A stretch of DNA of 64,000 nucleotides, taken from Candidatus Gastranaerophilales bacterium. Its GTDB lineage: Bacteria > Cyanobacteriota > Vampirovibrionia > Gastranaerophilales > Gastranaerophilaceae. The first letter of the stretch is position 1, and each line of letters starts with the position of its first letter. The notes under the pieces were generated by a model that was not told the origin of the DNA, made no database searches, and saw only the letters and a list, made by a program, of their open reading frames with translations. Shown piece by piece: positions 1 to 64,000 of this stretch. A program made the position numbers and the translations under genes. The stretch covers positions 1-64,000 of the forward strand of contig CALUQY010000003.1 of assembly GCA_944323035.1 (NCBI GenBank). The letters are read 5' to 3'.

Positions 1-936
1 GCTCGCAATGACCGGGGGGTATTGGCACGCGGCGTGGCCTTTACCATGGCGGAGATACTGTTATCCCTCACGATAATTGGTGTAGTTGCTGCGATAACAC
101 TGCCTAGTTTGACGGGAAACATTAACGAGCGCACATGGAATACACAGAGGAAAGCGCTATATGCTAGATTTTCGCAGGCAATGGCTTTAATGCCTTCTAT
201 GAATCAATATTCAGATGTGGATACTTTTTTGGCTGCAGGGTTATCAAAAGTTTTAAAAATTAACAATATATGCGATAAAGATTATCTCGCAGATTGTGGT
301 ATAACCTCAAAGAATATAACTGATGCCTTGGGAAATCAGCTTTTAATGCCAAAAACTATTGAAGAATTAAATTCCAAGAATGTAAGTGTCAACTGGACTG
401 ATGATGACGGCAATACTTATTCATATTCCGGTCAAAATGGTGATGCTGCTGCATTTGAAACCGCGAACGGTGAAAGTATTGTTGCTTTTTATAATAAAAC
501 CTGTCAAACCGATATGCAGGAATCAGCTTATTATGTTGCAAGTAAAGTGTGCGCAAACTTTATTTATGATTTAAACGGAAGCAAAGGGCCTAATACTGTT
601 GGTAAGGATATCGGTGTTATCACGGTTATGTATCCTACAGACAGTGTGGTTGCAGCGCCGATGCCTTATTTACGCGATGGCGGAAGGAGTGTGGCATTTG
701 CCGATGCACAAGCCGCCTGCACTGCAATGGATCCTGAATACAGGGCGCCTAATGTTGCAGAAGTCGTTTCAATGACGTATAATGCAAAATTGTTTAATAT
801 AGAAGAAGCACATTACTGGACAACAACACGTTATGATGCAACACGAGCCTGGATAGGCGGAGGGGTTACAGGCAGAATGGTTCCATTCCCGATTGATGAT
901 ACGGAATATAAAATTGCACGATGTGTTAAACGATAA
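1..936 (+). CDS. Prepilin-like secreted/surface protein, 5' end possibly outside window
   Basis: The frame is open from base 1. An in-frame TTG lies at 22 and an ATG at 46, and neither has a clear ribosome-binding site, so the true start may lie upstream. The N-terminus reads GVAFTMAEILLSLTIIGVVA. This is a type IV prepilin/pseudopilin leader: a small residue before F, the conserved E five residues later, and a hydrophobic helix. The rest (about 270 residues) has scattered Cys and aromatic residues and no family I recognise. Proteins of this kind are processed by a prepilin peptidase and form pseudopili or sit on the surface. The role of this one is unknown. Its stop lies 3 nt before the 3' end of the convergent holB gene. 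Confidence 0.75.
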   Translation, partial: ARNDRGVLARGVAFTMAEILLSLTIIGVVAAITLPSLTGNINERTWNTQRKALYARFSQAMALMPSMNQYSDVDTFLAAGLSKVLKINNICDKDYLADCGITSKNITDALGNQLLMPKTIEELNSKNVSVNWTDDDGNTYSYSGQNGDAAAFETANGESIVAFYNKTCQTDMQESAYYVASKVCANFIYDLNGSKGPNTVGKDIGVITVMYPTDSVVAAPMPYLRDGGRSVAFADAQAACTAMDPEYRAPNVAEVVSMTYNAKLFNIEEAHYWTTTRYDATRAWIGGGVTGRMVPFPIDDTEYKIARCVKR

Positions 937-938
937 TC

Positions 939-1808
939 TCACACCTCAAACAGGGCGAAGGTGAGGTTCTCAACAACGCTCGGGGTTTGAATCTCCAGTT
1001 CGGCTTCCTTTTTCGCAAGGCTTACGGCTTTCAGGTCGTGCAGAAGTTTCAGCCGCAGCTGACCGTTAAGGTAATTGTTTTTCAAAAGTGAATTAAGATA
1101 GTTTTCGACCTGACTCATTGTCGGGTCGAAACCGTTTTCTTTAATTATTTCCAACAGTCTGTCCTTGAACGCCCAGAGTTCGTTTTTCCCGCGCGAAGTG
1201 TAGCCGTCCATAAGCTCCGAAACAAGGCTGAAATCACGGTTCTCTTCTGATTGCGCGGGAACAAAGAAACATTGTGAGCGTGAAACAATCGTTGAAATCA
1301 TATCGGTTTTGTCTTTGGTTAAAAAGATAAAGGTTGTGTTTGAAGGTGGTTCTTCAAATGTTTTAAGCAGTGAATTTGCTGCTTCTTCCTGAAACACGCG
1401 GTAGTTAATTCCGCGGATATTCCCCTCATCGTCTTTGTCGCAGAAAATTATTACGCGGTGGTAGTCTGATGTTACCATTAAATCGTTTTTAATCTCCTGT
1501 GTCTGGCGTACTGAAATTACGGTTTTGGTTTTATCATCGGCGGGTTTGTAGTCTACGCGCGAAACCGTTCTGACAGCGGGGTGTTTGTTTTCTCTTATCC
1601 AGCGGCAATTTAAGCATTCACAGTCTTGCGCGCCGCCTTCTTTGCAGTTTAAAAGCCGTGCGACTTCAAGCGCAAGTTCGTATTGAGCGGGCAGGTCGTT
1701 TCCGAAAAACAGAATACAGTGCGAAATCCGGCAAACCTCGGTACCGCGGGCAAGTCCGTTTTGAAAATATTTCATTAAAAACGGGTATCTATCGTACAAG
1801 GAAGGCAT
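939..1808 (-). CDS. holB: DNA polymerase III delta' subunit (clamp loader)
   Basis: About 289 aa, the ATPase-fold delta' partner of the clamp loader. Visible features are an N-terminal segment CILFFGNDLPAQYELALEVA in the P-loop position (degenerate, as usual for delta'), a Cys cluster (CKEGGAQDCECLNC) matching the clamp-loader zinc module, then NSLLKTFEEPPSNTTFIFLT and the arginine-finger-like segment STIVSRSQ. I chose ATG 1808 over ATG 1832 because GAGGTG sits 6 nt upstream of it. This start still overlaps holA by 20 nt, indicating translational coupling. It is the last gene of the HEPN-MNT-holA-holB run. The family assignment is firm and the start is probable. Confidence 0.85.
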   Translation of the reverse strand: MPSLYDRYPFLMKYFQNGLARGTEVCRISHCILFFGNDLPAQYELALEVARLLNCKEGGAQDCECLNCRWIRENKHPAVRTVSRVDYKPADDKTKTVISVRQTQEIKNDLMVTSDYHRVIIFCDKDDEGNIRGINYRVFQEEAANSLLKTFEEPPSNTTFIFLTKDKTDMISTIVSRSQCFFVPAQSEENRDFSLVSELMDGYTSRGKNELWAFKDRLLEIIKENGFDPTMSQVENYLNSLLKNNYLNGQLRLKLLHDLKAVSLAKKEAELEIQTPSVVENLTFALFEV

Positions 1809-2739
1809 TTGCCACCTCTCTTTCCACATCAAGCGCCTGACCGCTTTTGATTCGGTATTCGCAGGTCGTAAGGTTTTTCTTCAACGTTACCAGATCATGG
1901 AGTGTTGTATTTTTCATCTTTTGAAGTGTTAATTTTATAACATATTCGTTCATTCCGGTGAGTTTGAGAAGTTCAAACGAGCTGGCTTTTGAATTGGCTT
2001 TGAGCGTAACCCATCTGCGCGCCATTGTTTGAAGCGTTGCAAGAATTTTTATGGGGTGATCTTTATCCAGAAGTTTTTTGTATTCAAGAAGTGCTGTTTC
2101 GTAATCCATTTGCATAAGCGCGTCTGAAAGAGCGAATAAATCTTCGTTATTGGTGCAGATTTCTCTGACGTCTTTGTCGCCTGCTGTGTCTTTCGGGTAG
2201 ACGGAAATCGCAAGTTTCTGGATTTCAGAATCAAGCTGGCGGAGATTGTTGCCGACCATGGAAATCAGGGTTGAAACCGCATCAGGTGTAAGTTTCAGGT
2301 TATAAATTTTCGCCTGATTTAAAATCCAGCTGGAAAGTTCCGGTTTGTAGGTCGGGATAGTCGGGAATTCTTTTGATTTTTGTTTGACAAGGAGTTTAAA
2401 GAGTTTTCTGCGCGAATCCAGTTTTTTGCCTTCATCGCGCGGAAGTTTTGCCGTGAAAACAATATCAAGGTTTTCGTTGTTATCATCAATGGCTTCTGTA
2501 ATTTGTTTAATCTCTTTATCTTCAAAGGTTTCGGAGAAGTATTTAACGCAGTCGATAACGATAAGCATTTTGCCAAACATCATCGGCTGGCTTCTGAGAA
2601 TTGAAATCAAATCCGGAAATTTCGGATGATCGTAGGTTTTGAAGCTCATTTCAAGAAAATTCGGATCGAGTTCTTTTTTTAGCTTCCCGACCTCTAAATC
2701 AATATTAAAATCTTCTTCTCCATAGAAAAAATAAATCAT
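1789..2739 (-). CDS. holA: DNA polymerase III delta subunit (clamp loader)
   Basis: 316 aa, normal length for delta (HolA), which opens the sliding clamp. The start MIYFFYGEEDFNIDLEVGKL and the segments LRSQPMMFGKMLIVIDCVKY and SVYPKDTAGD fit the delta family. The C-terminal helical part (IKILATLQTMARRW) matches the collar domain. Its ATG overlaps the stop of the MNT gene by 4 nt (ATGA) and its 3' end overlaps holB, so the genes should be co-translated. The sharing of this operon with a toxin-antitoxin pair is unusual. Confidence 0.88.
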   Translation of the reverse strand: MIYFFYGEEDFNIDLEVGKLKKELDPNFLEMSFKTYDHPKFPDLISILRSQPMMFGKMLIVIDCVKYFSETFEDKEIKQITEAIDDNNENLDIVFTAKLPRDEGKKLDSRRKLFKLLVKQKSKEFPTIPTYKPELSSWILNQAKIYNLKLTPDAVSTLISMVGNNLRQLDSEIQKLAISVYPKDTAGDKDVREICTNNEDLFALSDALMQMDYETALLEYKKLLDKDHPIKILATLQTMARRWVTLKANSKASSFELLKLTGMNEYVIKLTLQKMKNTTLHDLVTLKKNLTTCEYRIKSGQALDVEREVANAFLVR

Positions 2740-3029
2740 TTGTCCACCTCAACGAGTGAATTTTCAATAAGTTTATAGAAATTTTCATCCATTGTAATGC
2801 GCTGGCTGAAATTTACTCTATACGGAATTTTGCTCTTATTAAATTCAGTATCCAATCGTTCTAATTCACCGGCGGGTAATTCCCTGTCCGCCAGTATCAA
2901 GATATCTAAATCAGAGCCTCTGGTGAAACCGCCTTTTACTCTTGAACCGTAAAAATAGAATTTATATGGATATTCCGCCAGAATTTTTTTAATAATTTCT
3001 TCTTCGGTATTGTTAATTCCCTTAATCAT
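2736..3029 (-). CDS. MNT-type nucleotidyltransferase (antitoxin of a HEPN/MNT pair)
   Basis: 97 aa with the minimal nucleotidyltransferase motif GSRVKGGFTRGSDLDILIL, i.e. GS-x10-DxD, the metal-binding catalytic signature of this fold. In HEPN/MNT modules the MNT protein neutralises its HEPN partner, in known cases by adenylylating a tyrosine. The start overlaps the end of the upstream HEPN gene by 8 nt and the stop overlaps holA by 4 nt. Function is assigned from the motif and the pairing. Activity is not shown. Confidence 0.85.
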   Translation of the reverse strand: MIKGINNTEEEIIKKILAEYPYKFYFYGSRVKGGFTRGSDLDILILADRELPAGELERLDTEFNKSKIPYRVNFSQRITMDENFYKLIENSLVEVDK

Positions 3030-3441
3030 CGGTTAACGTTTTCTCCAGATTTGTGAGTAGAATTTCTATGTCGTTTATAAATTGCGGAATAATTTCTATT
3101 ATAGGATAAGTTAATTTATCATCATATTCGTGAGAAGTTAGATTTCGTTTTTCACGGTAATCAACCCAGTGCTCAAAGTTCTCTATTAAACCCAGCCCGT
3201 ACATTTCGCGAAAAATGTTGTTGATAGTTAAATCTTTCTCGGATTTATCATATTCTTTTTTGAGAAACTTATTCATAATTTTTTTTGCAGTTTCGTAAGT
3301 GTATTCAAATCGTTGAACACAAGAATCTTTTATATAAGTTTTAATTTTTTCATCCTGCTGGCTGCAGTAATCCTGATAGCACTCTTTTATAGATGCTAAA
3401 GTGTTTCTCAGATTTGTTAAATCTAATTCTGATTTTTTCAT
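3022..3441 (-). CDS. HEPN-domain protein, HI0074-like nucleotidyltransferase partner (putative toxin)
   Basis: 139 aa from the start at 3441 (MKKSELDLTNLRNTLAS). The frame opens at 3525, but the ATG at 3441 has a GAGGG box upstream and gives the usual family length. The protein is helical. Near its C-terminus is YREKRNLTSHEYD, which contains the R-x4-H motif of HEPN ribonucleases. The body (FEYTYETAKKIMNKFLKKEY) matches nucleotidyltransferase substrate-binding proteins of the HI0074 type. It pairs with the overlapping MNT gene. Toxicity is inferred from the intact RxxxxH motif. Confidence 0.83.
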   Translation of the reverse strand: MKKSELDLTNLRNTLASIKECYQDYCSQQDEKIKTYIKDSCVQRFEYTYETAKKIMNKFLKKEYDKSEKDLTINNIFREMYGLGLIENFEHWVDYREKRNLTSHEYDDKLTYPIIEIIPQFINDIEILLTNLEKTLTDD

Positions 3442-3532
3442 AAATCCCTCTGAGATAATTTTATCAATAGAAAACGTAAAAAGCAAATTGTAAAAAGTCG
3501 CCGGATTTTTTAATCCGGCGCCCAAAATAATT

Positions 3533-4483
3533 TTAGTTTTCTATAAGTAAGCTTGCGCCGATTACGCCTGCGGTGTTCCCGAGTTGTGCCGGAACAACTT
3601 CTACTGCTCCGCCAGCAACTTCCATAGCACGTTCTTTAAGGGTGTTTCGGACAGGTTCAAGGAAAATATCTCCTGCATCAGCCACGCCGCCGCCGATGAT
3701 TACGCGTTCAGGGTTCAGAAGGTTAACCACGCTTGCCAGCCCTATGCCTAAATATTCACCCATCGTTTTGAAAATTCTTTGTGCAACCTTGTCGCCTGCT
3801 TTTGCAGCTTCTGCAACAATGTATGCAGAGATTTCAGGGTTTGCGAGTTCTCTGAACTTAGCGGATTTGCCGCCGTTGATGTAATCTTTTGCCATTGCAA
3901 CGATTGAAGGTGCGGAAACAAAAGCTTCCATACATCCGGTATCGCCGCAGCCGCACATAGGGCCGTCGTGCATTTGAAGCTTAATGTGACCGATTTCGCC
4001 CGCAGCATTGCTTGCGCCGCGAACAACTTTTCCGTTGATAATTAAGCCGGAGCCGACACCTGTGCCGACAGTTACGCAAACAAGATTTTTGCAACCCTTG
4101 CCCGCACCTGCATAAAGTTCGCCAAGTGCCGCACATCTTGCATCGTTATCAATTTTTGTCGGGATGTGGAATTCATCCTCAATAAGTTTTGCAATCGGAA
4201 CATTTACCCAGCCCGGAATATTCGGCAGAAGTTTTACAACGCCGTTGTCGCAGTCAACCTGACCCGGAAAGCCAAAGCCGATGCCTTCAATATCTTTAGT
4301 TTCGGTTTTGGTTTCTTTCATCAGTTCATAGATTGCCTGTTTAATATTGTTTACCGTGTATTCATAACCCATTTCCGCGCGGGTCGGGACGGAATTTGAA
4401 TAAACAATCTGTCCTTCGCCGGTTACGAGTGCGATTTTAACGTTTGTACCGCCAACATCTATACCTATTCTTCTTTTTACCAT
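3533..4483 (-). CDS. ROK-family sugar kinase, probable glucokinase
   Basis: 316 aa. It begins RIGIDVGGTNVKIALV (phosphate-binding DxGGT), has a second phosphate loop VTVGTGVGSGLI, the sugar-binding segment NDARCAALGE and the zinc motif CGCGDTGCMEAF typical of ROK glucokinases. It should phosphorylate glucose to feed glycolysis or glycogen metabolism. The RBS GGGAG precedes the ATG. It is a single gene between the clamp-loader operon and the sigma factor gene. The ROK fold is certain. The exact sugar is inferred. Confidence 0.88.
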   Translation of the reverse strand: MVKRRIGIDVGGTNVKIALVTGEGQIVYSNSVPTRAEMGYEYTVNNIKQAIYELMKETKTETKDIEGIGFGFPGQVDCDNGVVKLLPNIPGWVNVPIAKLIEDEFHIPTKIDNDARCAALGELYAGAGKGCKNLVCVTVGTGVGSGLIINGKVVRGASNAAGEIGHIKLQMHDGPMCGCGDTGCMEAFVSAPSIVAMAKDYINGGKSAKFRELANPEISAYIVAEAAKAGDKVAQRIFKTMGEYLGIGLASVVNLLNPERVIIGGGVADAGDIFLEPVRNTLKERAMEVAGGAVEVVPAQLGNTAGVIGASLLIEN

Positions 4484-4527
4484 AATTATTACTCCCTTTG
4501 AGTGTAATTTTATGATAAAGTCGTGTT

Positions 4528-5466
4528 TTATTCAAGCACTTCTTTGAGGTGTGAGAACTTTTCGCACTCTCTGATTTTTTTCAGTGCGACATTTTCAAGC
4601 TGGCGTATGCGCTCTTTTGAATAACCAAGGCTTTCGCCGAGCTGCTCGAGGGTTTTGGTCGCGGTGTTGCCGATGCCGAAACGGCATTTTATAATTTCTT
4701 TTTCCTTTTCGTTTAGAATTTTCATTAATTCCTCGATGTTTTTATGCACGATTTTGTCATCGGTTTGTGCTTCCGGAGATTTGCAGTGCGTATCTTCAAG
4801 GTAATCAATAACGTTCAAATCATCTGTAACAGGTGTTTCAAGGCTGATTGGCTCTTTTAAAATCGCGCGTTTAATCTGCAAAATTTTATCCAGCGGAAGT
4901 TTCATTTCGTCGGCGATTTCCTGTTCGGTCGGTTCAACGCCGTTTTTGATAAGCATTTTTGATTTAGTTTTGTTGTATTTGCGGATTTTATCAATCATGT
5001 GGACAGGAATCCGGATAGATTTTGCGTTATTTGCGATTGCACGCATAATAGTCTGCCTTATCCACCAGGTCGCATAGGTCGAAAATTTGAAGTTCTTGGA
5101 ATAGTCAAATTTTTCGGCGGCTTTGATTAACCCGAGCGCACCTTCCTGCACCAGATCCATAAATAAAATTCCCTGCCCGATAAATTTTTTGGCGATACTG
5201 ACGACAAGCCGCAGGTTTGCCTTAACAAGTTTTTTCTTGGCAAGTTCGGCTTTTAGGCCTTTTCCTTCCTGAATTTGCCTGCCGAGTTCGCGTTCTTCAT
5301 CGGGTTTTAATAATTTTATCTTGCCGATACTTTTAAGATACATTTGCAGAATATCTTCTTCGTGGGCAATGCAGCTAAAAGTTTTCGGTTCTTCTTCCTC
5401 AAAGCTCTGTGTATAGTCAAAGTTTTCGGGTAAATCATACTTAATCTTACAAAAATCCAAATTCAT
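4528..5466 (-). CDS. RNA polymerase sigma-70 factor, RpoD/SigA-like group
   Basis: 312 aa. In order: region 1.2 ([25 protein letters not shown]), region 2 ([26 protein letters not shown] and [17 protein letters not shown], the -10 recognition helix), region 3 ([16 protein letters not shown]), and region 4 with helix-turn-helix ([23 protein letters not shown]). There is no long acidic region 1.1. It should recognise standard -35/-10 promoters, which fits the TATAAT-like boxes seen across this window. It may be the primary factor or a cyanobacterial-style group 2 factor. AGGAG lies upstream of the ATG. Confidence 0.9.
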
Positions 5467-5553
5467 ATTTCAGCTCTCCTAATAAAAAAATCCCATTTTC
5501 TAATACTAAAGACGGGGGAGAGTGAAAAAAGTTTCACCGCGTGGCGGGGAAGG

Positions 5554-6801
5554 TTAAACTTCTTCAAACCTTCTGAGAGTACGTTCGCAGTTTTCTTTTA
5601 CTATTGCAAGGATTTTGTTTCCAATTGTATTTTTAAAAGAATTAACGACTATTTCAAGTTCTGCGGGCAGCTTTTGTGCCATTTCAATTATTTCATGCCG
5701 TAAACCTGTGTAATTGATATCGGCTTCCTGTGCAAAAATTTCCCAATTTTTTGGGAAAATCCTATCAGGCTTATAACAGCCGCCGATTTTCATTGCCATA
5801 TTTTTTATAAGTTCAGGGTAAACCTGCGTGCATAAAATGTCGTAAGCTGGTGCGAATTCTATAGCGCCATTGTCTAAGTGTAATATTGAGAAATTCTTGC
5901 CATGTGCATCGGCATTGCCTATAAGATAGTTAAAAATTATCCGTTTTGTAAGTTCCTGAATATTTAAGATAGGCCGGTCTGTTTTTCTGATAATTTCATA
6001 GCAATTTTTTGTGCTGACCCCGCCTTCGCACTGGTACTTATCGCGGGACGGAATGTTCAGGCACTGGCAGAAGTCTTCCTGATGAATACGCTTGATTTTG
6101 TTGTTTTCTATATGCCTGTCGTATCTTTCGACAAGTAGATATTTGATGTCTTTTACCTGTCCGATAGACGTATTACTGACCGCAAGTCCGAGATTTTTGG
6201 CGGTAGTCATACAGATAAATTCATTTTCAACGCTTTCTTCGTAATCTTTCATTGCGGGTTTTAAAATGTGTGTTGTCGGAACATCAAAAACCGGTATTCC
6301 GATTTCACCGTTTAAGCAAATTATTGCGGTTTTTTCCTGCGCTCCGGCAAGAGAGAGTCTTAAACCTTCGTAGGAGGTGAATAGCGGCTTTTTAGGCAGT
6401 TCTTTTATATAATTATATAATTCCTCTTCGCTCAAAATTTTGCCTTTAACCTCTTTAAATTCGCAAGGCAGATTTTGGGGATTGTCTTCATAGGGGTGAA
6501 AGGATACGGCACCGGCACAGTCATAGCCGATAACTTTAAGCAGGCTGAAAAAATTATTGTGATTTACGCCAAATTTTTGGGCGACAGCTTTTCGCACATT
6601 TTCGGATTCCGGCAGTAAACCTTCAAAATATGCATGGCTTTGTTTTTCCGTAAAGTGTTTCTGCGTTAATGGCAGGCTAAGTGAAAGTATCCGCTTACAG
6701 GCATCTTGATAGTCAAATTCAATTTTGCCGACTTCATTTTGTGAAAGCCAGCCGATAAATTCATTATTGATTCTAACGATGAGAACTTTTTCTTTATTCA
6801 T
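5554..6801 (-). CDS. hipA: HipA-family serine/threonine kinase toxin
   Basis: 415 aa, full HipA length. Visible are the N-terminal couple domain (ESENVRKAVAQKFG), the autophosphorylation-loop motif RLSLAGAQEKTAI, the segment LLVERYDRH...RIHQEDFCQ, the catalytic loop NYLIGNADAHGKNFS and the metal-binding FAPAYDIL. HipA kinases of known function phosphorylate glutamyl-tRNA synthetase or related targets and induce dormancy. The substrate here is not known. It overlaps hipB by 8 nt. All catalytic segments appear intact. Confidence 0.92.
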   Translation of the reverse strand: MNKEKVLIVRINNEFIGWLSQNEVGKIEFDYQDACKRILSLSLPLTQKHFTEKQSHAYFEGLLPESENVRKAVAQKFGVNHNNFFSLLKVIGYDCAGAVSFHPYEDNPQNLPCEFKEVKGKILSEEELYNYIKELPKKPLFTSYEGLRLSLAGAQEKTAIICLNGEIGIPVFDVPTTHILKPAMKDYEESVENEFICMTTAKNLGLAVSNTSIGQVKDIKYLLVERYDRHIENNKIKRIHQEDFCQCLNIPSRDKYQCEGGVSTKNCYEIIRKTDRPILNIQELTKRIIFNYLIGNADAHGKNFSILHLDNGAIEFAPAYDILCTQVYPELIKNMAMKIGGCYKPDRIFPKNWEIFAQEADINYTGLRHEIIEMAQKLPAELEIVVNSFKNTIGNKILAIVKENCERTLRRFEEV

Positions 6802-7003
6802 CCTGAACCTCTAACTTTATCCCGAGCATGTTAACTATTTTTAAAGCCTTGCCGATTTCGCAGGTTTCTTTGCCGTTTTCTAAATCAACGATGTAACGAA
6901 TGCCGACATTACAGGCAAAAGCAACATCTTTTTGCGTAAGCCCCTGTGCTTTTCTTGTTTTTACAATGATTTTAGCTAAATCTGAAAGATTTTTTATATA
7001 CAT
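6794..7003 (-). CDS. hipB: HipB-like XRE repressor/antitoxin
   Basis: 69 aa, one helix-turn-helix domain (LAKIIVKTRKAQGLTQKDVA, then YIVDLENGKETCEIGKAL) as in HipB antitoxins. It overlaps hipA, so the two are translated together, and probably binds HipA and represses the operon. GAGG lies ahead of the ATG. A good sigma-70 promoter with three palindromic sites lies about 200-300 bp upstream, with a dispersed repeat copy between promoter and gene. Confidence 0.88.
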   Translation of the reverse strand: MYIKNLSDLAKIIVKTRKAQGLTQKDVAFACNVGIRYIVDLENGKETCEIGKALKIVNMLGIKLEVQDE

Positions 7004-7016
7004 AGAACCTCAAAAA

Positions 7017-7199
7017 TGTCCGAGAAAGGCTCGCGCCAGGCTGAGCCGGAGCCGTAGTGGTATCAATCGCTACCGAGAGTGTATGAACCAAATGGGGGGA
7101 GCCACTCAGTGGCCGAGCCTTTTGAGTGGCGTATTAGACAGCGTAGTCGCGGGTTGACCTGCGGGAGCAGGGCAAGCAGGCGACGAAGAACTGCTTTAT
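7017..7199. repeat. Dispersed intergenic repeat, copy A
   Basis: Starts TGTCCGAGAAAGGCTCGCG and ends GACGAAGAACTGCTTTAT, matching copies at 8909, 9140, 17896 and 48682. The left part forms a stem (AAAGGCTCG with CGAGCCTTT at about 7121-7129) around a long inner arm. The right part holds a second hairpin region (CCTGCGGGAGCAGG). On the minus strand it lies within the predicted 5' untranslated region of hipBA. Confidence 0.85.
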
Positions 7200-7200
7200 C

Positions 7201-7314
7201 TTCCCGTACGGTAAAATTTTACATTTTTTTCTTATTTTTGTCAAGAAATTTCCCGTACGGTAAAATTTTAGTGATTTTTATTAAAAATTATTAAAAATTT
7301 CCCGTACGGGAAAA
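7201..7314 (-). promoter_or_regulatory. hipBA promoter with three palindromic operators
   Basis: On the minus strand TTGACA (7239-7244) and TAAAAT (7216-7221) are spaced by exactly 17 nt. Three sites share TTCCCGTACGG: 7201-7215, 7249-7265 and 7298-7314. The last is a perfect palindrome, TTTCCCGTACGGGAAA. Site 1 covers the predicted start point and abuts the -10, site 2 abuts the -35, and site 3 is upstream. The arrangement fits autorepression by HipB. Assignment to HipB is by position. Confidence 0.75.
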
Positions 7315-7334
7315 TCCCTCAGAGAGTGAGGGAT
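7309..7334 (-). terminator. Terminator-like hairpin downstream of rnpB
   Basis: AATCCCTC pairs with GAGGGATT around a short loop, followed on the minus strand by TTTT. It lies just after the T-rich 3' end of RNase P RNA and before the hipBA operators, so it would insulate the two units. Confidence 0.6.
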
Positions 7335-7341
7335 TAAAAAA

Positions 7342-7696
7342 ATAAAGCAGTTCGTAAGCCGTGTTCTGTTTCTAGGTAATCATCTGTCTTGAATCAGGAT
7401 TACTCCTGACTACCAGCGATTTTGTCTGAAGCCGGCAGGCCGCCTTAACCTTCAATTTAATCTTGCATCCAATCGGGGGTTGCCTTGACGCGTCACCTCT
7501 CGGTTTCGCCGGTAAGCTCTTACCTCACCGTTGCACCGTTGCCTGTGATTTTAAATCCATTGGCTGTATATTTTCTGTGGTCCTATCCACCGGTTCACAC
7601 CGTCCGGACTTTCTCCGGCGATCTGCCCTTGGATGCACGGACTTTCCTCACTAATACCGCTTGCGCAGGATTAGCGCGATTACCCGGCTGCTTTAT
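7342..7696 (-). ncRNA. rnpB: RNase P RNA (bacterial type A)
   Basis: About 355 nt on the minus strand. The conserved 5' core GAGGAAAGTCCGTGC lies near 7640 and the 3' core ACAGAACACGGCTTA near 7360. The ends pair through AAAGCAG (near 7690) and CTGCTTT (near 7345) to form helix P1, which sets the boundaries. The RNA is the catalytic part of RNase P, trimming tRNA 5' ends. It starts 2 nt after the stop of the prepilin-like gene upstream, so it is either processed from that transcript or has a promoter inside that gene. A T-run follows the 3' end. Confidence 0.93.
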
Positions 7697-7698
7697 AA

Positions 7699-8457
7699 TT
7701 ATTCTGTATCGTCATCATCGCCCATAAGCTTGACTTCGCCTCTGATGATTTTTGCAAATTCTTCCTGATTGTCTTCAATGGATAATTTTCCGTCACGGCT
7801 GATAGTAATTTGAATTCTGTCAAAATTTTTCTTTGCTCGTGCGGTTAGAGCACTATTACAGGTTGCTGGACTCCACGTATCCGCATCTGCACATAAACCG
7901 GTAGGAGAAGTTGGTGTAGCGGTAGGGGTTATATGATAAGCGTGAACACCTTTATTTATTCCGTCAACGTCAATTTGTATTGTACCATCGGCCGGACCAT
8001 TTGACAAACCGTCTATTTTCCAGCTCATACCATCCATTGTTGTAACTATTGTTTCTGTTCCTGCACATACATCAGCAAGGTCTTCTTTAATATTCAATTT
8101 AGATGCAAAAAGACATTGCAGTTTGTTTGTTGTTGCCACTGTTACCGCGGCGCCTAACTCTGGAATGTGTATGCCGGCTGGCGCATAATCAAATCCGTAA
8201 AAGCAATCTTCTACGCCGGAGTCTTTCAGTGTTCCATCCGGTCTTATACAATTGGCTGTCATATCCGGATAGTAATTCTGGTCATTAATCAAGCTGTGAA
8301 CAATGTTTTCTGTTGCGTAGTACGCTTTTTTCATCATAATAACGTTTTTGTTAGGCGTCAGGTTTAAGATAATCGGAACCGATGCCGCAACGATTATTCC
8401 CAGAACCAGCATTGCTATTAAAATCTCGGATAACGTGAACCCTTTTGCAATTTTCAT
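7699..8457 (-). CDS. Prepilin-like protein with N-terminal cleavage/methylation domain
   Basis: 252 aa. It begins MKIAKGFTLSEILIAMLVLGIIVAAS, a type IV prepilin leader with G|F processing site, Glu at mature position 5 and a hydrophobic helix. The remainder is a globular secreted domain with four or more Cys and no family I can name. It should enter a pseudopilus or the cell envelope after prepilin-peptidase cleavage. GAGAGG lies upstream of the ATG. It is followed almost directly by rnpB. It resembles the gene at 1-936 only in the leader. Confidence 0.85.
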   Translation of the reverse strand: MKIAKGFTLSEILIAMLVLGIIVAASVPIILNLTPNKNVIMMKKAYYATENIVHSLINDQNYYPDMTANCIRPDGTLKDSGVEDCFYGFDYAPAGIHIPELGAAVTVATTNKLQCLFASKLNIKEDLADVCAGTETIVTTMDGMSWKIDGLSNGPADGTIQIDVDGINKGVHAYHITPTATPTSPTGLCADADTWSPATCNSALTARAKKNFDRIQITISRDGKLSIEDNQEEFAKIIRGEVKLMGDDDDTE

Positions 8458-8474
8458 AATTTCATACCTCTCAA

Positions 8475-8494
8475 TGGTATAATTATACCATATT
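8475..8494 (-). promoter_or_regulatory. Palindromic -10 region of the prepilin-like gene
   Basis: The segment contains ATGGTATAATTATACCAT, a perfect palindrome with TATAAT on each strand, 18-37 bp before the ATG at 8457. It resembles the larger palindrome at 27383-27414. It could be the -10 box of the prepilin gene and a repressor site at once. No -35 box is obvious. Confidence 0.5.
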
Positions 8495-8523
8495 TTTTAT
8501 GGTATTTCAATAGCAGTTTAAAA

Positions 8524-8763
8524 TCATGCATCAGGTTTCTGACAAAACTCCGGATTTTCACTGTGTGAACTCAGATATTTTGAGGCGATAACCGCTGCCT
8601 GTACACGGTTTTTTACCTGTAATTTATAAAAAATTGCCTGAACATGCGCTTTGACGGTATGCAGGGTGATATTCAGAATTTTTGCGATTTGTGAATTAGA
8701 ATAACCCGCGCTAATCAGGTGCAGTACCTGTAATTCCCTGGCCGTCAGACTATTACTGTGCAT
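8524..8763 (-). CDS. Stand-alone LuxR-type DNA-binding protein
   Basis: 79 aa, consisting almost wholly of a LuxR/GerE helix-turn-helix: LTARELQVLHLISAGYSNSQIAKILNITLHTVKAHVQ followed by KLQVKNRVQAAVIA. No receiver or ligand domain is present, so it is either a minimal regulator or the isolated output domain of a larger ancestor. The RBS GAGGAGAG precedes the ATG. It ends 66 bp upstream of the prepilin-like gene start, on the same strand, and may regulate it. Its targets are unknown. Confidence 0.85.
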   Translation of the reverse strand: MHSNSLTARELQVLHLISAGYSNSQIAKILNITLHTVKAHVQAIFYKLQVKNRVQAAVIASKYLSSHSENPEFCQKPDA

Positions 8764-8908
8764 TATAACTCTCCTCTTAGAGTATAGAAGTTCTTCTCTT
8801 TATCTAAAATTTTTATTTTATATGTATACATCATTTTATTCCCGAAGATCTTAACGAAACTATTGTCTAAAAAAGTAGCCTTATTGTCTATTAGCCGAAA
8901 GTGTAAGT
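8764..8908. other. Upstream region of the LuxR-type gene, no gene seen
   Basis: A 145-bp AT-rich stretch between the LuxR-type gene and repeat copy B. It presumably holds the promoter of the LuxR-type gene on the minus strand, but I see no convincing -35/-10 pair. Confidence 0.4.
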
Positions 8909-9065
8909 TGTCCGAGAAAGACTCGCGATAAGGAACGTGGCGTGAATGAGTTGCGGAGCAACTCCCGCTCACGCAAGCGAGTCTTTTGAGTGGCGTATTA
9001 GACAGCGAAGTCGCGGGTTGACCTGCGGGAGCAGGGCAAGCAGGCGACGGAGAACTGCTTTTTTT
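8909..9065. repeat. Dispersed intergenic repeat, copy B
   Basis: Begins TGTCCGAGAAAGACTCGCG and ends GGAGAACTGCTTTTTTT. The outer stem is AAAGACTCGCG with GCGAGTCTTT, i.e. A-T where copies A and E have G-C. The inner arm is a simple hairpin, GAGTTGC-GGA-GCAACTC. It lies in tandem with copy C, separated by a terminator. Confidence 0.85.
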
Positions 9066-9084
9066 AATATGGTAAGCGTCGATA

Positions 9085-9121
9085 TAAAAAGCGGGGCTTG
9101 TTTTTTTAAAACAAGCCCCGC
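9085..9121 (-). terminator. Rho-independent terminator of the CMD-cupin operon
   Basis: A perfect 14-bp stem, GCGGGGCTTGTTTT (9091-9104) with AAAACAAGCCCCGC (9108-9121), followed on the minus strand by TTTTTAT. It lies about 180 bp after the stop of the CMD gene at 9302 and beyond repeat copy C, so the operon mRNA should include copy C in antisense orientation. Confidence 0.8.
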
Positions 9122-9139
9122 CCTGAACATTATGTAAAA

Positions 9140-9297
9140 TGTCCGAGAAAGACTCGCGATAAGGAACGTGAGCGTGAATGAGTTGCAGAGCAACTCCCGC
9201 TCACGCAAGCGAGTCTTTTGAGTGGCGTATTAGACAGCGAAGTCACGGGTTGCCCTGCGGGAGCAGGGCAAGCAGGTGGCGGAGAACTGCTTTTTTA
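9140..9297. repeat. Dispersed intergenic repeat, copy C
   Basis: Nearly the same as copy B, with the outer stem AAAGACTCGCG / GCGAGTCTTT and inner hairpin GAGTTGC-AGA-GCAACTC. It ends 4 bp before the 3' end of the minus-strand CMD gene. The B-C tandem may reflect a local duplication. Confidence 0.85.
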
Positions 9298-9301
9298 TTT
9301 T

Positions 9302-10153
9302 TTATTCAGGCATTTCTGTTTTCAGAGTTTTGAGTGCTGCAATAGCGTTTGGGAAGCCGGTGTATGGCATCACCTGAATTATTGCGGCAGCAATTGTTTC
9401 CGGCGAATTACCGGCTTTTATATTCCCACGGATGTGGCTTTTGAGGGTTTGGGTGTTGCCGGTTGTAACGAGTAGTCCGACAATCAGCAGTTCGCGGGTT
9501 TTTACATCAAGTCCTTTTCTTGTATAAAAATCGCCGAAACATATTTCTGTGAGCATTCTTGCGACATCTGCCCCCATATCTTCAGGCAAGCCGGAGAGAG
9601 CTTCTTTTATTTCATCTCCGTAAAGCGGATTCTGGATTGCAAAACCGTCACTAAATCGGGTTTCTTCGGTGGTTGTGGTTGTATCTTCAAGCGGAAGTTG
9701 TATTCCGCGTTCTTTAAATACTTCGTTCATAACTCCTATCGCGTTTAAAGTTTTTGGAAAACCTATGAACGGAGCGCACTGATAAATGGCTTCTCTAAGC
9801 TCAATCGGGCTGACACCGACATTGAGTGCAGCATTTGTATGTGCTTTCAGCTGCGGCAGAGCCTGCTGGGTCGCAAGAGAAACAACGGTTAACATTTCTC
9901 TTGTTTTTTTATCCAGATTGCCTATAGTGAAAACTTCTCCGAAAATAGATTTTTGCAGTATTGCCATAAATTCAGCGTCAGTGCCGGTTTTTACCAGCGC
10001 TTCGCCGCCAAAGAGTTCGGAATAATTTTTTTTACAGATTTCTGTTCTTGTCATTGTGTTTGTGTCCTCTGCTGTTTGAGTATTTGCAAAAGTGCTGCCC
10101 TGAACACAAAAAATCAGGGCTGCTGCAAATAGAATTTTACTTATATTGTTCAT
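9302..10153 (-). CDS. Secreted protein with two carboxymuconolactone-decarboxylase-like domains
   Basis: 283 aa. A signal peptide (MNNISKILFAAALIFCVQGSTFA) is followed by two CMD/AhpD-like repeats: KAHTNAALNVGVSPIELREAIYQCAPFIGFPKTL and KSHIRGNIKAGNSPETIAAAIIQVMPYTGFPNAI. The first keeps a single Cys and the second has none, so thiol peroxidase activity of the AhpD CxxC type is unlikely. It overlaps the cupin gene by 17 nt and is the last gene of the four-gene operon. Such CMD-cupin-hydrolase-flavoprotein clusters recur in gut bacteria. The substrate is not known. Confidence 0.82.
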   Translation of the reverse strand: MNNISKILFAAALIFCVQGSTFANTQTAEDTNTMTRTEICKKNYSELFGGEALVKTGTDAEFMAILQKSIFGEVFTIGNLDKKTREMLTVVSLATQQALPQLKAHTNAALNVGVSPIELREAIYQCAPFIGFPKTLNAIGVMNEVFKERGIQLPLEDTTTTTEETRFSDGFAIQNPLYGDEIKEALSGLPEDMGADVARMLTEICFGDFYTRKGLDVKTRELLIVGLLVTTGNTQTLKSHIRGNIKAGNSPETIAAAIIQVMPYTGFPNAIAALKTLKTEMPE

Positions 10154-10589
10154 CTGTCACCGCCTCAAGCCATGTGGTTGAGTTGTTTGGAAGGTTTGGC
10201 TCAATTGAGATGTGTGCGAATTCGCTGTCCGGCGCTGCACCGTGCCAGTGTTCAACATTTGGCGGAATTTTTACAACATCGCCGGCTTTTAGAATTTGGA
10301 TTTCTTTGCCTTTTTCCTGATATCTGCCTTCACCGGCTGTTACAAGCAGGATTTGACCGCCGGAGTGTTTGTGCCAGTTGGTTCTTGCTCCTTTTTCAAA
10401 CGTCACGTTGCCGATAGAGGAGTTGAAAACTTCATCTTTTGCAACAAGACGGTTAAGGTGTGTTGTTCCGGTAAAATATTGGCTGTATGGATTTATTTCG
10501 CCTTTTGCGAACGGTTGGTTAAGTTCACCTGCCATAGTCAGTGTTCCTCCTGTTATTAAAAGTGTTAATAGCAATAGTATTTTTTTCAT
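10137..10589 (-). CDS. Secreted cupin-domain protein
   Basis: 150 aa with a signal peptide (MKKILLLLTLLITGGTLTMA). The cupin metal motifs are present: NWHKHSGGQILLVTAGEGRYQEKG (first, H-x-H with a later E/Q) and GDVVKIPPNVEHWHGA (second, with H). This fits a small periplasmic single-domain cupin. It shares one base with the upstream hydrolase gene and overlaps the CMD gene by 17 nt, so co-translation is likely. The reaction is unknown. It may act on a compound also handled by the hydrolase and reductase. Confidence 0.85.
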   Translation of the reverse strand: MKKILLLLTLLITGGTLTMAGELNQPFAKGEINPYSQYFTGTTHLNRLVAKDEVFNSSIGNVTFEKGARTNWHKHSGGQILLVTAGEGRYQEKGKEIQILKAGDVVKIPPNVEHWHGAAPDSEFAHISIEPNLPNNSTTWLEAVTDEQYK

Positions 10590-11614
10590 TATTTAGCCTC
10601 CTTGAGAGAAGTCAAGAAGAATGCTTCGATTTTATCAAACGGGATTTTTTCGAGGTTGTCGTATAAATCCACGTGGTTGGCAGCCGGAACTATGTAGAGT
10701 TCTTTATTTTCGCCTTTGAGCTTTTTGAATGCATCTTCGCTAAAGTAGCGGCTGTGTGCGTTTTCGCCGTGAATCATCAGGACTGCGTTTCTGATTTCGC
10801 TGCTGTATGCAAGAATTGGCATATTGATCAGGGAAAGAGATGCCGTTGTGTTCCAGTTCCCGTTAGAGTTGATTGAGCGTTTATGGAAGCCGCGCTGTGT
10901 TTTGTAATATCCCCAGTAGTCCTGTACAAATTGAGGTTCGCTGCCGGTAAGTTTTTCCGGAAGTCCAGGCGCCTTTGCGTAAGTTCCGTTTTTAAAGTCC
11001 TCGGTTCTTTGTTTGTTAAGTTGTTCTTTTAGTTCATAGCGTGCGTTTTCGTCCATTGAATCAAAGTAACCGTTTGCCGTAACTCTTGTCATATCGTACA
11101 TTGTGACAGTAACGGTTCCTTTAATTCTTGTATCAATTGCCGCAGCGTTCAGACCGAAACCGCCGAAGCCGCAAATCCCGATAATACCTATTCTTTCAGG
11201 ATTAACATCTTTTTGGTTGCTTAGAAAATCTACTGCTGCGCTGAAATCTTCCGTATTAATTTCCGGAGAGGAAACATTGCGCGGCTCACCGCTGCTTTCG
11301 CCGGTATATGAAGGGTCAAATGCAAGCGTTACAAACCCTCTTTCTGCCATTTTCTGTGCATAAAGTCCGGATGCTTGTTCTTTTACTGCGCCAAACGGCC
11401 CGCTTACGGCAATCGCCGCCATTTTGCCTTCCGGTTTGACTTTTGGTGTATATAAATCCCCGACAAGCGTTATTCCGTATCTGTTTTTGAAACTTACTTT
11501 TTTTACATCAACATTGTCGCTTTTAGGGAAGGTTTTATCCCAATCTGCTGCCATAACCGCACCCCCTGTTATTAATAAAAATGCTGCAAAACAAACTAAT
11601 AATTTTTTTAACAT
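10589..11614 (-). CDS. Secreted alpha/beta hydrolase with Cys nucleophile
   Basis: 341 aa with a signal peptide (MLKKLLVCFAAFLLITGGAVMA). The alpha/beta hydrolase core shows GFVTLAFDPSYTGESSG (oxyanion region), the elbow GIIGICGFGGFG where Cys (near residue 148) replaces Ser, MIHGENAHSRYF, and a late His in AANHVDLYDN. A Cys nucleophile is known from dienelactone-hydrolase relatives and from similar gut proteins. It lies between the flavodoxin-like gene (4 bp gap) and the cupin gene (1-nt overlap). The substrate is unknown. Confidence 0.85.
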   Translation of the reverse strand: MLKKLLVCFAAFLLITGGAVMAADWDKTFPKSDNVDVKKVSFKNRYGITLVGDLYTPKVKPEGKMAAIAVSGPFGAVKEQASGLYAQKMAERGFVTLAFDPSYTGESSGEPRNVSSPEINTEDFSAAVDFLSNQKDVNPERIGIIGICGFGGFGLNAAAIDTRIKGTVTVTMYDMTRVTANGYFDSMDENARYELKEQLNKQRTEDFKNGTYAKAPGLPEKLTGSEPQFVQDYWGYYKTQRGFHKRSINSNGNWNTTASLSLINMPILAYSSEIRNAVLMIHGENAHSRYFSEDAFKKLKGENKELYIVPAANHVDLYDNLEKIPFDKIEAFFLTSLKEAK

Positions 11615-11617
11615 ATT

Positions 11618-12157
11618 TTATACTCCCTTGCCTGCATCATAGGCTTTTTGCATTGCCGGATTATTTTGTATATCTCCGACAGCTTCCGCGCCGGCGCCGA
11701 GGATAACACCTTTTAGCTGCGCTTTTTCAAAGCACATAACCCAGCCTTGAATCCCGTTTGCCGCAATATCTGCCGCGTGCGGGTCGGTGTCTGCCGCTGT
11801 TGCAAGAAAATAGATATCTCTGAATTTGTAATCAGAAGAAAACAACGGATTGCCTCTGTCAAGCAGGGTTTTAAGCTGACCTGACATTTCATAGTAGTAG
11901 ATAGGGCTTGCAAAAGCAATAACATCAGCTCTTTCCATTTTTTCTACAATGGCATTTGAATCGTCTTTGATTACACAGCTGCCAAGTTTCTGGCAGGCAA
12001 GACAGCCTTTGCAGAATTTGATTTCTTTGTCTTGAAGTGAAATAAATTCTACATTATTGCCGCTTTCTTGTGCTCCTTTTGCAAATTCCCGTGCCAGAAC
12101 TTCGGAATTGCCGTTTTTTCTGAGTGTAGATGAAATAATCAGTACGTTTTTGCTCAT
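11618..12157 (-). CDS. Flavodoxin-like NAD(P)H-dependent FMN reductase
   Basis: 179 aa. It begins NVLIISSTLRKNGNSEVLAREF (FMN phosphate-binding loop), then KFCKGCLACQKLGSCVIKDD, a Cys cluster seen in iron-sulfur flavoproteins and related reductases, then DVIAFASPIYYYEMSGQLKTLLDR. There is no signal peptide, so it is cytoplasmic, unlike the three genes downstream. It is the first gene of the operon, with GGAG upstream of the ATG. It may supply electrons for a detoxification reaction. Confidence 0.87.
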   Translation of the reverse strand: MSKNVLIISSTLRKNGNSEVLAREFAKGAQESGNNVEFISLQDKEIKFCKGCLACQKLGSCVIKDDSNAIVEKMERADVIAFASPIYYYEMSGQLKTLLDRGNPLFSSDYKFRDIYFLATAADTDPHAADIAANGIQGWVMCFEKAQLKGVILGAGAEAVGDIQNNPAMQKAYDAGKGV

Positions 12158-12247
12158 TTGACTCTCCTTTATCTTTTTATTATTTACTATATTGCAGAAA
12201 ATAGCAAATACTTATAATGTATCGGGAATTATGCCTTTTGGGCATAA

Positions 12248-13630
12248 TTACAGGTTTTCATCATTAATTTTATATAAATCAACGCCGCCGGCTGCTTTGT
12301 AGAGGCTTATAGTCGAAATTATCGAGTTTATTTTGTCGGAAACCTCTTCTTTTTTGACCATAAGATATGCTTCTTTTGCGTATAGAACATCAAGTTCGCT
12401 TGCCGAACCTATCGTATTTTTATCTTTTATAAGATTGTATGTTTTATTTTGAAGTTTTAGGCGGTTTTTGCATTCTTCATAATTATCCATAGCGGTTTTG
12501 TATTCCACAAGGCCGGAGTTTAAATCGCGTATGCTTTCAAGAATGGTTTTCTGGTAACTGTTCAGGGCTTCCTGATATTCATACTTTCTTAACTTTAAAA
12601 GCGCAATTTTTCTGCCGCCGGAGAAAAGGTCAATTGAGGGCAGAATTCCCGCGTTAAACAACTGGGAAACAGAGTTAAACAGGGTATCAAGGTGGTATGC
12701 GTTTAAACCGATTTGACCAAAGATAATGAAATTTGGCAGGAATTCGCGTCTTGCAACTTTTACATCAAAGCCGATGCGTTTGATGTTGGCTTCTTCCTGC
12801 AGAAAATCCGGTCTGTTTTCAATAACTGCGGTAGAATATTTAGAAGGAATTCCCTCCAGCAGATTGACTTTTTCGTAGTCATTGCGCGCGATTTCCGCTT
12901 GCGAATCCGATAGATAAACCCGAAGGCTCTCTATTAAAGTTTCCTGTGTTTTGAGGTGTCTGTTTCTTTCTTCTCTCAATGTCGTGAGCATTCTCTGTTC
13001 TGCAAGAAGTTCATTGATAGAGCAAAGACCTGTTGAATATTTGTCCTGCGTTTTCTCGACAATGGCTTCCTGTGTTTTGATGAGTTCGTTTTGCAGCGAT
13101 AAGAATTCGTCTGTCTTAATCAGGTTGAAATAGTCTGCCGCAAAGCTTGATGTCAGCGAAATATAAGTTGCCCTCTGCGCTTGTTTTATTATTTCCAGTT
13201 GTTGTTTGGCGCTTTTTGTTTTTAACCTGTTTTTGCCCCAGATGTCAATTTCATAGCCCATTGTTATTGGCAGGTAATAACGATACTGCGCGTAGCTTGG
13301 AATTCGCATGGAACCATATTGCTGCATTGAGGATTGCAATGTTCTGCTGAGTTCTCCGGATAATCCAAGGCTCGGAAGTTCGTTTGCGAACTGCATTTTC
13401 ACCATTTTTTCGTTTTCTTCAACTCTCAGCGCCGCGTTTTTTAAATCGTAATTACGGTCATATAACTTTTTCAGGTTTTCTGTCAGGTAATTGTCGTTAT
13501 ATTTTTCCCACCATTGAAGATTTAAATAATCAATCGTTTGTAATGGTGCTGTATTTTTTTCTTTTTTAGCAGCAAATGTCGGGGTAATTGTTAATGTAAT
13601 TAAAAATAAAATTATAAAAATTTTTTTCAT
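12248..13630 (-). CDS. TolC/NodT-family outer-membrane efflux protein
   Basis: 460 aa with a signal peptide (MKKIFIILFLITLTITPTFA). Two TolC-like halves of long helices are visible: LKKLYDRNYDLKNAALRVEENEKMV and RPDFLQEEANIKRIGFDVKVARREFLPNF, the usual OEP repeat with RPDL-type signature. It should form the outer-membrane channel for the divergent EmrA/EmrB-like pump. There is no lipobox. The gene starts 76 bp from the marR gene across a shared operator. The 3' end overlaps a small AT-rich hairpin at about 12226-12250. Confidence 0.88.
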   Translation of the reverse strand: MKKIFIILFLITLTITPTFAAKKEKNTAPLQTIDYLNLQWWEKYNDNYLTENLKKLYDRNYDLKNAALRVEENEKMVKMQFANELPSLGLSGELSRTLQSSMQQYGSMRIPSYAQYRYYLPITMGYEIDIWGKNRLKTKSAKQQLEIIKQAQRATYISLTSSFAADYFNLIKTDEFLSLQNELIKTQEAIVEKTQDKYSTGLCSINELLAEQRMLTTLREERNRHLKTQETLIESLRVYLSDSQAEIARNDYEKVNLLEGIPSKYSTAVIENRPDFLQEEANIKRIGFDVKVARREFLPNFIIFGQIGLNAYHLDTLFNSVSQLFNAGILPSIDLFSGGRKIALLKLRKYEYQEALNSYQKTILESIRDLNSGLVEYKTAMDNYEECKNRLKLQNKTYNLIKDKNTIGSASELDVLYAKEAYLMVKKEEVSDKINSIISTISLYKAAGGVDLYKINDENL

Positions 13631-13649
13631 ACCATGCTTCCTATAAAAA

Positions 13650-13679
13650 TTTCTTGTGCTATAATTACATCACAAGAAA
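13650..13679. promoter_or_regulatory. MarR-type operator overlapping an extended -10 promoter
   Basis: The inverted repeat TTTCTTGTG (13650-13658) / CACAAGAAA (13671-13679) encloses an extended -10, TGCTATAAT (TATAAT at 13660-13665), for the marR-emrAB direction. Binding of MarR here would block that promoter and could affect the divergent tolC gene. No clear -35 is present, as expected with an extended -10. Confidence 0.75.
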
Positions 13680-13705
13680 AAAAGTATATCAAGTGAGTAT
13701 GAAAA

Positions 13706-14164
13706 ATGTATAGAGAATATTTGAAAGGACGTATAGGTGCATTAATTTATATTACGGGTACGCTGGTAAGAGGGCTTTCCACGCAGACTTTTGCAGAGAA
13801 AAAGTTTGATCTTACACCGGATCAGTATGTAATATTAAACCTTCTCCTTGAAAATGATGAAATTATGTGCCAGCGCCAGCTTGCGGAAATTACCTTTAAA
13901 GACAGGGCAAATATGGCAAGGATAATTGAAATTATGCACCGGAAAGGACTTGTTGAAAAAATTCCGGACTCTAACGGCAGAAAAATATTTAAGCTTGTCG
14001 TGACTGAAAAAGGCAAAGCAGCGAGAGATATGGTATTCCCGACTGATATTGATTTAAGAAAAATTATCACCGCAGATATTCCGGAAGAGGATCTGGCAGT
14101 TACTTTTAGCACACTTGAAAAAATGAATTTTAATGTAAGAGATAAAGTTAAATTACAAATATAA
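13706..14164 (+). CDS. MarR-family transcriptional regulator
   Basis: 152 aa. The winged helix is visible as FDLTPDQYVILNLLLENDEIMCQRQLAEITFKDRANMARIIEIMHRKGLVEKIPDSNGRKIFKLVVTEKG, i.e. recognition helix followed by a wing with DxNGRKIF. It is most likely a drug- or phenolic-responsive repressor of its own operon (emrA- and emrB-like genes follow at 14 bp and 1-nt overlap) and perhaps of divergent tolC through the operator at 13650-13679. Confidence 0.9.
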   Translation: MYREYLKGRIGALIYITGTLVRGLSTQTFAEKKFDLTPDQYVILNLLLENDEIMCQRQLAEITFKDRANMARIIEIMHRKGLVEKIPDSNGRKIFKLVVTEKGKAARDMVFPTDIDLRKIITADIPEEDLAVTFSTLEKMNFNVRDKVKLQI

Positions 14165-14178
14165 AAGGAGATACCACC

Positions 14179-15159
14179 GTGGAAGAAAATAAAGCCGAAG
14201 ATATAACAGAGGTAGAAGATACCCGCCCCGAATATACAAAAAAGAGAGTTCTTGTTCCGAGTATAACAGCGGTAATATTCCTTATTTGCGGGATATTTTA
14301 TTCCGTCCATGCAGTCTATTATAAATCAACGGACGATGCTTTTATTGAAGGGCATGTAATAACAATAGCCCCGCGTGTGGCAGGGCCTGTTTTAAAATTG
14401 AATATCGAAGATAATCAGGATGTAAAAAAAGGGGATTTGCTCCTTGAAATTGACCCTAATGATTATGATGCGAAACTAAGAGAAACAAGAGCAAAACTTG
14501 AAGAAGCTAAAGCCGCGCTTGTTAATACGGAAAATCAGGTTACAAAAACTTTATCGGATCTTGATTTTGCACAGGCTGATTTTGACAGATATTCGCAAAT
14601 GTATGCAAAAGGGATTTCGTCCAAACAGGATTACGATTCCAGCCTGAATAAGCTTACCGCTGCACAATCAAACAACAAATCCGCAAAAGCCCGATACGAT
14701 GAAATTAATGCTTCAATAAAGCGGCTTGAAGCAGAAGTCGAACAGGATGAATTAAACCTGTCATATACAAAAATATATGCGCCGTCTGACGGTAAAATAA
14801 CAAACCGTTCCGTTGAACAGGGAAATTATGTTCAGGTCGCACAGCCAATGTTTGCAATAGTTCCTGAACAAATGTGGATTGTTGCCAATTTTAAGGAAAC
14901 GCAGCTTGCCAATATGAAGCCCGGTCAGCCTGTTAAAATAAAAATTGATACCTATGGCGGCAAAAAGTTTAACGGTGAAGTTGACAGCATTCAGCGTTCT
15001 ACAGGGGCAAGGGCAAGTCTTTTCCCGCCGGAAAATGCAGTCGGCAGCTATGTAAAAATTGTTCAACGGGTTCCGGTGAAAATTGTATTTAAGGAGGATA
15101 TTACACAATACAATATCGTTCCCGGCATGTCAGTAGTTCCGGAGGTAAAAGTTAAGTAA
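14179..15159 (+). CDS. EmrA/HlyD-family membrane-fusion protein
   Basis: 326 aa from a GTG start with AAGGAG upstream. One N-terminal membrane helix (VPSITAVIFLICGIFYSVHAV) is followed by STDDAFIEGHVITIAPRVAGPV (biotinyl-lipoyl half), a helical hairpin with coiled coil (about residues 90-190) and YAPSDGKITNRSVEQGNYV (second lipoyl half), then a beta-barrel. It bridges the inner-membrane pump to the TolC channel. It overlaps the pump gene by one base. Confidence 0.9.
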   Translation: MEENKAEDITEVEDTRPEYTKKRVLVPSITAVIFLICGIFYSVHAVYYKSTDDAFIEGHVITIAPRVAGPVLKLNIEDNQDVKKGDLLLEIDPNDYDAKLRETRAKLEEAKAALVNTENQVTKTLSDLDFAQADFDRYSQMYAKGISSKQDYDSSLNKLTAAQSNNKSAKARYDEINASIKRLEAEVEQDELNLSYTKIYAPSDGKITNRSVEQGNYVQVAQPMFAIVPEQMWIVANFKETQLANMKPGQPVKIKIDTYGGKKFNGEVDSIQRSTGARASLFPPENAVGSYVKIVQRVPVKIVFKEDITQYNIVPGMSVVPEVKVK

Positions 15160-16703
15160 TGACAAAAGTCGTTTACAAACATCATCCGGCACCTTTATGG
15201 CTGGTGGCATTTTCGATACTTTTGCCGACATCATTTTCCTGTCTTGCGACATCTGCTACAAACGTTGCTATTCCGCATATATCAGGATATTTTGGATCGA
15301 CTATTGATGAGGCAAACTGGATTATCACATCTTATATGATAGCAAACGCATGTCTAATCTTGATGTCGGGCTGGCTTGAAAATTTGATGGGACGTAAACG
15401 CTTTTTAAAAGTTTTTATCGGAATTTTTACTCTCGGCTCCTTAATTTGTGCCATTGCACCGAACCTTAATTTAATGGTTCTCGGAAGATTAATTCAAGGG
15501 ATAGGCGGCGGGCCGATGACACCGGTTTCGCAGGCAATATTATTGGCTGCTTTCCCGCCCGAAAAAAGGGGGATTGCAATGAGCTTATACGGAATGGCGG
15601 TAATGGTTTTTGCAATTCTCGGGCCGACATTTGGCGGGTTCATTGTTGATAACGCTGATTGGCAGTGGATTTATCTTGTTAATATTCCGGTCGGAATTCT
15701 TTCAATATCAATGGTTCACGCCAATATTGAAGAACTCGAAACACGAAAACAGGTAACAAAAACAGATTTTCCGGGCATGATAGCGCTTGTGTTGTGGCTG
15801 CTTTCAATGCAGGTGGTTCTGGATAAAGGTCAGCAGTACAACTGGTTTGACTGTGCGTGGATAAGCTGGCTTGCCGGATTTTCCGCCTGTGCGCTTGCAT
15901 TCTTTATTGTCTGGGAAATTGAATGCAAAACCCCGTTGATTAACCTCAGGTTGTTCAAAGACAGAAACTTTTTAATCGGAACGATTTTAAGCCCGTCAAT
16001 TAATATGCTTGTGTTTTCAAGTATAGTTTTAATTCCGCAGTTTTTACAGAATATGATGGGATATACGGCAATTTTAAGCGGTTATGCCCTTGCACCGCGT
16101 ATTATATCGTGTGTGTTGATGATGCTTGTAATCAACCAGTTGATGAAAATTTTTGATAACAGGATTTTAATTGCTATAGGCTTTTTCTTTTTAGGAATTT
16201 CAATCTTGTTTTTTATAAATTTAAATTTGAGCGTGTCATTTATATATATTGCAATTCCGCAGGTGCTGATGGGGGTCGGGGTTATTCTTGTATTTATACC
16301 TGTATCGGCTCTAGTTCTTGGTACTTTGCCGAAATCCGAACTTACAAACGGCTCAAGCCTTCATAATTTGTGCAAAAGTACAATGACAGCTATTATTGCC
16401 TCAGTTGCATCAACCCTTGTTGCGCGTCATGCCCAGATGCACCAGGTGTATCTTGTTGACAATCTTTCAAACTTTAACCTTGTTTTTCAGCACAAATTTG
16501 CATCGCTTTTGAGCACATTTATGTCGAATGCATCAAGCACATTTGCAACAATCAAAACAAATTCTTATATGTACAAATCTCTGCTAACACAATCACGTCT
16601 GATGGCTTATGTGGATGTATTTGCAATATTTGCATTGATTGCTTTCTGCTTAATCCCGCTGGCATTTTTATTCAGGGTAAATACTGGAAAAGTTAAGGCT
16701 TAA
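15159..16703 (+). CDS. EmrB/QacA-type MFS drug:H+ antiporter (DHA2 family)
   Basis: 514 aa with about 14 hydrophobic segments. DHA2 signatures are visible: TNVAIPHISGYFGSTIDEANWIITSYMIA, the motif A-like loop GRKRFLKVFIG, LGRLIQGIGGGPMTPVSQAI and the motif C-like GMAVMVFAILGPTFGG. It is an inner-membrane multidrug pump acting with the upstream EmrA-like protein and the divergent TolC. Substrate range cannot be read from sequence. Confidence 0.9.
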   Translation: MTKVVYKHHPAPLWLVAFSILLPTSFSCLATSATNVAIPHISGYFGSTIDEANWIITSYMIANACLILMSGWLENLMGRKRFLKVFIGIFTLGSLICAIAPNLNLMVLGRLIQGIGGGPMTPVSQAILLAAFPPEKRGIAMSLYGMAVMVFAILGPTFGGFIVDNADWQWIYLVNIPVGILSISMVHANIEELETRKQVTKTDFPGMIALVLWLLSMQVVLDKGQQYNWFDCAWISWLAGFSACALAFFIVWEIECKTPLINLRLFKDRNFLIGTILSPSINMLVFSSIVLIPQFLQNMMGYTAILSGYALAPRIISCVLMMLVINQLMKIFDNRILIAIGFFFLGISILFFINLNLSVSFIYIAIPQVLMGVGVILVFIPVSALVLGTLPKSELTNGSSLHNLCKSTMTAIIASVASTLVARHAQMHQVYLVDNLSNFNLVFQHKFASLLSTFMSNASSTFATIKTNSYMYKSLLTQSRLMAYVDVFAIFALIAFCLIPLAFLFRVNTGKVKA

Positions 16704-16720
16704 CATAGCAAAAATTTTTG

Positions 16721-16749
16721 TTGACAGATTATATAAAAGTATAGACAAT
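16721..16749 (+). promoter_or_regulatory. Sigma-70 promoter for the coiled-coil protein gene
   Basis: TTGACA at 16721-16726 and GACAAT at 16744-16749 are spaced by 17 nt, 25 bp before the ATG at 16774, which has GGAGG upstream. The -35 is consensus and the -10 is weak. Confidence 0.5.
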
Positions 16750-16773
16750 AAAGATAACTCTGGAGGTCAATCT

Positions 16774-17850
16774 ATGAAAATTCTGCCGGTCAACCTCAAT
16801 ATGTTTTCTGCTGTTAACAATAATAGGAGCTGTTACCAGACTCCGCATATAAGAATGTGTTTTAACGGCGAAGATTCTTTCAGTAGAACAAATTCTTTTG
16901 TGAATGAACAGATTCGTCAACTGGAAAATGATGTTAACAATAAAGTTCTGCCCTACCGCGATGAACACAGGGAAAAATTTATTGCACTCGGTAAAATCGG
17001 CTATGATTCTCAGGAAAAATTGAAGCTCGTTCGTGCTTATGAAACAGAGCTTATGAATAAAAAATTCGATGCCGGTGAAACCGAAACTTTCAAAAACGCA
17101 TCACAAAATGCTCGCATTTATGAACAATACAACAGAAATATCAAAGAATTTGAGCGTAATGAGCAATTTGTGCAGGAACACCCTCAATATGCCTCATCTG
17201 AACTTTTACAGGCTATTGAAAAAGGACGTGAAAAGGTTTACAGAGATAGTGAAGAGTTTGAAAAATTAAAACCCCATTATGAAAAATTCCAGAAAATTCA
17301 GGAGCAAATGGATGCTGAACTTTCGAATGTGTCCTCCGCTGCACTTCCGGAATTTCACGAAAAAATAAAACAGCTTGATATGCAAAATAAAACCGCAGCG
17401 ATGCTTTTTCTCGTTTCCGGTTACACTGATGTTCAGGAAATCAAAAAGGAAACCGGAGATATCATTCAGGAATACAAAGAAAATAAAGTTTCTTACGATA
17501 TCTTAAAACGCCTTGAAAAAGTAAATTATAAAATTCAAAAATTTGAAGAAGATGATAAAACCTCTGTTCTGGAATCAATAGATAATTTCCTTGAAGAAAA
17601 TAAAAATAGCGAAGCCGCTGAGCTGACAAAAGATGAAATTCATCAAACATATAAAACTCTCTTAGAAAATACGGATGAAATAATTCTAAAATATACGGGT
17701 GAGATGACAGCTTATAATGAGGTAAATCCTGTAAAAATTAGTCCGCGGATATTGGATAGAACATTTAAATCTCAAGAAAAGACAAATAAAATAATAAACG
17801 AACTTATCTTAAAAGAAAAAGAAAAATACTATAACTGTTCGTATGAATAG
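16774..17850 (+). CDS. Uncharacterised helical protein
   Basis: 358 aa, not recognised. The N-terminal 40 residues (MKILPVNLNMFSAVNNNRSC) are low in charge, and the rest is highly charged and helical with coiled-coil character (QIRQLENDVNNKV, EKFQKIQEQMDAELSN, ILKRLEKVNYKIQKFEEDD). There is no signal peptide or membrane segment. It has GGAGG before the ATG and its own promoter. The short N-terminal region ahead of a long coiled coil resembles many lineage-specific proteins of gut Melainabacteria, but that is an impression only. Confidence 0.7.
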   Translation: MKILPVNLNMFSAVNNNRSCYQTPHIRMCFNGEDSFSRTNSFVNEQIRQLENDVNNKVLPYRDEHREKFIALGKIGYDSQEKLKLVRAYETELMNKKFDAGETETFKNASQNARIYEQYNRNIKEFERNEQFVQEHPQYASSELLQAIEKGREKVYRDSEEFEKLKPHYEKFQKIQEQMDAELSNVSSAALPEFHEKIKQLDMQNKTAAMLFLVSGYTDVQEIKKETGDIIQEYKENKVSYDILKRLEKVNYKIQKFEEDDKTSVLESIDNFLEENKNSEAAELTKDEIHQTYKTLLENTDEIILKYTGEMTAYNEVNPVKISPRILDRTFKSQEKTNKIINELILKEKEKYYNCSYE

Positions 17851-17895
17851 TTTTGGTTTAACATTTGTATAGAAAAATTGGAACACCATTTTTGA

Positions 17896-18207
17896 TGTCC
17901 GAGAAAGGCTCGCGCCCGGCTGAGCCGGAGCCATACTTGTATCAATCGTTACAGTGAGCGTATACACTGAATGTGGAAGCCACTCAGTGGCCGAGTCTTT
18001 TGAGTGGCACTCTGCCGAGCAAAACAATCCGGTGAATTGTTTTGTGAGAGGTAAGCGGGTTGGCCTGCGTTACTCCGCCTGTCAAATCAAAGATTTGAAA
18101 CGGCGGTGATATTATGCTCGCCTGCTCCCCTCGTTCTCACGAGGTGACACCGCGAGCATCGGCTTACGCTTTGAGCAGGGCAAGCAGGCGACGAAGAACT
18201 GCTTTAT
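17896..18207. repeat. Dispersed intergenic repeat, copy D (long form)
   Basis: Begins TGTCCGAGAAAGGCTCGCG and ends GAAGAACTGCTTTAT. The outer stem is AAAGGCTCG with CGAGTCTTT, giving one G-T pair. It carries an extra module shared with copy E: a CAAAACAAT...ATTGTTTTG hairpin, then a region with CTCGTTCTCACGAG and GCTCGCCTGCT. The end overlaps the stop codon of the minus-strand SieB-like gene at 18204. Confidence 0.85.
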
Positions 18208-18476
18208 TTTAATCCTTTGTTTTTTGAAAGTTCTTCAATTATAAAGTCAATTATGAACCATACAATGTAAAATAAAAAGGCAGATACAGATAAAAGCCAT
18301 ATTAGACCAATAATTTCTCTATAATTGTTTACAAAATCAGAAATAGCTATCTGAATTAATATACTATGTGGAATAAATAGTAAGATACTAGTAAAAATAA
18401 AACAAATTCCAGACAATGTACTTAAAGGAATTCTCAGGCCAACTATTATTGATGATATTGTTTCAATAATTGCCAT
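18204..18476 (-). CDS. SieB-like small membrane protein
   Basis: 90 aa with two strong membrane segments (TLSGICFIFTSILLFIP and IIGLIWLLSVSAFLFYIVWFI) joined by a polar stretch, LIQIAISDFVNNYRE. The layout (helix, short polar loop with FxxxYRxxIGL, helix) matches the N-terminal half of superinfection-exclusion protein B-like proteins of phages and mobile elements. Known SieB proteins are longer, so this is a short form or a truncation. It lies just left of an att-like site, which fits a leftover of an older element. Its 3' end is embedded in repeat copy D. Confidence 0.65.
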   Translation of the reverse strand: MAIIETISSIIVGLRIPLSTLSGICFIFTSILLFIPHSILIQIAISDFVNNYREIIGLIWLLSVSAFLFYIVWFIIDFIIEELSKNKGLK

Positions 18477-18541
18477 ATTAATCCTTAATTTATTTATATC
18501 ATAAAAGCATAAAGGTTGTTATGTTAATATGTTTCTATTTA

Positions 18542-18559
18542 GTGACAATTTGGTGACAA
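18542..18559. repeat. Paired direct repeats GTGACAA, arm-site-like
   Basis: GTGACAA at 18542-18548 and 18553-18559, 11 bp apart. The position relative to a terminator hairpin and the att core matches the TGGGAACAA pair at 47814-47833. They are probably integrase arm-binding sites of an older element. Confidence 0.5.
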
Positions 18560-18576
18560 TACGCATATTTTAGCAT

Positions 18577-18611
18577 AAAAAAGAGAGTTTCAATTTTCTT
18601 GAAACCCTCTT
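18577..18611 (-). terminator. Hairpin homologous to the tRNA-fMet terminator
   Basis: AAGAGAGTTTC (18581-18591) pairs with GAAACCCTCTT (18601-18611), and on the minus strand a T-run follows. It closely matches the hairpin at 47854-47886 just downstream of the tRNA. It is probably the terminator that served the tRNA before element 1 inserted. Confidence 0.7.
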
Positions 18612-18618
18612 AAATCAA

Positions 18619-18882
18619 TTGGTTGCGGGAGTCCACATTGAACGTGTTTGGAAATTTGAAAGCAAAGTTATACGTACATCTTCGGATGAGGTAATTTCTT
18701 TCATAAGAAGAAAAAAGGTATTTTCTCGTAACTCACTGGAAAAAACTATGGGTTTAACTACTGGACAAGCCTACTGGTATATAAATCGATTACTTAAAGC
18801 TGGCATGATACGTAAACTGAAGGCAACAGAGTATGTTGGTAATAAAGGTAAACAACAGGCAATATACAAAATAAAAACCTAA
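18619..18882 (+). pseudogene. Winged-helix domain, probable severed 3' part of the serine recombinase gene
   Basis: An 87-codon frame whose only possible start is a TTG inside the att core, with no ribosome-binding site. It contains a winged helix: ISFIRRKKVFSRNSLEKTMG, then LTTGQAYWYINRLLKAGMIR and a short wing. In the integrated state it is probably untranslated. Joining the two att cores (as in the excised circle) puts this frame exactly in phase with codon 570 of the recombinase at 27406-29157, giving a 656-codon gene. Alternatively it is a separate small regulator that lost its start. Confidence 0.6.
18620..18631. other. Left attachment site core of element 1
   Basis: TGGTTGCGGGAG is identical to the 3' end of tRNA-fMet (complement of CTCCCGCAACCA) and to 29114-29125. 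Sequence left of it resembles the DNA downstream of the tRNA. Sequence right of it is element-specific. The 12-bp match alone is short, and the matched flanking layout is what makes it convincing. Confidence 0.7.
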
Positions 18883-18979
18883 AAATTTAAATCTTTTGGT
18901 CTATATCAAATCAATTATATGGATTATGACTTTAAATAGCATAAATAGTTTAATTGTTATAGCATAGGAGAGTTGTGGC

Positions 18980-20686
18980 ATGACAGAGAGAAGAGAAGGT
19001 TTTTATATAGAATTATTAGACTTGTTGAAACAAGACCCTGAAAATAGATTTTATTCAGAAAATGGAAAAGACCTACTCAGAAACAAATTGTATGAATGTG
19101 CCATGAAAATGGATAAAGACTTAATTAAGTTACTTTTATCCAATGAAAAAATTAAAAACAAGTTTTTTACCGATGTAGATGGATTGCTTGTCTTCGATAA
19201 AACAGCTTTTGGATGGGCGATTAATAACAAAGCCTTTTTAAACGATTCATATACAAGATTTAAGAATACTATCGGTTTAATTGACAGCAACGAACAGTTT
19301 ATCTCTTCTAAAAACGATGTTGTATTATCCTTCCCATATAAAGATTGTGTGTTAGAAGGTGGGCAGACAAAAGAAGACCAAAAAAGAGATGAAATATACT
19401 ATAACGAATTATTAGCTCCTGATGATGTTGATAGATTGCTAGCTCCTAAAGTTTTTACTAATGCTAAAAAATATACAAAAGATGGTGAAGAAGTAGTAAC
19501 TTCTTTCAATGATGATGACAATTTACTTATTAAAGGTAATAATTTATTAGCATTATCATCAATACTGAAACGATATGAAGGCAAAGTTAAATGTATTTAT
19601 ATAGACCCACCTTATAATACAGGTTCCGACAGCTTTAAGTATAATGACAATTTTAATCACTCTAGTTGGTTAGTATTTATGAGAAATAGATTGCATTTGG
19701 CAAAAAAATTATTGACAGAAGATGGTTCTATTTATGTGCAAATTGATAATAATGAATTACATTATTTAAAAGTGTTGATGGATGAAATTTTTGGAAGTGA
19801 AAATTTTCAACGAGAAATAATTTGGGTATTAAAAGGTGTGTCAGGTTATAAGAGTCTCATACAGAATTTTGTTAGAGGACATGAAACAATCTTATTTTAT
19901 ACAAAATCCAAGAATTTTGTTTTCAACAAACTCTATTTACCATATAGCAAAGAGCAAATTGCTCGATTTTCAAGTATAGATGAAAATGGAAGAAAATATA
20001 AAACAATAACTAAAGACAGAAGACTATATTTAGATGAAGCAAAAGGTTTGCCAATTTCTGATGTGTGGGATGATATAGCTAGTTTTCAAACAGTTGTTAA
20101 TGCAGAAGAAATAACTGGTTTTGCAACACAAAAGCCTGAAAAGCTTATAGAAAGAATTATTAACGCTTCTACAAATGAAAATGATATTGTTTGTGATTTT
20201 CAGCTTGGAAGTGGAACTACTGCTGCAGTTGCACATAAACTAAATAGACAATGGATAGCAATAGAACAGATGGATTATATAAAGTCAATTACATCAAAAA
20301 GGCTTAAAAATGTTATAAATGGTGAACAAGGCGGTATATCTAAATCTGTAAACTGGCAAGGTGGTGGTAGCTTTGTCTATTGCGAACTAAAAGAACTTAA
20401 CAAAAAGTATATAGATGAAATAATGTCTGCGAATGATGATAAACTTATTGAATTGTATCCTCAAATCACTGAGTCAGAATTTATCAGTTACAAAGCAGAT
20501 ATTAATAAGTTAAAAGAAGGCATTGAAGATTTTAAACGATTGGAAACGGACGAAAAAAGACGTTTCTTGATAGAGATATTAGACAAGAACTTATTATATG
20601 TAAATTATTCTGATATTGAAGATGAAGACTTCTGTATATCAGAAGATGAAAAAGCCTTTACAAAAAGCTTTTATGGAGATGTGTAA
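18980..20686 (+). CDS. Type III restriction-modification DNA methyltransferase (Mod)
   Basis: 568 aa. Beta-class adenine methyltransferase order: catalytic DPPYNTG (residues 209-215) precedes the target-recognition region, and the AdoMet-binding FQLGSGTTAAVAHKLNRQWI lies near residue 410. The N-terminal 100 residues are typical of type III Mod proteins. It methylates the asymmetric recognition site and is needed for Res cleavage. The res gene starts on the next base after its stop. It is the first complete gene of element 1. AGGAGAG lies upstream of the ATG. Domain order and length are normal. Confidence 0.93.
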   Translation: MTERREGFYIELLDLLKQDPENRFYSENGKDLLRNKLYECAMKMDKDLIKLLLSNEKIKNKFFTDVDGLLVFDKTAFGWAINNKAFLNDSYTRFKNTIGLIDSNEQFISSKNDVVLSFPYKDCVLEGGQTKEDQKRDEIYYNELLAPDDVDRLLAPKVFTNAKKYTKDGEEVVTSFNDDDNLLIKGNNLLALSSILKRYEGKVKCIYIDPPYNTGSDSFKYNDNFNHSSWLVFMRNRLHLAKKLLTEDGSIYVQIDNNELHYLKVLMDEIFGSENFQREIIWVLKGVSGYKSLIQNFVRGHETILFYTKSKNFVFNKLYLPYSKEQIARFSSIDENGRKYKTITKDRRLYLDEAKGLPISDVWDDIASFQTVVNAEEITGFATQKPEKLIERIINASTNENDIVCDFQLGSGTTAAVAHKLNRQWIAIEQMDYIKSITSKRLKNVINGEQGGISKSVNWQGGGSFVYCELKELNKKYIDEIMSANDDKLIELYPQITESEFISYKADINKLKEGIEDFKRLETDEKRRFLIEILDKNLLYVNYSDIEDEDFCISEDEKAFTKSFYGDV

Positions 20687-23302
20687 ATGACTTTTTTGTT
20701 TGAAGAGATAAAAACAATAAGAGAATATGCTCCAGAAGCTTATAAAGAGCTTCCTAAATATGTTGTACAGAATCTAACACAAAAGTATCAAATAAGACCA
20801 TATCAAGAGCAAGCATTTAGAAACTTTATTACATACTTTGAAAATGATAGATTACGTCATAGACCTTCACAAGTCTTATTCCACATGGCTACTGGTAGTG
20901 GTAAAACCCTAATTATGGCAGGGCTTATTTTGTATCTATACAAAAAAGGCTACAGAAATTTTTTATTCTTTGTAAATGCTGATAATATTGTTCAAAAAAC
21001 TAAAGACAATTTCATTAACAGAACATCAAGCAAGTATCTTTTTAATGATGAAATTAATATAGATGGGCAGTCTGTGAAAATCCGAACTGTTGAAAACTTT
21101 CAAGATTGGAATAAAGACGATATTAATATCTGCTTTACAACAATACAAGGTTTGCACATGAGTTTAAATCAATTCAAGGAAAATGGCTTGACTGATGACG
21201 ATTTTGCTGAAAAGAAAATTGTGCTTATTGCTGATGAAGCCCATCACTTAAATGTTGAGACTAAAAAAGGTTTAACTAAAGGAGAGAGAGAGGATAAGAA
21301 TAACTGGGAAACAACAGTAAATAGAATTTTTAACTCTGATGTAGATAACGTATTGCTTGAATTTACTGCAACTTGTGATTTAAAGAATCCATATATTTTG
21401 AGCGAATATGAGAAGAAAATTATTGTAGATTATCCATTAAGAAAATTTAGGGAAGATGGATACTCCAAAGAAGTTAAAACATTACAATCGCATGTACCTC
21501 TTATAGATAGGGTTTTACAGGCTGTTTTGCTGAGTCAATATAGATTAAAATTATTCCAGGATAACAAGAAGCTTATAAAACCAGTCATTTTGTTTAAAAG
21601 TGATAAGATAGATACCAGTAAGAAATTCTATCAGGAAGAATTTAGACCATTAATTGATAACTTATCTGAATCAGATTTGTTAAGAATCAGAACACAAACT
21701 TCAAACCCTCTATTAGTTAAGATGTTTGAGTATTTTGGCACTCATACAACTAATGAACAACTTATTTCTGAAATAAAAGAAGATTTTTCTCATGAAAAAT
21801 GTATTTCAGTTAATAGTAAAGAAGACAAAGGAACATATCAGCTACTTATTAACTCATTGGAAGACCGTAATAATTTAATAAGATGTATCTTTGCGGTTGA
21901 CCAATTAAATGAGGGTTGGGATGTCCTAAATCTATTTGATATTGTTAGATTATATGAAACTCGAAGTGCGGAAAGACATGGTGGTCCGGGAAGACAGACA
22001 ATACAAGAAGCTCAATTAATAGGTAGAGGAGCAAGGTATTGTCCTTTTACGACAACCGATAAATCAGAAAGATTTTTGCGTAAGTTTGATGATGATATAG
22101 ATAATGAATTAAGAGTTTGTGAAACACTTTACTATCATTGCATGTATAATTCATTGTATATATCGGAATTAACAACAGCAATGAAGGGTATAGGATTATT
22201 ACCTGATAACATTAAAGAATGTTCTTATATCTTAAAGGAAGATTTTAAAAGAGATATTATTTACAATAATGGTTTAGTATTTGAAAATGAACGTGTTGTT
22301 AAATCCAGAAAACAAATTACAGAATTGTTGCCATCTGTTAGAACGAAAGATTATGAAATAGATTTATCTTCTGGAGCAACATCTATTGTAAATCTTTTAG
22401 CACCATCATCAGATGGGGTTAAAACATTAGAAAGAGTTTCTACTAAGTCTTTTACTATTGGACAAATAGCAGAAAGGAACTATTCGATAGTACATAAAGC
22501 ATTACGCCAGTTTAATATCTTTAAATTTGACATTCTACAACAATACTATCCTAATTTAAAATCAACAAAACAGTTTATAACAGATAGTAATTATTTAGGT
22601 AATATAAAGATTAACATCAAAATTAGTAATGATGAAATTACAAATGAACAGCTTTATATAGCCTGTAAACGAGTTGTAGAAAAGATTTCAAATAGTATTT
22701 CGGACATAGAAGAAACATTTGAAGGAACAAAAGAATTTAAACCTAGAAAAATATGTGACGTATTCAGAGATAAAACTGTTAGTTATACAGACCCACATGG
22801 AGATGGTCAAGGGGTATCTCAATCTCATGGAGCTATTTCTGAACATTTAAAAGTAAATTTACCAGATGAAGATTGGTTTGTGTTTACTGATAATTTTGGA
22901 ACAAGTGAAGAAAAAGAGTTTGTTGCATACTTTAAAGACCATGTTCAGGACTTAAAGAATAAATATGAAAAAGTATATTTAATTAGAAATGAAAGACAAT
23001 TAAAACTATTCTCGTTTAATGGTGGTGAAAGATTTGAGCCTGATTATGTTCTTATAATGACTAAGCAAAATGGAAATATAACAGACCAGTATCAAATCTT
23101 TATAGAACCTAAAGGCTCCCATTTAATACAAAAAGATAGTTGGAAAGAAACATTTTTGTTAGAAATTGAAAGCAGTGGTATCCCTGTTAAAACATTGGTT
23201 GATGATAACAATTATAAAATTATTGGCTTCCCATTCTTTAATAGAGCAGAAAGACAATCTCAATTTAACGAAGCAATGAATAATTTGTTAGTTGCTGAGT
23301 AG
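20687..23302 (+). CDS. Type III restriction enzyme helicase/nuclease (Res)
   Basis: 871 aa. SF2 helicase motifs: Walker A HMATGSGKTLIMA (near residue 67), DEAH in LIADEAHHLNVETKKG (near 183), EFTATCD (motif III) and the late motif EAQLIGRGARYCPF (motif VI). The C-terminal endonuclease domain shows FEPDYVLIM...QIFIEPKGSH, the D-(x)-ExK core (near residue 785). It forms the type III complex with the upstream Mod. All motifs look intact, so the system should be active. Confidence 0.93.
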   Translation: MTFLFEEIKTIREYAPEAYKELPKYVVQNLTQKYQIRPYQEQAFRNFITYFENDRLRHRPSQVLFHMATGSGKTLIMAGLILYLYKKGYRNFLFFVNADNIVQKTKDNFINRTSSKYLFNDEINIDGQSVKIRTVENFQDWNKDDINICFTTIQGLHMSLNQFKENGLTDDDFAEKKIVLIADEAHHLNVETKKGLTKGEREDKNNWETTVNRIFNSDVDNVLLEFTATCDLKNPYILSEYEKKIIVDYPLRKFREDGYSKEVKTLQSHVPLIDRVLQAVLLSQYRLKLFQDNKKLIKPVILFKSDKIDTSKKFYQEEFRPLIDNLSESDLLRIRTQTSNPLLVKMFEYFGTHTTNEQLISEIKEDFSHEKCISVNSKEDKGTYQLLINSLEDRNNLIRCIFAVDQLNEGWDVLNLFDIVRLYETRSAERHGGPGRQTIQEAQLIGRGARYCPFTTTDKSERFLRKFDDDIDNELRVCETLYYHCMYNSLYISELTTAMKGIGLLPDNIKECSYILKEDFKRDIIYNNGLVFENERVVKSRKQITELLPSVRTKDYEIDLSSGATSIVNLLAPSSDGVKTLERVSTKSFTIGQIAERNYSIVHKALRQFNIFKFDILQQYYPNLKSTKQFITDSNYLGNIKINIKISNDEITNEQLYIACKRVVEKISNSISDIEETFEGTKEFKPRKICDVFRDKTVSYTDPHGDGQGVSQSHGAISEHLKVNLPDEDWFVFTDNFGTSEEKEFVAYFKDHVQDLKNKYEKVYLIRNERQLKLFSFNGGERFEPDYVLIMTKQNGNITDQYQIFIEPKGSHLIQKDSWKETFLLEIESSGIPVKTLVDDNNYKIIGFPFFNRAERQSQFNEAMNNLLVAE

Positions 23303-23512
23303 TCCAGAAATCAGTTCATTTCTCAAACAATAAATCTTTATTTGGATTGTCAATAAATTCATAAATTGATTAGGCATGAAATTTGTCAAATTCTAACAAA
23401 AGCGTATTATTATACAAATAAGGCTTAAACCGTTGCTATTGTTGATTAATCGGCATACTAAAGCCCATGAAAAGTTTTGCTGCATAATGTCATTAAATGT
23501 AAGATGAATATA

Positions 23513-23541
23513 TTGACATTTAAGGCAAGGTATGTCATAAT
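23513..23541 (+). promoter_or_regulatory. Sigma-70 promoter of the 92-aa protein and resolvase genes
   Basis: TTGACA (23513-23518) and CATAAT (23536-23541) with a 17-nt spacer, 38 bp before the ATG at 23580. The upstream 23303-23512 holds no gene. It may contain the resolution site of the resolvase, but I cannot define one. Confidence 0.7.
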
Positions 23542-23579
23542 GAATACATAAGGAACAGATAAAAGAAAGCAGGTCGCAA

Positions 23580-23858
23580 ATGAATAAACAAGAATTAAAC
23601 AACCAAGTAAAAGCAGTAAAAGAACTTTATTTATTGCAAGCTGAATTAAAAGCAGAAATCGAAAAGATTGAAAGCAATTTAAAACAAACTTTAGCGGATA
23701 ATAATTTGACTTTATTAATACTTGAAAACGGCACGATATCTTACAAAGAAGTTGTTAGCAAAACTCTAAATACAACAGAATTGAAGAAATCAGAATTTGC
23801 TTTCGTTTATAATCAATTCTTAACTCAAAAGTCTACAATGCGTTTTAAAGTGGCTTAA
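23580..23858 (+). CDS. Small coiled-coil protein of unknown function
   Basis: 92 aa, not recognised. The N-terminal half is helical with heptad character (LYLLQAELKAEIEKIESNLKQTL). The C-terminal half (GTISYKEVVSKTLNTTELKKSEF) resembles small phage and plasmid proteins that precede recombinases. It lies 34 bp ahead of the resolvase gene and shares its promoter. Confidence 0.65.
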   Translation: MNKQELNNQVKAVKELYLLQAELKAEIEKIESNLKQTLADNNLTLLILENGTISYKEVVSKTLNTTELKKSEFAFVYNQFLTQKSTMRFKVA

Positions 23859-23892
23859 TTAGCCACTTTTGACACAATCTAAAGGGGAAATT

Positions 23893-24576
23893 ATGACAAA
23901 TACGACATATAGAGCATACATAAGATGTAGTACAAAGCAACAAAGTTATGATTCGCAAATGAGGAGATTAAACGAGTTCTTGAAGAAAGAACCTGAAATA
24001 AATTTACCTATTGAAAATATCGTAAGTGAAAAGAGGACCGGGAAGAACCAAGACCGCCCATTGTTCAAAAAATTAGTTGCAGAACTTTTAGAGCAAGAGG
24101 CGAAGGGTAATCATCAATGCTTAATATTAGTCGAATTAAGCCGTTTTGGCAGGTCTTACGACCAAACAAAAAAGACTTGGAATGAGCTTACAAGTGCAGG
24201 TGTTGACATTGTAGTTACTTCTTTTGACATTTTGGACACTAGGAAAAAATCAATCAATCCGATTGCAACATGCCTGAGCGATATTGTATTCTCGATTCTC
24301 AATTATTTGACAGCACAGGAATTGGCGGAAAAAGAAGAACGCACACAAAACGGGCGTGAAGCTGCAAAGGCTAAAGGTGTTAAAATGGGGCGAAAAGAGC
24401 TTACATTTGATGATTTGCCAAAGGAATTTATCGAGGTTATAAAACGGGCAAATGGCACGGAAAGCAAAACGGCTCTAATGGATACAGTGAACGGCATGTT
24501 GAGTCGAAAGAAGAAAAAACCGATTAGTAGGGGAACATTCTACAATTACTTGCAAATTTACAATAATTTTAAGTAG
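23893..24576 (+). CDS. Small serine recombinase (resolvase/invertase family)
   Basis: 227 aa. The N-terminus AYIRCSTKQQSYDSQMRRL carries the catalytic Ser with the R and Q of the family. Later motifs are LVELSRFGRSYDQTKKTWNEL and a C-terminal helix-turn-helix region after KAKGVKMGRKELTF. The frame opens at a TTG at 23869, but ATG 23893 has GGGG upstream and gives the expected start. It probably resolves multimers of the plasmid-like element. It is distinct from the large recombinase at 27406. Confidence 0.88.
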   Translation: MTNTTYRAYIRCSTKQQSYDSQMRRLNEFLKKEPEINLPIENIVSEKRTGKNQDRPLFKKLVAELLEQEAKGNHQCLILVELSRFGRSYDQTKKTWNELTSAGVDIVVTSFDILDTRKKSINPIATCLSDIVFSILNYLTAQELAEKEERTQNGREAAKAKGVKMGRKELTFDDLPKEFIEVIKRANGTESKTALMDTVNGMLSRKKKKPISRGTFYNYLQIYNNFK

Positions 24577-24821
24577 GTAAAAGTTTGGGGAGTGTTGAAA
24601 AAATTTGTCAGCCAATAATCAAAATAAAAATCGAGGGGGTATATTTTAGCTCTATCCCCCCTAAAATCCTTATGTAGCTTACCTTGTGGATGTAGGACTT
24701 GTTTTATCATTACATACATGTAAAGGCTCTTGTACGCCAACCATGCCAGTGCTGCAAGCGTTTTAGACGTGTAAGAGCCTTATATTATAGGAGTTTTTGA
24801 GCTGTATATACGCCGACTGGG
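24577..24821. other. Non-coding region with strong hairpins, possible origin or structured RNA
   Basis: AAGGCTCTT (24723-24731) pairs with AAGAGCCTT (24773-24781), and the stem extends through two G-T pairs to about 16 bp with a loop of about 28 nt. Further left, near 24634-24662, AGGGGG and CCCCCT form a smaller hairpin. The region lies between the convergent resolvase and rep-linked genes. It could be a bidirectional terminator, a single-strand initiation site or a transfer origin. Confidence 0.45.
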
Positions 24822-25043
24822 CTATTTATTCAAGCTCGGCGTGAGTTTTTTTGCGATATAGGATTGATATTTACTATCTATTTTTTGTTGCAAGGCTTTG
24901 GCTTTTTCCGCTGGTGTCAGAGGTTTTGGAACTTCCGCAGTCTTTATAATATCGTCTTTTTGTTGCTTTTCTTTCTTTGTATTGTTTAAACATTCTTGTA
25001 GCACTTCTAATGCTATTTGATGTACTAATTCTTTATAATCCAT
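24822..25043 (-). CDS. Small charged protein downstream of the candidate rep gene
   Basis: 73 aa, not recognised. It is rich in Lys, Glu and Gln with a proline hinge (EVPKPLTPAEKAKALQQKID) and likely helices on both sides. AAGGAG precedes the ATG. It is the third gene of a minus-strand set with the 59-aa gene and the candidate rep gene, which suggests a plasmid maintenance or copy-control role, but nothing in it shows this. Confidence 0.6.
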   Translation of the reverse strand: MDYKELVHQIALEVLQECLNNTKKEKQQKDDIIKTAEVPKPLTPAEKAKALQQKIDSKYQSYIAKKLTPSLNK

Positions 25044-25146
25044 GTTTTTATTCTCCTTGTAAATTAAAATTTAATTTGGGGCTGTAGAAGGTCCGGGAAG
25101 GGACGTAAAAATACAACTAGGTATATTTTACACCCCTTAAATTTGA

Positions 25147-25326
25147 TTAATCAGGCTTCTTCCGCAATCTATTTACATTGTTTAAGTGCTTAATCCACTC
25201 TTTTTTCGCGGCTTCCAATTTTCGCATGTATTGTACAAAAGGATATGTTTTACCCTTTAATTTTGCCTTAAAGAATTCTTGAAATTCTTTATCATTCAAA
25301 AAGTCGTAAGTTTCAATTGTAAACAT
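25147..25326 (-). CDS. 59-aa protein following the candidate rep gene
   Basis: A short gene with start ATG at 25326, directly after the stop of the upstream gene, and GGAG about 9 nt upstream. The product begins MFTIETYDFLNDKEFQEFFK and ends in a basic helix (AAKKEWIKHLNNVNRLRKKP). It is not recognised. The tight spacing and good RBS support a real gene. Confidence 0.65.
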   Translation of the reverse strand: MFTIETYDFLNDKEFQEFFKAKLKGKTYPFVQYMRKLEAAKKEWIKHLNNVNRLRKKPD

Positions 25327-26568
25327 TTATTTTTTCTCCTTGCCGTTCTCGGCGGTTTTTAGTATTAAAAATTCGTGTAATTTGCCTCTATTATTTAAGA
25401 GGTATTTAACATTTTTGCTTGTTATATCCGTTGCATTCGCTGGCATGCAGAGCAAGCCGTATTGCACGCCGTAAGACCTAAACAGGTTCAACAATTTGGC
25501 AATCTCCGACAACCTATGCTCTTTTAGTAGGCGTCCAACGCCTAGTTGAACAAGTAGTGTATCAAGTGCAATTGTCAAATGTGTAAAATTTGAAGGGCAA
25601 TTAACAATCCATGCTAGGTAATTTACAAATGTTGCTATTATAGGAGCTTGCTTAGTGGGCGGTAGTTGGCTGAAAAAGCCCATATTACGCCTAATTCGCT
25701 GTTTGATATGCTTGGTGATTAAAGCGGATTCAAAGGTTAAATCATCATCAATAATATTGAATTTATCAATAATAGAGTGACTTTGCAGTTCCTTTAATGC
25801 TTCATTTATTACAATGTCTTTTCTTTTGTGTTTTCCCTGAAATACAAGCCCCTTAAGGAATTGAGGGTAATTAACAAGGTAAACATCGCAATATGTATTG
25901 TCGATAACTGCGCTGCTGTGCGTCATTGCTTGCAATAAATGCTCAAGCAGAATGTGTGCATTCATTGATAATACGGTCTTTCCGAGCTTAGCGGATAATG
26001 CCAAAGGCATATTGTACAGCGGTTTTAATTTGTTTATTTGGTAGAAATTATCTTTATTCTCTACAACCTTTTTGGTTGTTTCTTCAATAAAATCAAGTAT
26101 TTGCGGTGTTAATTGAGGTAAATTAGACAGTTTATAATCTCCCCAATCGGGGCAAAATTTAGGCATATTGTATTTATTAAATAAAGAACCTTGACAGGTG
26201 TAAACGCCTATTATCCCTTCATTTTCAAGGTTTTCAAGGTTATTAAAAGTTTCTTCATCAGTTGAAGAAAAATAATAAACGTACATGCCTGTAAACGGCT
26301 CAAACGCCCACAATGTGGGAAGATTGAGCAGTTTAAATAACAAAGTATTGCACACCAAGCAGGTGCATGGGTTAGAAGGATACATTAATCCTAAGTATTG
26401 CTTACCTTCTAAATAGTCCAAGACGCACGCTGTACTTGCGTTTGTGTGGACATTTGTTAATGTTTCCTCAAGGACAATATCGAATATAAAACCAGGTTTT
26501 CGCCCTTGATTAAGCTTCTTTTCCTGCTTCTGCCGATAATCGGCTTGGTTAAAAGTTTTTTTGACCAT
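25327..26568 (-). CDS. Candidate replication initiator of element 1 (family not recognised)
   Basis: 413 aa from ATG 26568. The frame opens at a TTG at 26601, but the ATG is preferred. A Cys pair (CTCLVC) lies near residue 80 and the rest is a helical protein with basic C-terminal segments (TKHIKQRIRRNMGFF, LLNNRGKLHEFLILK). I recognise no Rep, RepA or relaxase motif. The reason for the call is position: it is the largest minus-strand gene of a plasmid-like element and lies next to six iterons at 26970-27112, with structured leader DNA between. It could instead be an unrelated maintenance protein. Confidence 0.5.
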   Translation of the reverse strand: MVKKTFNQADYRQKQEKKLNQGRKPGFIFDIVLEETLTNVHTNASTACVLDYLEGKQYLGLMYPSNPCTCLVCNTLLFKLLNLPTLWAFEPFTGMYVYYFSSTDEETFNNLENLENEGIIGVYTCQGSLFNKYNMPKFCPDWGDYKLSNLPQLTPQILDFIEETTKKVVENKDNFYQINKLKPLYNMPLALSAKLGKTVLSMNAHILLEHLLQAMTHSSAVIDNTYCDVYLVNYPQFLKGLVFQGKHKRKDIVINEALKELQSHSIIDKFNIIDDDLTFESALITKHIKQRIRRNMGFFSQLPPTKQAPIIATFVNYLAWIVNCPSNFTHLTIALDTLLVQLGVGRLLKEHRLSEIAKLLNLFRSYGVQYGLLCMPANATDITSKNVKYLLNNRGKLHEFLILKTAENGKEKK

Positions 26569-26969
26569 TGTTTTATCATTCCTCTTTTTCACTACGAACA
26601 ATTTAAAATGTAATAATTTAAAATGAATAAAATTAAAAAGGTAATTAACTTAATAATTACCTTTATTGTTCGTTTATTGGAATGACCAAACGGTCTTAAA
26701 TTCTTGGGAAAGCTGGGATACCCAGCTTTTGTTTTTGTCGTCAATTTAAAATATAATATATTGGAGATTTATATTTATTCTTCTAAATAAGATACACAAA
26801 GTGGGAGTATCTCTAATCCCTTGGGAAAGCGGGTTTATCCAGCTTTTGTTTTTGTCGTCTAAAGAAAAATAAAAATAAATAAACAATAGTTAAACAATAG
26901 ATAAACAATAAATAGGAGCTTTAATATTAGCCTTTAATGTAATAAATATAAGGCTTTTGAGCTTTTAAA
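26569..26969. other. Leader of the candidate rep gene with three hairpins, two terminator-like
   Basis: Hairpin 1: AAAGGTAATTA (26637-26647) / TAATTACCTTT (26654-26664). Hairpin 2: AAAGCTGGG-ATA-CCCAGCTTT (26709-26729) followed on the plus strand by TGTTTTTG. Hairpin 3: a variant, AAAGCGGG...AGCTTT (about 26825-26846), also followed by TGTTTTTGTCGTC. Hairpins 2 and 3 are within a direct repeat of about 39 bp (26704- and 26820-) and are oriented as plus-strand terminators although the gene is on the minus strand. This is the arrangement expected of antisense copy-control RNAs. Confidence 0.55.
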
Positions 26970-27112
26970 ATTGCAGAATGGTAACAAGTAAATTGCACTA
27001 TAGTAACAATTTGATTGCAACAAGGTAACAGTAGAATTGCACGTTGATAACAAGTAAGTTGCACAATGGTAACCTGTTTTAGCTTAAAAATTGCAGAATG
27101 GTTACTTTTTTA
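26970..27112. repeat. Iteron array, probable replication origin of element 1
   Basis: TTGCA starts at 26971, 26993, 27015, 27037, 27059 and 27091. The first five are exactly 22 bp apart and the sixth 32 bp further on. The consensus unit is ATTGCANNATGGTAACAAGTA, with GTAACA the best conserved core after TTGCA. Regular spacing of two helical turns is the hallmark of iteron-type plasmid origins. AT-rich DNA flanks it. Confidence 0.8.
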
Positions 27113-27139
27113 ACTCAAGCATTTAACTCTAAAGGTACA

Positions 27140-27391
27140 TTACTTAAAAAAGGGGAAACGTTTTTTCATCATCATTGCTTCGGATTCTTCTTCATGATTT
27201 AAAATTAAGTCTAATTCTTCTTGGGGGTTTTCTGCATTTACTATTCTTTTTGCTTCTAAAAGATAAGCTGCTCCATTTTTAAAGGTTGCTACCAGATTAT
27301 GGACGAAACAGTCCCAAAAATCGGTATTTGGTTCCTCATCGCTATTGGCTATATTGTCTGTATTTACTTTAAAATCTGGCTCTTTTTTCAT
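27140..27391 (-). CDS. Small acidic protein divergent from the large serine recombinase
   Basis: 83 aa from ATG 27391 (MKKEPDFKVNTDNIANSDEE). The frame opens at 27442, but that start would lie inside the recombinase gene. It is acidic and ends in MMMKKRFPFFK. It is not recognised. Its start codon lies in the same 32-bp palindrome as that of the recombinase, and TATAAT lies 6 nt upstream, so the mRNA is probably leaderless. It may control recombinase expression, but it has no obvious DNA-binding motif. Confidence 0.6.
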   Translation of the reverse strand: MKKEPDFKVNTDNIANSDEEPNTDFWDCFVHNLVATFKNGAAYLLEAKRIVNAENPQEELDLILNHEEESEAMMMKKRFPFFK

Positions 27392-27414
27392 GCTATAATT
27401 ATAGCATGAAAAAA
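27383..27414. promoter_or_regulatory. 32-bp perfect palindrome: overlapping divergent promoters with both start codons
   Basis: The centre is CATGCTATAATTATAGCATG, flanked by T6 on the left and A6 on the right. TATAAT on the plus strand is 27394-27399 and its mirror on the minus strand is 27403-27398. The ATGs at 27406 (+) and 27391 (-) each begin 6 nt after their -10 box, where transcription would start. Neither gene has a Shine-Dalgarno box. The two promoters share bases, so they should exclude each other. Confidence 0.75.
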
Positions 27415-29157
27415 ATTGCAATTGCTCAATGTCGTGTATCAAAAGGCGATAAAGCTGAAATTGAAAATTCCTTGAGAAGCCAGCAGTCGGAAATCCTTGT
27501 TCTTGCCGAAAAGTTAGGAATAAAAGAAGAGCAAATTGACTGGTTTATAGAGGAAGAAGCTAGGTCATCATACCAAGAAAGGGCAAATTGGAATCCTTTT
27601 GAGGATAAAATAGATGAAGCTTGCAATAATCCTAATATTTGTTATTTTTTAGCCTATTCTCAGGAGCGATTTTGTCGAAATAGCCGTAGGTCTAAACTAT
27701 ACAAAGATAAATTACGCAGTAACGGAATTGAAATTAGATTTGTAAGTGGTGATGTGGAAGACCCTAATAGCGATGGGGGTTATTGGCAAGAGGGTATACA
27801 AGAACTTGTTGCGGAAGGTTATAGTAGAAAAGTCAGCTCAGATACCTTGAGGGGTTGTAAACAAACAGCTCGTACAAGAGACCCTGAGACTGGATATGTG
27901 TATAAAAATGGTGGTACTGCTCCTTTTTGGTTGATACCAGTTAAAAAGGTTATTGGTACAAATCAATATGGAAAAGCAATAACAAAAACCATATGGGATA
28001 AAAATAAAAATATCTATACTGCTAAATATAATGGACAAGAAATAAGCAAAACGATGTGGGATTGGGGGAAATATATATTTTTAGAACTTAGGTTAAATCA
28101 AGCAAAATCTCTTGACGAAATTGTTGATTTTATCAATAAAATTGGATTACCAGTGAGCCGTAATTGTGCATTTGCGAGAGCAAATACTTTATCATCTCAA
28201 CTTACGAACGAATGCTTATATGGGGTATCCATATATAACAAGCGTTCATTTAAAGGAAAAACAAAATCTGTATTAAATCCTGAAAAGGAATGGATTATAG
28301 AAGAAAATGCAATGCCAGCACTTGTAACAAAAGAGCAATTCGACTTATTGCAAGAAATATCAAAGAAAAAGGCACGCAAAATTGGTAATACATCAGCAAA
28401 TACGACTAACAATAAATTACTAGTTAATATACCTGATAAATTCTATTGTGCAAATTGTAGAGCTAAAATTATATCATCAGGTAAACATTACGTATGTTCC
28501 AATTATAACAGTTATGGGCGAAAAGGTTGTGGGGCTTCTAGTTTCTATGTAAACAGCGAATGGCTAGACTCGAAACTTGAAAAGGAAATAATTAAATTAA
28601 TACTCAATGAAAAAACTACTCAAGCATTATATGACCAGTATATAAATAAGTATGGGAAAAAAGTAGATATGGATAACAACAAAGTTGATATATCAGACCT
28701 ACAAAAAGACTTGAAGAAGAAAAAACAAGAAGAAGCTAATCTCTTAAATGTAATTGCAAGTGGAAATATTATGGACGCAGCATTGAATTCTATAACATCC
28801 AAGCTTAATACAATTTCAGAAGAGATAAAAACATTAGAAGCTCAAATTGATAATAATAACAAGCCTAGCAGATATAAAATTCTAACCTACGATTACCTCA
28901 AACAACTATGCCATGAGGGTTCTAAGCTATTAACCCATAGTTCCTTAGCTGAAAAAAGAGCATTTATTGAAAAATGTATTGAGTCTGTAACCCTTGACCC
29001 TGTTAGAAAATCGGTAAATGTAAAGTTTAATATTAACCCATTTTGGACGTCTTTGGAAAAACCTAAAAAGACTAAAAAACTGGAAGCTTCTAAGCTTGAA
29101 ACTTCCAGTGAAATGGTTGCGGGAGCTGGATTTGAACCAACGACCTTCGGGTTATGA
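27406..29157 (+). CDS. Large serine recombinase (integrase of element 1), C-terminus encoded by tRNA sequence
   Basis: 583 aa. Resolvase domain (IAIAQCRVSKGDKAEIENSL with catalytic Ser; YSQERFCRNSRRSKLYK), recombinase domain (about residues 160-330), zinc ribbon (FYCANCRAKI...YVCSN...KGCGASSF, about 345-385), coiled coil (about 420-480) and a beta region ending VNVKFNINPFW. The last 14 residues, MVAGAGFEPTTFGL, are the translation of the tRNA-fMet 3' half, not recombinase sequence. The att core lies in frame at codons 570-574, and on the circular element the frame would continue into 18632-18882. There is no Shine-Dalgarno box. It probably starts as a leaderless message from the palindromic promoter. 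Confidence 0.9.
   Translation: MKKIAIAQCRVSKGDKAEIENSLRSQQSEILVLAEKLGIKEEQIDWFIEEEARSSYQERANWNPFEDKIDEACNNPNICYFLAYSQERFCRNSRRSKLYKDKLRSNGIEIRFVSGDVEDPNSDGGYWQEGIQELVAEGYSRKVSSDTLRGCKQTARTRDPETGYVYKNGGTAPFWLIPVKKVIGTNQYGKAITKTIWDKNKNIYTAKYNGQEISKTMWDWGKYIFLELRLNQAKSLDEIVDFINKIGLPVSRNCAFARANTLSSQLTNECLYGVSIYNKRSFKGKTKSVLNPEKEWIIEENAMPALVTKEQFDLLQEISKKKARKIGNTSANTTNNKLLVNIPDKFYCANCRAKIISSGKHYVCSNYNSYGRKGCGASSFYVNSEWLDSKLEKEIIKLILNEKTTQALYDQYINKYGKKVDMDNNKVDISDLQKDLKKKKQEEANLLNVIASGNIMDAALNSITSKLNTISEEIKTLEAQIDNNNKPSRYKILTYDYLKQLCHEGSKLLTHSSLAEKRAFIEKCIESVTLDPVRKSVNVKFNINPFWTSLEKPKKTKKLEASKLETSSEMVAGAGFEPTTFGL
29079..29109 (-). terminator. Element-encoded terminator for tRNA-fMet inside the recombinase gene
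   Basis: ACTGGAAG (29079-29086) pairs with CTTCCAGT (29102-29109), followed on the minus strand by TTTTTTAG. It lies directly beyond the tRNA 3' end copy and would end tRNA transcription when element 1 alone is inserted. On the plus strand it encodes the recombinase tail KLEASKLETS. Confidence 0.6.
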
Positions 29158-29158
29158 G
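29111..29158. repeat. Attachment repeat: displaced 3' half of tRNA-fMet
   Basis: 48 bp identical to 47891-47938, running from 3 bp beyond the tRNA CCA end to just past the anticodon, and ending where the anticodon-stem sequence diverges (GG here, CC in the tRNA). This is the usual crossover region of tyrosine integrases in tRNA genes. It is both the left end of element 2 and the right end of element 1. Confidence 0.92.
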
Positions 29159-29493
29159 GGGCTTTTTGGGACAAAAAACTTCGTAAAAACTTATTTCACA
29201 CTATTTCATAAATAGCCTAAAAATTAATATTTACAATATCTCAACAGATATTCTGTTTAATCAATATTTCACTTTAATCAATTATGATTTTTATAATTAT
29301 GGGAACAAAATGGGAACAATTTAAAAGACTGAAAATGCTTGTTAAATCATCAATACACTATATAACTTTTTTATTACTTTATTACTTTTGAATAAAACAG
29401 ATATTATAGGTAAATAAGCATAAACATTTTGATTAGTAATAAAAATGTTAGAATTTCGTAATAAGTAATAAAACTTTTTGTTTATCTAAAAAA
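29159..29493. other. Left end of element 2, non-coding, with paired arm-site-like repeats
   Basis: TGGGAACAA occurs at 29300-29308 and 29311-29319, 11 bp apart, as in the pair near the right end (47814, 47825). The remainder is AT-rich without a credible gene. The minus-strand KAP gene ends at 29494 and its terminator is not obvious. Confidence 0.6.
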
Positions 29494-30858
29494 TTACTCA
29501 TTATAATCAAAATTATTAATGAATTTTATCTTAGTCGGATAATTTTGTAAATATTTTGCCTGTTCATCTATATTTTTCGAAATAGTTCTTGTCAAAAATG
29601 TATTTAAACGGCCTGCATTATGTCTTTCCGTATTTCTATCGATTGAATCACTACGATTATAACCTCTCACTTCAGGAATATATGTATTTAAGAACATGCC
29701 ATTAAATAATGGAAAAATTTTATTAATTTCTAGAAATATATTAGATTGTTTTAAATAAATATAATTATCAAATTCATTTATATCATACATGGCTAAGGCA
29801 TTTAACAGTAGAGAAGGTTCAACTAATAATACATCTTTTTTCGAAAGTATATTTAAAAATAAATTAAATCGCATGAAAAACTTTTCAATATCTCTTGCCG
29901 AAAAATTTAAAATAATTATGATTTTTGCAATAAAACTACTTAAATACATCTGCTCTTTTTCATAATCAGGAACTTGATATGTTGCGTAGGAAACAGACTT
30001 ATATTGTAAGTTATAATTGTAATATCTATCACTTTTTATGAATTTGTCAATTTTATCCCACAAATTATGCAAATGGTAATGTATTAACTCTTCATTAGAG
30101 TTATCAGGCAGTTGAAAATCGACATCTATAAATTTTCTTAAATACCCATTGACATCTCCATCATTTGTTCCAAAGATTCTTTTTACAGAATTTTCTAGTT
30201 GTTTTTTGTCAACAGATAAGACAAAAATTATATTAGAAATTCCAAATAAATGTTTTACAATTTCAAGAGTTTTGATTGCATACATAGGATTACAGCGGTC
30301 AAGTTCATCAACAAATATTATAATCTTTTTCCCAAGTTTTTCTTGAATACTCTTTAGCTTACTTTTAAAACTTCTTATTTCGTTTTTAAGTTCGTTATAT
30401 TCAGAATCAATCATTTTTTTAGAAGGGTCAAAATTCGCAGAACAATTTAATACCCCAAAATTTACGCCAATTTGAAGAGAAGTTTTTTCACAAATTTTTT
30501 TTGCAAATTCTTTACTTTTCTGTATCTCTTCTTCAAGTTGAGTTTTTAAATCATATTCTTCTAGTTTTGCAAATAATTCAACTAATAAAGGAATAATCGG
30601 TTTATCATAAAAATCAGACTCCCACGCGTTATATAAAATATTTATTGAATCATCTTGCATCAACTTAATCAAATTTTCAATAAAATATGTTTTACCACCA
30701 CCCCATTGAGCAGAAACGCTAAAAACATTTAAATCTGTGTTTAGCAAAACATTTTTAAAATTTTCAGCTACAGTCTTTCTATTTAATTTATCATCAGCAA
30801 AGGGTTCTGTTGTTTGAACGACTTCTTTATTATTTTGCATTTCAATTTCATCTGCCAT
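29494..30858 (-). CDS. KAP-family P-loop NTPase
   Basis: 454 aa. Walker A SAQWGGGKTYFIENL (near residue 50), Walker B with the KAP signature IIIFVDELDRCNPMYAIKTLEI (near 185), and sensor region IIFVLSVDKKQLENSVKRIFG. There is no membrane insertion of the kind seen in some KAP proteins. KAP ATPases are frequent in defence islands and mobile elements, with few assigned mechanisms. It stands alone at the left end of element 2, the usual place for cargo. Confidence 0.85.
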   Translation of the reverse strand: MADEIEMQNNKEVVQTTEPFADDKLNRKTVAENFKNVLLNTDLNVFSVSAQWGGGKTYFIENLIKLMQDDSINILYNAWESDFYDKPIIPLLVELFAKLEEYDLKTQLEEEIQKSKEFAKKICEKTSLQIGVNFGVLNCSANFDPSKKMIDSEYNELKNEIRSFKSKLKSIQEKLGKKIIIFVDELDRCNPMYAIKTLEIVKHLFGISNIIFVLSVDKKQLENSVKRIFGTNDGDVNGYLRKFIDVDFQLPDNSNEELIHYHLHNLWDKIDKFIKSDRYYNYNLQYKSVSYATYQVPDYEKEQMYLSSFIAKIIIILNFSARDIEKFFMRFNLFLNILSKKDVLLVEPSLLLNALAMYDINEFDNYIYLKQSNIFLEINKIFPLFNGMFLNTYIPEVRGYNRSDSIDRNTERHNAGRLNTFLTRTISKNIDEQAKYLQNYPTKIKFINNFDYNE

Positions 30859-30901
30859 AGCTACTCCTTATTAAATAATTTTACCATGAATATAATTATG
30901 C

Positions 30902-30913
30902 TATAATAAACGC
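30902..30913 (+). promoter_or_regulatory. -10 box of the HigB-like gene, leaderless configuration
   Basis: TATAAT (30902-30907) is followed by 6 nt and then the ATG at 30914. No Shine-Dalgarno box is present. The divergent KAP gene starts 55 bp away. Confidence 0.6.
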
Positions 30914-31267
30914 ATGGCAAAGCGAACAGAGGCATTGGAAGTATATTTTTACAAGACAAGTTCTGGTAATGAACCTGTGAGAGAATGGCTTAAAGATTTA
31001 CCGAGAGAAGATAAGCGTACAATCGGCTTTGATATCAAAACTGTTCAATACGGTTATCCTATTGGTATGCCTTTGACAAGAGTTTTGCATGGCACAAATG
31101 GCTTAGAAGAAGTCCGCAGTAATGTATCAAACGGGATTGCAAGAGTTATCTTCTATGTTGAAGATAATACAATGGTGCTTTTGCACGCATTCATCAAGAA
31201 AAGTCAAAAGACACCGCAAAAAGATTTAGATGTTGCTATCAAACGCTACAAAGAATTATGCAAATGA
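30914..31267 (+). CDS. HigB/RelE-like toxin (Gp49 family)
   Basis: 117 aa. It begins ALEVYFYKTSSGNEPVREWLKDLP, with the later core GIARVIFYVEDNTMVLLHAFIKKSQKTP typical of the phage Gp49/HigB family, whose members cleave mRNA at the ribosome. The likely partner is not downstream on the same strand. The XRE-type antitoxin candidate is convergent and overlaps its 3' end by 12 nt. Confidence 0.85.
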   Translation: MAKRTEALEVYFYKTSSGNEPVREWLKDLPREDKRTIGFDIKTVQYGYPIGMPLTRVLHGTNGLEEVRSNVSNGIARVIFYVEDNTMVLLHAFIKKSQKTPQKDLDVAIKRYKELCK

Positions 31268-31540
31268 TAGTACAATTCTTTTACCTAAGTATTTAGCAAC
31301 TTTTTCCATTGTATTCAATGTTATTGAAGTATTTTCGGGGTCTAAAATACGACAGATAGCTGTCCTTGAAGTTTCAAGTTCTTTTGCTAAGCGATTTACT
31401 GAAATATTATCTTCAAGCATTTTTTGTTCTAGTGCGTAAGCAATAACTCTTTTTATTGCAACAGCTTCTGACTCTTGAAGCATATCTTCTTCTTCAAGAA
31501 AACTGTCAAAACTGGTGCCTAAGTGTTTTTTATCAATCAT
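31256..31540 (-). CDS. XRE/HigA-like antitoxin, convergent with the toxin gene
   Basis: 94 aa. Helix-turn-helix in the C-terminal half: ISVNRLAKELETSRTAICRILDPENTSITLNTMEKVAKYLG. The N-terminal part (SFDSFLEEEDMLQESEAVAIKRVIAYALEQ) fits the HigA-type antitoxin region. AAGGAT is upstream of the ATG. Its own palindromic operator lies at 31568-31589. The 12-nt tail-to-tail overlap with the toxin gene would make the two mRNAs antisense to one another. Confidence 0.8.
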   Translation of the reverse strand: MIDKKHLGTSFDSFLEEEDMLQESEAVAIKRVIAYALEQKMLEDNISVNRLAKELETSRTAICRILDPENTSITLNTMEKVAKYLGKRIVLSFA

Positions 31541-31567
31541 TTTTAATCATCCTTTTCTTATATTTAT

Positions 31568-31589
31568 ATTGTACCAAAATTGGTACAAT
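31568..31589. promoter_or_regulatory. Palindromic operator of the XRE antitoxin gene
   Basis: ATTGTACCAA-AA-TTGGTACAAT is a perfect inverted repeat 28-49 bp upstream of the ATG at 31540. On the minus strand TACAAT lies in its proximal arm and could be the -10 box, so binding would autorepress. Confidence 0.7.
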
Positions 31590-31835
31590 ATTTCAACCCC
31601 TGTGTCATAAATTTGTTAAAAAGCCTTAAAACACAGTTAAAACAAATATGTACAGGGTACTTTATTCCAAATATAATAATAAAAATGGCTATTTTAGGCA
31701 CTTTTGAATAATAAAAACAGAATTGCTGAATCCAGAATAAACGAGATTAAACGGAAACAGTATTTTAAATATAAATATATATATAATTCAAGAAAGTTCA
31801 ACAAGTGTCAATCTCGTATTAGCAGAGGTATTTTT

Positions 31836-32588
31836 ATGGAAAAGATATATTATTTAAAAGAATTTATGGCAAAATTGCAATCATTAGACCGTTCAAGAAG
31901 TTTAACGATAGTGTTTAAAGACTTTTTAACACTATGCACCTGTTCATTAGCACAGACGATTTACAGAAGTGATGAATTAGAACAAAAATACCTACAAACA
32001 ATAAAACAATATACAAAAGAGCAAGCAGAAGAATTTTCAAAACTGCTTGCTCTTTTAGTTATGGCATTGGAAGAAAAGTATCAAGACTTTTTAGGCGAAA
32101 TTTTTATGCGGTTGAATTTAGGCAATTCTTCTATTGGTCAGTACGAGACACCTTACACAGTAAGTAAATTTATGGCAGAAATAAATTTCTCAGAACTCGA
32201 AATTTCTCAAAAGATTGCGAATAATCACCTGATAACACTTTCAGAACCTTGTTGCGGAAGCGGTGGAATGATTATAGCTTTTGCAGAAACAATGAAAGAA
32301 CATAATTTTAATTATCAAAAACACTTGTATGTTGAGGCGATTGATATAGACGAGATGAGCTTTATGATGGCATACATTCAATTAACACTGCTTGGAATAC
32401 CTGCAAAAGTAATACAAGGCGACACTTTGACATTGAAATTTCGGCATGTGCTTTATACACCGTTTTATTTTCTGAGCGGGATTGAGTATAAACTTCAAAA
32501 AATCAATACTAACAACAAACATGAACTTATTGAAACAAAAAATAACAATCAAAAACAGAATATGCAGTTACAGCTATTTCAACTATGA
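31836..32588 (+). CDS. N-6 DNA methylase-like protein without a catalytic NPPY motif
   Basis: 250 aa from ATG 31836 with AGAGG upstream. The frame opens earlier at 31704 without support. The AdoMet-binding motif I is clear, LSEPCCGSGGMIIAFAE, and DIDEMSFMMAYIQLTLLGIPA matches the next strand and helix of HsdM-type methylases. At the catalytic position it reads LYTPFYFL instead of NPPF/Y. Such proteins are common on gut mobile elements. DNA methylation activity is doubtful. It is the first gene of an operon with a DnaC-like ATPase. Confidence 0.78.
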   Translation: MEKIYYLKEFMAKLQSLDRSRSLTIVFKDFLTLCTCSLAQTIYRSDELEQKYLQTIKQYTKEQAEEFSKLLALLVMALEEKYQDFLGEIFMRLNLGNSSIGQYETPYTVSKFMAEINFSELEISQKIANNHLITLSEPCCGSGGMIIAFAETMKEHNFNYQKHLYVEAIDIDEMSFMMAYIQLTLLGIPAKVIQGDTLTLKFRHVLYTPFYFLSGIEYKLQKINTNNKHELIETKNNNQKQNMQLQLFQL

Positions 32589-32637
32589 CTAATTCTGACA
32601 TAGGTATATATCATAATAAAAATACAAGGAACATGAT

Positions 32638-33114
32638 ATGGAAAAACATCACTGGTACAAATTAAAGAAAAGGCTAAAAGATATTATGGCTCAGAACTTA
32701 AATATATCTTTTAATTATAGCCCTCTAAGAAAGAAAACGAACCGGAGTGAAATAACTTTAAGATTTTTTCAAGTAAAACTCGATGATGAAATAATCTGGC
32801 AATTTCCGGAAGATACAAATCAAGTTATAGATGAAAATTTCATATACGGACAAAGTAAATTTGATAACCAGTATATCAATTTAGAATTCCCGATACAGTC
32901 AATAATAGCATATCTTAATTTACCTAAAGAAAAAGTGTTTAACTATGAAGATAAAGCAGGAATCGCAGAGATTTTAAAAGTTTGTGATAAAAGAATTGGG
33001 TACAATCGCCTAAAAATATTGAAATTATCGCATGCAGGAACAAAAATTTTTGAAAAAAGATTTAACCGTAAAAGAGACTTGAAAGGAAAGTATAATGAAA
33101 GAACTACCTTGTGA
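32638..33114 (+). CDS. Uncharacterised protein upstream of the DnaC-like gene
   Basis: 158 aa, not recognised. The N-terminus is basic (WYKLKKRLKDIM), the middle is beta-like and the C-terminus is basic (KIFEKRFNRKRDLKGKYNE). It overlaps the DnaC-like gene by 20 nt, which suggests a linked function such as helicase loading or origin recognition. A degenerate copy of its C-terminal coding region lies at 34565-34632. Confidence 0.65.
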   Translation: MEKHHWYKLKKRLKDIMAQNLNISFNYSPLRKKTNRSEITLRFFQVKLDDEIIWQFPEDTNQVIDENFIYGQSKFDNQYINLEFPIQSIIAYLNLPKEKVFNYEDKAGIAEILKVCDKRIGYNRLKILKLSHAGTKIFEKRFNRKRDLKGKYNERTTL

Positions 33115-33835
33115 AGATTTATTCGTCTTATCTAGAAATTATAGAGCCATTTTTGACAACTACATAGCTAAAACAGAAGCTGATGAACTCTGGGAAAAAA
33201 CTAAAGATTTCGATAAAGTAGATAAATTTTGTGAAAGAATAAAGCTGAAACAAGAATCAGCATTGCTACTGAAAAAATCAAATATCCATAAACGTTTTAT
33301 TGACAAAAAATTTAATAATTTTAAAACATTTGATGAAATCACTAAATCAGCAAAACAATCAGCAGTAGACTATGCGGAAAATATTTATGCTCATTTAGCT
33401 TTTGGTACCAACCTTGTTATTGAAGGTTTAGGGAAAGTCGGAACAGGAAAAACGCATTTAGCCTGTGCGATTGCTCATTATGCAATAGAACATGGTGTTC
33501 CAACGAAATTTATTAATGTTGTGTCAATGATATCTGAATTAAAAGAACGGATGAGTATTCCAAAATATATAAGAACATATACAGATACAGATTTATTAAT
33601 TATTGATGACATTGGTAAAGAAAAAAATTCTGAATGGGTATGCCAAACAATTTATCAGATTATAAATATTCGTTATGAAACACAAATGCCCACAATTATT
33701 ACAACTGAAAACTCAATGAAAAATATGACAGCTCATTATAAAGAGAAAGGTAAAGCAATTCAAAGCAGAATTACAGAAAACTTTGTCTTAATAACACTTA
33801 ATGGAAAAGATTACAGACAAAAAGGAACAATATAG
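33095..33835 (+). CDS. DnaC/IstB-like AAA+ ATPase (helicase loader type)
   Basis: 246 aa. Walker A GLGKVGTGKTHLACAIAHYAIEHGV (near residue 113-122), Walker B LLIIDDIGKE, and IITTENSM...IQSRITENFVLI (sensor and Arg finger), as in DnaC loaders. The Walker A loop has an extra residue relative to GxxGxGKT. It likely helps load a replicative helicase on the mobile element. AAGGAAAG precedes the ATG and the next gene overlaps its stop. Confidence 0.85.
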   Translation: MKELPCEDLFVLSRNYRAIFDNYIAKTEADELWEKTKDFDKVDKFCERIKLKQESALLLKKSNIHKRFIDKKFNNFKTFDEITKSAKQSAVDYAENIYAHLAFGTNLVIEGLGKVGTGKTHLACAIAHYAIEHGVPTKFINVVSMISELKERMSIPKYIRTYTDTDLLIIDDIGKEKNSEWVCQTIYQIINIRYETQMPTIITTENSMKNMTAHYKEKGKAIQSRITENFVLITLNGKDYRQKGTI

Positions 33836-34245
33836 TGGAACTGGCTACTAATATATTTAATGAAAAAGGTGAACACAGGTTAGAACACTTAAAGAAAGTG
33901 ATTCGAACAGAAGTCAAAATCGACTTTTGGGAAGAATCAGTAAAAATCTATGTTACCATTCCGCAAGCAAACAGACAAAATGAAAATTCTGAAAACAAGC
34001 TGATAGGAAATGTTGTAAACGGCAGAATAAGACAAATAGTTGTTTTTAAAAGATTTAAAGTGTCAGAAGATTTTTCTGCCGTAACTATAGACAATTATGA
34101 CTGGTATATACCTGTATTTTTCAACAGAGAAGCACTAAAACAGCAAGATACAAAAACGTGGGAAATGCTATTTTATTACATTTTCAAGCAAGAAGTTAAT
34201 GAAGCGATACAAAAAGCAAAAACAATGTTAAATTCAAAAGGTTAA
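33835..34245 (+). CDS. Uncharacterised protein downstream of the DnaC-like gene
   Basis: 136 aa from a GTG whose first base is the last base of the preceding stop codon. It is not recognised. Beta-rich segments (KIYVTIPQANRQ, GRIRQIVVFKRFKV) precede a helical C-terminus (WEMLFYYIFKQEVNEAIQKA). Strict coupling to the DnaC-like gene suggests a role in the same process. Confidence 0.65.
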   Translation: MELATNIFNEKGEHRLEHLKKVIRTEVKIDFWEESVKIYVTIPQANRQNENSENKLIGNVVNGRIRQIVVFKRFKVSEDFSAVTIDNYDWYIPVFFNREALKQQDTKTWEMLFYYIFKQEVNEAIQKAKTMLNSKG

Positions 34246-34249
34246 TTAT

Positions 34250-34549
34250 ATGAAACAGATTTTTATAATTTTAGTTTTATTTTTATCAATACAAACAGTA
34301 CAGGCTCAACCAATGGTTGTTCAAGAGCAAAAGTTGAACAATGGAGAAATTGTGCGTATGTGTGCGTTTGATACTGGTAATTATGGCTATTGTACACCTG
34401 AAGATGAATACAAGGCTGTTAATGCTTTCCAAAATTCAAAGCAACAGACTAAGTTACAGAAGTTTAATACAGGAGTAAATAATACAGTGAATACAATAAA
34501 TACTCTGCTCGATGGTATAAGAGTTATAGGCAGTTATTTCGGAATATGA
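34250..34549 (+). CDS. Small secreted protein of unknown function
   Basis: 99 aa with a signal peptide (MKQIFIILVLFLSIQTVQAQ). The mature part has two Cys (MCAFDTGNYGYCTPEDEYK), which could form a disulfide, and a helical tail. Last gene of the operon. A secreted product next to a replication operon suggests an envelope function of the element, such as entry exclusion, but this is speculation. Confidence 0.65.
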   Translation: MKQIFIILVLFLSIQTVQAQPMVVQEQKLNNGEIVRMCAFDTGNYGYCTPEDEYKAVNAFQNSKQQTKLQKFNTGVNNTVNTINTLLDGIRVIGSYFGI

Positions 34550-34564
34550 CCAAAAATGACTTGG

Positions 34565-34632
34565 TATACCTTGTAGGAACAAAGATTTTTAATAAAAGAT
34601 TTAAGAGCAAATTAAAAACAAATGATTCATAA
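34565..34632 (+). pseudogene. Degenerate fragment of the C-terminal coding region of the 32638 gene
   Basis: One frame reads VGTKIFNKRFKSKLK, matching AGTKIFEKRFNRKRDLK at the end of the 158-aa protein encoded at 32638-33114. About 40 bp are clearly related at the DNA level. There is no start codon with a ribosome-binding site, so it is a remnant of a duplication. Confidence 0.5.
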
Positions 34633-34666
34633 AATTAAAAGATAAAGATTATAAGGAGTAGAATAA

Positions 34667-35896
34667 ATGAAAAATAAGAAATTACCAAAGAAAATTAAAG
34701 AAAATTTCATATTTGACTATACTAATTTTTTTATCGGGGAAGATTATTGTTATTGTTCTGTTAAAAATGGTAATTGGTGTGGCGAACTTGATATTAACGG
34801 CAAGCTTCATAGTAAATTTGTTTGCAAAGAGTTATGTTGTAGTGATACTTTTGACTATATAACAATTTTGGATAAAACAGGAGTTATAGATAAAAGAGGA
34901 AATTTTATTATTCCGCCCAAATATGATGATATCTGGATGATTAATGAAAATCTTTGGAAAATTTCCGTAAATGAAAAATATGGCTTAATTGATACTTGTT
35001 GCCAAACAGTTTGGAATTTGAAATATGATTCAATAAATACTTTATGTGTTGAAGGAGCTTATTTGGTTTCTTTAAATGGCAAATATGGCATAATTGATAT
35101 AAATGAAAAGGAAATTGTGCCTATAAAATATGATTATTTGCAAGCGCAATTTGAATATGCAAAAAGCAATCGTTTTTATGCAACACTCAACGGAAAAAAA
35201 GGAGTAATAAATTTAAAAAATGAAATAATAATTCCAATTGAATATGAAGATATTTATTATCTTACAAAAAATCGAATCGTTCTTAAAATTGGGCTCGATA
35301 GATTTATAATTATAAATGAACAAAATAAGCAAATATGTAAAACTATTTTTGAAGTAATAGATACAAAGACCTATTTTAGCAAAAATCCAACATTATATTC
35401 TGCAAAGTTAAATGGCAAATGGGGCTTTATTGATAAAAATGGGAATGTAGTAATTGATTTTAAATACACACATACATATAACATTTTAGGTAGCGACGAG
35501 AAATACATAGGTGTTTCTATCGATAAACTGAATACAAACACTTTGGGACTTATTGATAAAGATGAAAATCAAATTTTACCTTTTGAATATGAATTTCCAT
35601 ATTTAGCTTACATTGATAATGACAGATTTATTGTTTCAAAAAATGGAAAATGCGGAATAATTGATAGAAATAATAATGTAATTGCTAATTTTATATTTGA
35701 TGATATTTTTCCAATTTGTTTGGCGAAATCTGAAGTAAAACAATATTACCAAGCGAGAGTAGATGACAAATACGGTTTTATAGATAGAGATGGAAAACCT
35801 TTACATATAGACAAAGAAAGCTTGAATATTTCTGAAACAGAATTAAACCTTGAAATGCTTTCAATGATTGAACAGATAAAGTATTTATTTTCATAA
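34667..35896 (+). CDS. WG-repeat protein
   Basis: 409 aa made of about eight to ten repeats of the WG type, each with a G-[KLV]-[IW]-[GD]-hydrophobic-I-D core followed by a x-I-P-x-x-Y-D strand, e.g. EKYGLIDTCCQTVWNLKYDS, GKYGIIDINEKEIVPIKYDY and GKWGFIDKNGNVVIDFKYTH. There is no signal peptide. WG-repeat proteins are widespread in gut bacteria and their role is mostly unknown. AAGGAG lies upstream. The 3' end overlaps the convergent recombinase gene by 6 bp. Confidence 0.85.
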   Translation: MKNKKLPKKIKENFIFDYTNFFIGEDYCYCSVKNGNWCGELDINGKLHSKFVCKELCCSDTFDYITILDKTGVIDKRGNFIIPPKYDDIWMINENLWKISVNEKYGLIDTCCQTVWNLKYDSINTLCVEGAYLVSLNGKYGIIDINEKEIVPIKYDYLQAQFEYAKSNRFYATLNGKKGVINLKNEIIIPIEYEDIYYLTKNRIVLKIGLDRFIIINEQNKQICKTIFEVIDTKTYFSKNPTLYSAKLNGKWGFIDKNGNVVIDFKYTHTYNILGSDEKYIGVSIDKLNTNTLGLIDKDENQILPFEYEFPYLAYIDNDRFIVSKNGKCGIIDRNNNVIANFIFDDIFPICLAKSEVKQYYQARVDDKYGFIDRDGKPLHIDKESLNISETELNLEMLSMIEQIKYLFS

Positions 35897-36454
35897 ATCT
35901 AAACTCAAATACACATCATCCATTTCATCTTGCGTAATTCCTATGTAGCGGAGAGTAACGCTGGGTGATGAGTGATTGAACAGCTTTTGAATTAACGTTA
36001 TGTCATAGCCGTTGTTGTAGGCATGGTAGCCAAAAGTCTTTCTTAGTGTATGAGTACCGATTTTTTCTTTTATTCCGACTGATTTTGCAACATCATTAAT
36101 AATTTTATATGCCTGTTGCCTCATTAAAAAGCCTTTATTCTTACGTGATATGAATAAAGGCTCGTTTTCGTTATATTCTCTTGTCTTTAAATATTCTTTC
36201 AGTGCTGATTTTGTACTGTTTGATAGCGGAAAATCCTTGAACTTATTTGTCTTTTTCTCTCTTAGTCGTATTCTGTCTTTTATTTTACCTTTGTCACTAA
36301 TATCTGATATTCTAAGTTTAAGTAAATCGCTTATTCTAAGGCCGGAGTTTATTCCAAGAACAAATAAACAGTAGTCACGTAAACTTTGTTGTTTCAACAA
36401 TTTCTTGATAGTATCAATCTGTTTTACATCTCTGATAGGCTGTACAAATTCCAT
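35891..36454 (-). CDS. Short tyrosine recombinase (catalytic domain only)
   Basis: 187 aa. Catalytic residues are visible: Arg in GINSGLRISDLLKLRISDI, HTLRKTFGYHAY (HxxR), and the late His and Tyr in LFNHSSPSVTLRYIGI. The N-terminal core-binding domain of full integrases is nearly absent. Such short enzymes are found as orphan recombinases, for example in DNA inversion, and on mobile elements. It is in addition to the full-length integrase at 45617. Its target site is not evident. AGAGG lies before the ATG. Confidence 0.85.
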   Translation of the reverse strand: MEFVQPIRDVKQIDTIKKLLKQQSLRDYCLFVLGINSGLRISDLLKLRISDISDKGKIKDRIRLREKKTNKFKDFPLSNSTKSALKEYLKTREYNENEPLFISRKNKGFLMRQQAYKIINDVAKSVGIKEKIGTHTLRKTFGYHAYNNGYDITLIQKLFNHSSPSVTLRYIGITQDEMDDVYLSLDL

Positions 36455-36791
36455 TTTTAACCTCTTTCTATGGCTGAAATGCAGTTATAATCAATATTAC
36501 ATAATATATTTATATTATAAATTATGTATTATTCTATGTACACCCTAATATTTACAAGGGTTTACAAGGTTATTGAAGTTTAATCGAGATAATAAACAGA
36601 GGTATTTTTACGAATGATACAAAATATAATTATGTATCATTCAAACAAAGCCTAAAGCATACTAATTTGCACGTTTTACGAGAGACGACAAAGAATTTTT
36701 AGAATAAACATAGTGGAATTTTAGCAGATAATTAAATATAAAATATAATAAATACATCTGAAAGTTTAATCAGATTAATTCTAGAATCACT
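36455..36791. other. Non-coding AT-rich region with an operator-like inverted repeat
   Basis: GAATGATACA (36612-36621) and TGTATCATTC (36633-36642) form a perfect inverted repeat whose 11-bp centre contains TATAAT (36625-36630). It looks like an operator over a promoter. The plus-strand transcript would meet no gene until 37130. On the minus strand the recombinase gene is 160 bp away. No gene is supported in this stretch. Confidence 0.45.
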
Positions 36792-37007
36792 CTAGTCAAA
36801 CTCAAACAAACATTTTGCAGGAATTTCAAGAGCTTCGGCTATTTTAAAAATCATTTTTAAATTCGGATATTTTTCAGAACGTTCAATTTTCCCGATATAA
36901 GATAGGTCACAGTCAACTAATTCAGCCATTTTGCCTTTGCTGTAATTTTTAAGCTCTCTATATTTCTTAACATTTTGAGCAAATTGCTTGCAATAATTTT
37001 CTGTCAT
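36792..37007 (-). CDS. XRE-family regulator
   Basis: 71 aa, one helix-turn-helix domain: QFAQNVKKYRELKNYSKGKMAELVDCDLSYIGKIERSEKYPNLKMIFKIAEAL is the complete XRE fold. It is divergent from the 37130-40645 gene cluster and may repress it. The 5' region is AT-rich with several possible -10 boxes. Confidence 0.85.
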   Translation of the reverse strand: MTENYCKQFAQNVKKYRELKNYSKGKMAELVDCDLSYIGKIERSEKYPNLKMIFKIAEALEIPAKCLFEFD

Positions 37008-37129
37008 ATTTATATTGTGCTATAATACTTGCATCCTATTATAGACCTAAAGTCTAATAATAAATTTTGTTACGACAAGTTTTGACGGAGTCGTATGATA
37101 AACTGTTGGTAAAAATGAAAGGCGGTGTT

Positions 37130-37429
37130 ATGGCAATTAAAGAAGCTAAGCAAAGCGGAAGTAGTGTACTGGTAAAATGCGGAAATTCTACACAGCAGTT
37201 TTCAGGTACATTAATCGGTTACACTTCAAACGCTGTATTTATTCAAAGTGGCAGAAATCTGCATGTATTTGTTGAACGCAACGGAAATGTTGTAACGAGT
37301 GGAGTTCAAATTCCACTAAGCGGTAACGAAGATATCAGAATGTACGGAAATCAAGTAGGTATCAAAAAAGGCTCAACAATTCATTTGTATAGTGCAGATG
37401 GCAAACCTGCAGGAACAAGACCGGCATAA
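37130..37429 (+). CDS. Small beta-rich protein of unknown function
   Basis: 99 aa from ATG 37130 with AAAGGCGG upstream. The frame is open from 37067. It is beta-strand rich with Gly turns (VLVKCGNSTQQFSGTLIGYT, VFIQSGRNLHVFVERNGNVV). There is no signal peptide or known motif. It lies 18 bp ahead of a PD-(D/E)XK-like gene, with which it should be cotranscribed. Confidence 0.65.
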   Translation: MAIKEAKQSGSSVLVKCGNSTQQFSGTLIGYTSNAVFIQSGRNLHVFVERNGNVVTSGVQIPLSGNEDIRMYGNQVGIKKGSTIHLYSADGKPAGTRPA

Positions 37430-37447
37430 GAGAAAGGAGTTAGAATT

Positions 37448-38479
37448 ATGGCTGAAGTAGGATTTTTCCCAAAGTATGAACAGAAAGAAAATAGAGTCAC
37501 AAATTATACGTTACTACTATTCAAACAAATTTATAATGAAAATCCAACGTTATTTCAAGAATTCATAGAAAATTTATTAGCAGATGAGTGTAAAGACATT
37601 AATGTAGGTGTAGAATTTTCGCAACAGGAAGGCTTTAATTGTGAAAAGGGTAAATCTATAATTGATGGTGTTATAAGACAAGTGCCTTTTGAAATCTTTA
37701 TTGAAACAAAAAACACTGATTGGTTTTATGAGAATCAATTAGAGAGGCATATTAATAATTTAATGCAACAACAAGGGCAAAAAATTTTTCTAGCATTAGC
37801 AAATTTTGATGGACTTGCAAATGAACAAAAATTATTTGAAGAACTAAAACATAAATACTCTAATGAAAAATTAATTATTAAGAATTTGGAATTTGAAGAA
37901 TTGAAATTTGCATTGGATAAAATAGCGGCAGACATTAAATCTGAAATTCTTTCAACAATGATTGAAGAATATGAACAATTCTTGAGTGATAGTGATTTAC
38001 TGCCAACTTGGAAATATCGCCTTGATGTAGTAAATTGTGCCAAATCTAAAGAAGATGTAATGTGCAGACAACTGTATTTATGTCCAGAAGCAAGAGGTGC
38101 ATACAAACATGCTAGAGCTAAATATTTTGGCATTTATGAAAATAAAAATGTTAATTGTATTGCAGAAATAAAAGCTGTTTGTACATACGACTATGATGAA
38201 CAAACTAAACAAACTCAAATAGCAGTTTCTTGGTTCGATAGAGACAATTACAAAGAAGAAGATATTTTAAAAGAAGCTAAAGAAAAAAGTCAATATTGCT
38301 GGGGTGAGCCTCGACAAATGTTTTTGCTTACGAATTTTAAAGAAAACATAAACTTTAAAAAAGACTCTGCGGGCGGAATGTTTGGCAGTAAGATATATTT
38401 TAATTTTGATTCAAATATCAAAAATATTGATGATTTAACCACCGCAATTCGAAATCAAAACTGGAGTAAATTTCAATAA
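37448..38479 (+). CDS. PD-(D/E)XK nuclease-like protein of unknown role
   Basis: 343 aa. The N-terminal region contains KSIIDGVIRQ followed by FEIFIETKNTDWF, an acidic residue in a strand followed by ExK as in PD-(D/E)XK nucleases; an upstream helix (NYTLLLFKQIYNENPTLFQEFI) fits the fold. The C-terminal half is mixed alpha/beta with several Cys. AAAGGAG lies upstream. It is in a cluster with a second nuclease-like protein and a WYL regulator, which points to defence. The family name is not known to me. Confidence 0.65.
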   Translation: MAEVGFFPKYEQKENRVTNYTLLLFKQIYNENPTLFQEFIENLLADECKDINVGVEFSQQEGFNCEKGKSIIDGVIRQVPFEIFIETKNTDWFYENQLERHINNLMQQQGQKIFLALANFDGLANEQKLFEELKHKYSNEKLIIKNLEFEELKFALDKIAADIKSEILSTMIEEYEQFLSDSDLLPTWKYRLDVVNCAKSKEDVMCRQLYLCPEARGAYKHARAKYFGIYENKNVNCIAEIKAVCTYDYDEQTKQTQIAVSWFDRDNYKEEDILKEAKEKSQYCWGEPRQMFLLTNFKENINFKKDSAGGMFGSKIYFNFDSNIKNIDDLTTAIRNQNWSKFQ

Positions 38480-38555
38480 ATTTGTTTAAAATAAGCACAA
38501 CTATGACCCATTTTGTCGTAGTTGTGCTTTATTATAATTATAAAAGAGGTCGAAC

Positions 38556-39686
38556 ATGAATAAAAATGCTATCTTAAAAAATATAGAAGAACTAAGCAAC
38601 AATGCAATGTTTTCTCATTCTCTAACTTCAAGAGAACTGTTTCATAGTAACTTTTGGGCTTGGTTGTTAAGAAAATATCCGAAAATTTTTACTTCTGTTT
38701 TTTATCAGAATTATGATAGCAAAAGTAATGTAGAAGTTTTAAGAGAAAAGTATAATTTTGACCTGTTACTTAAAATAGATAATGAATATATTATTATTGA
38801 AAATAAATGTAAATCAGTGCCGAACAAAGCTCAATTAGAAAAATATTACGAAAAAATTAAAACCGATAAAAAGAAAATCGTTTTGGTCAGTTACTTTACA
38901 CCGTTATTTTTATCTACTTTATTTGATTATGAAGAATTTTTATCATACGAAGAACTGTATTCTCGTTTAAAAAACGCTTTTTATAATATTAGTTCTGAAT
39001 CTATTGAAAAAAATGACAAAGTTTTAATCGAAAGTTATATTGATTTTCTCGCATTATTGAATGAATTTCAAACTAATATAACTATAAATGCAGACGACAA
39101 AATAAAAGATTTATGGTCGGTTGTAAGAGATACTGATATTCAAAATGAATTATACAAAATAAATTTTCAAAAATCTTTTGAACGTTCTTATATAATAAAA
39201 CTAAGTGAAAAAGTTTTAGAAAATTTTAGATATAAAGAATTCATAGATGAAATTCGCATTGACTGCGGTCGAGATTTAAAAATGTTCAGTGATATTCTTT
39301 TCTATTTTCCAGGTGCGTGGGATAAAGATGAGAATAAACGTCAAGATTTATGCTATCTTGGTGTAAGTTTATGGGGCGATGAGTATAGATATTATGCAGG
39401 ATTGCATAAAGCTCAATGTAGAATTTTTGCCTCTAAAAAAGATAAATACGACAAAGAGAATAAAATCGCAGGCTTCAAATATTTAAGTGAAAACTATAGT
39501 TGGCTTTTTGAACAAGAAGATACTTGTAAGTGGAATGGTTATAGTTATGAGAAAGAAATGTATCTATATAAGAAACGGGACATTTCTGATTTGACAGTTA
39601 AAGAGTTAGCAGAAAAAGTTGTACATGATTTAGAGTTAATTCATTTTTATTTAGAACCAATAAGGGGGAAAGAATGTCAAGACTAA
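38556..39686 (+). CDS. PD-(D/E)XK nuclease superfamily protein
   Basis: 376 aa. The core FDLLLKIDNEYIIIENKCKSVPNKAQLEKYYEKI has D, then E-x-K in a buried strand (IIIENK), as in PD-(D/E)XK family proteins of the DUF4263/PDDEXK_4 kind. The preceding SLTSRELFHSNFWAWLLRKYP is the typical N-terminal helix of that family. It overlaps the WYL gene by 13 nt, so the two are coupled. It is likely a nuclease effector with WYL-controlled expression. Confidence 0.78.
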   Translation: MNKNAILKNIEELSNNAMFSHSLTSRELFHSNFWAWLLRKYPKIFTSVFYQNYDSKSNVEVLREKYNFDLLLKIDNEYIIIENKCKSVPNKAQLEKYYEKIKTDKKKIVLVSYFTPLFLSTLFDYEEFLSYEELYSRLKNAFYNISSESIEKNDKVLIESYIDFLALLNEFQTNITINADDKIKDLWSVVRDTDIQNELYKINFQKSFERSYIIKLSEKVLENFRYKEFIDEIRIDCGRDLKMFSDILFYFPGAWDKDENKRQDLCYLGVSLWGDEYRYYAGLHKAQCRIFASKKDKYDKENKIAGFKYLSENYSWLFEQEDTCKWNGYSYEKEMYLYKKRDISDLTVKELAEKVVHDLELIHFYLEPIRGKECQD

Positions 39687-40645
39687 ACAAAACAGAGCAA
39701 ATAATAGAACTTGCAATGATGTTTCAGAATAGCTATTGCGGACTATGCATTGATGATATTCAAGAGCATTTTGAGTGTTCAAGACGTTCCGCAGAACGTA
39801 TGAAAGCTCTTTTGTTTGACTTGTTTTCTGAAAAAGTTGAAGAAGTTCCAACATCTGACAAGAAGAAACGCTGGCGGTTTGTTAAAGGCACAATGAATGC
39901 TTTAATCTCCTTTACAGCAGATGACTTTGCAAACCTTGAATATTTAAAAGGTTTGTCAACAGATGAAAACAAACAAAAACAGCTTGATGAACTGGTTGCA
40001 AAAATCAAGGCTTTAACTCCTCAAAAGAATTTGAGAACACTTGATACGGATGTTTCTGCAATTTTAGAATCGGAAGGCTTTGCGGTAAGGCAGTATTCAA
40101 GAGCAAAAGCAGACCCGAAAGTTTTAGAACAATTAAGGTCTGCTATGCTTGCATTTAAAAAGATCCGTTTTGACTATCCGATAAACAGTGAAACAAAGAC
40201 AATTACACTGAAACCATACGGGCTTGTTATTGCAGATAAATATTATTTAGTCGGATTTAACGATTATGTAAACGCTTTAAGGCAGTATAAAGTAGATAAA
40301 ATCAGCAATCTGTCAGTTTTAGATGAATATTTTGAAAAAGACGAAAACTTTTCACTGACTGATTATTGCAACAATTCTTTTGGAGTTTATCAGGAAAAGC
40401 CATTGAATATTACGCTTGAATTTGATAAATCTGTTGCAGAAGATGTTTTGAACTACCATTTTCATCCGACACAGAAGATGAAACGGCTTGAAAACGGGAA
40501 TATACAGGTAAAATTTACATCAGGCGGAACTTATGCAATTTGCCAAGAGCTTTTCAAATGGGGCTGTAACGTCAAAATCAAAAAGCCAGTAGAATTGAGA
40601 GAATATTATAAAGCGTATCTGTCAGAAATTCTGAATATTCTGTAA
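39674..40645 (+). CDS. WYL-domain transcriptional regulator
   Basis: 323 aa. N-terminal winged helix (IDDIQEHFECSRRSAERMKALLFDLF) followed by a WYL-type sensor domain (RFDYP-like KIRFDYPINSETKTITLKPYGLVIADKYYLVGF) and a C-terminal extension (FHPTQKMKRLENGNIQVKF, then LFKWG). WYL regulators such as BrxR and CapW repress anti-phage systems and respond to infection signals. Being last in the cluster and overlapping the nuclease gene by 13 nt fits that role. Confidence 0.87.
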   Translation: MSRLNKTEQIIELAMMFQNSYCGLCIDDIQEHFECSRRSAERMKALLFDLFSEKVEEVPTSDKKKRWRFVKGTMNALISFTADDFANLEYLKGLSTDENKQKQLDELVAKIKALTPQKNLRTLDTDVSAILESEGFAVRQYSRAKADPKVLEQLRSAMLAFKKIRFDYPINSETKTITLKPYGLVIADKYYLVGFNDYVNALRQYKVDKISNLSVLDEYFEKDENFSLTDYCNNSFGVYQEKPLNITLEFDKSVAEDVLNYHFHPTQKMKRLENGNIQVKFTSGGTYAICQELFKWGCNVKIKKPVELREYYKAYLSEILNIL

Positions 40646-40684
40646 TTATATGTTTATTTTAATTATTTACATTACAATATAATT

Positions 40685-41524
40685 ATGAATAAACTTAAAA
40701 GTATAATATTAGATAAATTACCTAGTATAGAAACAGAAAAAGATGAAAAAGATTTTTATGATATATATTGGCAATTTATTTTGGAATATCAATTAATATT
40801 TTTGCCTAATTATACAATAATATTTTGGGGGTTTAAAGTAAAACTTTCGCCTAATGAATATGATTTATTAAAATCTATTATTGGATTATATTCAAAAAAT
40901 GAATGCGAAACTGGGTATACCGAGACTCAAATTATTAAACCTATTAATTATCATAGAGTAAATACTAGCAAATCTCCCCTTAAATCCTTCCAACGATTTA
41001 TTATAACTAATACATCTTCTATAAAGAAAAAAATAAGTATAGCTATTTTAAATAGAATTATTGAGCAAATTAAATATCAAAAATATAACCCATTTAATTC
41101 TTCCCAAAAAGATATCACACACTTTAATATTGAAGAATACTGCAATAAACTACAGAATAAGAAATCATTTAGTACAAAAGTTATGGCTTCGAGCTTAAAT
41201 CTCGTATATTTTTATTCTGAGTTAATGGGATACGTTAAACATAATTCTTTGCCTTATTCCGATTTTTGTCCCCTAAAAGCTATTAGAAAATTAATTTATC
41301 CAGTTAAGGGGCAAAAACATAATTCAAAACACCGAAATTATACTACAGATTATACTTTTAATAGTGTAATCGATAAAAAAATAAGAAAGCGGAAAGTTCG
41401 TTCAGATAAGGGTATAAAAAAATCTTGGTTAAAAGCTACCGATAATAAGGTTAAGTTAGAAAAATGGTTTAACTACGCCCCTGTGAAAATTAAATACAAC
41501 GTTCAAAACTACGTAAACCGATAG
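40685..41524 (+). CDS. Uncharacterised basic protein
   Basis: 279 aa, not recognised. It is rich in Lys, Asn and Ile, with aromatic-rich N-terminal segments (YWQFILEYQLIFLPNYTIIFWG) and a strongly basic C-terminal third (KKIRKRKVRSDKGIKKSWLK) that could bind nucleic acid. The ATG follows TACAAT by 6 nt, so it is probably leaderless. Codon use is more AT-rich than that of neighbours, as in recently acquired genes. Confidence 0.6.
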   Translation: MNKLKSIILDKLPSIETEKDEKDFYDIYWQFILEYQLIFLPNYTIIFWGFKVKLSPNEYDLLKSIIGLYSKNECETGYTETQIIKPINYHRVNTSKSPLKSFQRFIITNTSSIKKKISIAILNRIIEQIKYQKYNPFNSSQKDITHFNIEEYCNKLQNKKSFSTKVMASSLNLVYFYSELMGYVKHNSLPYSDFCPLKAIRKLIYPVKGQKHNSKHRNYTTDYTFNSVIDKKIRKRKVRSDKGIKKSWLKATDNKVKLEKWFNYAPVKIKYNVQNYVNR

Positions 41525-41969
41525 TAATAGCTATCAATTTTAATATTATTTGTGGAAAATACTAGGCTATTATTGGCTTTATAATTATGCCTAAATAAGC
41601 AAAATGCAACATAATAAGTGCATTCTACTGCAATTTTCGACTTTTTTGAATGGTTGTAAATCTTTTATTGATAAGGGTAGACAAGCTATTTTAAACGTGT
41701 AAAAATATGTATAAAGAAAAATATTTATTATAAAATAAATTATATATATTTAATAAGAAAGGAGAAAATGCAGATGAAACCAAAATAAAAATCGCCTCAA
41801 ACAAGGAGTTCAAAGCGACACATAAATTTTCCTATATATATAATATAAAAAATTATACGTTTTTTCAAGTCCTTTTAACTCCTTGTTTGCAATTCCGTAA
41901 TATTCAGAGCCATACACCTCAAAGAGGTGAGCGTGGCTTGCGAAAAACTGCAAAGAAAGGAGAAGAATT
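41525..41969. other. Non-coding leader/possible origin upstream of the replication module
   Basis: A very AT-rich block (about 41700-41760) is followed by AAAGGAGAAAATG and a tiny frame, MQMKPK, then an inverted repeat: CAAACAAGGAGTT (about 41797-41809) with AACTCCTTGTTTG (about 41877-41889), and a small CACCTC-AAA-GAGGTG hairpin (about 41917-41931) before the ATG at 41970. The strong stems could hide or expose the AAGGAG sequences. The AT-rich block may be the replication origin. Confidence 0.5.
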
Positions 41970-42554
41970 ATGAATAATGCAGTTAAAAATTTTAATAAGT
42001 TTTGCATCGAATATGCAAAATATCGTATTGAAGCAGACAATAATGAGTCGAATAATATCCGAAAACTTCTCGAAGAAGGAGCACATGAATTTATTGGTGC
42101 AGGAGAGGAAAGCATAATATATGAGCTTGAATGTCCAGTAAAGATAGCAGCTACCTTCTTCAAAAAAATTGACCCAGATACAATAAAGAAAGCCTTTGAG
42201 AATGTAGATTGGAGAAAATATGCAGAATCAGCTGATTTGTTAGTTGCTGATAAAATTAATGTGTATCTGAATTCAAAATGCAAATTCCTAAATAGATGCC
42301 TAGATAATGGTCTAGCTATTCAAATTGCTGCTAATATCTTTATTACTTTGGATTTACCCAAAGAAATTTTTGCAGATTATTTAAATAGCTGTTTTCCTGG
42401 CATTAAGCATATTAATCCGTTGGAAATTGACTCAATATGGGAAACAGCCAAAAAATATCCAAAAGGTATTGTTTGTCAGTCTTGTTTTGAGTTAGCAAAT
42501 AATCCATTTAGTAAATCAGGTCTGCCTGAACAAAGGAAGGGTGATGAAGAATGA
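41970..42554 (+). CDS. Uncharacterised protein at the head of the replication operon
   Basis: 194 aa, not recognised. It is helical with several Cys (LECPVKIAATFFKKI, CKFLNRCLDNGLAIQIAANIF, GIVCQSCFELANNPF), the last resembling a small metal-binding or PriCT-like motif. It overlaps the PrimPol gene by 4 nt and has AAGGAG upstream, so it probably belongs to the replication machinery of element 2. Confidence 0.65.
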   Translation: MNNAVKNFNKFCIEYAKYRIEADNNESNNIRKLLEEGAHEFIGAGEESIIYELECPVKIAATFFKKIDPDTIKKAFENVDWRKYAESADLLVADKINVYLNSKCKFLNRCLDNGLAIQIAANIFITLDLPKEIFADYLNSCFPGIKHINPLEIDSIWETAKKYPKGIVCQSCFELANNPFSKSGLPEQRKGDEE

Positions 42555-43477
42555 TAATACCGGAGATCTCAACTACAACTACAATATTAACGCCTGAGCA
42601 GATTGAATTAGCTCTCAAAGACATTTCGACATTACCTGTTTACTCAGACACCAAACTTGGAGCTGTAAAACATGGATATAAAAGTGGTATTAACAACGCA
42701 CCGATTTCACAATGGTTAAGGAATGGCTATAACTTAGCCATTTCCCTGCCTCTATCGTATCTTGTCTGTATAGATGTAGATAGGCACAATAAGGATGGTT
42801 TGATTGCATACAATGAGCTAGTTGCGAAATTCGGTGAAATTGATACCTATACGGAACTCACTCCAACAAATGGCGGATTACATATTTTTGTTAAAGCCGA
42901 TGGAATTTTAGACAATGTAAAAAATTGTGATTTAGCAGATGGTGTCGAGTTTAAAAAGAATGGCTATGTGGTATGTGCACCAAGCTATTTTAAGGGCAAT
43001 CAGTACAAAATTATTAACGGTGTTAATGCAGATGGCTCTTATAAATTTGCCAAGTTATCACCTCAATGGCTTGACTTTATTAATAGTAAAGGTAAGTCTT
43101 CTACTTATAAACAAAGTGTATCAACAGAAAAGAAGCATAAAACTTTTCCTCAGAACACCAAATTAAATTACAATAAAATGCTTGTAAGCTGTAGATTTCT
43201 AGCGTATCTGAAACAGCACTCCGAAGAAATAAAGGAGCCTGTATGGTATTCAGGAGTCAATATGCTTGCAAGGAACACTACAACTGATGAGTTTATTCAC
43301 TGGTTATCGCAGGATTATCCTAAATATACGTTTGAAGAAACTCAAAAGAAAATAGAGCAATCACGTAAAGCAGGGATTTATCGTGGGTGTAATTACATTG
43401 CACAAAATCACTATGAACTTTGCAAAGGTTGCCCGAAAGCTGAAGAAATAATGAGGAGGAATAAGGATGTCAGGTAA
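42551..43477 (+). CDS. Bifunctional primase/polymerase (PrimPol) of element 2
   Basis: 308 aa. The AEP core is visible: LVCIDVDRHN (DxD metal site), TPTNGGLHIFVKA (nucleotide-binding sxH motif) and ADGVEFKKNGYVVCAPS (third acidic motif). The C-terminal part after residue 200 contains CNYIAQNHYELCKGCPKAEE, a Cys/His cluster as in primase C-terminal domains. It makes primers for element replication with the helicase-like protein that follows (11-nt overlap). Confidence 0.88.
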   Translation: MIIPEISTTTTILTPEQIELALKDISTLPVYSDTKLGAVKHGYKSGINNAPISQWLRNGYNLAISLPLSYLVCIDVDRHNKDGLIAYNELVAKFGEIDTYTELTPTNGGLHIFVKADGILDNVKNCDLADGVEFKKNGYVVCAPSYFKGNQYKIINGVNADGSYKFAKLSPQWLDFINSKGKSSTYKQSVSTEKKHKTFPQNTKLNYNKMLVSCRFLAYLKQHSEEIKEPVWYSGVNMLARNTTTDEFIHWLSQDYPKYTFEETQKKIEQSRKAGIYRGCNYIAQNHYELCKGCPKAEEIMRRNKDVR

Positions 43478-45299
43478 CAAATATCACAGCATAACGAATC
43501 CAACAGATTTAGGATTAATTCCCTTGGAAGAATACCTACAAACAAACTGTTTTTCTTATAAAGATATCAGTTTACTCAATAATAAAGTATATAACGTAGA
43601 TGATTCTGTCAATTTAAAAGGCGATCAGACTAGATTGATGATTATAAAAGATTATATAGGTATTGTAACTGTAAATCGAAAAGATAAAAAGGTAAGCGTA
43701 GCTTTTGGACTCGGTGGAGTACCGGTTGACTGTGCGGAAGTTGAAACGATATCGAATAACCGAACTGGAGAAGCTGTTATTACTAAATATGAAATTCCTA
43801 TCAAATGTGCAAATTCAGAAAAAATTAAACTAGCTGTATTTGTCCCTGAAAAGATTTATGATGTTAAAGAATTCCGAAAAGAAACAGGTTGTCTGTGCAA
43901 TTTTAATATTCCAGAAGTATTAGAATTCATAAAACAAGAAACCGAAAATGTTAATAAGTTTGTAGCTGAATTCACAAATTGTGGAAGAATTGATTTTGAT
44001 AAAAATGATTGGCTTTGGGGCAATGCAGTATTTATTGACGGGAAATTATATCGAGAAATAGATAAGTACAGAAATATTAAAAATACAGATAACCAGTATA
44101 TACGTGCTCAAAAAAGAGTACGACGAAACATGCCAATGTATTATCATAACGCTAAACCTATCTCAAAAGTCCTTACGGATTTATTTGATAACGTCTATTC
44201 TGCTTGGAATGGAGCTATTGAACCACCTTTTGCAATATGTTTTATGTCACTTTCAGCTTTTTATAATAGATTTTGGCCTAATGAAGGTTTTGGGACCGTT
44301 GGATTTATCGGGGAAACCGAAGGCGGAAAAACAGAAATATGCAATTTAGCTTGCGGAATCTATGGCTGCGATAAATCATTCTTTAGTGCGGCACGTTCTA
44401 CGGTTGTTGGCATAGAACAAGTTCTTAATGCATATAATTGTATCCCCTGTGTGATTGACGATATAAGTCGATACAGGCTATCAGGTGATAACTTTATTGA
44501 TATGCTAAAGCAAATATCAATCGGCGGACAAAAAGATAAAGGCAAAAATGGCCAAGAATCAGGAGCATTACCCCCTTGTTCTCCATTAGTTTTTACATCA
44601 AACGTAATGCCTGCAGAAAAACCTGAAATATTTAACCGAATGTTATTTTTAAATGCAGACAATTTAAATTTTTCACCTGAAAATTTTAAATATTTTGGCA
44701 AAGCTAAAGAAGAATTATCCTGTATCTTGCCTCATATTTTAAAATACTCTCCTGATGAGATAAAAAATAAACATGAAAGAAATAAAAATAAACTAAAAAT
44801 GCAATATGCAAATGGCTCTGATAGAATGCTCAGTCAAATAGCCATAGCATTGACAGGATATGAAGTTTTATCTGAAATTGCAGGGACTCAGCTAACTTTT
44901 CCTCAAGATAAGCTTAACCAGTATGTTATGGATTGTATTTCCCGTTTCAAAAGTTATAAGAATCCTATTGAAAAACTACTGGAAGCATTCCCTGTACTCA
45001 TTTGGAATGGGCATATTACAAGTTATAACCAGTACTCAGTTGAGAGAATTGATGGTAAAATAATCCTCAAATTTCATAAAGTCGCCGTATTTAAGGCATA
45101 TAATCGATATTTTGTTGAAGATAAGAGTGAAGAAATCCGTACAAGTGCAGTCAAGCCAGTAAAATCTGAACTATACGAAATAATAAAATTTAATCAATCT
45201 ATCAATATTAATGATAATAGGGGGCACGGGGTTGTTTTAGATATTACAAAACACCCTTATGCGGAAGCAATTTTAAGTGGCAGATACACCATAAAATAA
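43467..45299 (+). CDS. DUF927-like replicative helicase/ATPase
   Basis: 610 aa. Walker A GFIGETEGGKTEICNLACGIYG, Walker B CVIDDISRYR and a motif C-like LVFTSNVMPAEKPEIFNRML indicate an SF3/AAA-type ATPase as in the DUF927 proteins that accompany PrimPol genes. The N-terminal 250 residues are of unknown fold. GAGGAGG lies before the ATG. It probably unwinds element DNA. The C-terminus is long and helical. Confidence 0.82.
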   Translation: MSGNKYHSITNPTDLGLIPLEEYLQTNCFSYKDISLLNNKVYNVDDSVNLKGDQTRLMIIKDYIGIVTVNRKDKKVSVAFGLGGVPVDCAEVETISNNRTGEAVITKYEIPIKCANSEKIKLAVFVPEKIYDVKEFRKETGCLCNFNIPEVLEFIKQETENVNKFVAEFTNCGRIDFDKNDWLWGNAVFIDGKLYREIDKYRNIKNTDNQYIRAQKRVRRNMPMYYHNAKPISKVLTDLFDNVYSAWNGAIEPPFAICFMSLSAFYNRFWPNEGFGTVGFIGETEGGKTEICNLACGIYGCDKSFFSAARSTVVGIEQVLNAYNCIPCVIDDISRYRLSGDNFIDMLKQISIGGQKDKGKNGQESGALPPCSPLVFTSNVMPAEKPEIFNRMLFLNADNLNFSPENFKYFGKAKEELSCILPHILKYSPDEIKNKHERNKNKLKMQYANGSDRMLSQIAIALTGYEVLSEIAGTQLTFPQDKLNQYVMDCISRFKSYKNPIEKLLEAFPVLIWNGHITSYNQYSVERIDGKIILKFHKVAVFKAYNRYFVEDKSEEIRTSAVKPVKSELYEIIKFNQSININDNRGHGVVLDITKHPYAEAILSGRYTIK

Positions 45300-45306
45300 A
45301 AACGTA

Positions 45307-45342
45307 ATATAACAGGTAATAAATCTATATTACCTGTTATAT
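45307..45342. terminator. Perfect 15-bp inverted repeat between replication and integration modules
   Basis: ATATAACAGGTAATA (45307-45321), six-base loop, TATTACCTGTTATAT (45328-45342). It ends the replication operon 8 bp after its stop. No strong T-run follows, so it may be a terminator of weak type or a protein-binding site controlling xis-int. Confidence 0.5.
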
Positions 45343-45399
45343 AAACCCTTATAATACTTTCAGACAAATAGTAATAAAGTAATAAAAAGGAGATAAATA

Positions 45400-45627
45400 A
45401 TGTTAAATTATAGATATGAAGCAACGAAATTAACCTCAGGAACAAATATTCCTAGACTGTATAATCTAAAAGAAGTTTCTGTTATGTTAGATATTCCTAT
45501 AGGAACACTCTATAACATGAGTTATAGAAAACTCCTACCATGTATTAAAGTTGGGAAAAGGATAAAACTGACCGAAGAACATATAAAGCAGATCCTTGCA
45601 AAAGGAGGCAGTCTTTATGCCGGTTAA
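45400..45627 (+). CDS. Excisionase-like small helix-turn-helix protein
   Basis: 75 aa. MerR/Xis-type winged helix: LYNLKEVSVMLDIPIGTLYNMSYRKLLPCIKVGKRIKLTEEHIKQIL, as in AlpA/excisionase family proteins that bind att DNA. AAGGAG precedes the ATG. It overlaps the integrase gene by 11 nt. Likely role: direction of recombination or control of the integrase. Confidence 0.85.
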   Translation: MLNYRYEATKLTSGTNIPRLYNLKEVSVMLDIPIGTLYNMSYRKLLPCIKVGKRIKLTEEHIKQILAKGGSLYAG

Positions 45628-46708
45628 AAGACGTTTTTATAAAAATGATAAAGAAGAAAAAATCTTTAGCAGTTGGATGTATGACTTTTATGACGTTTTC
45701 GGCAAACGTCATAAAAAGTCAGGGTTTAAAACGAAAGCTGAAGCCGAACAAAAAGAAGCTATTGCAAAGGCTGATTATAATAAAGGTCTAGCAACAAGTA
45801 ATGACAACAATATGAAGTTCAAAGAGCTTATGGAACAATTCATAAAACTTCATGCCGAAATTTATCTGAAGCCTTCAACAGTAAGAGGTTATAAAGATCA
45901 TTTCAATCTGCATTTAAAAGACTTTTTTGGAGAAATCAAACTTGTTGATATAACCCCTGTTATTATCAATAGATTTATGGAAAACAAACTTAAAGAAGGG
46001 CTTTCTAACAAAACTGTTAATCATTTACTTACAACATTGGGAACGGCTTTTAACTGGGCAATAAATAATAACTATATGATGTACAATCCTGTTAGCAGAG
46101 TAAAAAAGCTTAAAGTTCAACGAAAGGAAATGGAATTTCTTACAGAAGATGAAATAAAAAGAGTACTAGATGTTGCTGAAAAAGAATATCCTGATTTTTA
46201 TCCAATTTTAATTACAACAATTTATTCAGGTATGCGACGTGGCGAAGTTCTTGGGCTAACATGGGATTGTGTAGACTTTAATAAGTCAATTATCAAAGTT
46301 CGAAAAGCATTGTACAAAGGCGTTTTATCTACACCAAAGACAGATTGTTCTATTAGGGATATACAAGTCCCTTCAAAGTTAATTCAGGTACTAAAACAAT
46401 ACAAAAAATTAGCAGTAGAAAATGACTTGAATCTAGTGTTCACTCAGAAGAACGGAAAACCACTTGACGCAGACAACCTAATGAACAGAAGATATCGAAA
46501 AATCTTAAAATTAGCCGGAGTAAAGCAGATAAGATTTCACGACTTGCGACATACATACGCAAGTCTTTTAATATCAAAAGACTTGAATTTCAAATACATT
46601 CAAAAACAAATGGGGCATTCCTCTTTTGAAGTAACAATGAACACTTATGCTCACTTAATGCCCGAAGTTTATGAGAAAAGTAGATTAGCTATTGATGAAT
46701 TGATTTGA
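45617..46708 (+). CDS. Tyrosine integrase of element 2
   Basis: 363 aa from ATG 45617 with AAAGGAGG 9 nt upstream. An N-terminal arm-binding domain (SSWMYDFYDVFGKRHKKSGF), a SAM-like core-binding domain (about 55-150), and a catalytic domain with TTIYSGMRRGEVLGLTWD (Arg), RFHDLRHTYASLL (HxxR), MGHSSFEVTMNTYAH (His, Tyr). All catalytic residues are present. It should act on the 48-bp att repeats in tRNA-fMet at 29111 and 47891. Confidence 0.93.
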   Translation: MPVKRRFYKNDKEEKIFSSWMYDFYDVFGKRHKKSGFKTKAEAEQKEAIAKADYNKGLATSNDNNMKFKELMEQFIKLHAEIYLKPSTVRGYKDHFNLHLKDFFGEIKLVDITPVIINRFMENKLKEGLSNKTVNHLLTTLGTAFNWAINNNYMMYNPVSRVKKLKVQRKEMEFLTEDEIKRVLDVAEKEYPDFYPILITTIYSGMRRGEVLGLTWDCVDFNKSIIKVRKALYKGVLSTPKTDCSIRDIQVPSKLIQVLKQYKKLAVENDLNLVFTQKNGKPLDADNLMNRRYRKILKLAGVKQIRFHDLRHTYASLLISKDLNFKYIQKQMGHSSFEVTMNTYAHLMPEVYEKSRLAIDELI

Positions 46709-46713
46709 GTTTG

Positions 46714-47802
46714 TTATAAATAAATAGAATTTTTTAATAAAATTGCTAAACTATTAATATCTTCTGTTTTTAAATATTCATAATATTCAGACTGTTCTTT
46801 TATTAAAATGATAGGTAGCCTTTTTTTTAATTCAAAAATTTGTTTAGATAATATAATTCTTGAAATTCTTCCATTCCCGTCATAAAAAGGATGAATTTTT
46901 AAAAAATCTAAATGATATTTCGCTAAGTAATAATAAATGTTATCATTATACACTAAACTTTCTTTATTGCTGTTCCATTCTTCAATTAAGCTCGTTAATT
47001 TTTCAATTATTAATTCTGGTTTTTCTGGTATGAAAATTGCATTTTCTATGCCTTGACCACATGGCCCAATCCAAGATTGGATACTCCTTATATTGCCTTT
47101 TAAATAATCTGGAAGAGAATATTGTGCCAATATTTCATAGTTTAATTTTTTTAAATTTTCAATATTCAAGTCTTTTGTTTTAAAGTTCTCACAATGCGAC
47201 TTTAAATCACAATAGAGTGTTGATCTTTCATTGCCTATGATTATATTGTTAATTGTTGTCATAGTTTGCATTGCAATTTGCTTAATAATTTCATTTTGGT
47301 TATGTATATATGAGTCCAATAAGCTTGTAATCTCTTCTTTTGAAAGTTCTATATTGAAATAATCGTTTCTAATCCCATAACCAGAAGGCGAATTGAGAAA
47401 ATTTTCCAAATCCTCTACATCATAAATATTTGCGTTGATTTTTGTAGCAGACGCAAAATTTTTCAATTGACTTTTTAATTTTGCACGAATATAACAATTT
47501 GAACAAAATAGGAAATTAGTTATTTTATTTCGGCTCGCCCCTTTTAAGTCATTTTTAAACTTTTTTTCGATTTCTGTTTCACTTACTTTAGATATCGGGA
47601 AATACACCCCGACAACTGTGGGGTTGTTTTTGAAGTCATTACAAAGTATATCTTTTTTTCCATCTCTACCCCCTCTCGGGTTTTGTGTTGATACAAATTT
47701 ATATCCCATATTTACAAGCATCTTTGCAATTAGACGCTCAGCATCTGCACTATTTTTATTCCAACTTTCTAACTGATATCTTAACTGTTCACTATTATTC
47801 AT
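46714..47802 (-). CDS. Fusion of a restriction-endonuclease-like domain and a Fic domain
   Basis: 362 aa from ATG 47802 (AAAGGAG upstream). The frame opens at 47841 in the arm-site region. N-terminal domain: AERLIAKMLVNMGYKFVSTQ, then PRGGRDGKKDILC and VVGVYFPISK, which matches the Mrr-like nuclease fold with GGxDGxxD but lacks a clear Q/ExK. C-terminal domain: HLDFLKIHPFYDGNGRISRIIL, the complete Fic motif HPFxxGNGRxxR. Fic enzymes add AMP or other groups to proteins. It lies between integrase and att, where cargo genes often lie. Probably a defence or toxin protein. Confidence 0.82.
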   Translation of the reverse strand: MNNSEQLRYQLESWNKNSADAERLIAKMLVNMGYKFVSTQNPRGGRDGKKDILCNDFKNNPTVVGVYFPISKVSETEIEKKFKNDLKGASRNKITNFLFCSNCYIRAKLKSQLKNFASATKINANIYDVEDLENFLNSPSGYGIRNDYFNIELSKEEITSLLDSYIHNQNEIIKQIAMQTMTTINNIIIGNERSTLYCDLKSHCENFKTKDLNIENLKKLNYEILAQYSLPDYLKGNIRSIQSWIGPCGQGIENAIFIPEKPELIIEKLTSLIEEWNSNKESLVYNDNIYYYLAKYHLDFLKIHPFYDGNGRISRIILSKQIFELKKRLPIILIKEQSEYYEYLKTEDINSLAILLKNSIYL

Positions 47803-47813
47803 ATAATCTCCTT

Positions 47814-47833
47814 TGGGAACAATTTGGGAACAA
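47814..47833. repeat. Paired TGGGAACAA repeats, arm-site-like, right end of element 2
   Basis: TGGGAACAA at 47814-47822 and 47825-47833, 11 bp apart, the same sequence and spacing as 29300/29311 at the other end. Probably integrase arm-binding sites. Confidence 0.65.
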
Positions 47834-47850
47834 TTGTTCATTTTCTAACT

Positions 47851-47886
47851 AAAAAAGAGAGTTTCGAAATTTCTGAAACTCTCTTT
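47851..47886 (-). terminator. Terminator of tRNA-fMet, carried by element 2
   Basis: AAAGAGAGTTTC (47854-47865) pairs with GAAACTCTCTTT (47875-47886), with a T-run on the minus strand directly downstream of the tRNA. A homologous hairpin lies at 18581-18611. Confidence 0.8.
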
Positions 47887-47893
47887 TGATAAA

Positions 47894-47970
<77 letters not shown>

Positions 47971-48128
47971 TTACTTTATTTCGGACTCCTGACAATTTCA
48001 ATTATCATTTGCCCACACCTCATTATTAAACGCTAAAAATCAAAAATCAACCCCTTTAAAGCAATTTTTTATTAGCCCTTGTTTTTATATTTAGTATAGG
48101 GGATTTTATTATTTTTAAGGAGAAATTT

Positions 48129-48680
48129 ATGGGATTAAGGATTTCTAAACAATTTACAAAGGGGTTTGATAGGCTTTTAGGAAAGCTTGTTTCGGGGTTT
48201 AATACTGCAAAAAAATCATCAAAGGCGGCGATTCCGGTTGCGAAGGCGTCTAAACCGCTGCAGCCGTCAAGAACACAGCAATATTATGATGAAATGGCAA
48301 AAGAACTGCACGAGGGGGCAACGTATTTGAATCCCCGTAATGGGAATGTTATCCATACATATAGCAAAGGATTGGGGGATCACGGTTTTAATTTATCTGT
48401 TTACAAAGGTAATCCGGCTCTAACTCCCGGGCAAACCGTAAAAGAAGGAAAACAAATTTTTAAACTCGCTGATGATTCCTATTACGGGTTATATCAGTTT
48501 GACAGGTATCTGGCTCACGGGGAGCAGGAGGCTAATTATCTTTCAACCTGGAATGCTCAGAGAAAATTCTGGTCGCCTCAGTATGGCTGGCAAATAAGGG
48601 ATGGAAATCCGTTTGTACGTTTCCAAACCACTTTTAATGAGAACACGCCTCCGTTTTTTGGAAAATGTTTTGAACGTTAA
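48129..48680 (+). CDS. Uncharacterised protein next to tRNA-fMet
   Basis: 183 aa, not recognised. The N-terminus is basic and amphipathic (GLRISKQFTKGFDRLLGKLV) with a Lys/Ala/Pro linker. The C-terminal part is a small domain rich in aromatic residues (YYGLYQFDRYLAHGEQEANYL, KFWSPQYGWQIRDGNPF). AAGGAG precedes the ATG. A dispersed repeat starts 2 bp after its stop. Confidence 0.7.
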   Translation: MGLRISKQFTKGFDRLLGKLVSGFNTAKKSSKAAIPVAKASKPLQPSRTQQYYDEMAKELHEGATYLNPRNGNVIHTYSKGLGDHGFNLSVYKGNPALTPGQTVKEGKQIFKLADDSYYGLYQFDRYLAHGEQEANYLSTWNAQRKFWSPQYGWQIRDGNPFVRFQTTFNENTPPFFGKCFER

Positions 48681-48681
48681 T

Positions 48682-49018
48682 TGTCCGAGAAAGGCTCGCG
48701 ATAAGGAACGTGAGCGTGAATGAGTTGCGTAGCAACTCCCGCTCACGCAAGCGAGCCTTTTGAGTGGCACTCTGCCGAGCGAAATAATCCAGTGAATTGT
48801 TTCGCGAGAGGTAGACAGCACTCTGCCGAGCAAAACAATCCAGTGAATTGTTTTGTGAGAGGAAAGCGGGTTGACCTGCGTTATCCCGCCTGACAAATCA
48901 AAGATTAGAAACGGCGGAGATATTATGCTCGCCTGCTCCCCTCGTTCTCACGAGGTGACACTGCGAGCATCGGCTTACGCTTTGAGCAGGGCAAGCAGGC
49001 GACGGAGAACTGCTTTAT
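48682..49018. repeat. Dispersed intergenic repeat, copy E (longest form)
   Basis: Begins TGTCCGAGAAAGGCTCGCG and ends GGAGAACTGCTTTAT. The outer stem AAAGGCTCGCG / GCGAGCCTTT is perfect. It contains a duplicated hairpin module: CGAAATAAT...ATTGTTTCG at about 48779-48803 and CAAAACAAT...ATTGTTTTG at about 48831-48855, where two paired bases changed together. The last part matches copy D. Confidence 0.88.
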
Positions 49019-49030
49019 TTGCCCCAAAAA

Positions 49031-49084
49031 GTTCCGAGCTAAGGAATGTGAGCCGGGTATGTGCGGCGGAGAACTGCTTTATTT
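49031..49084. repeat. Dispersed repeat, partial copy F
   Basis: Contains GTTCCGAGCTAAGGAATGTG, then GTGCGGCGGAGAACTGCTTT, matching the left and right ends of the full repeats with the middle missing. Its tail overlaps the stop codon of the minus-strand ABC ATPase gene at 49079. Confidence 0.65.
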
Positions 49085-50035
49085 GTTCAACAAAAAGCAT
49101 CTGGCGGAATGTGTACGGCTAATGGCGGTTTCTGACGGCTTTTTCTGTGAACAGATTTCCATGCATTCTTTGCATCTCGGGTGGAATTTGCAGCCGTTTA
49201 TTTTCTGTTGAATATTCGGGGGCTGACCGCTTATTGTTTCTAAGCGCCCTTTGTTGTTAGCCGGCAAAGAGTTTAAAAGCGCCACAGAATAAGGGTGTTT
49301 GGGGCAGGCAAAGAATTCTGTATTATTGCCGCTTTCTACTATGTCGCCGGAGTACATTACCGAAATCCTGTCGGCGTTTTCTTTCACAAGTGCAAGATCG
49401 TGGGTTATAAGCAGAATAGATGTACCTTGTTTTTCTTTGATATCTTTAAGAATGTTCATAATTTGTGCCTGAATTGTTACGTCCAGCGCCGTTGTTGGTT
49501 CATCTGCAATTATAACTTCTGCGTTGCAGGCAAGTGCCATTGCAATTATTGCTCTTTGTTTCATTCCGCCGGAAAACTCGTGCGGGTAGGATTTCATCCG
49601 CAATTCCGGACAGGGAATTTGCACCTGTTCCAGCGCTTCTATTGCTTTGTCACGAGCTTCACGGCCTTGAAGTCCCTGATGTATTTTTATTACTTCTAAA
49701 AGCTGGTTTTCTATTGTGTATAGCGGATTTAAAGAGGTCATAGGATCTTGCGGAATAAGTGCAATCTTTGCGCCGCGGATTTTATTCATCTCTCGTTCGG
49801 GTAATTTTAATAAATCCTGACCGTTATAATAGATTTCGCCGCCGGTAATTTTTGCATTTTTCGGGAGTAAGCGCAGAATGCTCATTGCACTTATTGTTTT
49901 CCCGCAGCCGGACTCGCCGACCAGCGCATGGAGTTCGCCCTTTTTCAGGTTAAATGATACATTATGCAGCGCTTCGCAGAACCCGCACGCGCAGTTAAAT
50001 CCCAACGTTAAATTGTTTATTTCTATTATGTTCAT
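49079..50035 (-). CDS. ABC transporter ATPase, oligopeptide/dipeptide type (DppD/OppD-like)
   Basis: 318 aa. Walker A LVGESGCGKTISAMSILRLL, Q-loop IPQDPMTSLNP, signature EFSGGMKQRAIIAMAL, Walker B AEVIIADEPTTALDVT, H-loop LLITHDLALV, and the C-terminal peptide-importer tail with GCKFHPRCKECMEICSQKKP (Cys cluster of the oligo_HPY type). It imports peptides or nickel. Permease genes are not next to it. The last codons and stop overlap repeat copy F. Confidence 0.92.
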   Translation of the reverse strand: MNIIEINNLTLGFNCACGFCEALHNVSFNLKKGELHALVGESGCGKTISAMSILRLLPKNAKITGGEIYYNGQDLLKLPEREMNKIRGAKIALIPQDPMTSLNPLYTIENQLLEVIKIHQGLQGREARDKAIEALEQVQIPCPELRMKSYPHEFSGGMKQRAIIAMALACNAEVIIADEPTTALDVTIQAQIMNILKDIKEKQGTSILLITHDLALVKENADRISVMYSGDIVESGNNTEFFACPKHPYSVALLNSLPANNKGRLETISGQPPNIQQKINGCKFHPRCKECMEICSQKKPSETAISRTHSARCFLLNK

Positions 50036-50203
50036 TGCCCGTATTATACTATAGAAGAGTTAATAAGTTAATAGGTTAATGAGTTAATAAGGGTTATGAT
50101 TGTATTGAAAGCAAAAAGATTTTATTGCCTTGTCGCCCTATTGCCTTATTATCTTAAGTTGTGATAGAATATTGTCGTAAGAAGATTTGTGAGGGCTTAT
50201 TCA
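50036..50203. other. Intergenic region with an 8-bp tandem repeat
   Basis: GTTAATA(A/G) units start at 50059, 50067, 50075 and 50083 (period exactly 8). Two imperfect copies of ATTGCCTT follow. The divergent promoters of the ABC ATPase and the gene at 50204 should lie here, with TAGAAT near 50165 a weak -10. Confidence 0.5.
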
Positions 50204-50722
50204 ATGAAAAAAGTTTATATATTAGCGGTTATTTCAATTTTGGCATTAGGTATACAAAGTTATGCGGCTGATGCCGGAACTCAGGCATTATTGGATAGGG
50301 TAAGCGGTACGGCGGTTGAAACAAAAGCGCCGGCGGATAACTTTAATTATTCTGCCTATGCTATAGTAAATCCGCTTGATGTTGTGGCAAGACCTAATTT
50401 TTATTTGAATAAGAATATCAAAGTAACGGGTAAGTTTGACAAGTTTTCAACGCTTGGTCTGGATTATGAACCTGCGATGAGAAGTTCTGATAAATATATT
50501 GCATTTTTAATCCAAAGACCGGATGTGAGTGATCACAACCTGCCGTTGTCTGAGATGAAATGTTTTCTGCCGCGTGAAGAAGCCGAAAAGTATATTGAAC
50601 TGAATTCCGGTGACAGGGTTGAGTTTTACGGTACTGTTTTTTCAAACGCATTAGGTGACATCTGGGTTGATGTTAAGAAGTTCAATTCTCTGGAACCGAA
50701 GAAGGAAGAGCCGGCTAAATAG
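50204..50722 (+). CDS. Secreted protein of unknown function, possible OB-fold
   Basis: 172 aa from ATG 50204 (an in-frame GTG at 50189 is less likely). Signal peptide MKKVYILAVISILALGIQSYAA. The mature part NPLDVVARPNFYLNKNIKVTGKFDKF... ends GDRVEFYGTVFSNALGDIWVDVKKF, which resembles an OB-type beta barrel. No enzyme motif. It lies 27 bp ahead of the GH57 gene and is probably cotranscribed. Confidence 0.7.
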   Translation: MKKVYILAVISILALGIQSYAADAGTQALLDRVSGTAVETKAPADNFNYSAYAIVNPLDVVARPNFYLNKNIKVTGKFDKFSTLGLDYEPAMRSSDKYIAFLIQRPDVSDHNLPLSEMKCFLPREEAEKYIELNSGDRVEFYGTVFSNALGDIWVDVKKFNSLEPKKEEPAK

Positions 50723-50749
50723 TTTTTTATTAATTGGAGTTTGTGAAAT

Positions 50750-53218
50750 ATGAAAAAGAATGAAACCTTTCTGACGATACACGGGCATTTTTATCAGCCG
50801 CCAAGAGAAAATCCGTGGCTTGAGGCTATAGAAGTTCAGGACAGTGCTGCGCCTTATCATGATTGGAATGAAAGGATTGCAAAAGAGTGTTACAGCCCTA
50901 ATTCTGCATCAAGAATTGTTGATAACAGAAACCGGATTATTGATATTGTAAATAATTATCAATATATGAGTTTTAACTTTGGGCCTACGCTGTTGTCGTG
51001 GATGGAACAATTTGCGCCGCTGACGTATGAGAGAATTATCAAGGCTGATATTGAGAGTGTTCAGGAACATAACGGGCATGGGAATGCTATTGCACAGGTT
51101 TATAACCATATAATTATGCCGCTTGCAAACGAACAGGATAAACAAACTCAGGTTAAGTGGGGCATAAGGGATTTTGAATATCGTTTTGGCAGAAAACCGG
51201 AGGGGATGTGGCTTGCGGAAACCGCGGCGGATGATGCAACTTTGAGAGTTCTTGTTGAAAACGGTATAAAATTTACGATACTTTCACCTTATCAGGCTGA
51301 TAAATTCAGGGAAGAAGGGGCAAAGGAATGGATTGATGTAAGCTGGGGAAATATTGATCCTGCAAGAGCTTACAGATATTATATTGAATCCGATCCGAAA
51401 AAATATATTGATTTATTCTTTTATGACGGAGCGATTTCGCGTTCTGTCGCATTTGACAACCTGCTTGTTGACGGGAATAAGTTTAATAAAAGACTTATGG
51501 AAGGCGTTTCTGATTGCAGGAATTTCCCTCAGCTCGTTCATATTGCAACCGACGGTGAAAGCTACGGCCACCATACGAAATTTGGTGATATGGCGCTTTC
51601 TTTTGTATTAAAAATTAAGGCAAAAGATTCAGGGTTTACAATTACGAATTACGCGGAATTTTTAGAAAAATTCCCTCCGAAATGTGAAGTTAAAATAAAA
51701 CAACCGTCCTCGTGGAGTTGTTCTCACGGTGTCGGCCGCTGGAAAGAGGACTGCGGTTGTTCAACAGGCGGCAAACCGGGCTGGAACCAGAAATGGCGTA
51801 AACCTTTAAGAGATGCTCTTGATTATTTAAGAGATGAAATGATTAGAATTTTTGAGGATAATGCTCCGAGGTATTTTGATAATATCTGGGAGGTCCGGAA
51901 TAAATATGTTGACGTTGTTTTAAACCGACGCGAGAACAATATTTTAAGATTTCAGCGTGAAAATTTCAAGGAAGGTCTATCTGATTTTGATAGGGTAAAG
52001 GCAATGGAACTTCTTGAAATTCAGCGTCAGGCAATGCTTATGTACACAAGCTGCGGCTGGTTCTTCACGGAACTTTCCGGAATTGAAACCGTACAGATTA
52101 TGAAATATGCGGCGCGTGCGATGCAGCTTGCTTACCGCTTTACTGATAAAGATATTGAAAGTAAATTCCTTGAAATTTTATCCGAAGCAAAAAGTAATAT
52201 TCCTGAATACGGAAACGGCAAAGATATTTACGAACGCTGGGTTAAACCGTCTGTTGTTACGGTCAAACAGATTACGTGTTTGTGGGCGCTTTCTTCTATT
52301 TATGAGGACTTTGAAGATGAAGAAGAAGTTTACTGCTACACCGTTACAAGACATTCTTATAAGAGGGTTCAGTGCGGTTCTATGACACTGATTACCGGAC
52401 ACCTTGATGTTAAATCCAAAATTACTCTTGAAAAGAAAGAAATTATGTTCGCTCTTGTCCAGTATGCAGGCGGCGATTTCCATTGCGCAATCAGAGAGTT
52501 CTCGGATGACGGGGATTATAACAGAATTAGAAATAATATTATCAAAACTTTCCTTACAACATCTTTGACGGAAACTATTCGTGCGTTGGATGAATATTTC
52601 GGCAAAGAGTACTTTACGCTTAAAGATATCTTTATTAAGGAAAGACGTAAAGTTATTCAAATTCTGCTGAAGGATAAGTTGAGTAAGTTTGCGGATTACT
52701 ACCGTCAAATTTATCTCGACGGCCGCGGAACCATTTTCCACTTGCAGGCGCTCGGTATGCCTATTCCGAACGAATTTAAACTTGCAGCGGAATACACTTT
52801 GAGCCAGAAATTCAACGAGATTGTATCGGAAAACCACGAACTTTTCGATGAAAATACAATGCAGGCGGCAAGGGATATTATTGCGGAAGCGAAAATGCTT
52901 GGAATTACGCTTGATAAAACCGTTTCCAATGATATCTATACTAAAAAGCTGATTAAAAACCTTAACAGACTTGTTAACAGTCTTGAACGGCAGCAGGCAA
53001 ATGTTATTGTAGATATTTTCCATGAAATTGACGAACTGGAACTCAATCTTGATCTTAAAGAAGCGCAAAATGTTTACTTTAACAAAATTTATATGCGGAT
53101 TATAGAAATTCTTGATGTCCCTCAGGGCACGCCGGATAAGAAGTTTATACAACTTCTTCTTGATATCGGCTCTAAATTGAACATCAACACAGAGTTTTAT
53201 AAGGCAAAATTAAACTAA
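50750..53218 (+). CDS. GH57-family glycoside hydrolase with DUF3536
   Basis: 822 aa. Begins LTIHGHFYQPPRENPWLEAIEVQDSAAPYHDWNE, the GH57 N-terminal motif HxHxxQPP. Further motifs are QEHNGHGNAIAQ (GH57 region 2), the region with EGMWLAETAADDAT (probable catalytic Glu, near residue 150) and HIATDGESYGHHTKFGD (probable acid Asp). The C-terminal 450 residues match the DUF3536 type. It likely acts on alpha-glucan (amylase or glucanotransferase type) in glycogen metabolism. No signal peptide, so cytoplasmic. Confidence 0.9.
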   Translation: MKKNETFLTIHGHFYQPPRENPWLEAIEVQDSAAPYHDWNERIAKECYSPNSASRIVDNRNRIIDIVNNYQYMSFNFGPTLLSWMEQFAPLTYERIIKADIESVQEHNGHGNAIAQVYNHIIMPLANEQDKQTQVKWGIRDFEYRFGRKPEGMWLAETAADDATLRVLVENGIKFTILSPYQADKFREEGAKEWIDVSWGNIDPARAYRYYIESDPKKYIDLFFYDGAISRSVAFDNLLVDGNKFNKRLMEGVSDCRNFPQLVHIATDGESYGHHTKFGDMALSFVLKIKAKDSGFTITNYAEFLEKFPPKCEVKIKQPSSWSCSHGVGRWKEDCGCSTGGKPGWNQKWRKPLRDALDYLRDEMIRIFEDNAPRYFDNIWEVRNKYVDVVLNRRENNILRFQRENFKEGLSDFDRVKAMELLEIQRQAMLMYTSCGWFFTELSGIETVQIMKYAARAMQLAYRFTDKDIESKFLEILSEAKSNIPEYGNGKDIYERWVKPSVVTVKQITCLWALSSIYEDFEDEEEVYCYTVTRHSYKRVQCGSMTLITGHLDVKSKITLEKKEIMFALVQYAGGDFHCAIREFSDDGDYNRIRNNIIKTFLTTSLTETIRALDEYFGKEYFTLKDIFIKERRKVIQILLKDKLSKFADYYRQIYLDGRGTIFHLQALGMPIPNEFKLAAEYTLSQKFNEIVSENHELFDENTMQAARDIIAEAKMLGITLDKTVSNDIYTKKLIKNLNRLVNSLERQQANVIVDIFHEIDELELNLDLKEAQNVYFNKIYMRIIEILDVPQGTPDKKFIQLLLDIGSKLNINTEFYKAKLN

Positions 53219-53220
53219 TA

Positions 53221-53252
53221 AGAAACGCTCACATTAGTGAGCGTTTCTTTTA
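53221..53252. terminator. Bidirectional terminator between GH57 and aroC genes
   Basis: AGAAACGCTCAC (53221-53232), loop ATTA, GTGAGCGTTTCT (53237-53248), then TTTT on the plus strand and a T-run on the minus strand. The stop codon of aroC lies in the loop region. Confidence 0.85.
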
Positions 53253-54292
53253 ATCTCTTTTAAGCTGTCGCCGCCGAATTTTATCAGAAATTCATCTGCA
53301 AGAGCACAGGCTATTCGCGCTTCTGCGATAACCGCGCAGGCTTCAACCGCGCAGGTGTCCGAACGCTCAAAGTGAGCTGCGGTTTCTGTGAGTGTTGATA
53401 AGTCAACAGTGTTTAATGATGAGCGCATTGTCGGAATAGGTTTCATATTAGCGCGGACAACTAAATCTTCACCGTTGGTCATTCCACCTTCAAGCCCGCC
53501 GGCATGGTTGGTTTTTCGTACAATTTTGCCGTTTTCAATGAACATTTCATCGTGAAACTCACGTCCTGTCACTTTATGGGCTATTTCGCCGTCCCCGATA
53601 GCTACAGACTTGACGGCAGGAATACTCATTACCATTTGTGCAATTTTACCGTCAAGCTTTCTGTCATAATGGACAAAAGACCCGAGTCCGACAGGAAGAT
53701 TTTTGAATATAACTTCAAACCTTCCGCCTAAAGTTATGCCTTCTTCTTTTGCTCTGTCAATTTCTGCGTGGAAATCAGCGTCGTTGACCGCGCTGCCGAT
53801 TTGTAGCACTCTGGAAGTTCCTTCAATGCCGAATTCTTTTAAAATTAGTTTCGCAACTGAACCGACCGCAACTTCAATGGCTGTCTGGCGCGCACTTGAA
53901 CGCTCGAGAATATTCCTTAAATCTTTATGCCCGTATTTAACAGCACCCGCCATATCAGCGTGTCCGGGACGACAGGTGGTAAAAGATTTTTCGTCTGTAA
54001 AATCTTCTGCGTACACGCTCATTATTTTTTGCCAGTTTTCAAAATCTTTATTTTTAATAACAAGAGTTATGGGAGAACCCAGAGTTTTGCCAAATCGTAC
54101 ACCAGAAGTTATTTCAATGCGGTCGGTTTCGATTTTCATTCGTCCGCCGCGACCGTAACCGCTCTGACGGCGTTTAAGCTCTTCATTAATAAAATCTTCA
54201 TCTATACTGAAGCCTGCCGGAACCCCTTCAATTATTGCCGTAAGTGCTTTGCCGTGGCTTTCTCCCGCTGTTAAAAATCTGAATTTCTGCAT
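53234..54292 (-). CDS. aroC: Chorismate synthase
   Basis: 352 aa. Signatures: FLTAGESHGKALTAIIEGVPAGF at the N-terminus, RRQSGYGRGGRMKIETD, RPGHADMAGAVKYGHKDLRNILERSSARQTA and AGGLEGGMTNGEDLVVRANMKPIPT. It converts EPSP to chorismate, the last step of the shikimate pathway, using reduced FMN. Length is normal. It lies alone on the minus strand with the gene at 54303 upstream (10 bp gap). Confidence 0.95.
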   Translation of the reverse strand: MQKFRFLTAGESHGKALTAIIEGVPAGFSIDEDFINEELKRRQSGYGRGGRMKIETDRIEITSGVRFGKTLGSPITLVIKNKDFENWQKIMSVYAEDFTDEKSFTTCRPGHADMAGAVKYGHKDLRNILERSSARQTAIEVAVGSVAKLILKEFGIEGTSRVLQIGSAVNDADFHAEIDRAKEEGITLGGRFEVIFKNLPVGLGSFVHYDRKLDGKIAQMVMSIPAVKSVAIGDGEIAHKVTGREFHDEMFIENGKIVRKTNHAGGLEGGMTNGEDLVVRANMKPIPTMRSSLNTVDLSTLTETAAHFERSDTCAVEACAVIAEARIACALADEFLIKFGGDSLKEIKRNAH

Positions 54293-54302
54293 CTTGTGCG
54301 AC

Positions 54303-54782
54303 CTATTTTTCTTTTTCTGCGTATTTCAGGAAGGTTTGAACTTTTGTCTGCATCATTTCTTCTGTGATTAACCATTTGCCGTCAGGTTGCTTGGTGACAA
54401 TCATATAGGTTTTGAGTTTATAATTTTCGCCGGACGGCTGTCTGAGCGATGAAATTTTGTAACCGTTTGCAACTTTTTCAGCTTTAATGTCAGTGTAAGT
54501 GTTTGTATAGTGGCGTAATTTTGCGCCTGCCTGCCCGATTTTCATCTGTTTGATATAAGTTGCGGTATCAGTATATGCATTAGCTGTTGTTCCGTCTGGT
54601 TTTACAACCTGTCTTATGATTTTCGCATTAGGTGAATACAAGGTCGTAATCACAGGATTGTAAGTGTTTGCTGCTTTTACATAGTCGTTGAAAAACTTAA
54701 TAGCATCCTGTTGATCGTCAGCCAGTGCCGGACATAACGTCGTCATAAACATTAATGATAATGATAATAAAAATTTTTTCAT
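54303..54782 (-). CDS. Secreted NTF2-like protein of unknown function
   Basis: 159 aa with a signal peptide (MKKFLLSLSLMFMTTLCPALA). The mature part DDQQDAIKFFNDYVKAANTYNPVITTLYSPNAKI is the start of an SnoaL/NTF2-type cone fold, and MIVTKQPDGKWLITEEM the end strand. AAAGGAG precedes the ATG. Such small domains bind hydrophobic ligands or serve as assembly parts. Nothing here defines which. Confidence 0.72.
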   Translation of the reverse strand: MKKFLLSLSLMFMTTLCPALADDQQDAIKFFNDYVKAANTYNPVITTLYSPNAKIIRQVVKPDGTTANAYTDTATYIKQMKIGQAGAKLRHYTNTYTDIKAEKVANGYKISSLRQPSGENYKLKTYMIVTKQPDGKWLITEEMMQTKVQTFLKYAEKEK

Positions 54783-54887
54783 AAAATGATTTTCTCCTTT
54801 ACCTTTTATTGATTGTAACGAAAAAAGATGCTAAAAAGTTCAATCTCTCAGGCTATATTTTAGCAAAGACGGGCTAAAATTGCAAAT

Positions 54888-55045
54888 AAAAGAAACGCCG
54901 CGGGGTAATCGCGGCGTGTTTGTGATTTGTTATGCTAAACTTATATCGGGCTGAGAAAGGAGTACAGCCCGGAGGTAAATGTTGTTAAGATATTCAATCT
55001 AAGCACTTTTCTTGCATAATTTATTCCTTTTTGGTGTTTTACTGG
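54888..55045 (-). ncRNA. Candidate small RNA, divergent from the XRE gene
   Basis: On the minus strand TTGCAA (55074-55079) and TATAAT (55051-55056) are 17 nt apart, predicting a start near 55044. Two hairpins follow: CGGGCTG/CAGCCCG (54947-54971) and ACGCCGCG/CGCGGCGT (54895-54917), the last with TTTCTTTTATTT after it as a terminator. Only a 7-codon frame (MQEKCLD) is present. The XRE operator repeat lies within the promoter spacer, so the RNA is probably controlled by that regulator. Confidence 0.5.
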
Positions 55046-55063
55046 CTAAAATTATACATTATA

Positions 55064-55102
55064 TATAACCAATTTGCAATATGTTATAACCAATTTGTTA
55101 TA
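55064..55102. promoter_or_regulatory. Operators for the XRE regulator between sRNA and regulator gene
   Basis: TATAACCAATTTG occurs at 55064-55076 and at 55085-55097. The second copy extends to the palindrome TATAAC-CAATTT-GTTATA (55085-55102). Spacing is 21 bp, two helical turns. They lie between the -10 boxes of both divergent promoters. Confidence 0.65.
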
Positions 55103-55135
55103 GAGGTTTGGTAACTCAACTTTTATAATATTTAT

Positions 55136-55357
55136 ATGCTTTGTGATGTAAGTAAAAATTTAGCATATAATCTTAGAGTTGAGAGAACTAAAAAGAGGTT
55201 ATCTCAGGAAAAACTGGCGGAATTCGCAGATGTTTCTATGAAACATATTACTATGATTGAAACTTGCAAAGTAAATCCAAGCATAAATATTGTTTGCAGT
55301 CTGGCAAAGGTTTTAAATGTGACTGTTGATAAGCTGATTGCAGATATTGAAATGTAA
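55136..55357 (+). CDS. XRE-family regulator
   Basis: 73 aa, one helix-turn-helix: NLAYNLRVERTKKRLSQEKLAEFADVSMKHITMIETCKVNPSINIVCSLAKVLNV. TATAAT at 55124-55129 lies 6 nt before the ATG and there is no Shine-Dalgarno box, so translation is probably leaderless. It likely regulates itself and the divergent sRNA through the repeats at 55064-55102. The small hydrophobic peptide gene follows 73 bp downstream. Confidence 0.83.
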   Translation: MLCDVSKNLAYNLRVERTKKRLSQEKLAEFADVSMKHITMIETCKVNPSINIVCSLAKVLNVTVDKLIADIEM

Positions 55358-55430
55358 AAGGGTAAGTACCCCTTCACCCCTCTGGCACACACGATTATAT
55401 GAAGAAATCGGTCAGAAAGGAGGTGATAAC

Positions 55431-55517
55431 GTGGTTAATTTATTGGCAACAATAATAAAAGCCCTAGTTATACTAGAGCTTTTAGCTAAATTGATTTTAG
55501 CACTAATCACATTATAG
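55431..55517 (+). CDS. 28-aa hydrophobic peptide with a near-perfect Shine-Dalgarno sequence
   Basis: GTG start preceded by AGAAAGGAGGTGATAAC, which matches the full anti-SD complement at normal distance. The peptide is MVNLLATIIKALVILELLAKLI followed by LALITL: one membrane-spanning helix with two Lys and one Glu. The size, the hydrophobic helix and the very strong RBS resemble type I toxin or stress peptides. It is not a known family to me. A strong hairpin follows at 55528-55569. Expression probably needs tight control. Confidence 0.6.
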   Translation: MVNLLATIIKALVILELLAKLILALITL

Positions 55518-55527
55518 GGTATGAAGT

Positions 55528-55569
55528 GAAGTCCTCGACACCCGACTAAAGCTGTCGGGGGCTTCCCCC
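55528..55569 (+). terminator. Hairpin downstream of the small peptide gene, IS605-end-like
   Basis: GAAG (55528-55531) ... CCCGAC (55541-55546) pairs with GTCGGG (55554-55559) ... CTTC (55562-55565), followed by a C-tract and later TATTTTTTGCTC. It would end the peptide mRNA. The shape GAAG...CCGACTAAAGC...GTCGGGGGCTTC also resembles the end hairpins of IS200/IS605-type elements, so it may be a relic of one. Confidence 0.5.
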
Positions 55570-55622
55570 CTATGTAATCATTATTTACTATTTTTTGCTC
55601 TTTGTCAAGTGGGTTCGTTCCG

Positions 55623-56216
55623 CTATATCGCAGCCGGAAGTTCGGGCAGCGGCTGCTCAAGTGAGTTCATTTTCTTGACGCTTGCTCTTATGTAACTTTT
55701 TACCGCAGGCGTGATGATTAAATCGGGTTCCGATATGGTAAAATTATCCAAAACCGTTATGCCGCGCTGGTAATTTCCGCTTTCAACATACAAAACTCCG
55801 CTCATAAGCTGGTTATACGGGTTCGTAAAGTCGGAAAACTGTTCAAGTTTTTTGTCCAGTAACTTGTTGGCTATCAGGCATCTGGCAAGGTTTATGTAGT
55901 AGTTAAGGTTAAGGTTATAGAGAGTTAAGGCTCTTTCGTAGCAGTCCAGTGCAAGTTCGGGGTGTTCGATTTTCATGTAACAGTCGCCGAGGTTCGTGTA
56001 GTATACCGCGGTTGCCTGACTTTCGGGGTTAAGGCTTATAGCGATTTTAAACTCCTGAATTGCCGCGTAGTAAGAACGTTCGCTCATATACATAATTCCG
56101 AGGTTATTGTGGTTGTTGGAATTCCTGACCGCGTTGATTACCGGTACATCGGGTTTACGATAGCCGGATGTAAGTGCACTGAAAAATATTAAACTTATTA
56201 TAAAAAACTTTTTCAT
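55623..56216 (-). CDS. Secreted TPR protein
   Basis: 197 aa with an N-terminal signal peptide (MKKFFIISLIFFSALTSG). Three TPR units are visible: HNNLGIMYMSERSYYAAIQEFKIAISLNP, VYYTNLGDCYMKIEHPELALDCYERALTL and NYYINLARCLIANKLLDKKLEQF. TPR domains bind partner proteins. It overlaps the MBL-fold gene by 4 nt, so they are cotranslated. The partner is not known. Confidence 0.82.
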   Translation of the reverse strand: MKKFFIISLIFFSALTSGYRKPDVPVINAVRNSNNHNNLGIMYMSERSYYAAIQEFKIAISLNPESQATAVYYTNLGDCYMKIEHPELALDCYERALTLYNLNLNYYINLARCLIANKLLDKKLEQFSDFTNPYNQLMSGVLYVESGNYQRGITVLDNFTISEPDLIITPAVKSYIRASVKKMNSLEQPLPELPAAI

Positions 56217-57142
56217 AGCAGGTTAATTTCAAGCCCTTCAGAGGCGAGAATTTTTGTGTCACCGTTTGCGAAATCTTCTTTTATCCGGTCTAATTTTTTG
56301 TCGTCATAGGATGGATCAAAGTGGAAGAATACAAGTTTTTGTGCATTAATTTGTTTTTGCGCATCAACTGCCATTTCAAAAGTAGAATGTCCGTAGCCTT
56401 GTTTTGGCGCAAATGTATCAAGATAATCTTCCGTTGTGTATTGAGCATCGTGGATTAGAAGGCTGCAATTTCTTGCAAATTTTGCGAGTTTTTTGTCGCC
56501 GCCGATGTAGCTTTCTTTGTCGGTTGCGTAGACCAGAGATTTATCTTTGTATGCGATTTTGTAAATCATAACGCCGTTTTGCGGATGTGCGTAAGATTTA
56601 TAGCAGGAAATTATGACTTCTTCGCCCTGCGGAATTAAGTCGTTGTCGGATTCTATTCTTTTAACAACAGGATCAGAGCCGCCGTTGAGAATTATGCAGT
56701 CGGTTTCTTGCAGGTTGTGAATATTCACCTGTCCTGCGATATCGCCTAAATCCAGAGGAAAAGATTTATTAAACAGCAGCGTTGAAAGTTCCTGTGCCAG
56801 ATCCTCTTCAAAATCGCAGTTGCCAAAAACATTTAGAACGGTTGAAGGCAAATGCAGCGGACGGAAGAAGGTAAATCCTTGAATATGATCCTGATGAATA
56901 TGCGACAGCAGCAGAACCGCTTTAATACTTTTGCGTTTAGCTTTGTCCATTGATGAATTTATATGAGCCTGCAGCAGGTCGCTGCCCAAATCAATTAAAC
57001 CTGTTCCGGCATCAAGGATTATAAGCTGGCCGCCAACGTTAACTTCTACGCAGGCTGTATTGCCGCCGTATTTTAAAAATTCGCCTTTTGCTATAGGGTA
57101 GCTTCCTCTTACACCTCTGAATTTTATTTTAAATTCGCTCAT
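56213..57142 (-). CDS. MBL-fold metallo-hydrolase
   Basis: 309 aa. Metal motifs: LLSHIHQDHIQGFTFF (HxHxDH), later SCYKSYAHPQNGV and LLIHDAQYT (metal Asp), and KLVFFHFDPSYDDKK (final His). It begins KFRGVRGSYPIAKGEFLKYGGNTACVEVNVGG, typical of the RNase Z/phosphodiesterase-like branch with the GGNT motif. It may act on cyclic nucleotides, given this branch. Overlaps the TPR gene by 4 nt. Confidence 0.87.
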   Translation of the reverse strand: MSEFKIKFRGVRGSYPIAKGEFLKYGGNTACVEVNVGGQLIILDAGTGLIDLGSDLLQAHINSSMDKAKRKSIKAVLLLSHIHQDHIQGFTFFRPLHLPSTVLNVFGNCDFEEDLAQELSTLLFNKSFPLDLGDIAGQVNIHNLQETDCIILNGGSDPVVKRIESDNDLIPQGEEVIISCYKSYAHPQNGVMIYKIAYKDKSLVYATDKESYIGGDKKLAKFARNCSLLIHDAQYTTEDYLDTFAPKQGYGHSTFEMAVDAQKQINAQKLVFFHFDPSYDDKKLDRIKEDFANGDTKILASEGLEINLL

Positions 57143-57165
57143 TATGGCCTCATTTCTTTTTTGTA

Positions 57166-58182
57166 TTATATGGCGTTTCTGTCTATCCGCGAAGCGGTGC
57201 GGCGGAGAACTGCTTTATTTATTGTGTAAACACCGTTCCTGTCGCTTTCTTCACCTTCCGGAATTTCCGGTGTTACGATAAATAATTTCGCCTGAGTACG
57301 GATATTATCCAGTCTGCTGTTTTTAGTTTTAATGTCAAAAATAACTTTGTCATCTTCGTTTGTAATTTTTATTTCTCTAAACGCGTTCGGGTAGCTGACA
57401 AGCGCCGGCGTGCTGACAAATAAAATATTGTTCATCTGTTTTATTTTGGAAACATGGTAGTGACCCTGAAATACTGCAATAGGGTTTTTGTACTTGCCTA
57501 TAACCTTCATAACGTCTGTAGAGTTAAGCATTTTGTGGTGTTCGGCGGAAATCGGCTCCTGAATCGGTACGTGCAGGAAGATTAAAACTATTTGTTTTTG
57601 TGACGCTTCTAATTCTTTGTCAAGCCATTCGAGTTCTTCTTTCGGAATTTCGCCGTTAGACGTCAGGCGATCGCGGATTATGGAATCCAGAACGATAACT
57701 TTGTACCCTTTTTTCGGCGAGAAAGAGTAGTAAGGTTTGTCAAACTTGAAATGCGGGTTTGACTTTTTGACCTGCGCAATGTAGCGTGCCGGTGTCAGAT
57801 AACCGCCCAGCATAGAATCGTGGTTTCCGAAAGTATAGTACCACGGAGCTTTGATATTTTTTGCGTGTTCAAGAAATCCTGCCAGTTCGCTTTCTTTTGC
57901 CTTGTCTACTAAATCCCCGCCAAACATAACGAACGAAACTCCCGGAATTTCATTAATCTGTGCAATTGCATCGTCAAAGAGTTCCGGTGAATTTTTGCGC
58001 ATTTTATAAGGCGTGTTGTCAAGTTCCTTTGAAAAGTGGACATCCGAAATATGCACAAACTTTAATTCATCAACATTCTGTGCAAAACTGTTCAGGCAGA
58101 AAATTAAACCGATTATTGCAAACGCTGAAATCGTTATGTCGCGTATATGTCTTATTAAACCTTTTCTTTTTCTGGCTTTCAT
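57166..58182 (-). CDS. Membrane-anchored metallophosphoesterase
   Basis: 338 aa. A basic N-terminus with one membrane segment (ISAFAIIGLIFCLNSFA) is followed by calcineurin-like motifs: FVHISDVHFSKELDN (DxH), MFGGDLVDK (GGDxxD), YTFGNHDSM (GNHD), IFLHVPIQEP (late H) and FQGHYHVSK (GHxH). All metal ligands are present. The last residues (KAVLRRTASRIDRNAI) are encoded by partial repeat copy G, a C-terminal extension by a repeat. Substrate unknown. Confidence 0.88.
   Translation of the reverse strand: MKARKRKGLIRHIRDITISAFAIIGLIFCLNSFAQNVDELKFVHISDVHFSKELDNTPYKMRKNSPELFDDAIAQINEIPGVSFVMFGGDLVDKAKESELAGFLEHAKNIKAPWYYTFGNHDSMLGGYLTPARYIAQVKKSNPHFKFDKPYYSFSPKKGYKVIVLDSIIRDRLTSNGEIPKEELEWLDKELEASQKQIVLIFLHVPIQEPISAEHHKMLNSTDVMKVIGKYKNPIAVFQGHYHVSKIKQMNNILFVSTPALVSYPNAFREIKITNEDDKVIFDIKTKNSRLDNIRTQAKLFIVTPEIPEGEESDRNGVYTINKAVLRRTASRIDRNAI
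57187..57220. repeat. Dispersed repeat, partial copy G inside a coding region
   Basis: GTGCGGCGGAGAACTGCTTT and TATT following match the right end of the repeat family. It is within the 3' coding part of the minus-strand metallophosphoesterase gene, translated there as the segment around VLRRTA. Confidence 0.6.
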
Positions 58183-58202
58183 TCTTCTTTCTCAGCAGCC
58201 GT

Positions 58203-59033
58203 TTAGCCTGCGTTCAGAGTTGACAACGGAGAATTACTTCTTCTCTTTACATCATTATACATTGGCAGAATTGTTTTGTCGTCCTCAAAAAGTAGGATTG
58301 CTCTTTCAAAATTCAATACAGCCTTTTTGTAGTCGCCAAGTTTGTAATCACAGGTTCCGAGATACTTGAACACAAGGTACGTGCGGATTTCCTGACTTAC
58401 TTTGTTGAGAATTTCTCTTGCCTCTTTGTACCTGCCGGCTTCTGTAAGAATAATTCCTTCCGTGAGTTTGTATTCGAGGTTTGTATTGAGTGCATTCGCA
58501 GCCTTGATGTCATCAAGCGCATATTGCGTGTTGTTTAAATTTAAATTGGTCTTTGCGCGCAGCATAAGTGCAAAATCCGAGTTGCGCTCTTTTGTAAGAT
58601 AGAAATCCAGATTGTATTTAGCATCCTGAAAATTTTTCATCTCATAGCAGGTGATTGCAAGCCCGAGATAGTTCGGCGCAAACTGCGGGTTTTCGCTTAT
58701 CCCTTTTTTGTAGTAAGAAATGGCTTTGTTGTAATCCTTTGCGATACGTGCGTTTTCAGCCTCAATATAGTTTACGTCCGAGGAGGAAGCCTGACTTGGA
58801 AAATTTATACTTGGCTGCCCCATAATTTTTGATAAATCATTTTTCATCTCAAGCAGCCTTGAATTTTGCGGTTCAATGGCTAACGCCTTGTTGATGTAGC
58901 CCAGCGCCTGTGAATATTTGCCGTCCTGAGCATAAGAGGATGCGATATCAATATAATCTTCACTTAACGCGTGCGCTACGCCCGCCCCAGGAATCATAAT
59001 TAAAGCTAAAAGTGTTAAAACAATTCTCTTCAT
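58203..59033 (-). CDS. Secreted TPR protein
   Basis: 276 aa with a signal peptide (MKRIVLTLLALIMIPGAGVAHA). TPR units: DIASSYAQDGKYSQALGYINKALAIEP, AENARIAKDYNKAISYYKKGISENP, LGLAITCYEMKNFQDAKYNLDFYL and FKYLGTCDYKLGDYKKAVLNFERAIL. TATAAT on the minus strand (59045-59040) lies 6 nt before the ATG and there is no Shine-Dalgarno box, so it is probably leaderless. The 3' end has AACGGAGAATTACTT, perhaps a decayed repeat tail. Confidence 0.82.
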   Translation of the reverse strand: MKRIVLTLLALIMIPGAGVAHALSEDYIDIASSYAQDGKYSQALGYINKALAIEPQNSRLLEMKNDLSKIMGQPSINFPSQASSSDVNYIEAENARIAKDYNKAISYYKKGISENPQFAPNYLGLAITCYEMKNFQDAKYNLDFYLTKERNSDFALMLRAKTNLNLNNTQYALDDIKAANALNTNLEYKLTEGIILTEAGRYKEAREILNKVSQEIRTYLVFKYLGTCDYKLGDYKKAVLNFERAILLFEDDKTILPMYNDVKRRSNSPLSTLNAG

Positions 59034-59058
59034 ATAAAAATTATAGCATAAAAAGTAA

Positions 59059-59283
59059 TTAATGGCAGTATTTAAAAACTTCTTCCCATTTAACGCCGAG
59101 GGCTTCAGCGATTAGAATTAGCGTGGCAAATCGCGGGTTTGAAATCTGATAATTTTCGAGTCTGCAATAGTTGGAATAATCAAGCCTGACCTTTTCTGCA
59201 ACCTGTTTTTTGGTTAGCCCGCGAGCCTGCCTTATTCTCTTAATATTATTAATAACTAATTTTAGTCCTTCGTTGCTGTCCAT
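59059..59283 (-). CDS. XRE-family regulator (divergent pair, left)
   Basis: 74 aa, one helix-turn-helix: NIKRIRQARGLTKKQVAEKVRLDYSNYCRLENYQISNPRFATLILIAEAL. It is divergent from a second XRE gene at 59346 across a palindromic operator at 59293-59313. One of the two probably binds it. Confidence 0.82.
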   Translation of the reverse strand: MDSNEGLKLVINNIKRIRQARGLTKKQVAEKVRLDYSNYCRLENYQISNPRFATLILIAEALGVKWEEVFKYCH

Positions 59284-59292
59284 TTTTTCTGT

Positions 59293-59336
59293 TTACTGGA
59301 TATTATCCAGTAACGATACTGTATCATATCCAGTAA
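59293..59336. promoter_or_regulatory. Operator region between divergent XRE genes
   Basis: TTACTGGATA-T-TATCCAGTAA (59293-59313) is a perfect palindrome, and a half site TATCCAGTAA recurs at 59327-59336, 23 bp from the same half. TATCAT (59322-59327) is a possible -10 for the plus-strand gene. Clear regulatory region for both regulators. Confidence 0.75.
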
Positions 59337-59345
59337 AATAATGCA

Positions 59346-59558
59346 ATGGATTTTAAAGATTATTATATTGAATTGGGTAAGAATATTAAGAGGCAACGTG
59401 AATTAGCGGGATTGACTCAGGAAACGCTTTCAGAAATGGCAGGAATAAGTCAAGATTATTTGGGTAAAATAGAAGTTAATATAAACAAGCCGGGATTAAA
59501 AACGATTTTTAAACTTGCACACGCATTGAAGATATCACCAAGAGAATTTTTTAAATAA
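59346..59558 (+). CDS. XRE-family regulator (divergent pair, right)
   Basis: 70 aa, one helix-turn-helix: NIKRQRELAGLTQETLSEMAGISQDYLGKIEVNINKPGLKTIFKLAHAL. Similar in plan to the divergent gene at 59059 but not a close copy. It ends just before a strong terminator. No effector domain, so it acts as a small repressor, perhaps of a phage-derived switch. Confidence 0.83.
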   Translation: MDFKDYYIELGKNIKRQRELAGLTQETLSEMAGISQDYLGKIEVNINKPGLKTIFKLAHALKISPREFFK

Positions 59559-59586
59559 AAAAGAGCACCTTTTGGTGCTCTTTTTG
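59558..59586. terminator. Bidirectional terminator
   Basis: AAAGAGCACC (59560-59569), TTTT loop, GGTGCTCTTT (59574-59583), with T-runs on both strands. It separates the plus-strand XRE gene from the minus-strand HEAT gene, which ends at 59616. Confidence 0.88.
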
Positions 59587-59615
59587 TGAATAATTTACCG
59601 GTATAGCGTAATGTA

Positions 59616-60470
59616 CTAAACCATAGTGGTTTTCTTTTGAGGAGCAGCACCCGGAATTGACTGCCAGTTTGCTGCCATAATCTTTTTGAATGATTTAAGA
59701 GCTGTGTCTTCAAGTTCACCCAATTCTTCAGCTTCCATAATCAATTCTCTTAACGGAAGCAATGCGCGTTGGTCGCGAAGAACACCCAGTGCAGCAGCTG
59801 CACCTGCTCTTACAAGTTCATTTTCGGAACGGTTTTTCATAACGTCAATCAATGCAGGAACTGCTTTGACATCGTTTAATTTACCAAGTGATGTTACAGC
59901 GTAAATTCTGACGTTAACCCATTCGTCATACAACATATTAATTACCTTATCAACAGCTTTTTTGTTGCCGATTTCGCCCAGAGCTCTTGTTGCGTCGCAT
60001 CTTACGTTAACTTTTTCGTGGTCTAATGATGCGATTAAAGCATCTGTTGCAACATCGCCGATTTCGATTAAAGCATCAGTTGCTGTGATACAAACCTGAG
60101 AGTTTTCGTCGTTCAGAGCTTCAACCAGCGGTTCAACAACGATAGCACCGCCCAGACGGCCCAAAGCTCTTGCTGCACGTACACGAACATCAACGTTGCG
60201 ATCTTCTCTTAAAGATTGGATTAAGTGTACAGTTGCTTTTGAATCGCCAAGTTCGCCTAAAGCTCTTGCTGCGTATAATCTTACCGATCCGTTTTTATCA
60301 TTTTTTAATACGTCAATTAATGGTTCAACAGCTTTTGAATCGCCCATTTCGCCTAGAATTCTTGCTGCGTTGTATCTAACTTTTTCGGAATTGCTGGTTT
60401 TTAAATCTGTTAATAATTCGTCAAATGATTTCTTAACCTGTTTCTTTTTACTGTTCACACTAATTGTCAT
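59616..60470 (-). CDS. HEAT-repeat protein (PBS-lyase-like repeats)
   Basis: 284 aa from ATG 60470, which has GGAGG upstream (an in-frame ATG at 60491 lacks one). About seven HEAT-like repeats, such as EKVRYNAARILGEMGDSKAVEPLIDVLKND, GSVRLYAARALGELGDSKATVHLIQSL and VDVRVRAARALGRLGGAIVVEPLVEAL, as found in phycobilisome lyase-like scaffold proteins. No enzyme motif. It is probably a protein-protein scaffold. Confidence 0.88.
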   Translation of the reverse strand: MTISVNSKKKQVKKSFDELLTDLKTSNSEKVRYNAARILGEMGDSKAVEPLIDVLKNDKNGSVRLYAARALGELGDSKATVHLIQSLREDRNVDVRVRAARALGRLGGAIVVEPLVEALNDENSQVCITATDALIEIGDVATDALIASLDHEKVNVRCDATRALGEIGNKKAVDKVINMLYDEWVNVRIYAVTSLGKLNDVKAVPALIDVMKNRSENELVRAGAAAALGVLRDQRALLPLRELIMEAEELGELEDTALKSFKKIMAANWQSIPGAAPQKKTTMV

Positions 60471-60787
60471 TAACTTTTCCTCCGACACCAAATAAACTAT
60501 TCACTACACACTTCTATATAAAGTTTTTTTGAATAATTTAATTGCCTTTTACTAATATGATTATTAATTTTTTGTTACATTCGGTTATATTTTGGATAAA
60601 AGCCGTGTTGTGTTTTTTTCTAAAAGGGTAAAACAAACACTTTATATTAAAAGTGTATCATTTTTCATTAAGCTTTTCTAGTGCTTTGAAGTATAATTAT
60701 AAAATATTTTCAAATTGTTTTTGTAAAAATAAAGGTGTTATAATGGCGACGTGGAGGCAAGTTCGTAATATTTTGTTACACATATTA
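60471..60787. other. Intergenic AT-rich region, no supported gene
   Basis: Contains an inverted repeat ACACTTT...AAAGTGT (about 60638-60656) that could be a weak terminator, and several TATAAT-like boxes (near 60692 and 60738). It should hold the promoter of the HEAT gene on the minus strand and the end of the sensor-kinase mRNA. A plus-strand frame at 60743 runs into the kinase gene and is not supported. Confidence 0.45.
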
Positions 60788-62440
60788 CTACCGTTTGATA
60801 GTAATGGTAAAACAGGTACCTTTGCCAACCTCACTGTTTACAGTAATTTTACCTTCGTGCTTTTCTATGATTTTTGCGCAAATTGCCAATCCTAAGCCTG
60901 TTCCAACCCCTACGCCTTTCGTTGTAAAACCTGCCGTAAATATTTTATCAATTTGTTCTTTTGGAATTCCGGCGCCGCTGTCTTTTATTTTTATTGTAAT
61001 GTCTTTTTCGTGCGCAAACGTAGTTATATCAATAGTTCCCTCTCCTTCAATCGCCTGACAGGCATTTATTAAAATGTTTGTGAAAACCTGATTGAGCATA
61101 TTCGGATAACATTTAACCGGCGGAAGATTACCGTAATTTCGGATTATTTGTATTCTGTTTTTTGTTTCGTGGCGGATTAAATCCAGCGTAAGGTCGATTT
61201 CGCTGTTGATGTCGGCTTCTTGCAGTTCGGCTTCATCCAGCCGGACAAATTTTTTCAGCGAAACGACAATATTATTAATACGGTTTATGGCTTCCGCATC
61301 AAGATTATTTATTTCCTCTAACGTGTCTGAAAGCTCGTTTTTATCAAGCTTTTGGATAATTTTGCGGATAATTGCATTGTTGGATTTTATTGAGGCAACC
61401 GGCGTATTTATCTCGTGTGCCACGCCTGCGACAAGCTGGCCGAGAGAGGCCATTTTTTCAGAATTAATTAGCTGAACCTGTGTTTCTTTAAGCTCTTGCA
61501 GCGCAGCTTTCAGCTCTTTTACGGTTCGGGTATTTTTTTCATATAATTCCGAACGGACAATCGCGTTGGCAAATTGGGAGGAAATTGCCTCTAAAATCTC
61601 GCGTTCTTCTTCAATCTCGCGTTTTTTGTGGGAAAGGAGCGTCAGAACACCTTTGAGGGTGTTTAGGTGAAAGACCGGCACAATTATTCTGAGAACCGGT
61701 TTTTCAAATCGTTTTGCACAAATATATTCTTCAAGTTTGTTCGTTATAGAGATTTGTTTATTTTTTATTGTATCTAAAGTTTTTTCGTCAAACTCAATTG
61801 TTTCCGGATAGGTGAAACTGTTGCCCTGCATGGCTTTCGGGTGAAATTTCCCGCCTTCAAATTCTGCATAGTAGACCCTGAAGGCACCAAAAATTGTCAG
61901 CAACTCGCTCAGTGCAGAATTTAAAATTTTGGGCAGGTCGAGGGATTCTGAGAATATGTTTGAAACCTTGTTGATAAGCGCAATTTTTATTGCCTGTGCC
62001 TGCGCGTCGGATTTTATTTTGGTGAGAGAATCGTTTTCATTTTCTAAATTGCGGCATGCTTTCTCAAGTTTTTTCACTTTTTCCTGAGATTCTGCGAGCT
62101 GAATTCGGGCGGAAATGTTATTAAAAAACAGAATTGTGTACTTTTGTTTCTTAATTGTTGAGAGTTCGTAATAAAAGATTTCGGAATTTTCATTCCTGAA
62201 AGCTGCGTTGGTTGTGAAATTTTCAGGAGCATTAACCGCCTGAAAAATTGGTGAAATCATTTCAATATTTTCGGTATCAAGCAGACAGATGTCAAAATTG
62301 AAGCTATGCGCAAAACGCCTGATATCAATAGTTTTGCCAAATGTTCGCTTGAAAACATTATTGGTAAACAGAATTTCAAAACTGTTGTTCAGAACAAGTA
62401 TTGCATCTCTATATTGATTAAAAATACTAAACTTTTGCAT
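60788..62440 (-). CDS. Cytoplasmic sensor histidine kinase with PAS and GAF domains
   Basis: 550 aa, no membrane segment. PAS-like N-terminus (YRDAILVLNNSFEILFTNNVF), coiled coil (about 125-150), GAF domain (about 160-305), then HisKA with AGVAHEINTPVASIKSN (phospho-His near 343), N-box INACQAIEGEGT, and ATP lid DSGAGIPKEQ...GVGTGLGLAI. It senses a small molecule or redox state and phosphorylates an unknown response regulator. There is no regulator next to it. Confidence 0.9.
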   Translation of the reverse strand: MQKFSIFNQYRDAILVLNNSFEILFTNNVFKRTFGKTIDIRRFAHSFNFDICLLDTENIEMISPIFQAVNAPENFTTNAAFRNENSEIFYYELSTIKKQKYTILFFNNISARIQLAESQEKVKKLEKACRNLENENDSLTKIKSDAQAQAIKIALINKVSNIFSESLDLPKILNSALSELLTIFGAFRVYYAEFEGGKFHPKAMQGNSFTYPETIEFDEKTLDTIKNKQISITNKLEEYICAKRFEKPVLRIIVPVFHLNTLKGVLTLLSHKKREIEEEREILEAISSQFANAIVRSELYEKNTRTVKELKAALQELKETQVQLINSEKMASLGQLVAGVAHEINTPVASIKSNNAIIRKIIQKLDKNELSDTLEEINNLDAEAINRINNIVVSLKKFVRLDEAELQEADINSEIDLTLDLIRHETKNRIQIIRNYGNLPPVKCYPNMLNQVFTNILINACQAIEGEGTIDITTFAHEKDITIKIKDSGAGIPKEQIDKIFTAGFTTKGVGVGTGLGLAICAKIIEKHEGKITVNSEVGKGTCFTITIKR

Positions 62441-62560
62441 ATCCCTGCATCATTATAAAACAAATTTTTTGGTTAATCAAACGGAAATTATTAAAAAACT
62501 ACTTGCACAATCTGAAAATTTGTATATAATGAAGGAGTACATGAGAAAAGGAGTTTTATT

Positions 62561-62839
62561 ATGAACAAAGAAGAATTAGTACAAGAGATCTCAAAAAAGA
62601 CTAAAGTTACTCAAAAAGATGCAGCAGAAGTTTTGGGCGCATTGATTGAAACTATTGAAACATCTGTTTCTAAAGGTCAAAAAGTTACTTTGGTTGGTTT
62701 CGGTACATTTGAAGCTCGCAAAAGAGCAGCTAGAACAGGTAGAAACCCTCAAACAGGTAAAGAATTGAAAATCCCTGCAAGAACAGTTCCTACTTTCACA
62801 GCTGGTAAAAAATTCAAAACTGCTGTTAACGGCAAATAG
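62561..62839 (+). CDS. hup: HU-family DNA-binding protein
   Basis: 92 aa, full HU length. MNKEELVQEISKKTKVTQKDAAEVL at the N-terminus and the signature VGFGTFEARKRAARTGRNPQTG with the DNA-binding arm KIPARTVPTFTAGKKFKTAV. It compacts DNA and takes part in recombination, replication and repair. AAAGGAG lies before the ATG. A strong terminator follows. Confidence 0.95.
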   Translation: MNKEELVQEISKKTKVTQKDAAEVLGALIETIETSVSKGQKVTLVGFGTFEARKRAARTGRNPQTGKELKIPARTVPTFTAGKKFKTAVNGK

Positions 62840-62862
62840 TTTTTGAATTTGGAAAATTCTTG

Positions 62863-62897
62863 AAGGGCGGAGCCATTGGCTCCGCCCTTGTTTTTTT
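62863..62897 (+). terminator. Terminator of the HU gene
   Basis: AAGGGCGGAGCC (62863-62874), ATT loop, GGCTCCGCCCTT (62878-62889), then GTTTTTTT. Perfect 12-bp stem. Confidence 0.92.
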
Positions 62898-62922
62898 CAT
62901 TAAAATAAGTATAATATTATTT

Positions 62923-63525
62923 ATGAAAAAGTTGGCATTAATAATTTTAACGATATTTACGCTTGCTATGCCGTGTTTTGCACAGGAAAATTATCTTGAT
63001 GAAACCCGGTTGCGCAATTATGACGGAATTGAACTCCGCGCAGGAACATTTGTTCCTGTTATCAATACTGCCGAGGTTTCAACACTAAATTGCGATGAAG
63101 GATTTCCGGTAAAATTTATTGCCACAAGTGATTTGTATCTATACGACACAACGGTTATTCCGCGTGAAACCGAGTTTTACGGTTATGTTGAAGAGATAAA
63201 AGATCCGGTTGTCGGAACTAATGCGTCTATGAAAATCAAAATTACAAGAATGGTTTACACTGACGGATTTGAAATTCCGCTCAGGGCTTATATTTATACC
63301 CCGAATAACAATATTATCGGCGGTGAATTGACCCCGCCGGCCGAGTGGGTGAAAATTCCGCATTATCAAAAGCGTTTTTTCTCGCTGCGTTCGTGGGCGC
63401 CGACTTTACAGGTAAGACCCGGGAATAAACGACAGATGGGGCAGCACGTTGCAGTTAAAACCGGTGAAAGATGTTTTGTTGTTCTTATGGAACCCGTTAT
63501 GATTACGCATACTTTGACCGAGTAG
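62923..63525 (+). CDS. Secreted beta-rich protein of unknown function
   Basis: 200 aa from ATG 62923 with a signal peptide (MKKLALIILTIFTLAMPCFAQ). The frame opens upstream at 62860 inside the terminator, which is not credible. TATAAT (62910-62915) lies 7 nt before the ATG, so it is probably leaderless. The mature part has LYLYDTTVIPRETEFYGYVEEI and MKIKITRMVYTDGFEIPLRAY. It is similar in plan to the next gene and may share its origin. Role not known. Confidence 0.75.
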   Translation: MKKLALIILTIFTLAMPCFAQENYLDETRLRNYDGIELRAGTFVPVINTAEVSTLNCDEGFPVKFIATSDLYLYDTTVIPRETEFYGYVEEIKDPVVGTNASMKIKITRMVYTDGFEIPLRAYIYTPNNNIIGGELTPPAEWVKIPHYQKRFFSLRSWAPTLQVRPGNKRQMGQHVAVKTGERCFVVLMEPVMITHTLTE

Positions 63526-63596
63526 TGCTCGTTTACAAATTGACATCCGGCTTTCTCTGCAATATGATGTTAATAACTATCAGGAGGGTTTTATTC

Positions 63597-64000
63597 ATGA
63601 GGAAATATGTGTATTTTATGATAATGGCTTCAATAGTTTCGGCGGGAGCTGTTTTTGCTGAGAGCAATTACAGCTTTAGCGAAAAGCCGGTTACGTTACC
63701 GGCTGACACAGAAGCTTCCCAGCCAATGTTTGCCGATAAAGGAACTTTGCGCGGCAGTGTTGTGACGGTGCCGGCAGGTCAGGATATTAAAGCTGTTGTA
63801 ACTTCTCCTATCAGCTCTGCTACAATGTACAGAGGGCAAAATGTAAGCGTTATGCTGGGCACTGATTTTTATTATAACGGGTTGCAGATTGCGCCGGCAG
63901 GAAGTACGGTTACAGGTGTTGTCCTCGAAGCATCCAAGGCTAAGCATGGCAGTATGAACGGCAAATTATCAATAAGATTTACAAATATTGTTACCCCTCA
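63597..64000 (+). CDS. Secreted protein, 3' end outside window
   Basis: The first 134 codons of an open frame from ATG 63597 with AGGAGGG upstream. Signal peptide (YVYFMIMASIVSAGAVFA). The mature part has GTLRGSVVTVPAGQDIKAVV...DFYYNGLQIAPAGSTVTGVVLEA...GKLSIRFTNI, with the same pattern of P-A/R-G/E-[ST] turns, G[YV]V strand and a Lys-rich [KI]-[LI]-[KS]-[IF] strand as the gene at 62923, so the two may be paralogues. Function unknown. Confidence 0.7.
   Translation, partial: MRKYVYFMIMASIVSAGAVFAESNYSFSEKPVTLPADTEASQPMFADKGTLRGSVVTVPAGQDIKAVVTSPISSATMYRGQNVSVMLGTDFYYNGLQIAPAGSTVTGVVLEASKAKHGSMNGKLSIRFTNIVTP

Follow-up and report, generated by a model that had tools for sequence, protein, structure and literature searches.

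The analyzed window, a stretch of 64,000 nucleotides from the 1.94-Mb genome of a member of Gastranaerophilaceae, carries a gene for a large serine recombinase of 583 aa (27406 to 29157, plus strand) and a divergent gene for a conserved acidic partner protein of 83 aa (27140 to 27391, minus strand), with the start codons at 27406 and 27391 as the original prediction had them. The recombinase contains the resolvase N-terminal (PF00239, 4.9e-08) and Recombinase (PF07508, 6.2e-13) domains that place it among large serine recombinases, matches PHROG 95 (integrase), and has its nearest homologues in Gastranaerophilales MAGs. The 83-aa protein had no family match in Pfam or PHROG, and no DNA-binding domain was recognized in it. 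It was identified in 4 of 191 family genomes, every time beside this recombinase, and 13 columns are invariant across an alignment of 8 sequences. AlphaFold modeled it as three helices, with low confidence (pLDDT 71, pTM 0.41). Going by position only, our guess would be a recombination directionality factor.

Both gene starts lie within a perfect palindrome of 32 bp (16+16; 27383 to 27414), TTTTTTCATGCTATAATTATAGCATGAAAAAA, which is its own reverse complement and holds overlapping -10 boxes together with both ATGs, exactly as predicted. The plus strand reads TATAAT (27394-27399), 6 nt, and ATG at 27406, and the minus strand reads TATAAT (27403-27398), 6 nt, and ATG at 27391, an order also given by the original prediction, which overlooked the TG extension of both -10s. 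Each strand thus carries TGCTATAAT-N6-ATG, an extended -10 followed by a start codon. The extended -10 (TGC TATAAT) of the recombinase spans 27391 to 27399 on the plus strand, and that of the 83-aa gene spans 27398 to 27406 on the minus strand, so that the 2 hexamers overlap by 2 bp on opposite strands, as in bidirectional promoters, and the T at 27391 (-15 of the recombinase promoter) forms a base pair with the first base of the minus-strand ATG. A TTGACA-like -35 at a spacer of 15-19 was absent on both sides of the palindrome, another point that the original prediction overlooked, and both boxes are therefore read as extended -10 promoters. The 20 bp that we regard as the functional core (27389-27408; CATGCTATAATTATAGCATG) also recurs in other genomes, and the symmetry reaches beyond it to 32 bp because both proteins begin with M-K-K (ATGAAAAAA). 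Only 3 perfect gapless palindromes with arms of at least 15 bp were identified in 464 kb of the window's genome, and the 20-bp motif was expected 0.09 times in dinucleotide-shuffled windows with 3 mismatches permitted.

That a serine recombinase gene adjoins the palindrome would fit an att or res site of this enzyme, but the attachment core, the 3' half of a tRNA-Met (29114 to 29157, minus strand, from tRNA overlap), lies at the opposite end of the recombinase gene, where it encodes the C-terminus MVAGAGFEPTTFGL, and the 20-mer is also present at non-mobile gene pairs. The tRNA-Met is intact at the recombinase 3' end in 5 relatives (L009, L011, L013, L014, and L020), which puts the attachment core there rather than at the palindrome. 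An intrinsic terminator was likewise rejected: on either strand, the inverted repeat has the T-run before it and the A-run after it, opposite to the order in a terminator. We consider either role, att/res site or terminator, hardly credible.

The original prediction proposed looking for the same palindrome before the recombinases of related elements. The core is identical to the window's in L009 and L011, whereas L010 and L012 have CATGTTATAATCATATCATG, in which the symmetry is lost while both -10s and both ATGs are retained; the L014 counterpart is CATGATAAAATTATAACATG. The small gene retains its -10, N6, and ATG in L013 and L020 as well, and there the recombinase is preceded by an extended -10 of its own and a GAGG (Shine-Dalgarno) leader, showing that these two genes can do without a shared promoter. 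A 45% homologue of the recombinase in another genome (G032) has a different context, without the small gene.

Recurrence of the 20-bp design at other gene pairs

A strict-core scan of 146 genomes recovered the recombinase pair and a phosphopantetheinyl transferase/methyltransferase pair (names assigned by reading the sequences rather than by a family search), the latter likewise with the 2 ATGs inside the box. The pattern CATGNTANNATNNTANCATG was identified in 45 of 239 family genomes and 14 of 41 genera, with the reversed control at 0 throughout, and the 109 Cyanobacteriota genomes scanned from outside this family had none. One genome, G169 (genus g49, 1.5 Mb), had 17 motif copies, and 21 with a looser form (control 0). 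We also observed that the 21 divergent pairs of G169 with a 14-bp gap (L102-L116) far exceed those of other genera.

ORFs of at least 50 aa began at both ATGs in 48 of the 58 distinct sites read, a proportion conditional on the search motif, which fixes the -10 positions, and one from which the overall fraction of divergent promoters with this design does not follow; of the 91 IMG/VR sites matching this motif, just 6 had ORFs at both ATGs. Conservative clustering of the 48 two-ORF sites resulted in 22 pair types, including gltX, with pairs confirmed by Pfam comprising ispG/metallophosphoesterase, obgE/tsaD, dnaX/LD-carboxypeptidase, rarA/mtnA-type, and TPR/YibE. For IspG, ObgE, and the metallophosphoesterase, the Pfam matches begin at residues 1-3. 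At unchanged geometry, 2 different partners were seen for the phosphopantetheinyl transferase gene, and likewise for rarA.

Start-codon gaps of divergent genes in G169 were 14 bp in 13 of 95 pairs, with every other value occurring at most twice, a spike whose height is inflated because match-bearing contigs were sampled and the choice of start codons favored those with a -10. The sample totaled 661 kb, the first part avoiding match-bearing contigs and the second adding them, and approximately 400 kb came from contigs known to have matches. The whole-genome count for G169 (21 versus 0 in the control) is independent of contig and start-codon selection. Across 96 oriented windows, C at -1 and G at -14 each had a frequency of 0.98, partly set by the search pattern, and with the looser pattern, in which CATG is not required, CATG was present at both ends in 17 of 21 G169 sites. 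No -35 consensus was identified across the motif sites.

The original prediction further held that any dimeric repressor bound to the palindrome would shut both genes; the 83-aa protein and the recombinase itself are the conceivable candidates for such a repressor. The two-fold symmetry, perfect across 32 bp, and the conserved small gene beside it are what such an operator has in its favor. However, only 4 of the 48 20-mers are perfect palindromes, and complementarity at the free positions is at about the chance level across the 48 sites (observed versus expected: positions 5/16, 9 vs 12.4; 9/12, 20 vs 19.6; 8/13, 24 vs 18.2). Symmetry beyond the promoter consensus is not maintained across homologous sites, in contrast to a palindromic operator, and L010 and L012 are asymmetric yet keep both promoters. 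With complementarity close to chance and symmetry broken in these 2 relatives, the repressor claim found no support, and we regard an operator as quite unlikely.

The leaderless signature in Gastranaerophilaceae

We analyzed the distance between -10 boxes and start codons in retrieved stretches of genomes, along with pattern counts in whole genomes, to obtain the genome-scale figures given here. The window's genome has 24 occurrences of the pattern TGNTATAATN6ATG, against 0 for the reversed control, and 15 family genomes have 18-38 each (controls 0-2); elsewhere in the class, it was moderately frequent in some members of one other family (f44) and close to the control in most of the rest. In 464 kb of the window's genome and 265 kb of G169, the distance from near-consensus -10 hexamers to candidate ATGs peaked at precisely 6 nt, with 27 at spacer 6 in the former (most other spacers about 3-16) and 36 in the latter (about 0-13), and with 14 and 22, respectively, when TGn was required. 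In the 661 kb of G169, a -10 box at spacer 6 or 7 was identified in 136 of 587 genes, versus 13-33 at control spacers, and roughly one-fifth of genes therefore look leaderless. In both the recombinase and the 83-aa gene, 6-7 nt separate the end of the -10 box from the start codon. No literature on leaderless genes in Gastranaerophilales or Melainabacteria was found, and novelty is judged within the literature consulted.

Conventional leadered transcription would instead put the promoters within the opposite genes, with each mRNA carrying a leader antisense to the other gene and the -10-like symmetry arising by coincidence. This is very unlikely given the spacer-6 peak and the TGn conserved in unrelated pairs, the restriction of the motif to a family with the leaderless signature, and a space between the ATGs that is too short for any Shine-Dalgarno sequence.

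A proposed bidirectional promoter for two leaderless mRNAs

Judging from the sequence evidence, we put at about 80% the probability that the palindrome is a minimal bidirectional promoter giving 2 leaderless mRNAs. RNA polymerase would recognize the extended -10 (TGnTATAAT, without a -35) in both orientations and would initiate 7 nt downstream of its last T, at the A of each ATG; the recombinase ATG falls at this predicted +1. With each start 7 nt past the last T of its own -10, the 2 starts would be 15 bp apart. The +1 A of each gene would pair with the -15 T of the opposite TGn motif and the C preceding each ATG with its G, and because these pairings interlock, the start-codon gap would be fixed at 14 bp. 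The symmetry would thus be that of 2 identical promoters and not that of an operator. In the window, the promoter would co-express the integrase, which belongs to an element that integrates at tRNA-Met, with the small partner protein, presumably at roughly equal basal strength. The earlier claim of one shared symmetric promoter, with both mRNAs starting at their first codons, gains indirect support from the family-wide leaderless signature and the repeated architecture.

The wider proposal, which we consider likely, is of a lineage-specific architecture of Gastranaerophilaceae, in which a 20-bp near-palindrome (CATGnTAnnATnnTAnCATG) would serve as the complete promoter and start-codon pair of 2 divergent leaderless genes, each start codon being part of the opposite extended -10, with partners exchangeable and the geometry kept. 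Bidirectional promoters and leaderless mRNAs, each already known, would be united in one stereotyped 20-bp element that recurs in a non-photosynthetic sister lineage of cyanobacteria. The geometric rule that the start codon of one gene is the extended -10 of the other predicts both transcription and translation starts from sequence alone for dozens of genes, housekeeping genes included.

The founding paper on bacterial bidirectional promoters is reportedly that of Warman et al. in Nat Microbiol in 2021. In such promoters, divergent starts are 7-25 bp apart and the -10s overlap on opposite strands, with a preferred start spacing of 18 bp in Escherichia coli and Salmonella, where 10 and 23 bp are common too (PMC10268837; PMC12825309). 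The 18-bp geometry pairs -7T and -11A reciprocally and sets the +1 A opposite a -18 T (PMC10268837). The element described here resembles these promoters in its overlapping opposite-strand -10s, its basis in symmetry, and the steric overlap of the polymerases, but its predicted spacing is 15 bp, with the +1 A coinciding with the -15 T of the extended -10, a layout analogous to the 18-bp interlock that works via the extended -10. The -7 and -11 positions do not coincide here, the 18-bp spacing being a preference in the literature and no requirement. Further, the divergent RNA is often antisense and non-coding according to the Salmonella paper in this literature (PMC10268837; PMC12825309), whereas here both RNAs would be mRNAs, both predicted leaderless, with a stereotyped 14-bp start-codon gap. 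In bacterial leaderless genes, TANNNT precedes the start codon at a distance of about 12 bp (BMC Genomics 2011, PMC3160421), and the genes described here are like them in having the -10 at -12 from the ATG, an optional TG extension in low-GC genomes, and no Shine-Dalgarno sequence. That study treats leaderless genes singly, whereas 2 leaderless promoters would interlock here.

The original prediction interpreted this arrangement as a built-in exclusive switch between integrase and partner, with only one polymerase able to open the DNA at a time. Under such a switch, the mutually excluded polymerases would make the 2 genes alternate, perhaps with feedback from the 83-aa protein. Steric exclusion is unavoidable at a 15-bp start spacing, as the polymerase footprints must overlap, and since both -10s are full consensus with TG, occupancy could suffice for competition. 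Steric exclusion carries no memory. Gene pairs without any switching logic (ispG, obgE/tsaD, dnaX, rarA, and others) share the geometry, the 83-aa protein has no recognized DNA-binding domain, and the 2 promoters are separated in relatives L013 and L020. In E. coli, 5 of 5 bidirectional promoters tested were without interference at basal activity, and interference emerged upon strong activation of one side, so that making one such promoter strong brings out competition (PMC12825309). With housekeeping pairs using the design and the E. coli RNAs uncoupled at basal activity (PMC12825309), the claim of an exclusive integrase/partner switch was left unsupported; such a switch is unlikely, and the palindrome is probably not one. 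The housekeeping pairs argue for compact co-expression, and the bidirectional promoter looks like lineage-wide promoter packing rather than a special device for this integrase. The sites also offer near-perfectly symmetric natural templates for asking if polymerases compete at a shared promoter.

Other features of the element and the window

In the window, the recombinase end holds only the 3' half, and the intact tRNA-Met is split off to 47894-47970, which would fit the insertion of a second element at this site. The apparent second element lies in the interval flanked by the recombinase gene's 3' end and the intact tRNA-Met (29114-47970), as a tandem integration at one tRNA, and includes genes for a KAP NTPase, a RelE-like toxin with an HTH partner, an IstB-like ATPase, and a tyrosine integrase. 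The RelE-like toxin gene (30914, plus strand) likewise has TGCTATAAT-N6-ATG (30899-30916) and is predicted to be leaderless; this 18-mer was found identical in 2 other genomes (G001 and G052).

Five direct repeats (TTGCA...GTAAC), mostly 22 bp apart and iteron-like, occupy 26966-27110, between the 83-aa gene and the gene for an uncharacterized 414-aa protein (25327-26571, minus strand). The repeats suggest a plasmid-like origin within the element, and the 414-aa protein is a possible replication initiator. Apparent type III restriction-modification genes at 18980-23302, with a DNA methyltransferase at 18980 and a helicase/nuclease at 20687, are possibly part of the same element. A second TATAATTATA palindrome (ATGGTATAATTATACCAT) was identified at 8473-8492, upstream of a pilin-like gene at 8457 (minus strand) that has a Shine-Dalgarno leader (GAGAGG), and it may represent a leadered bidirectional promoter.
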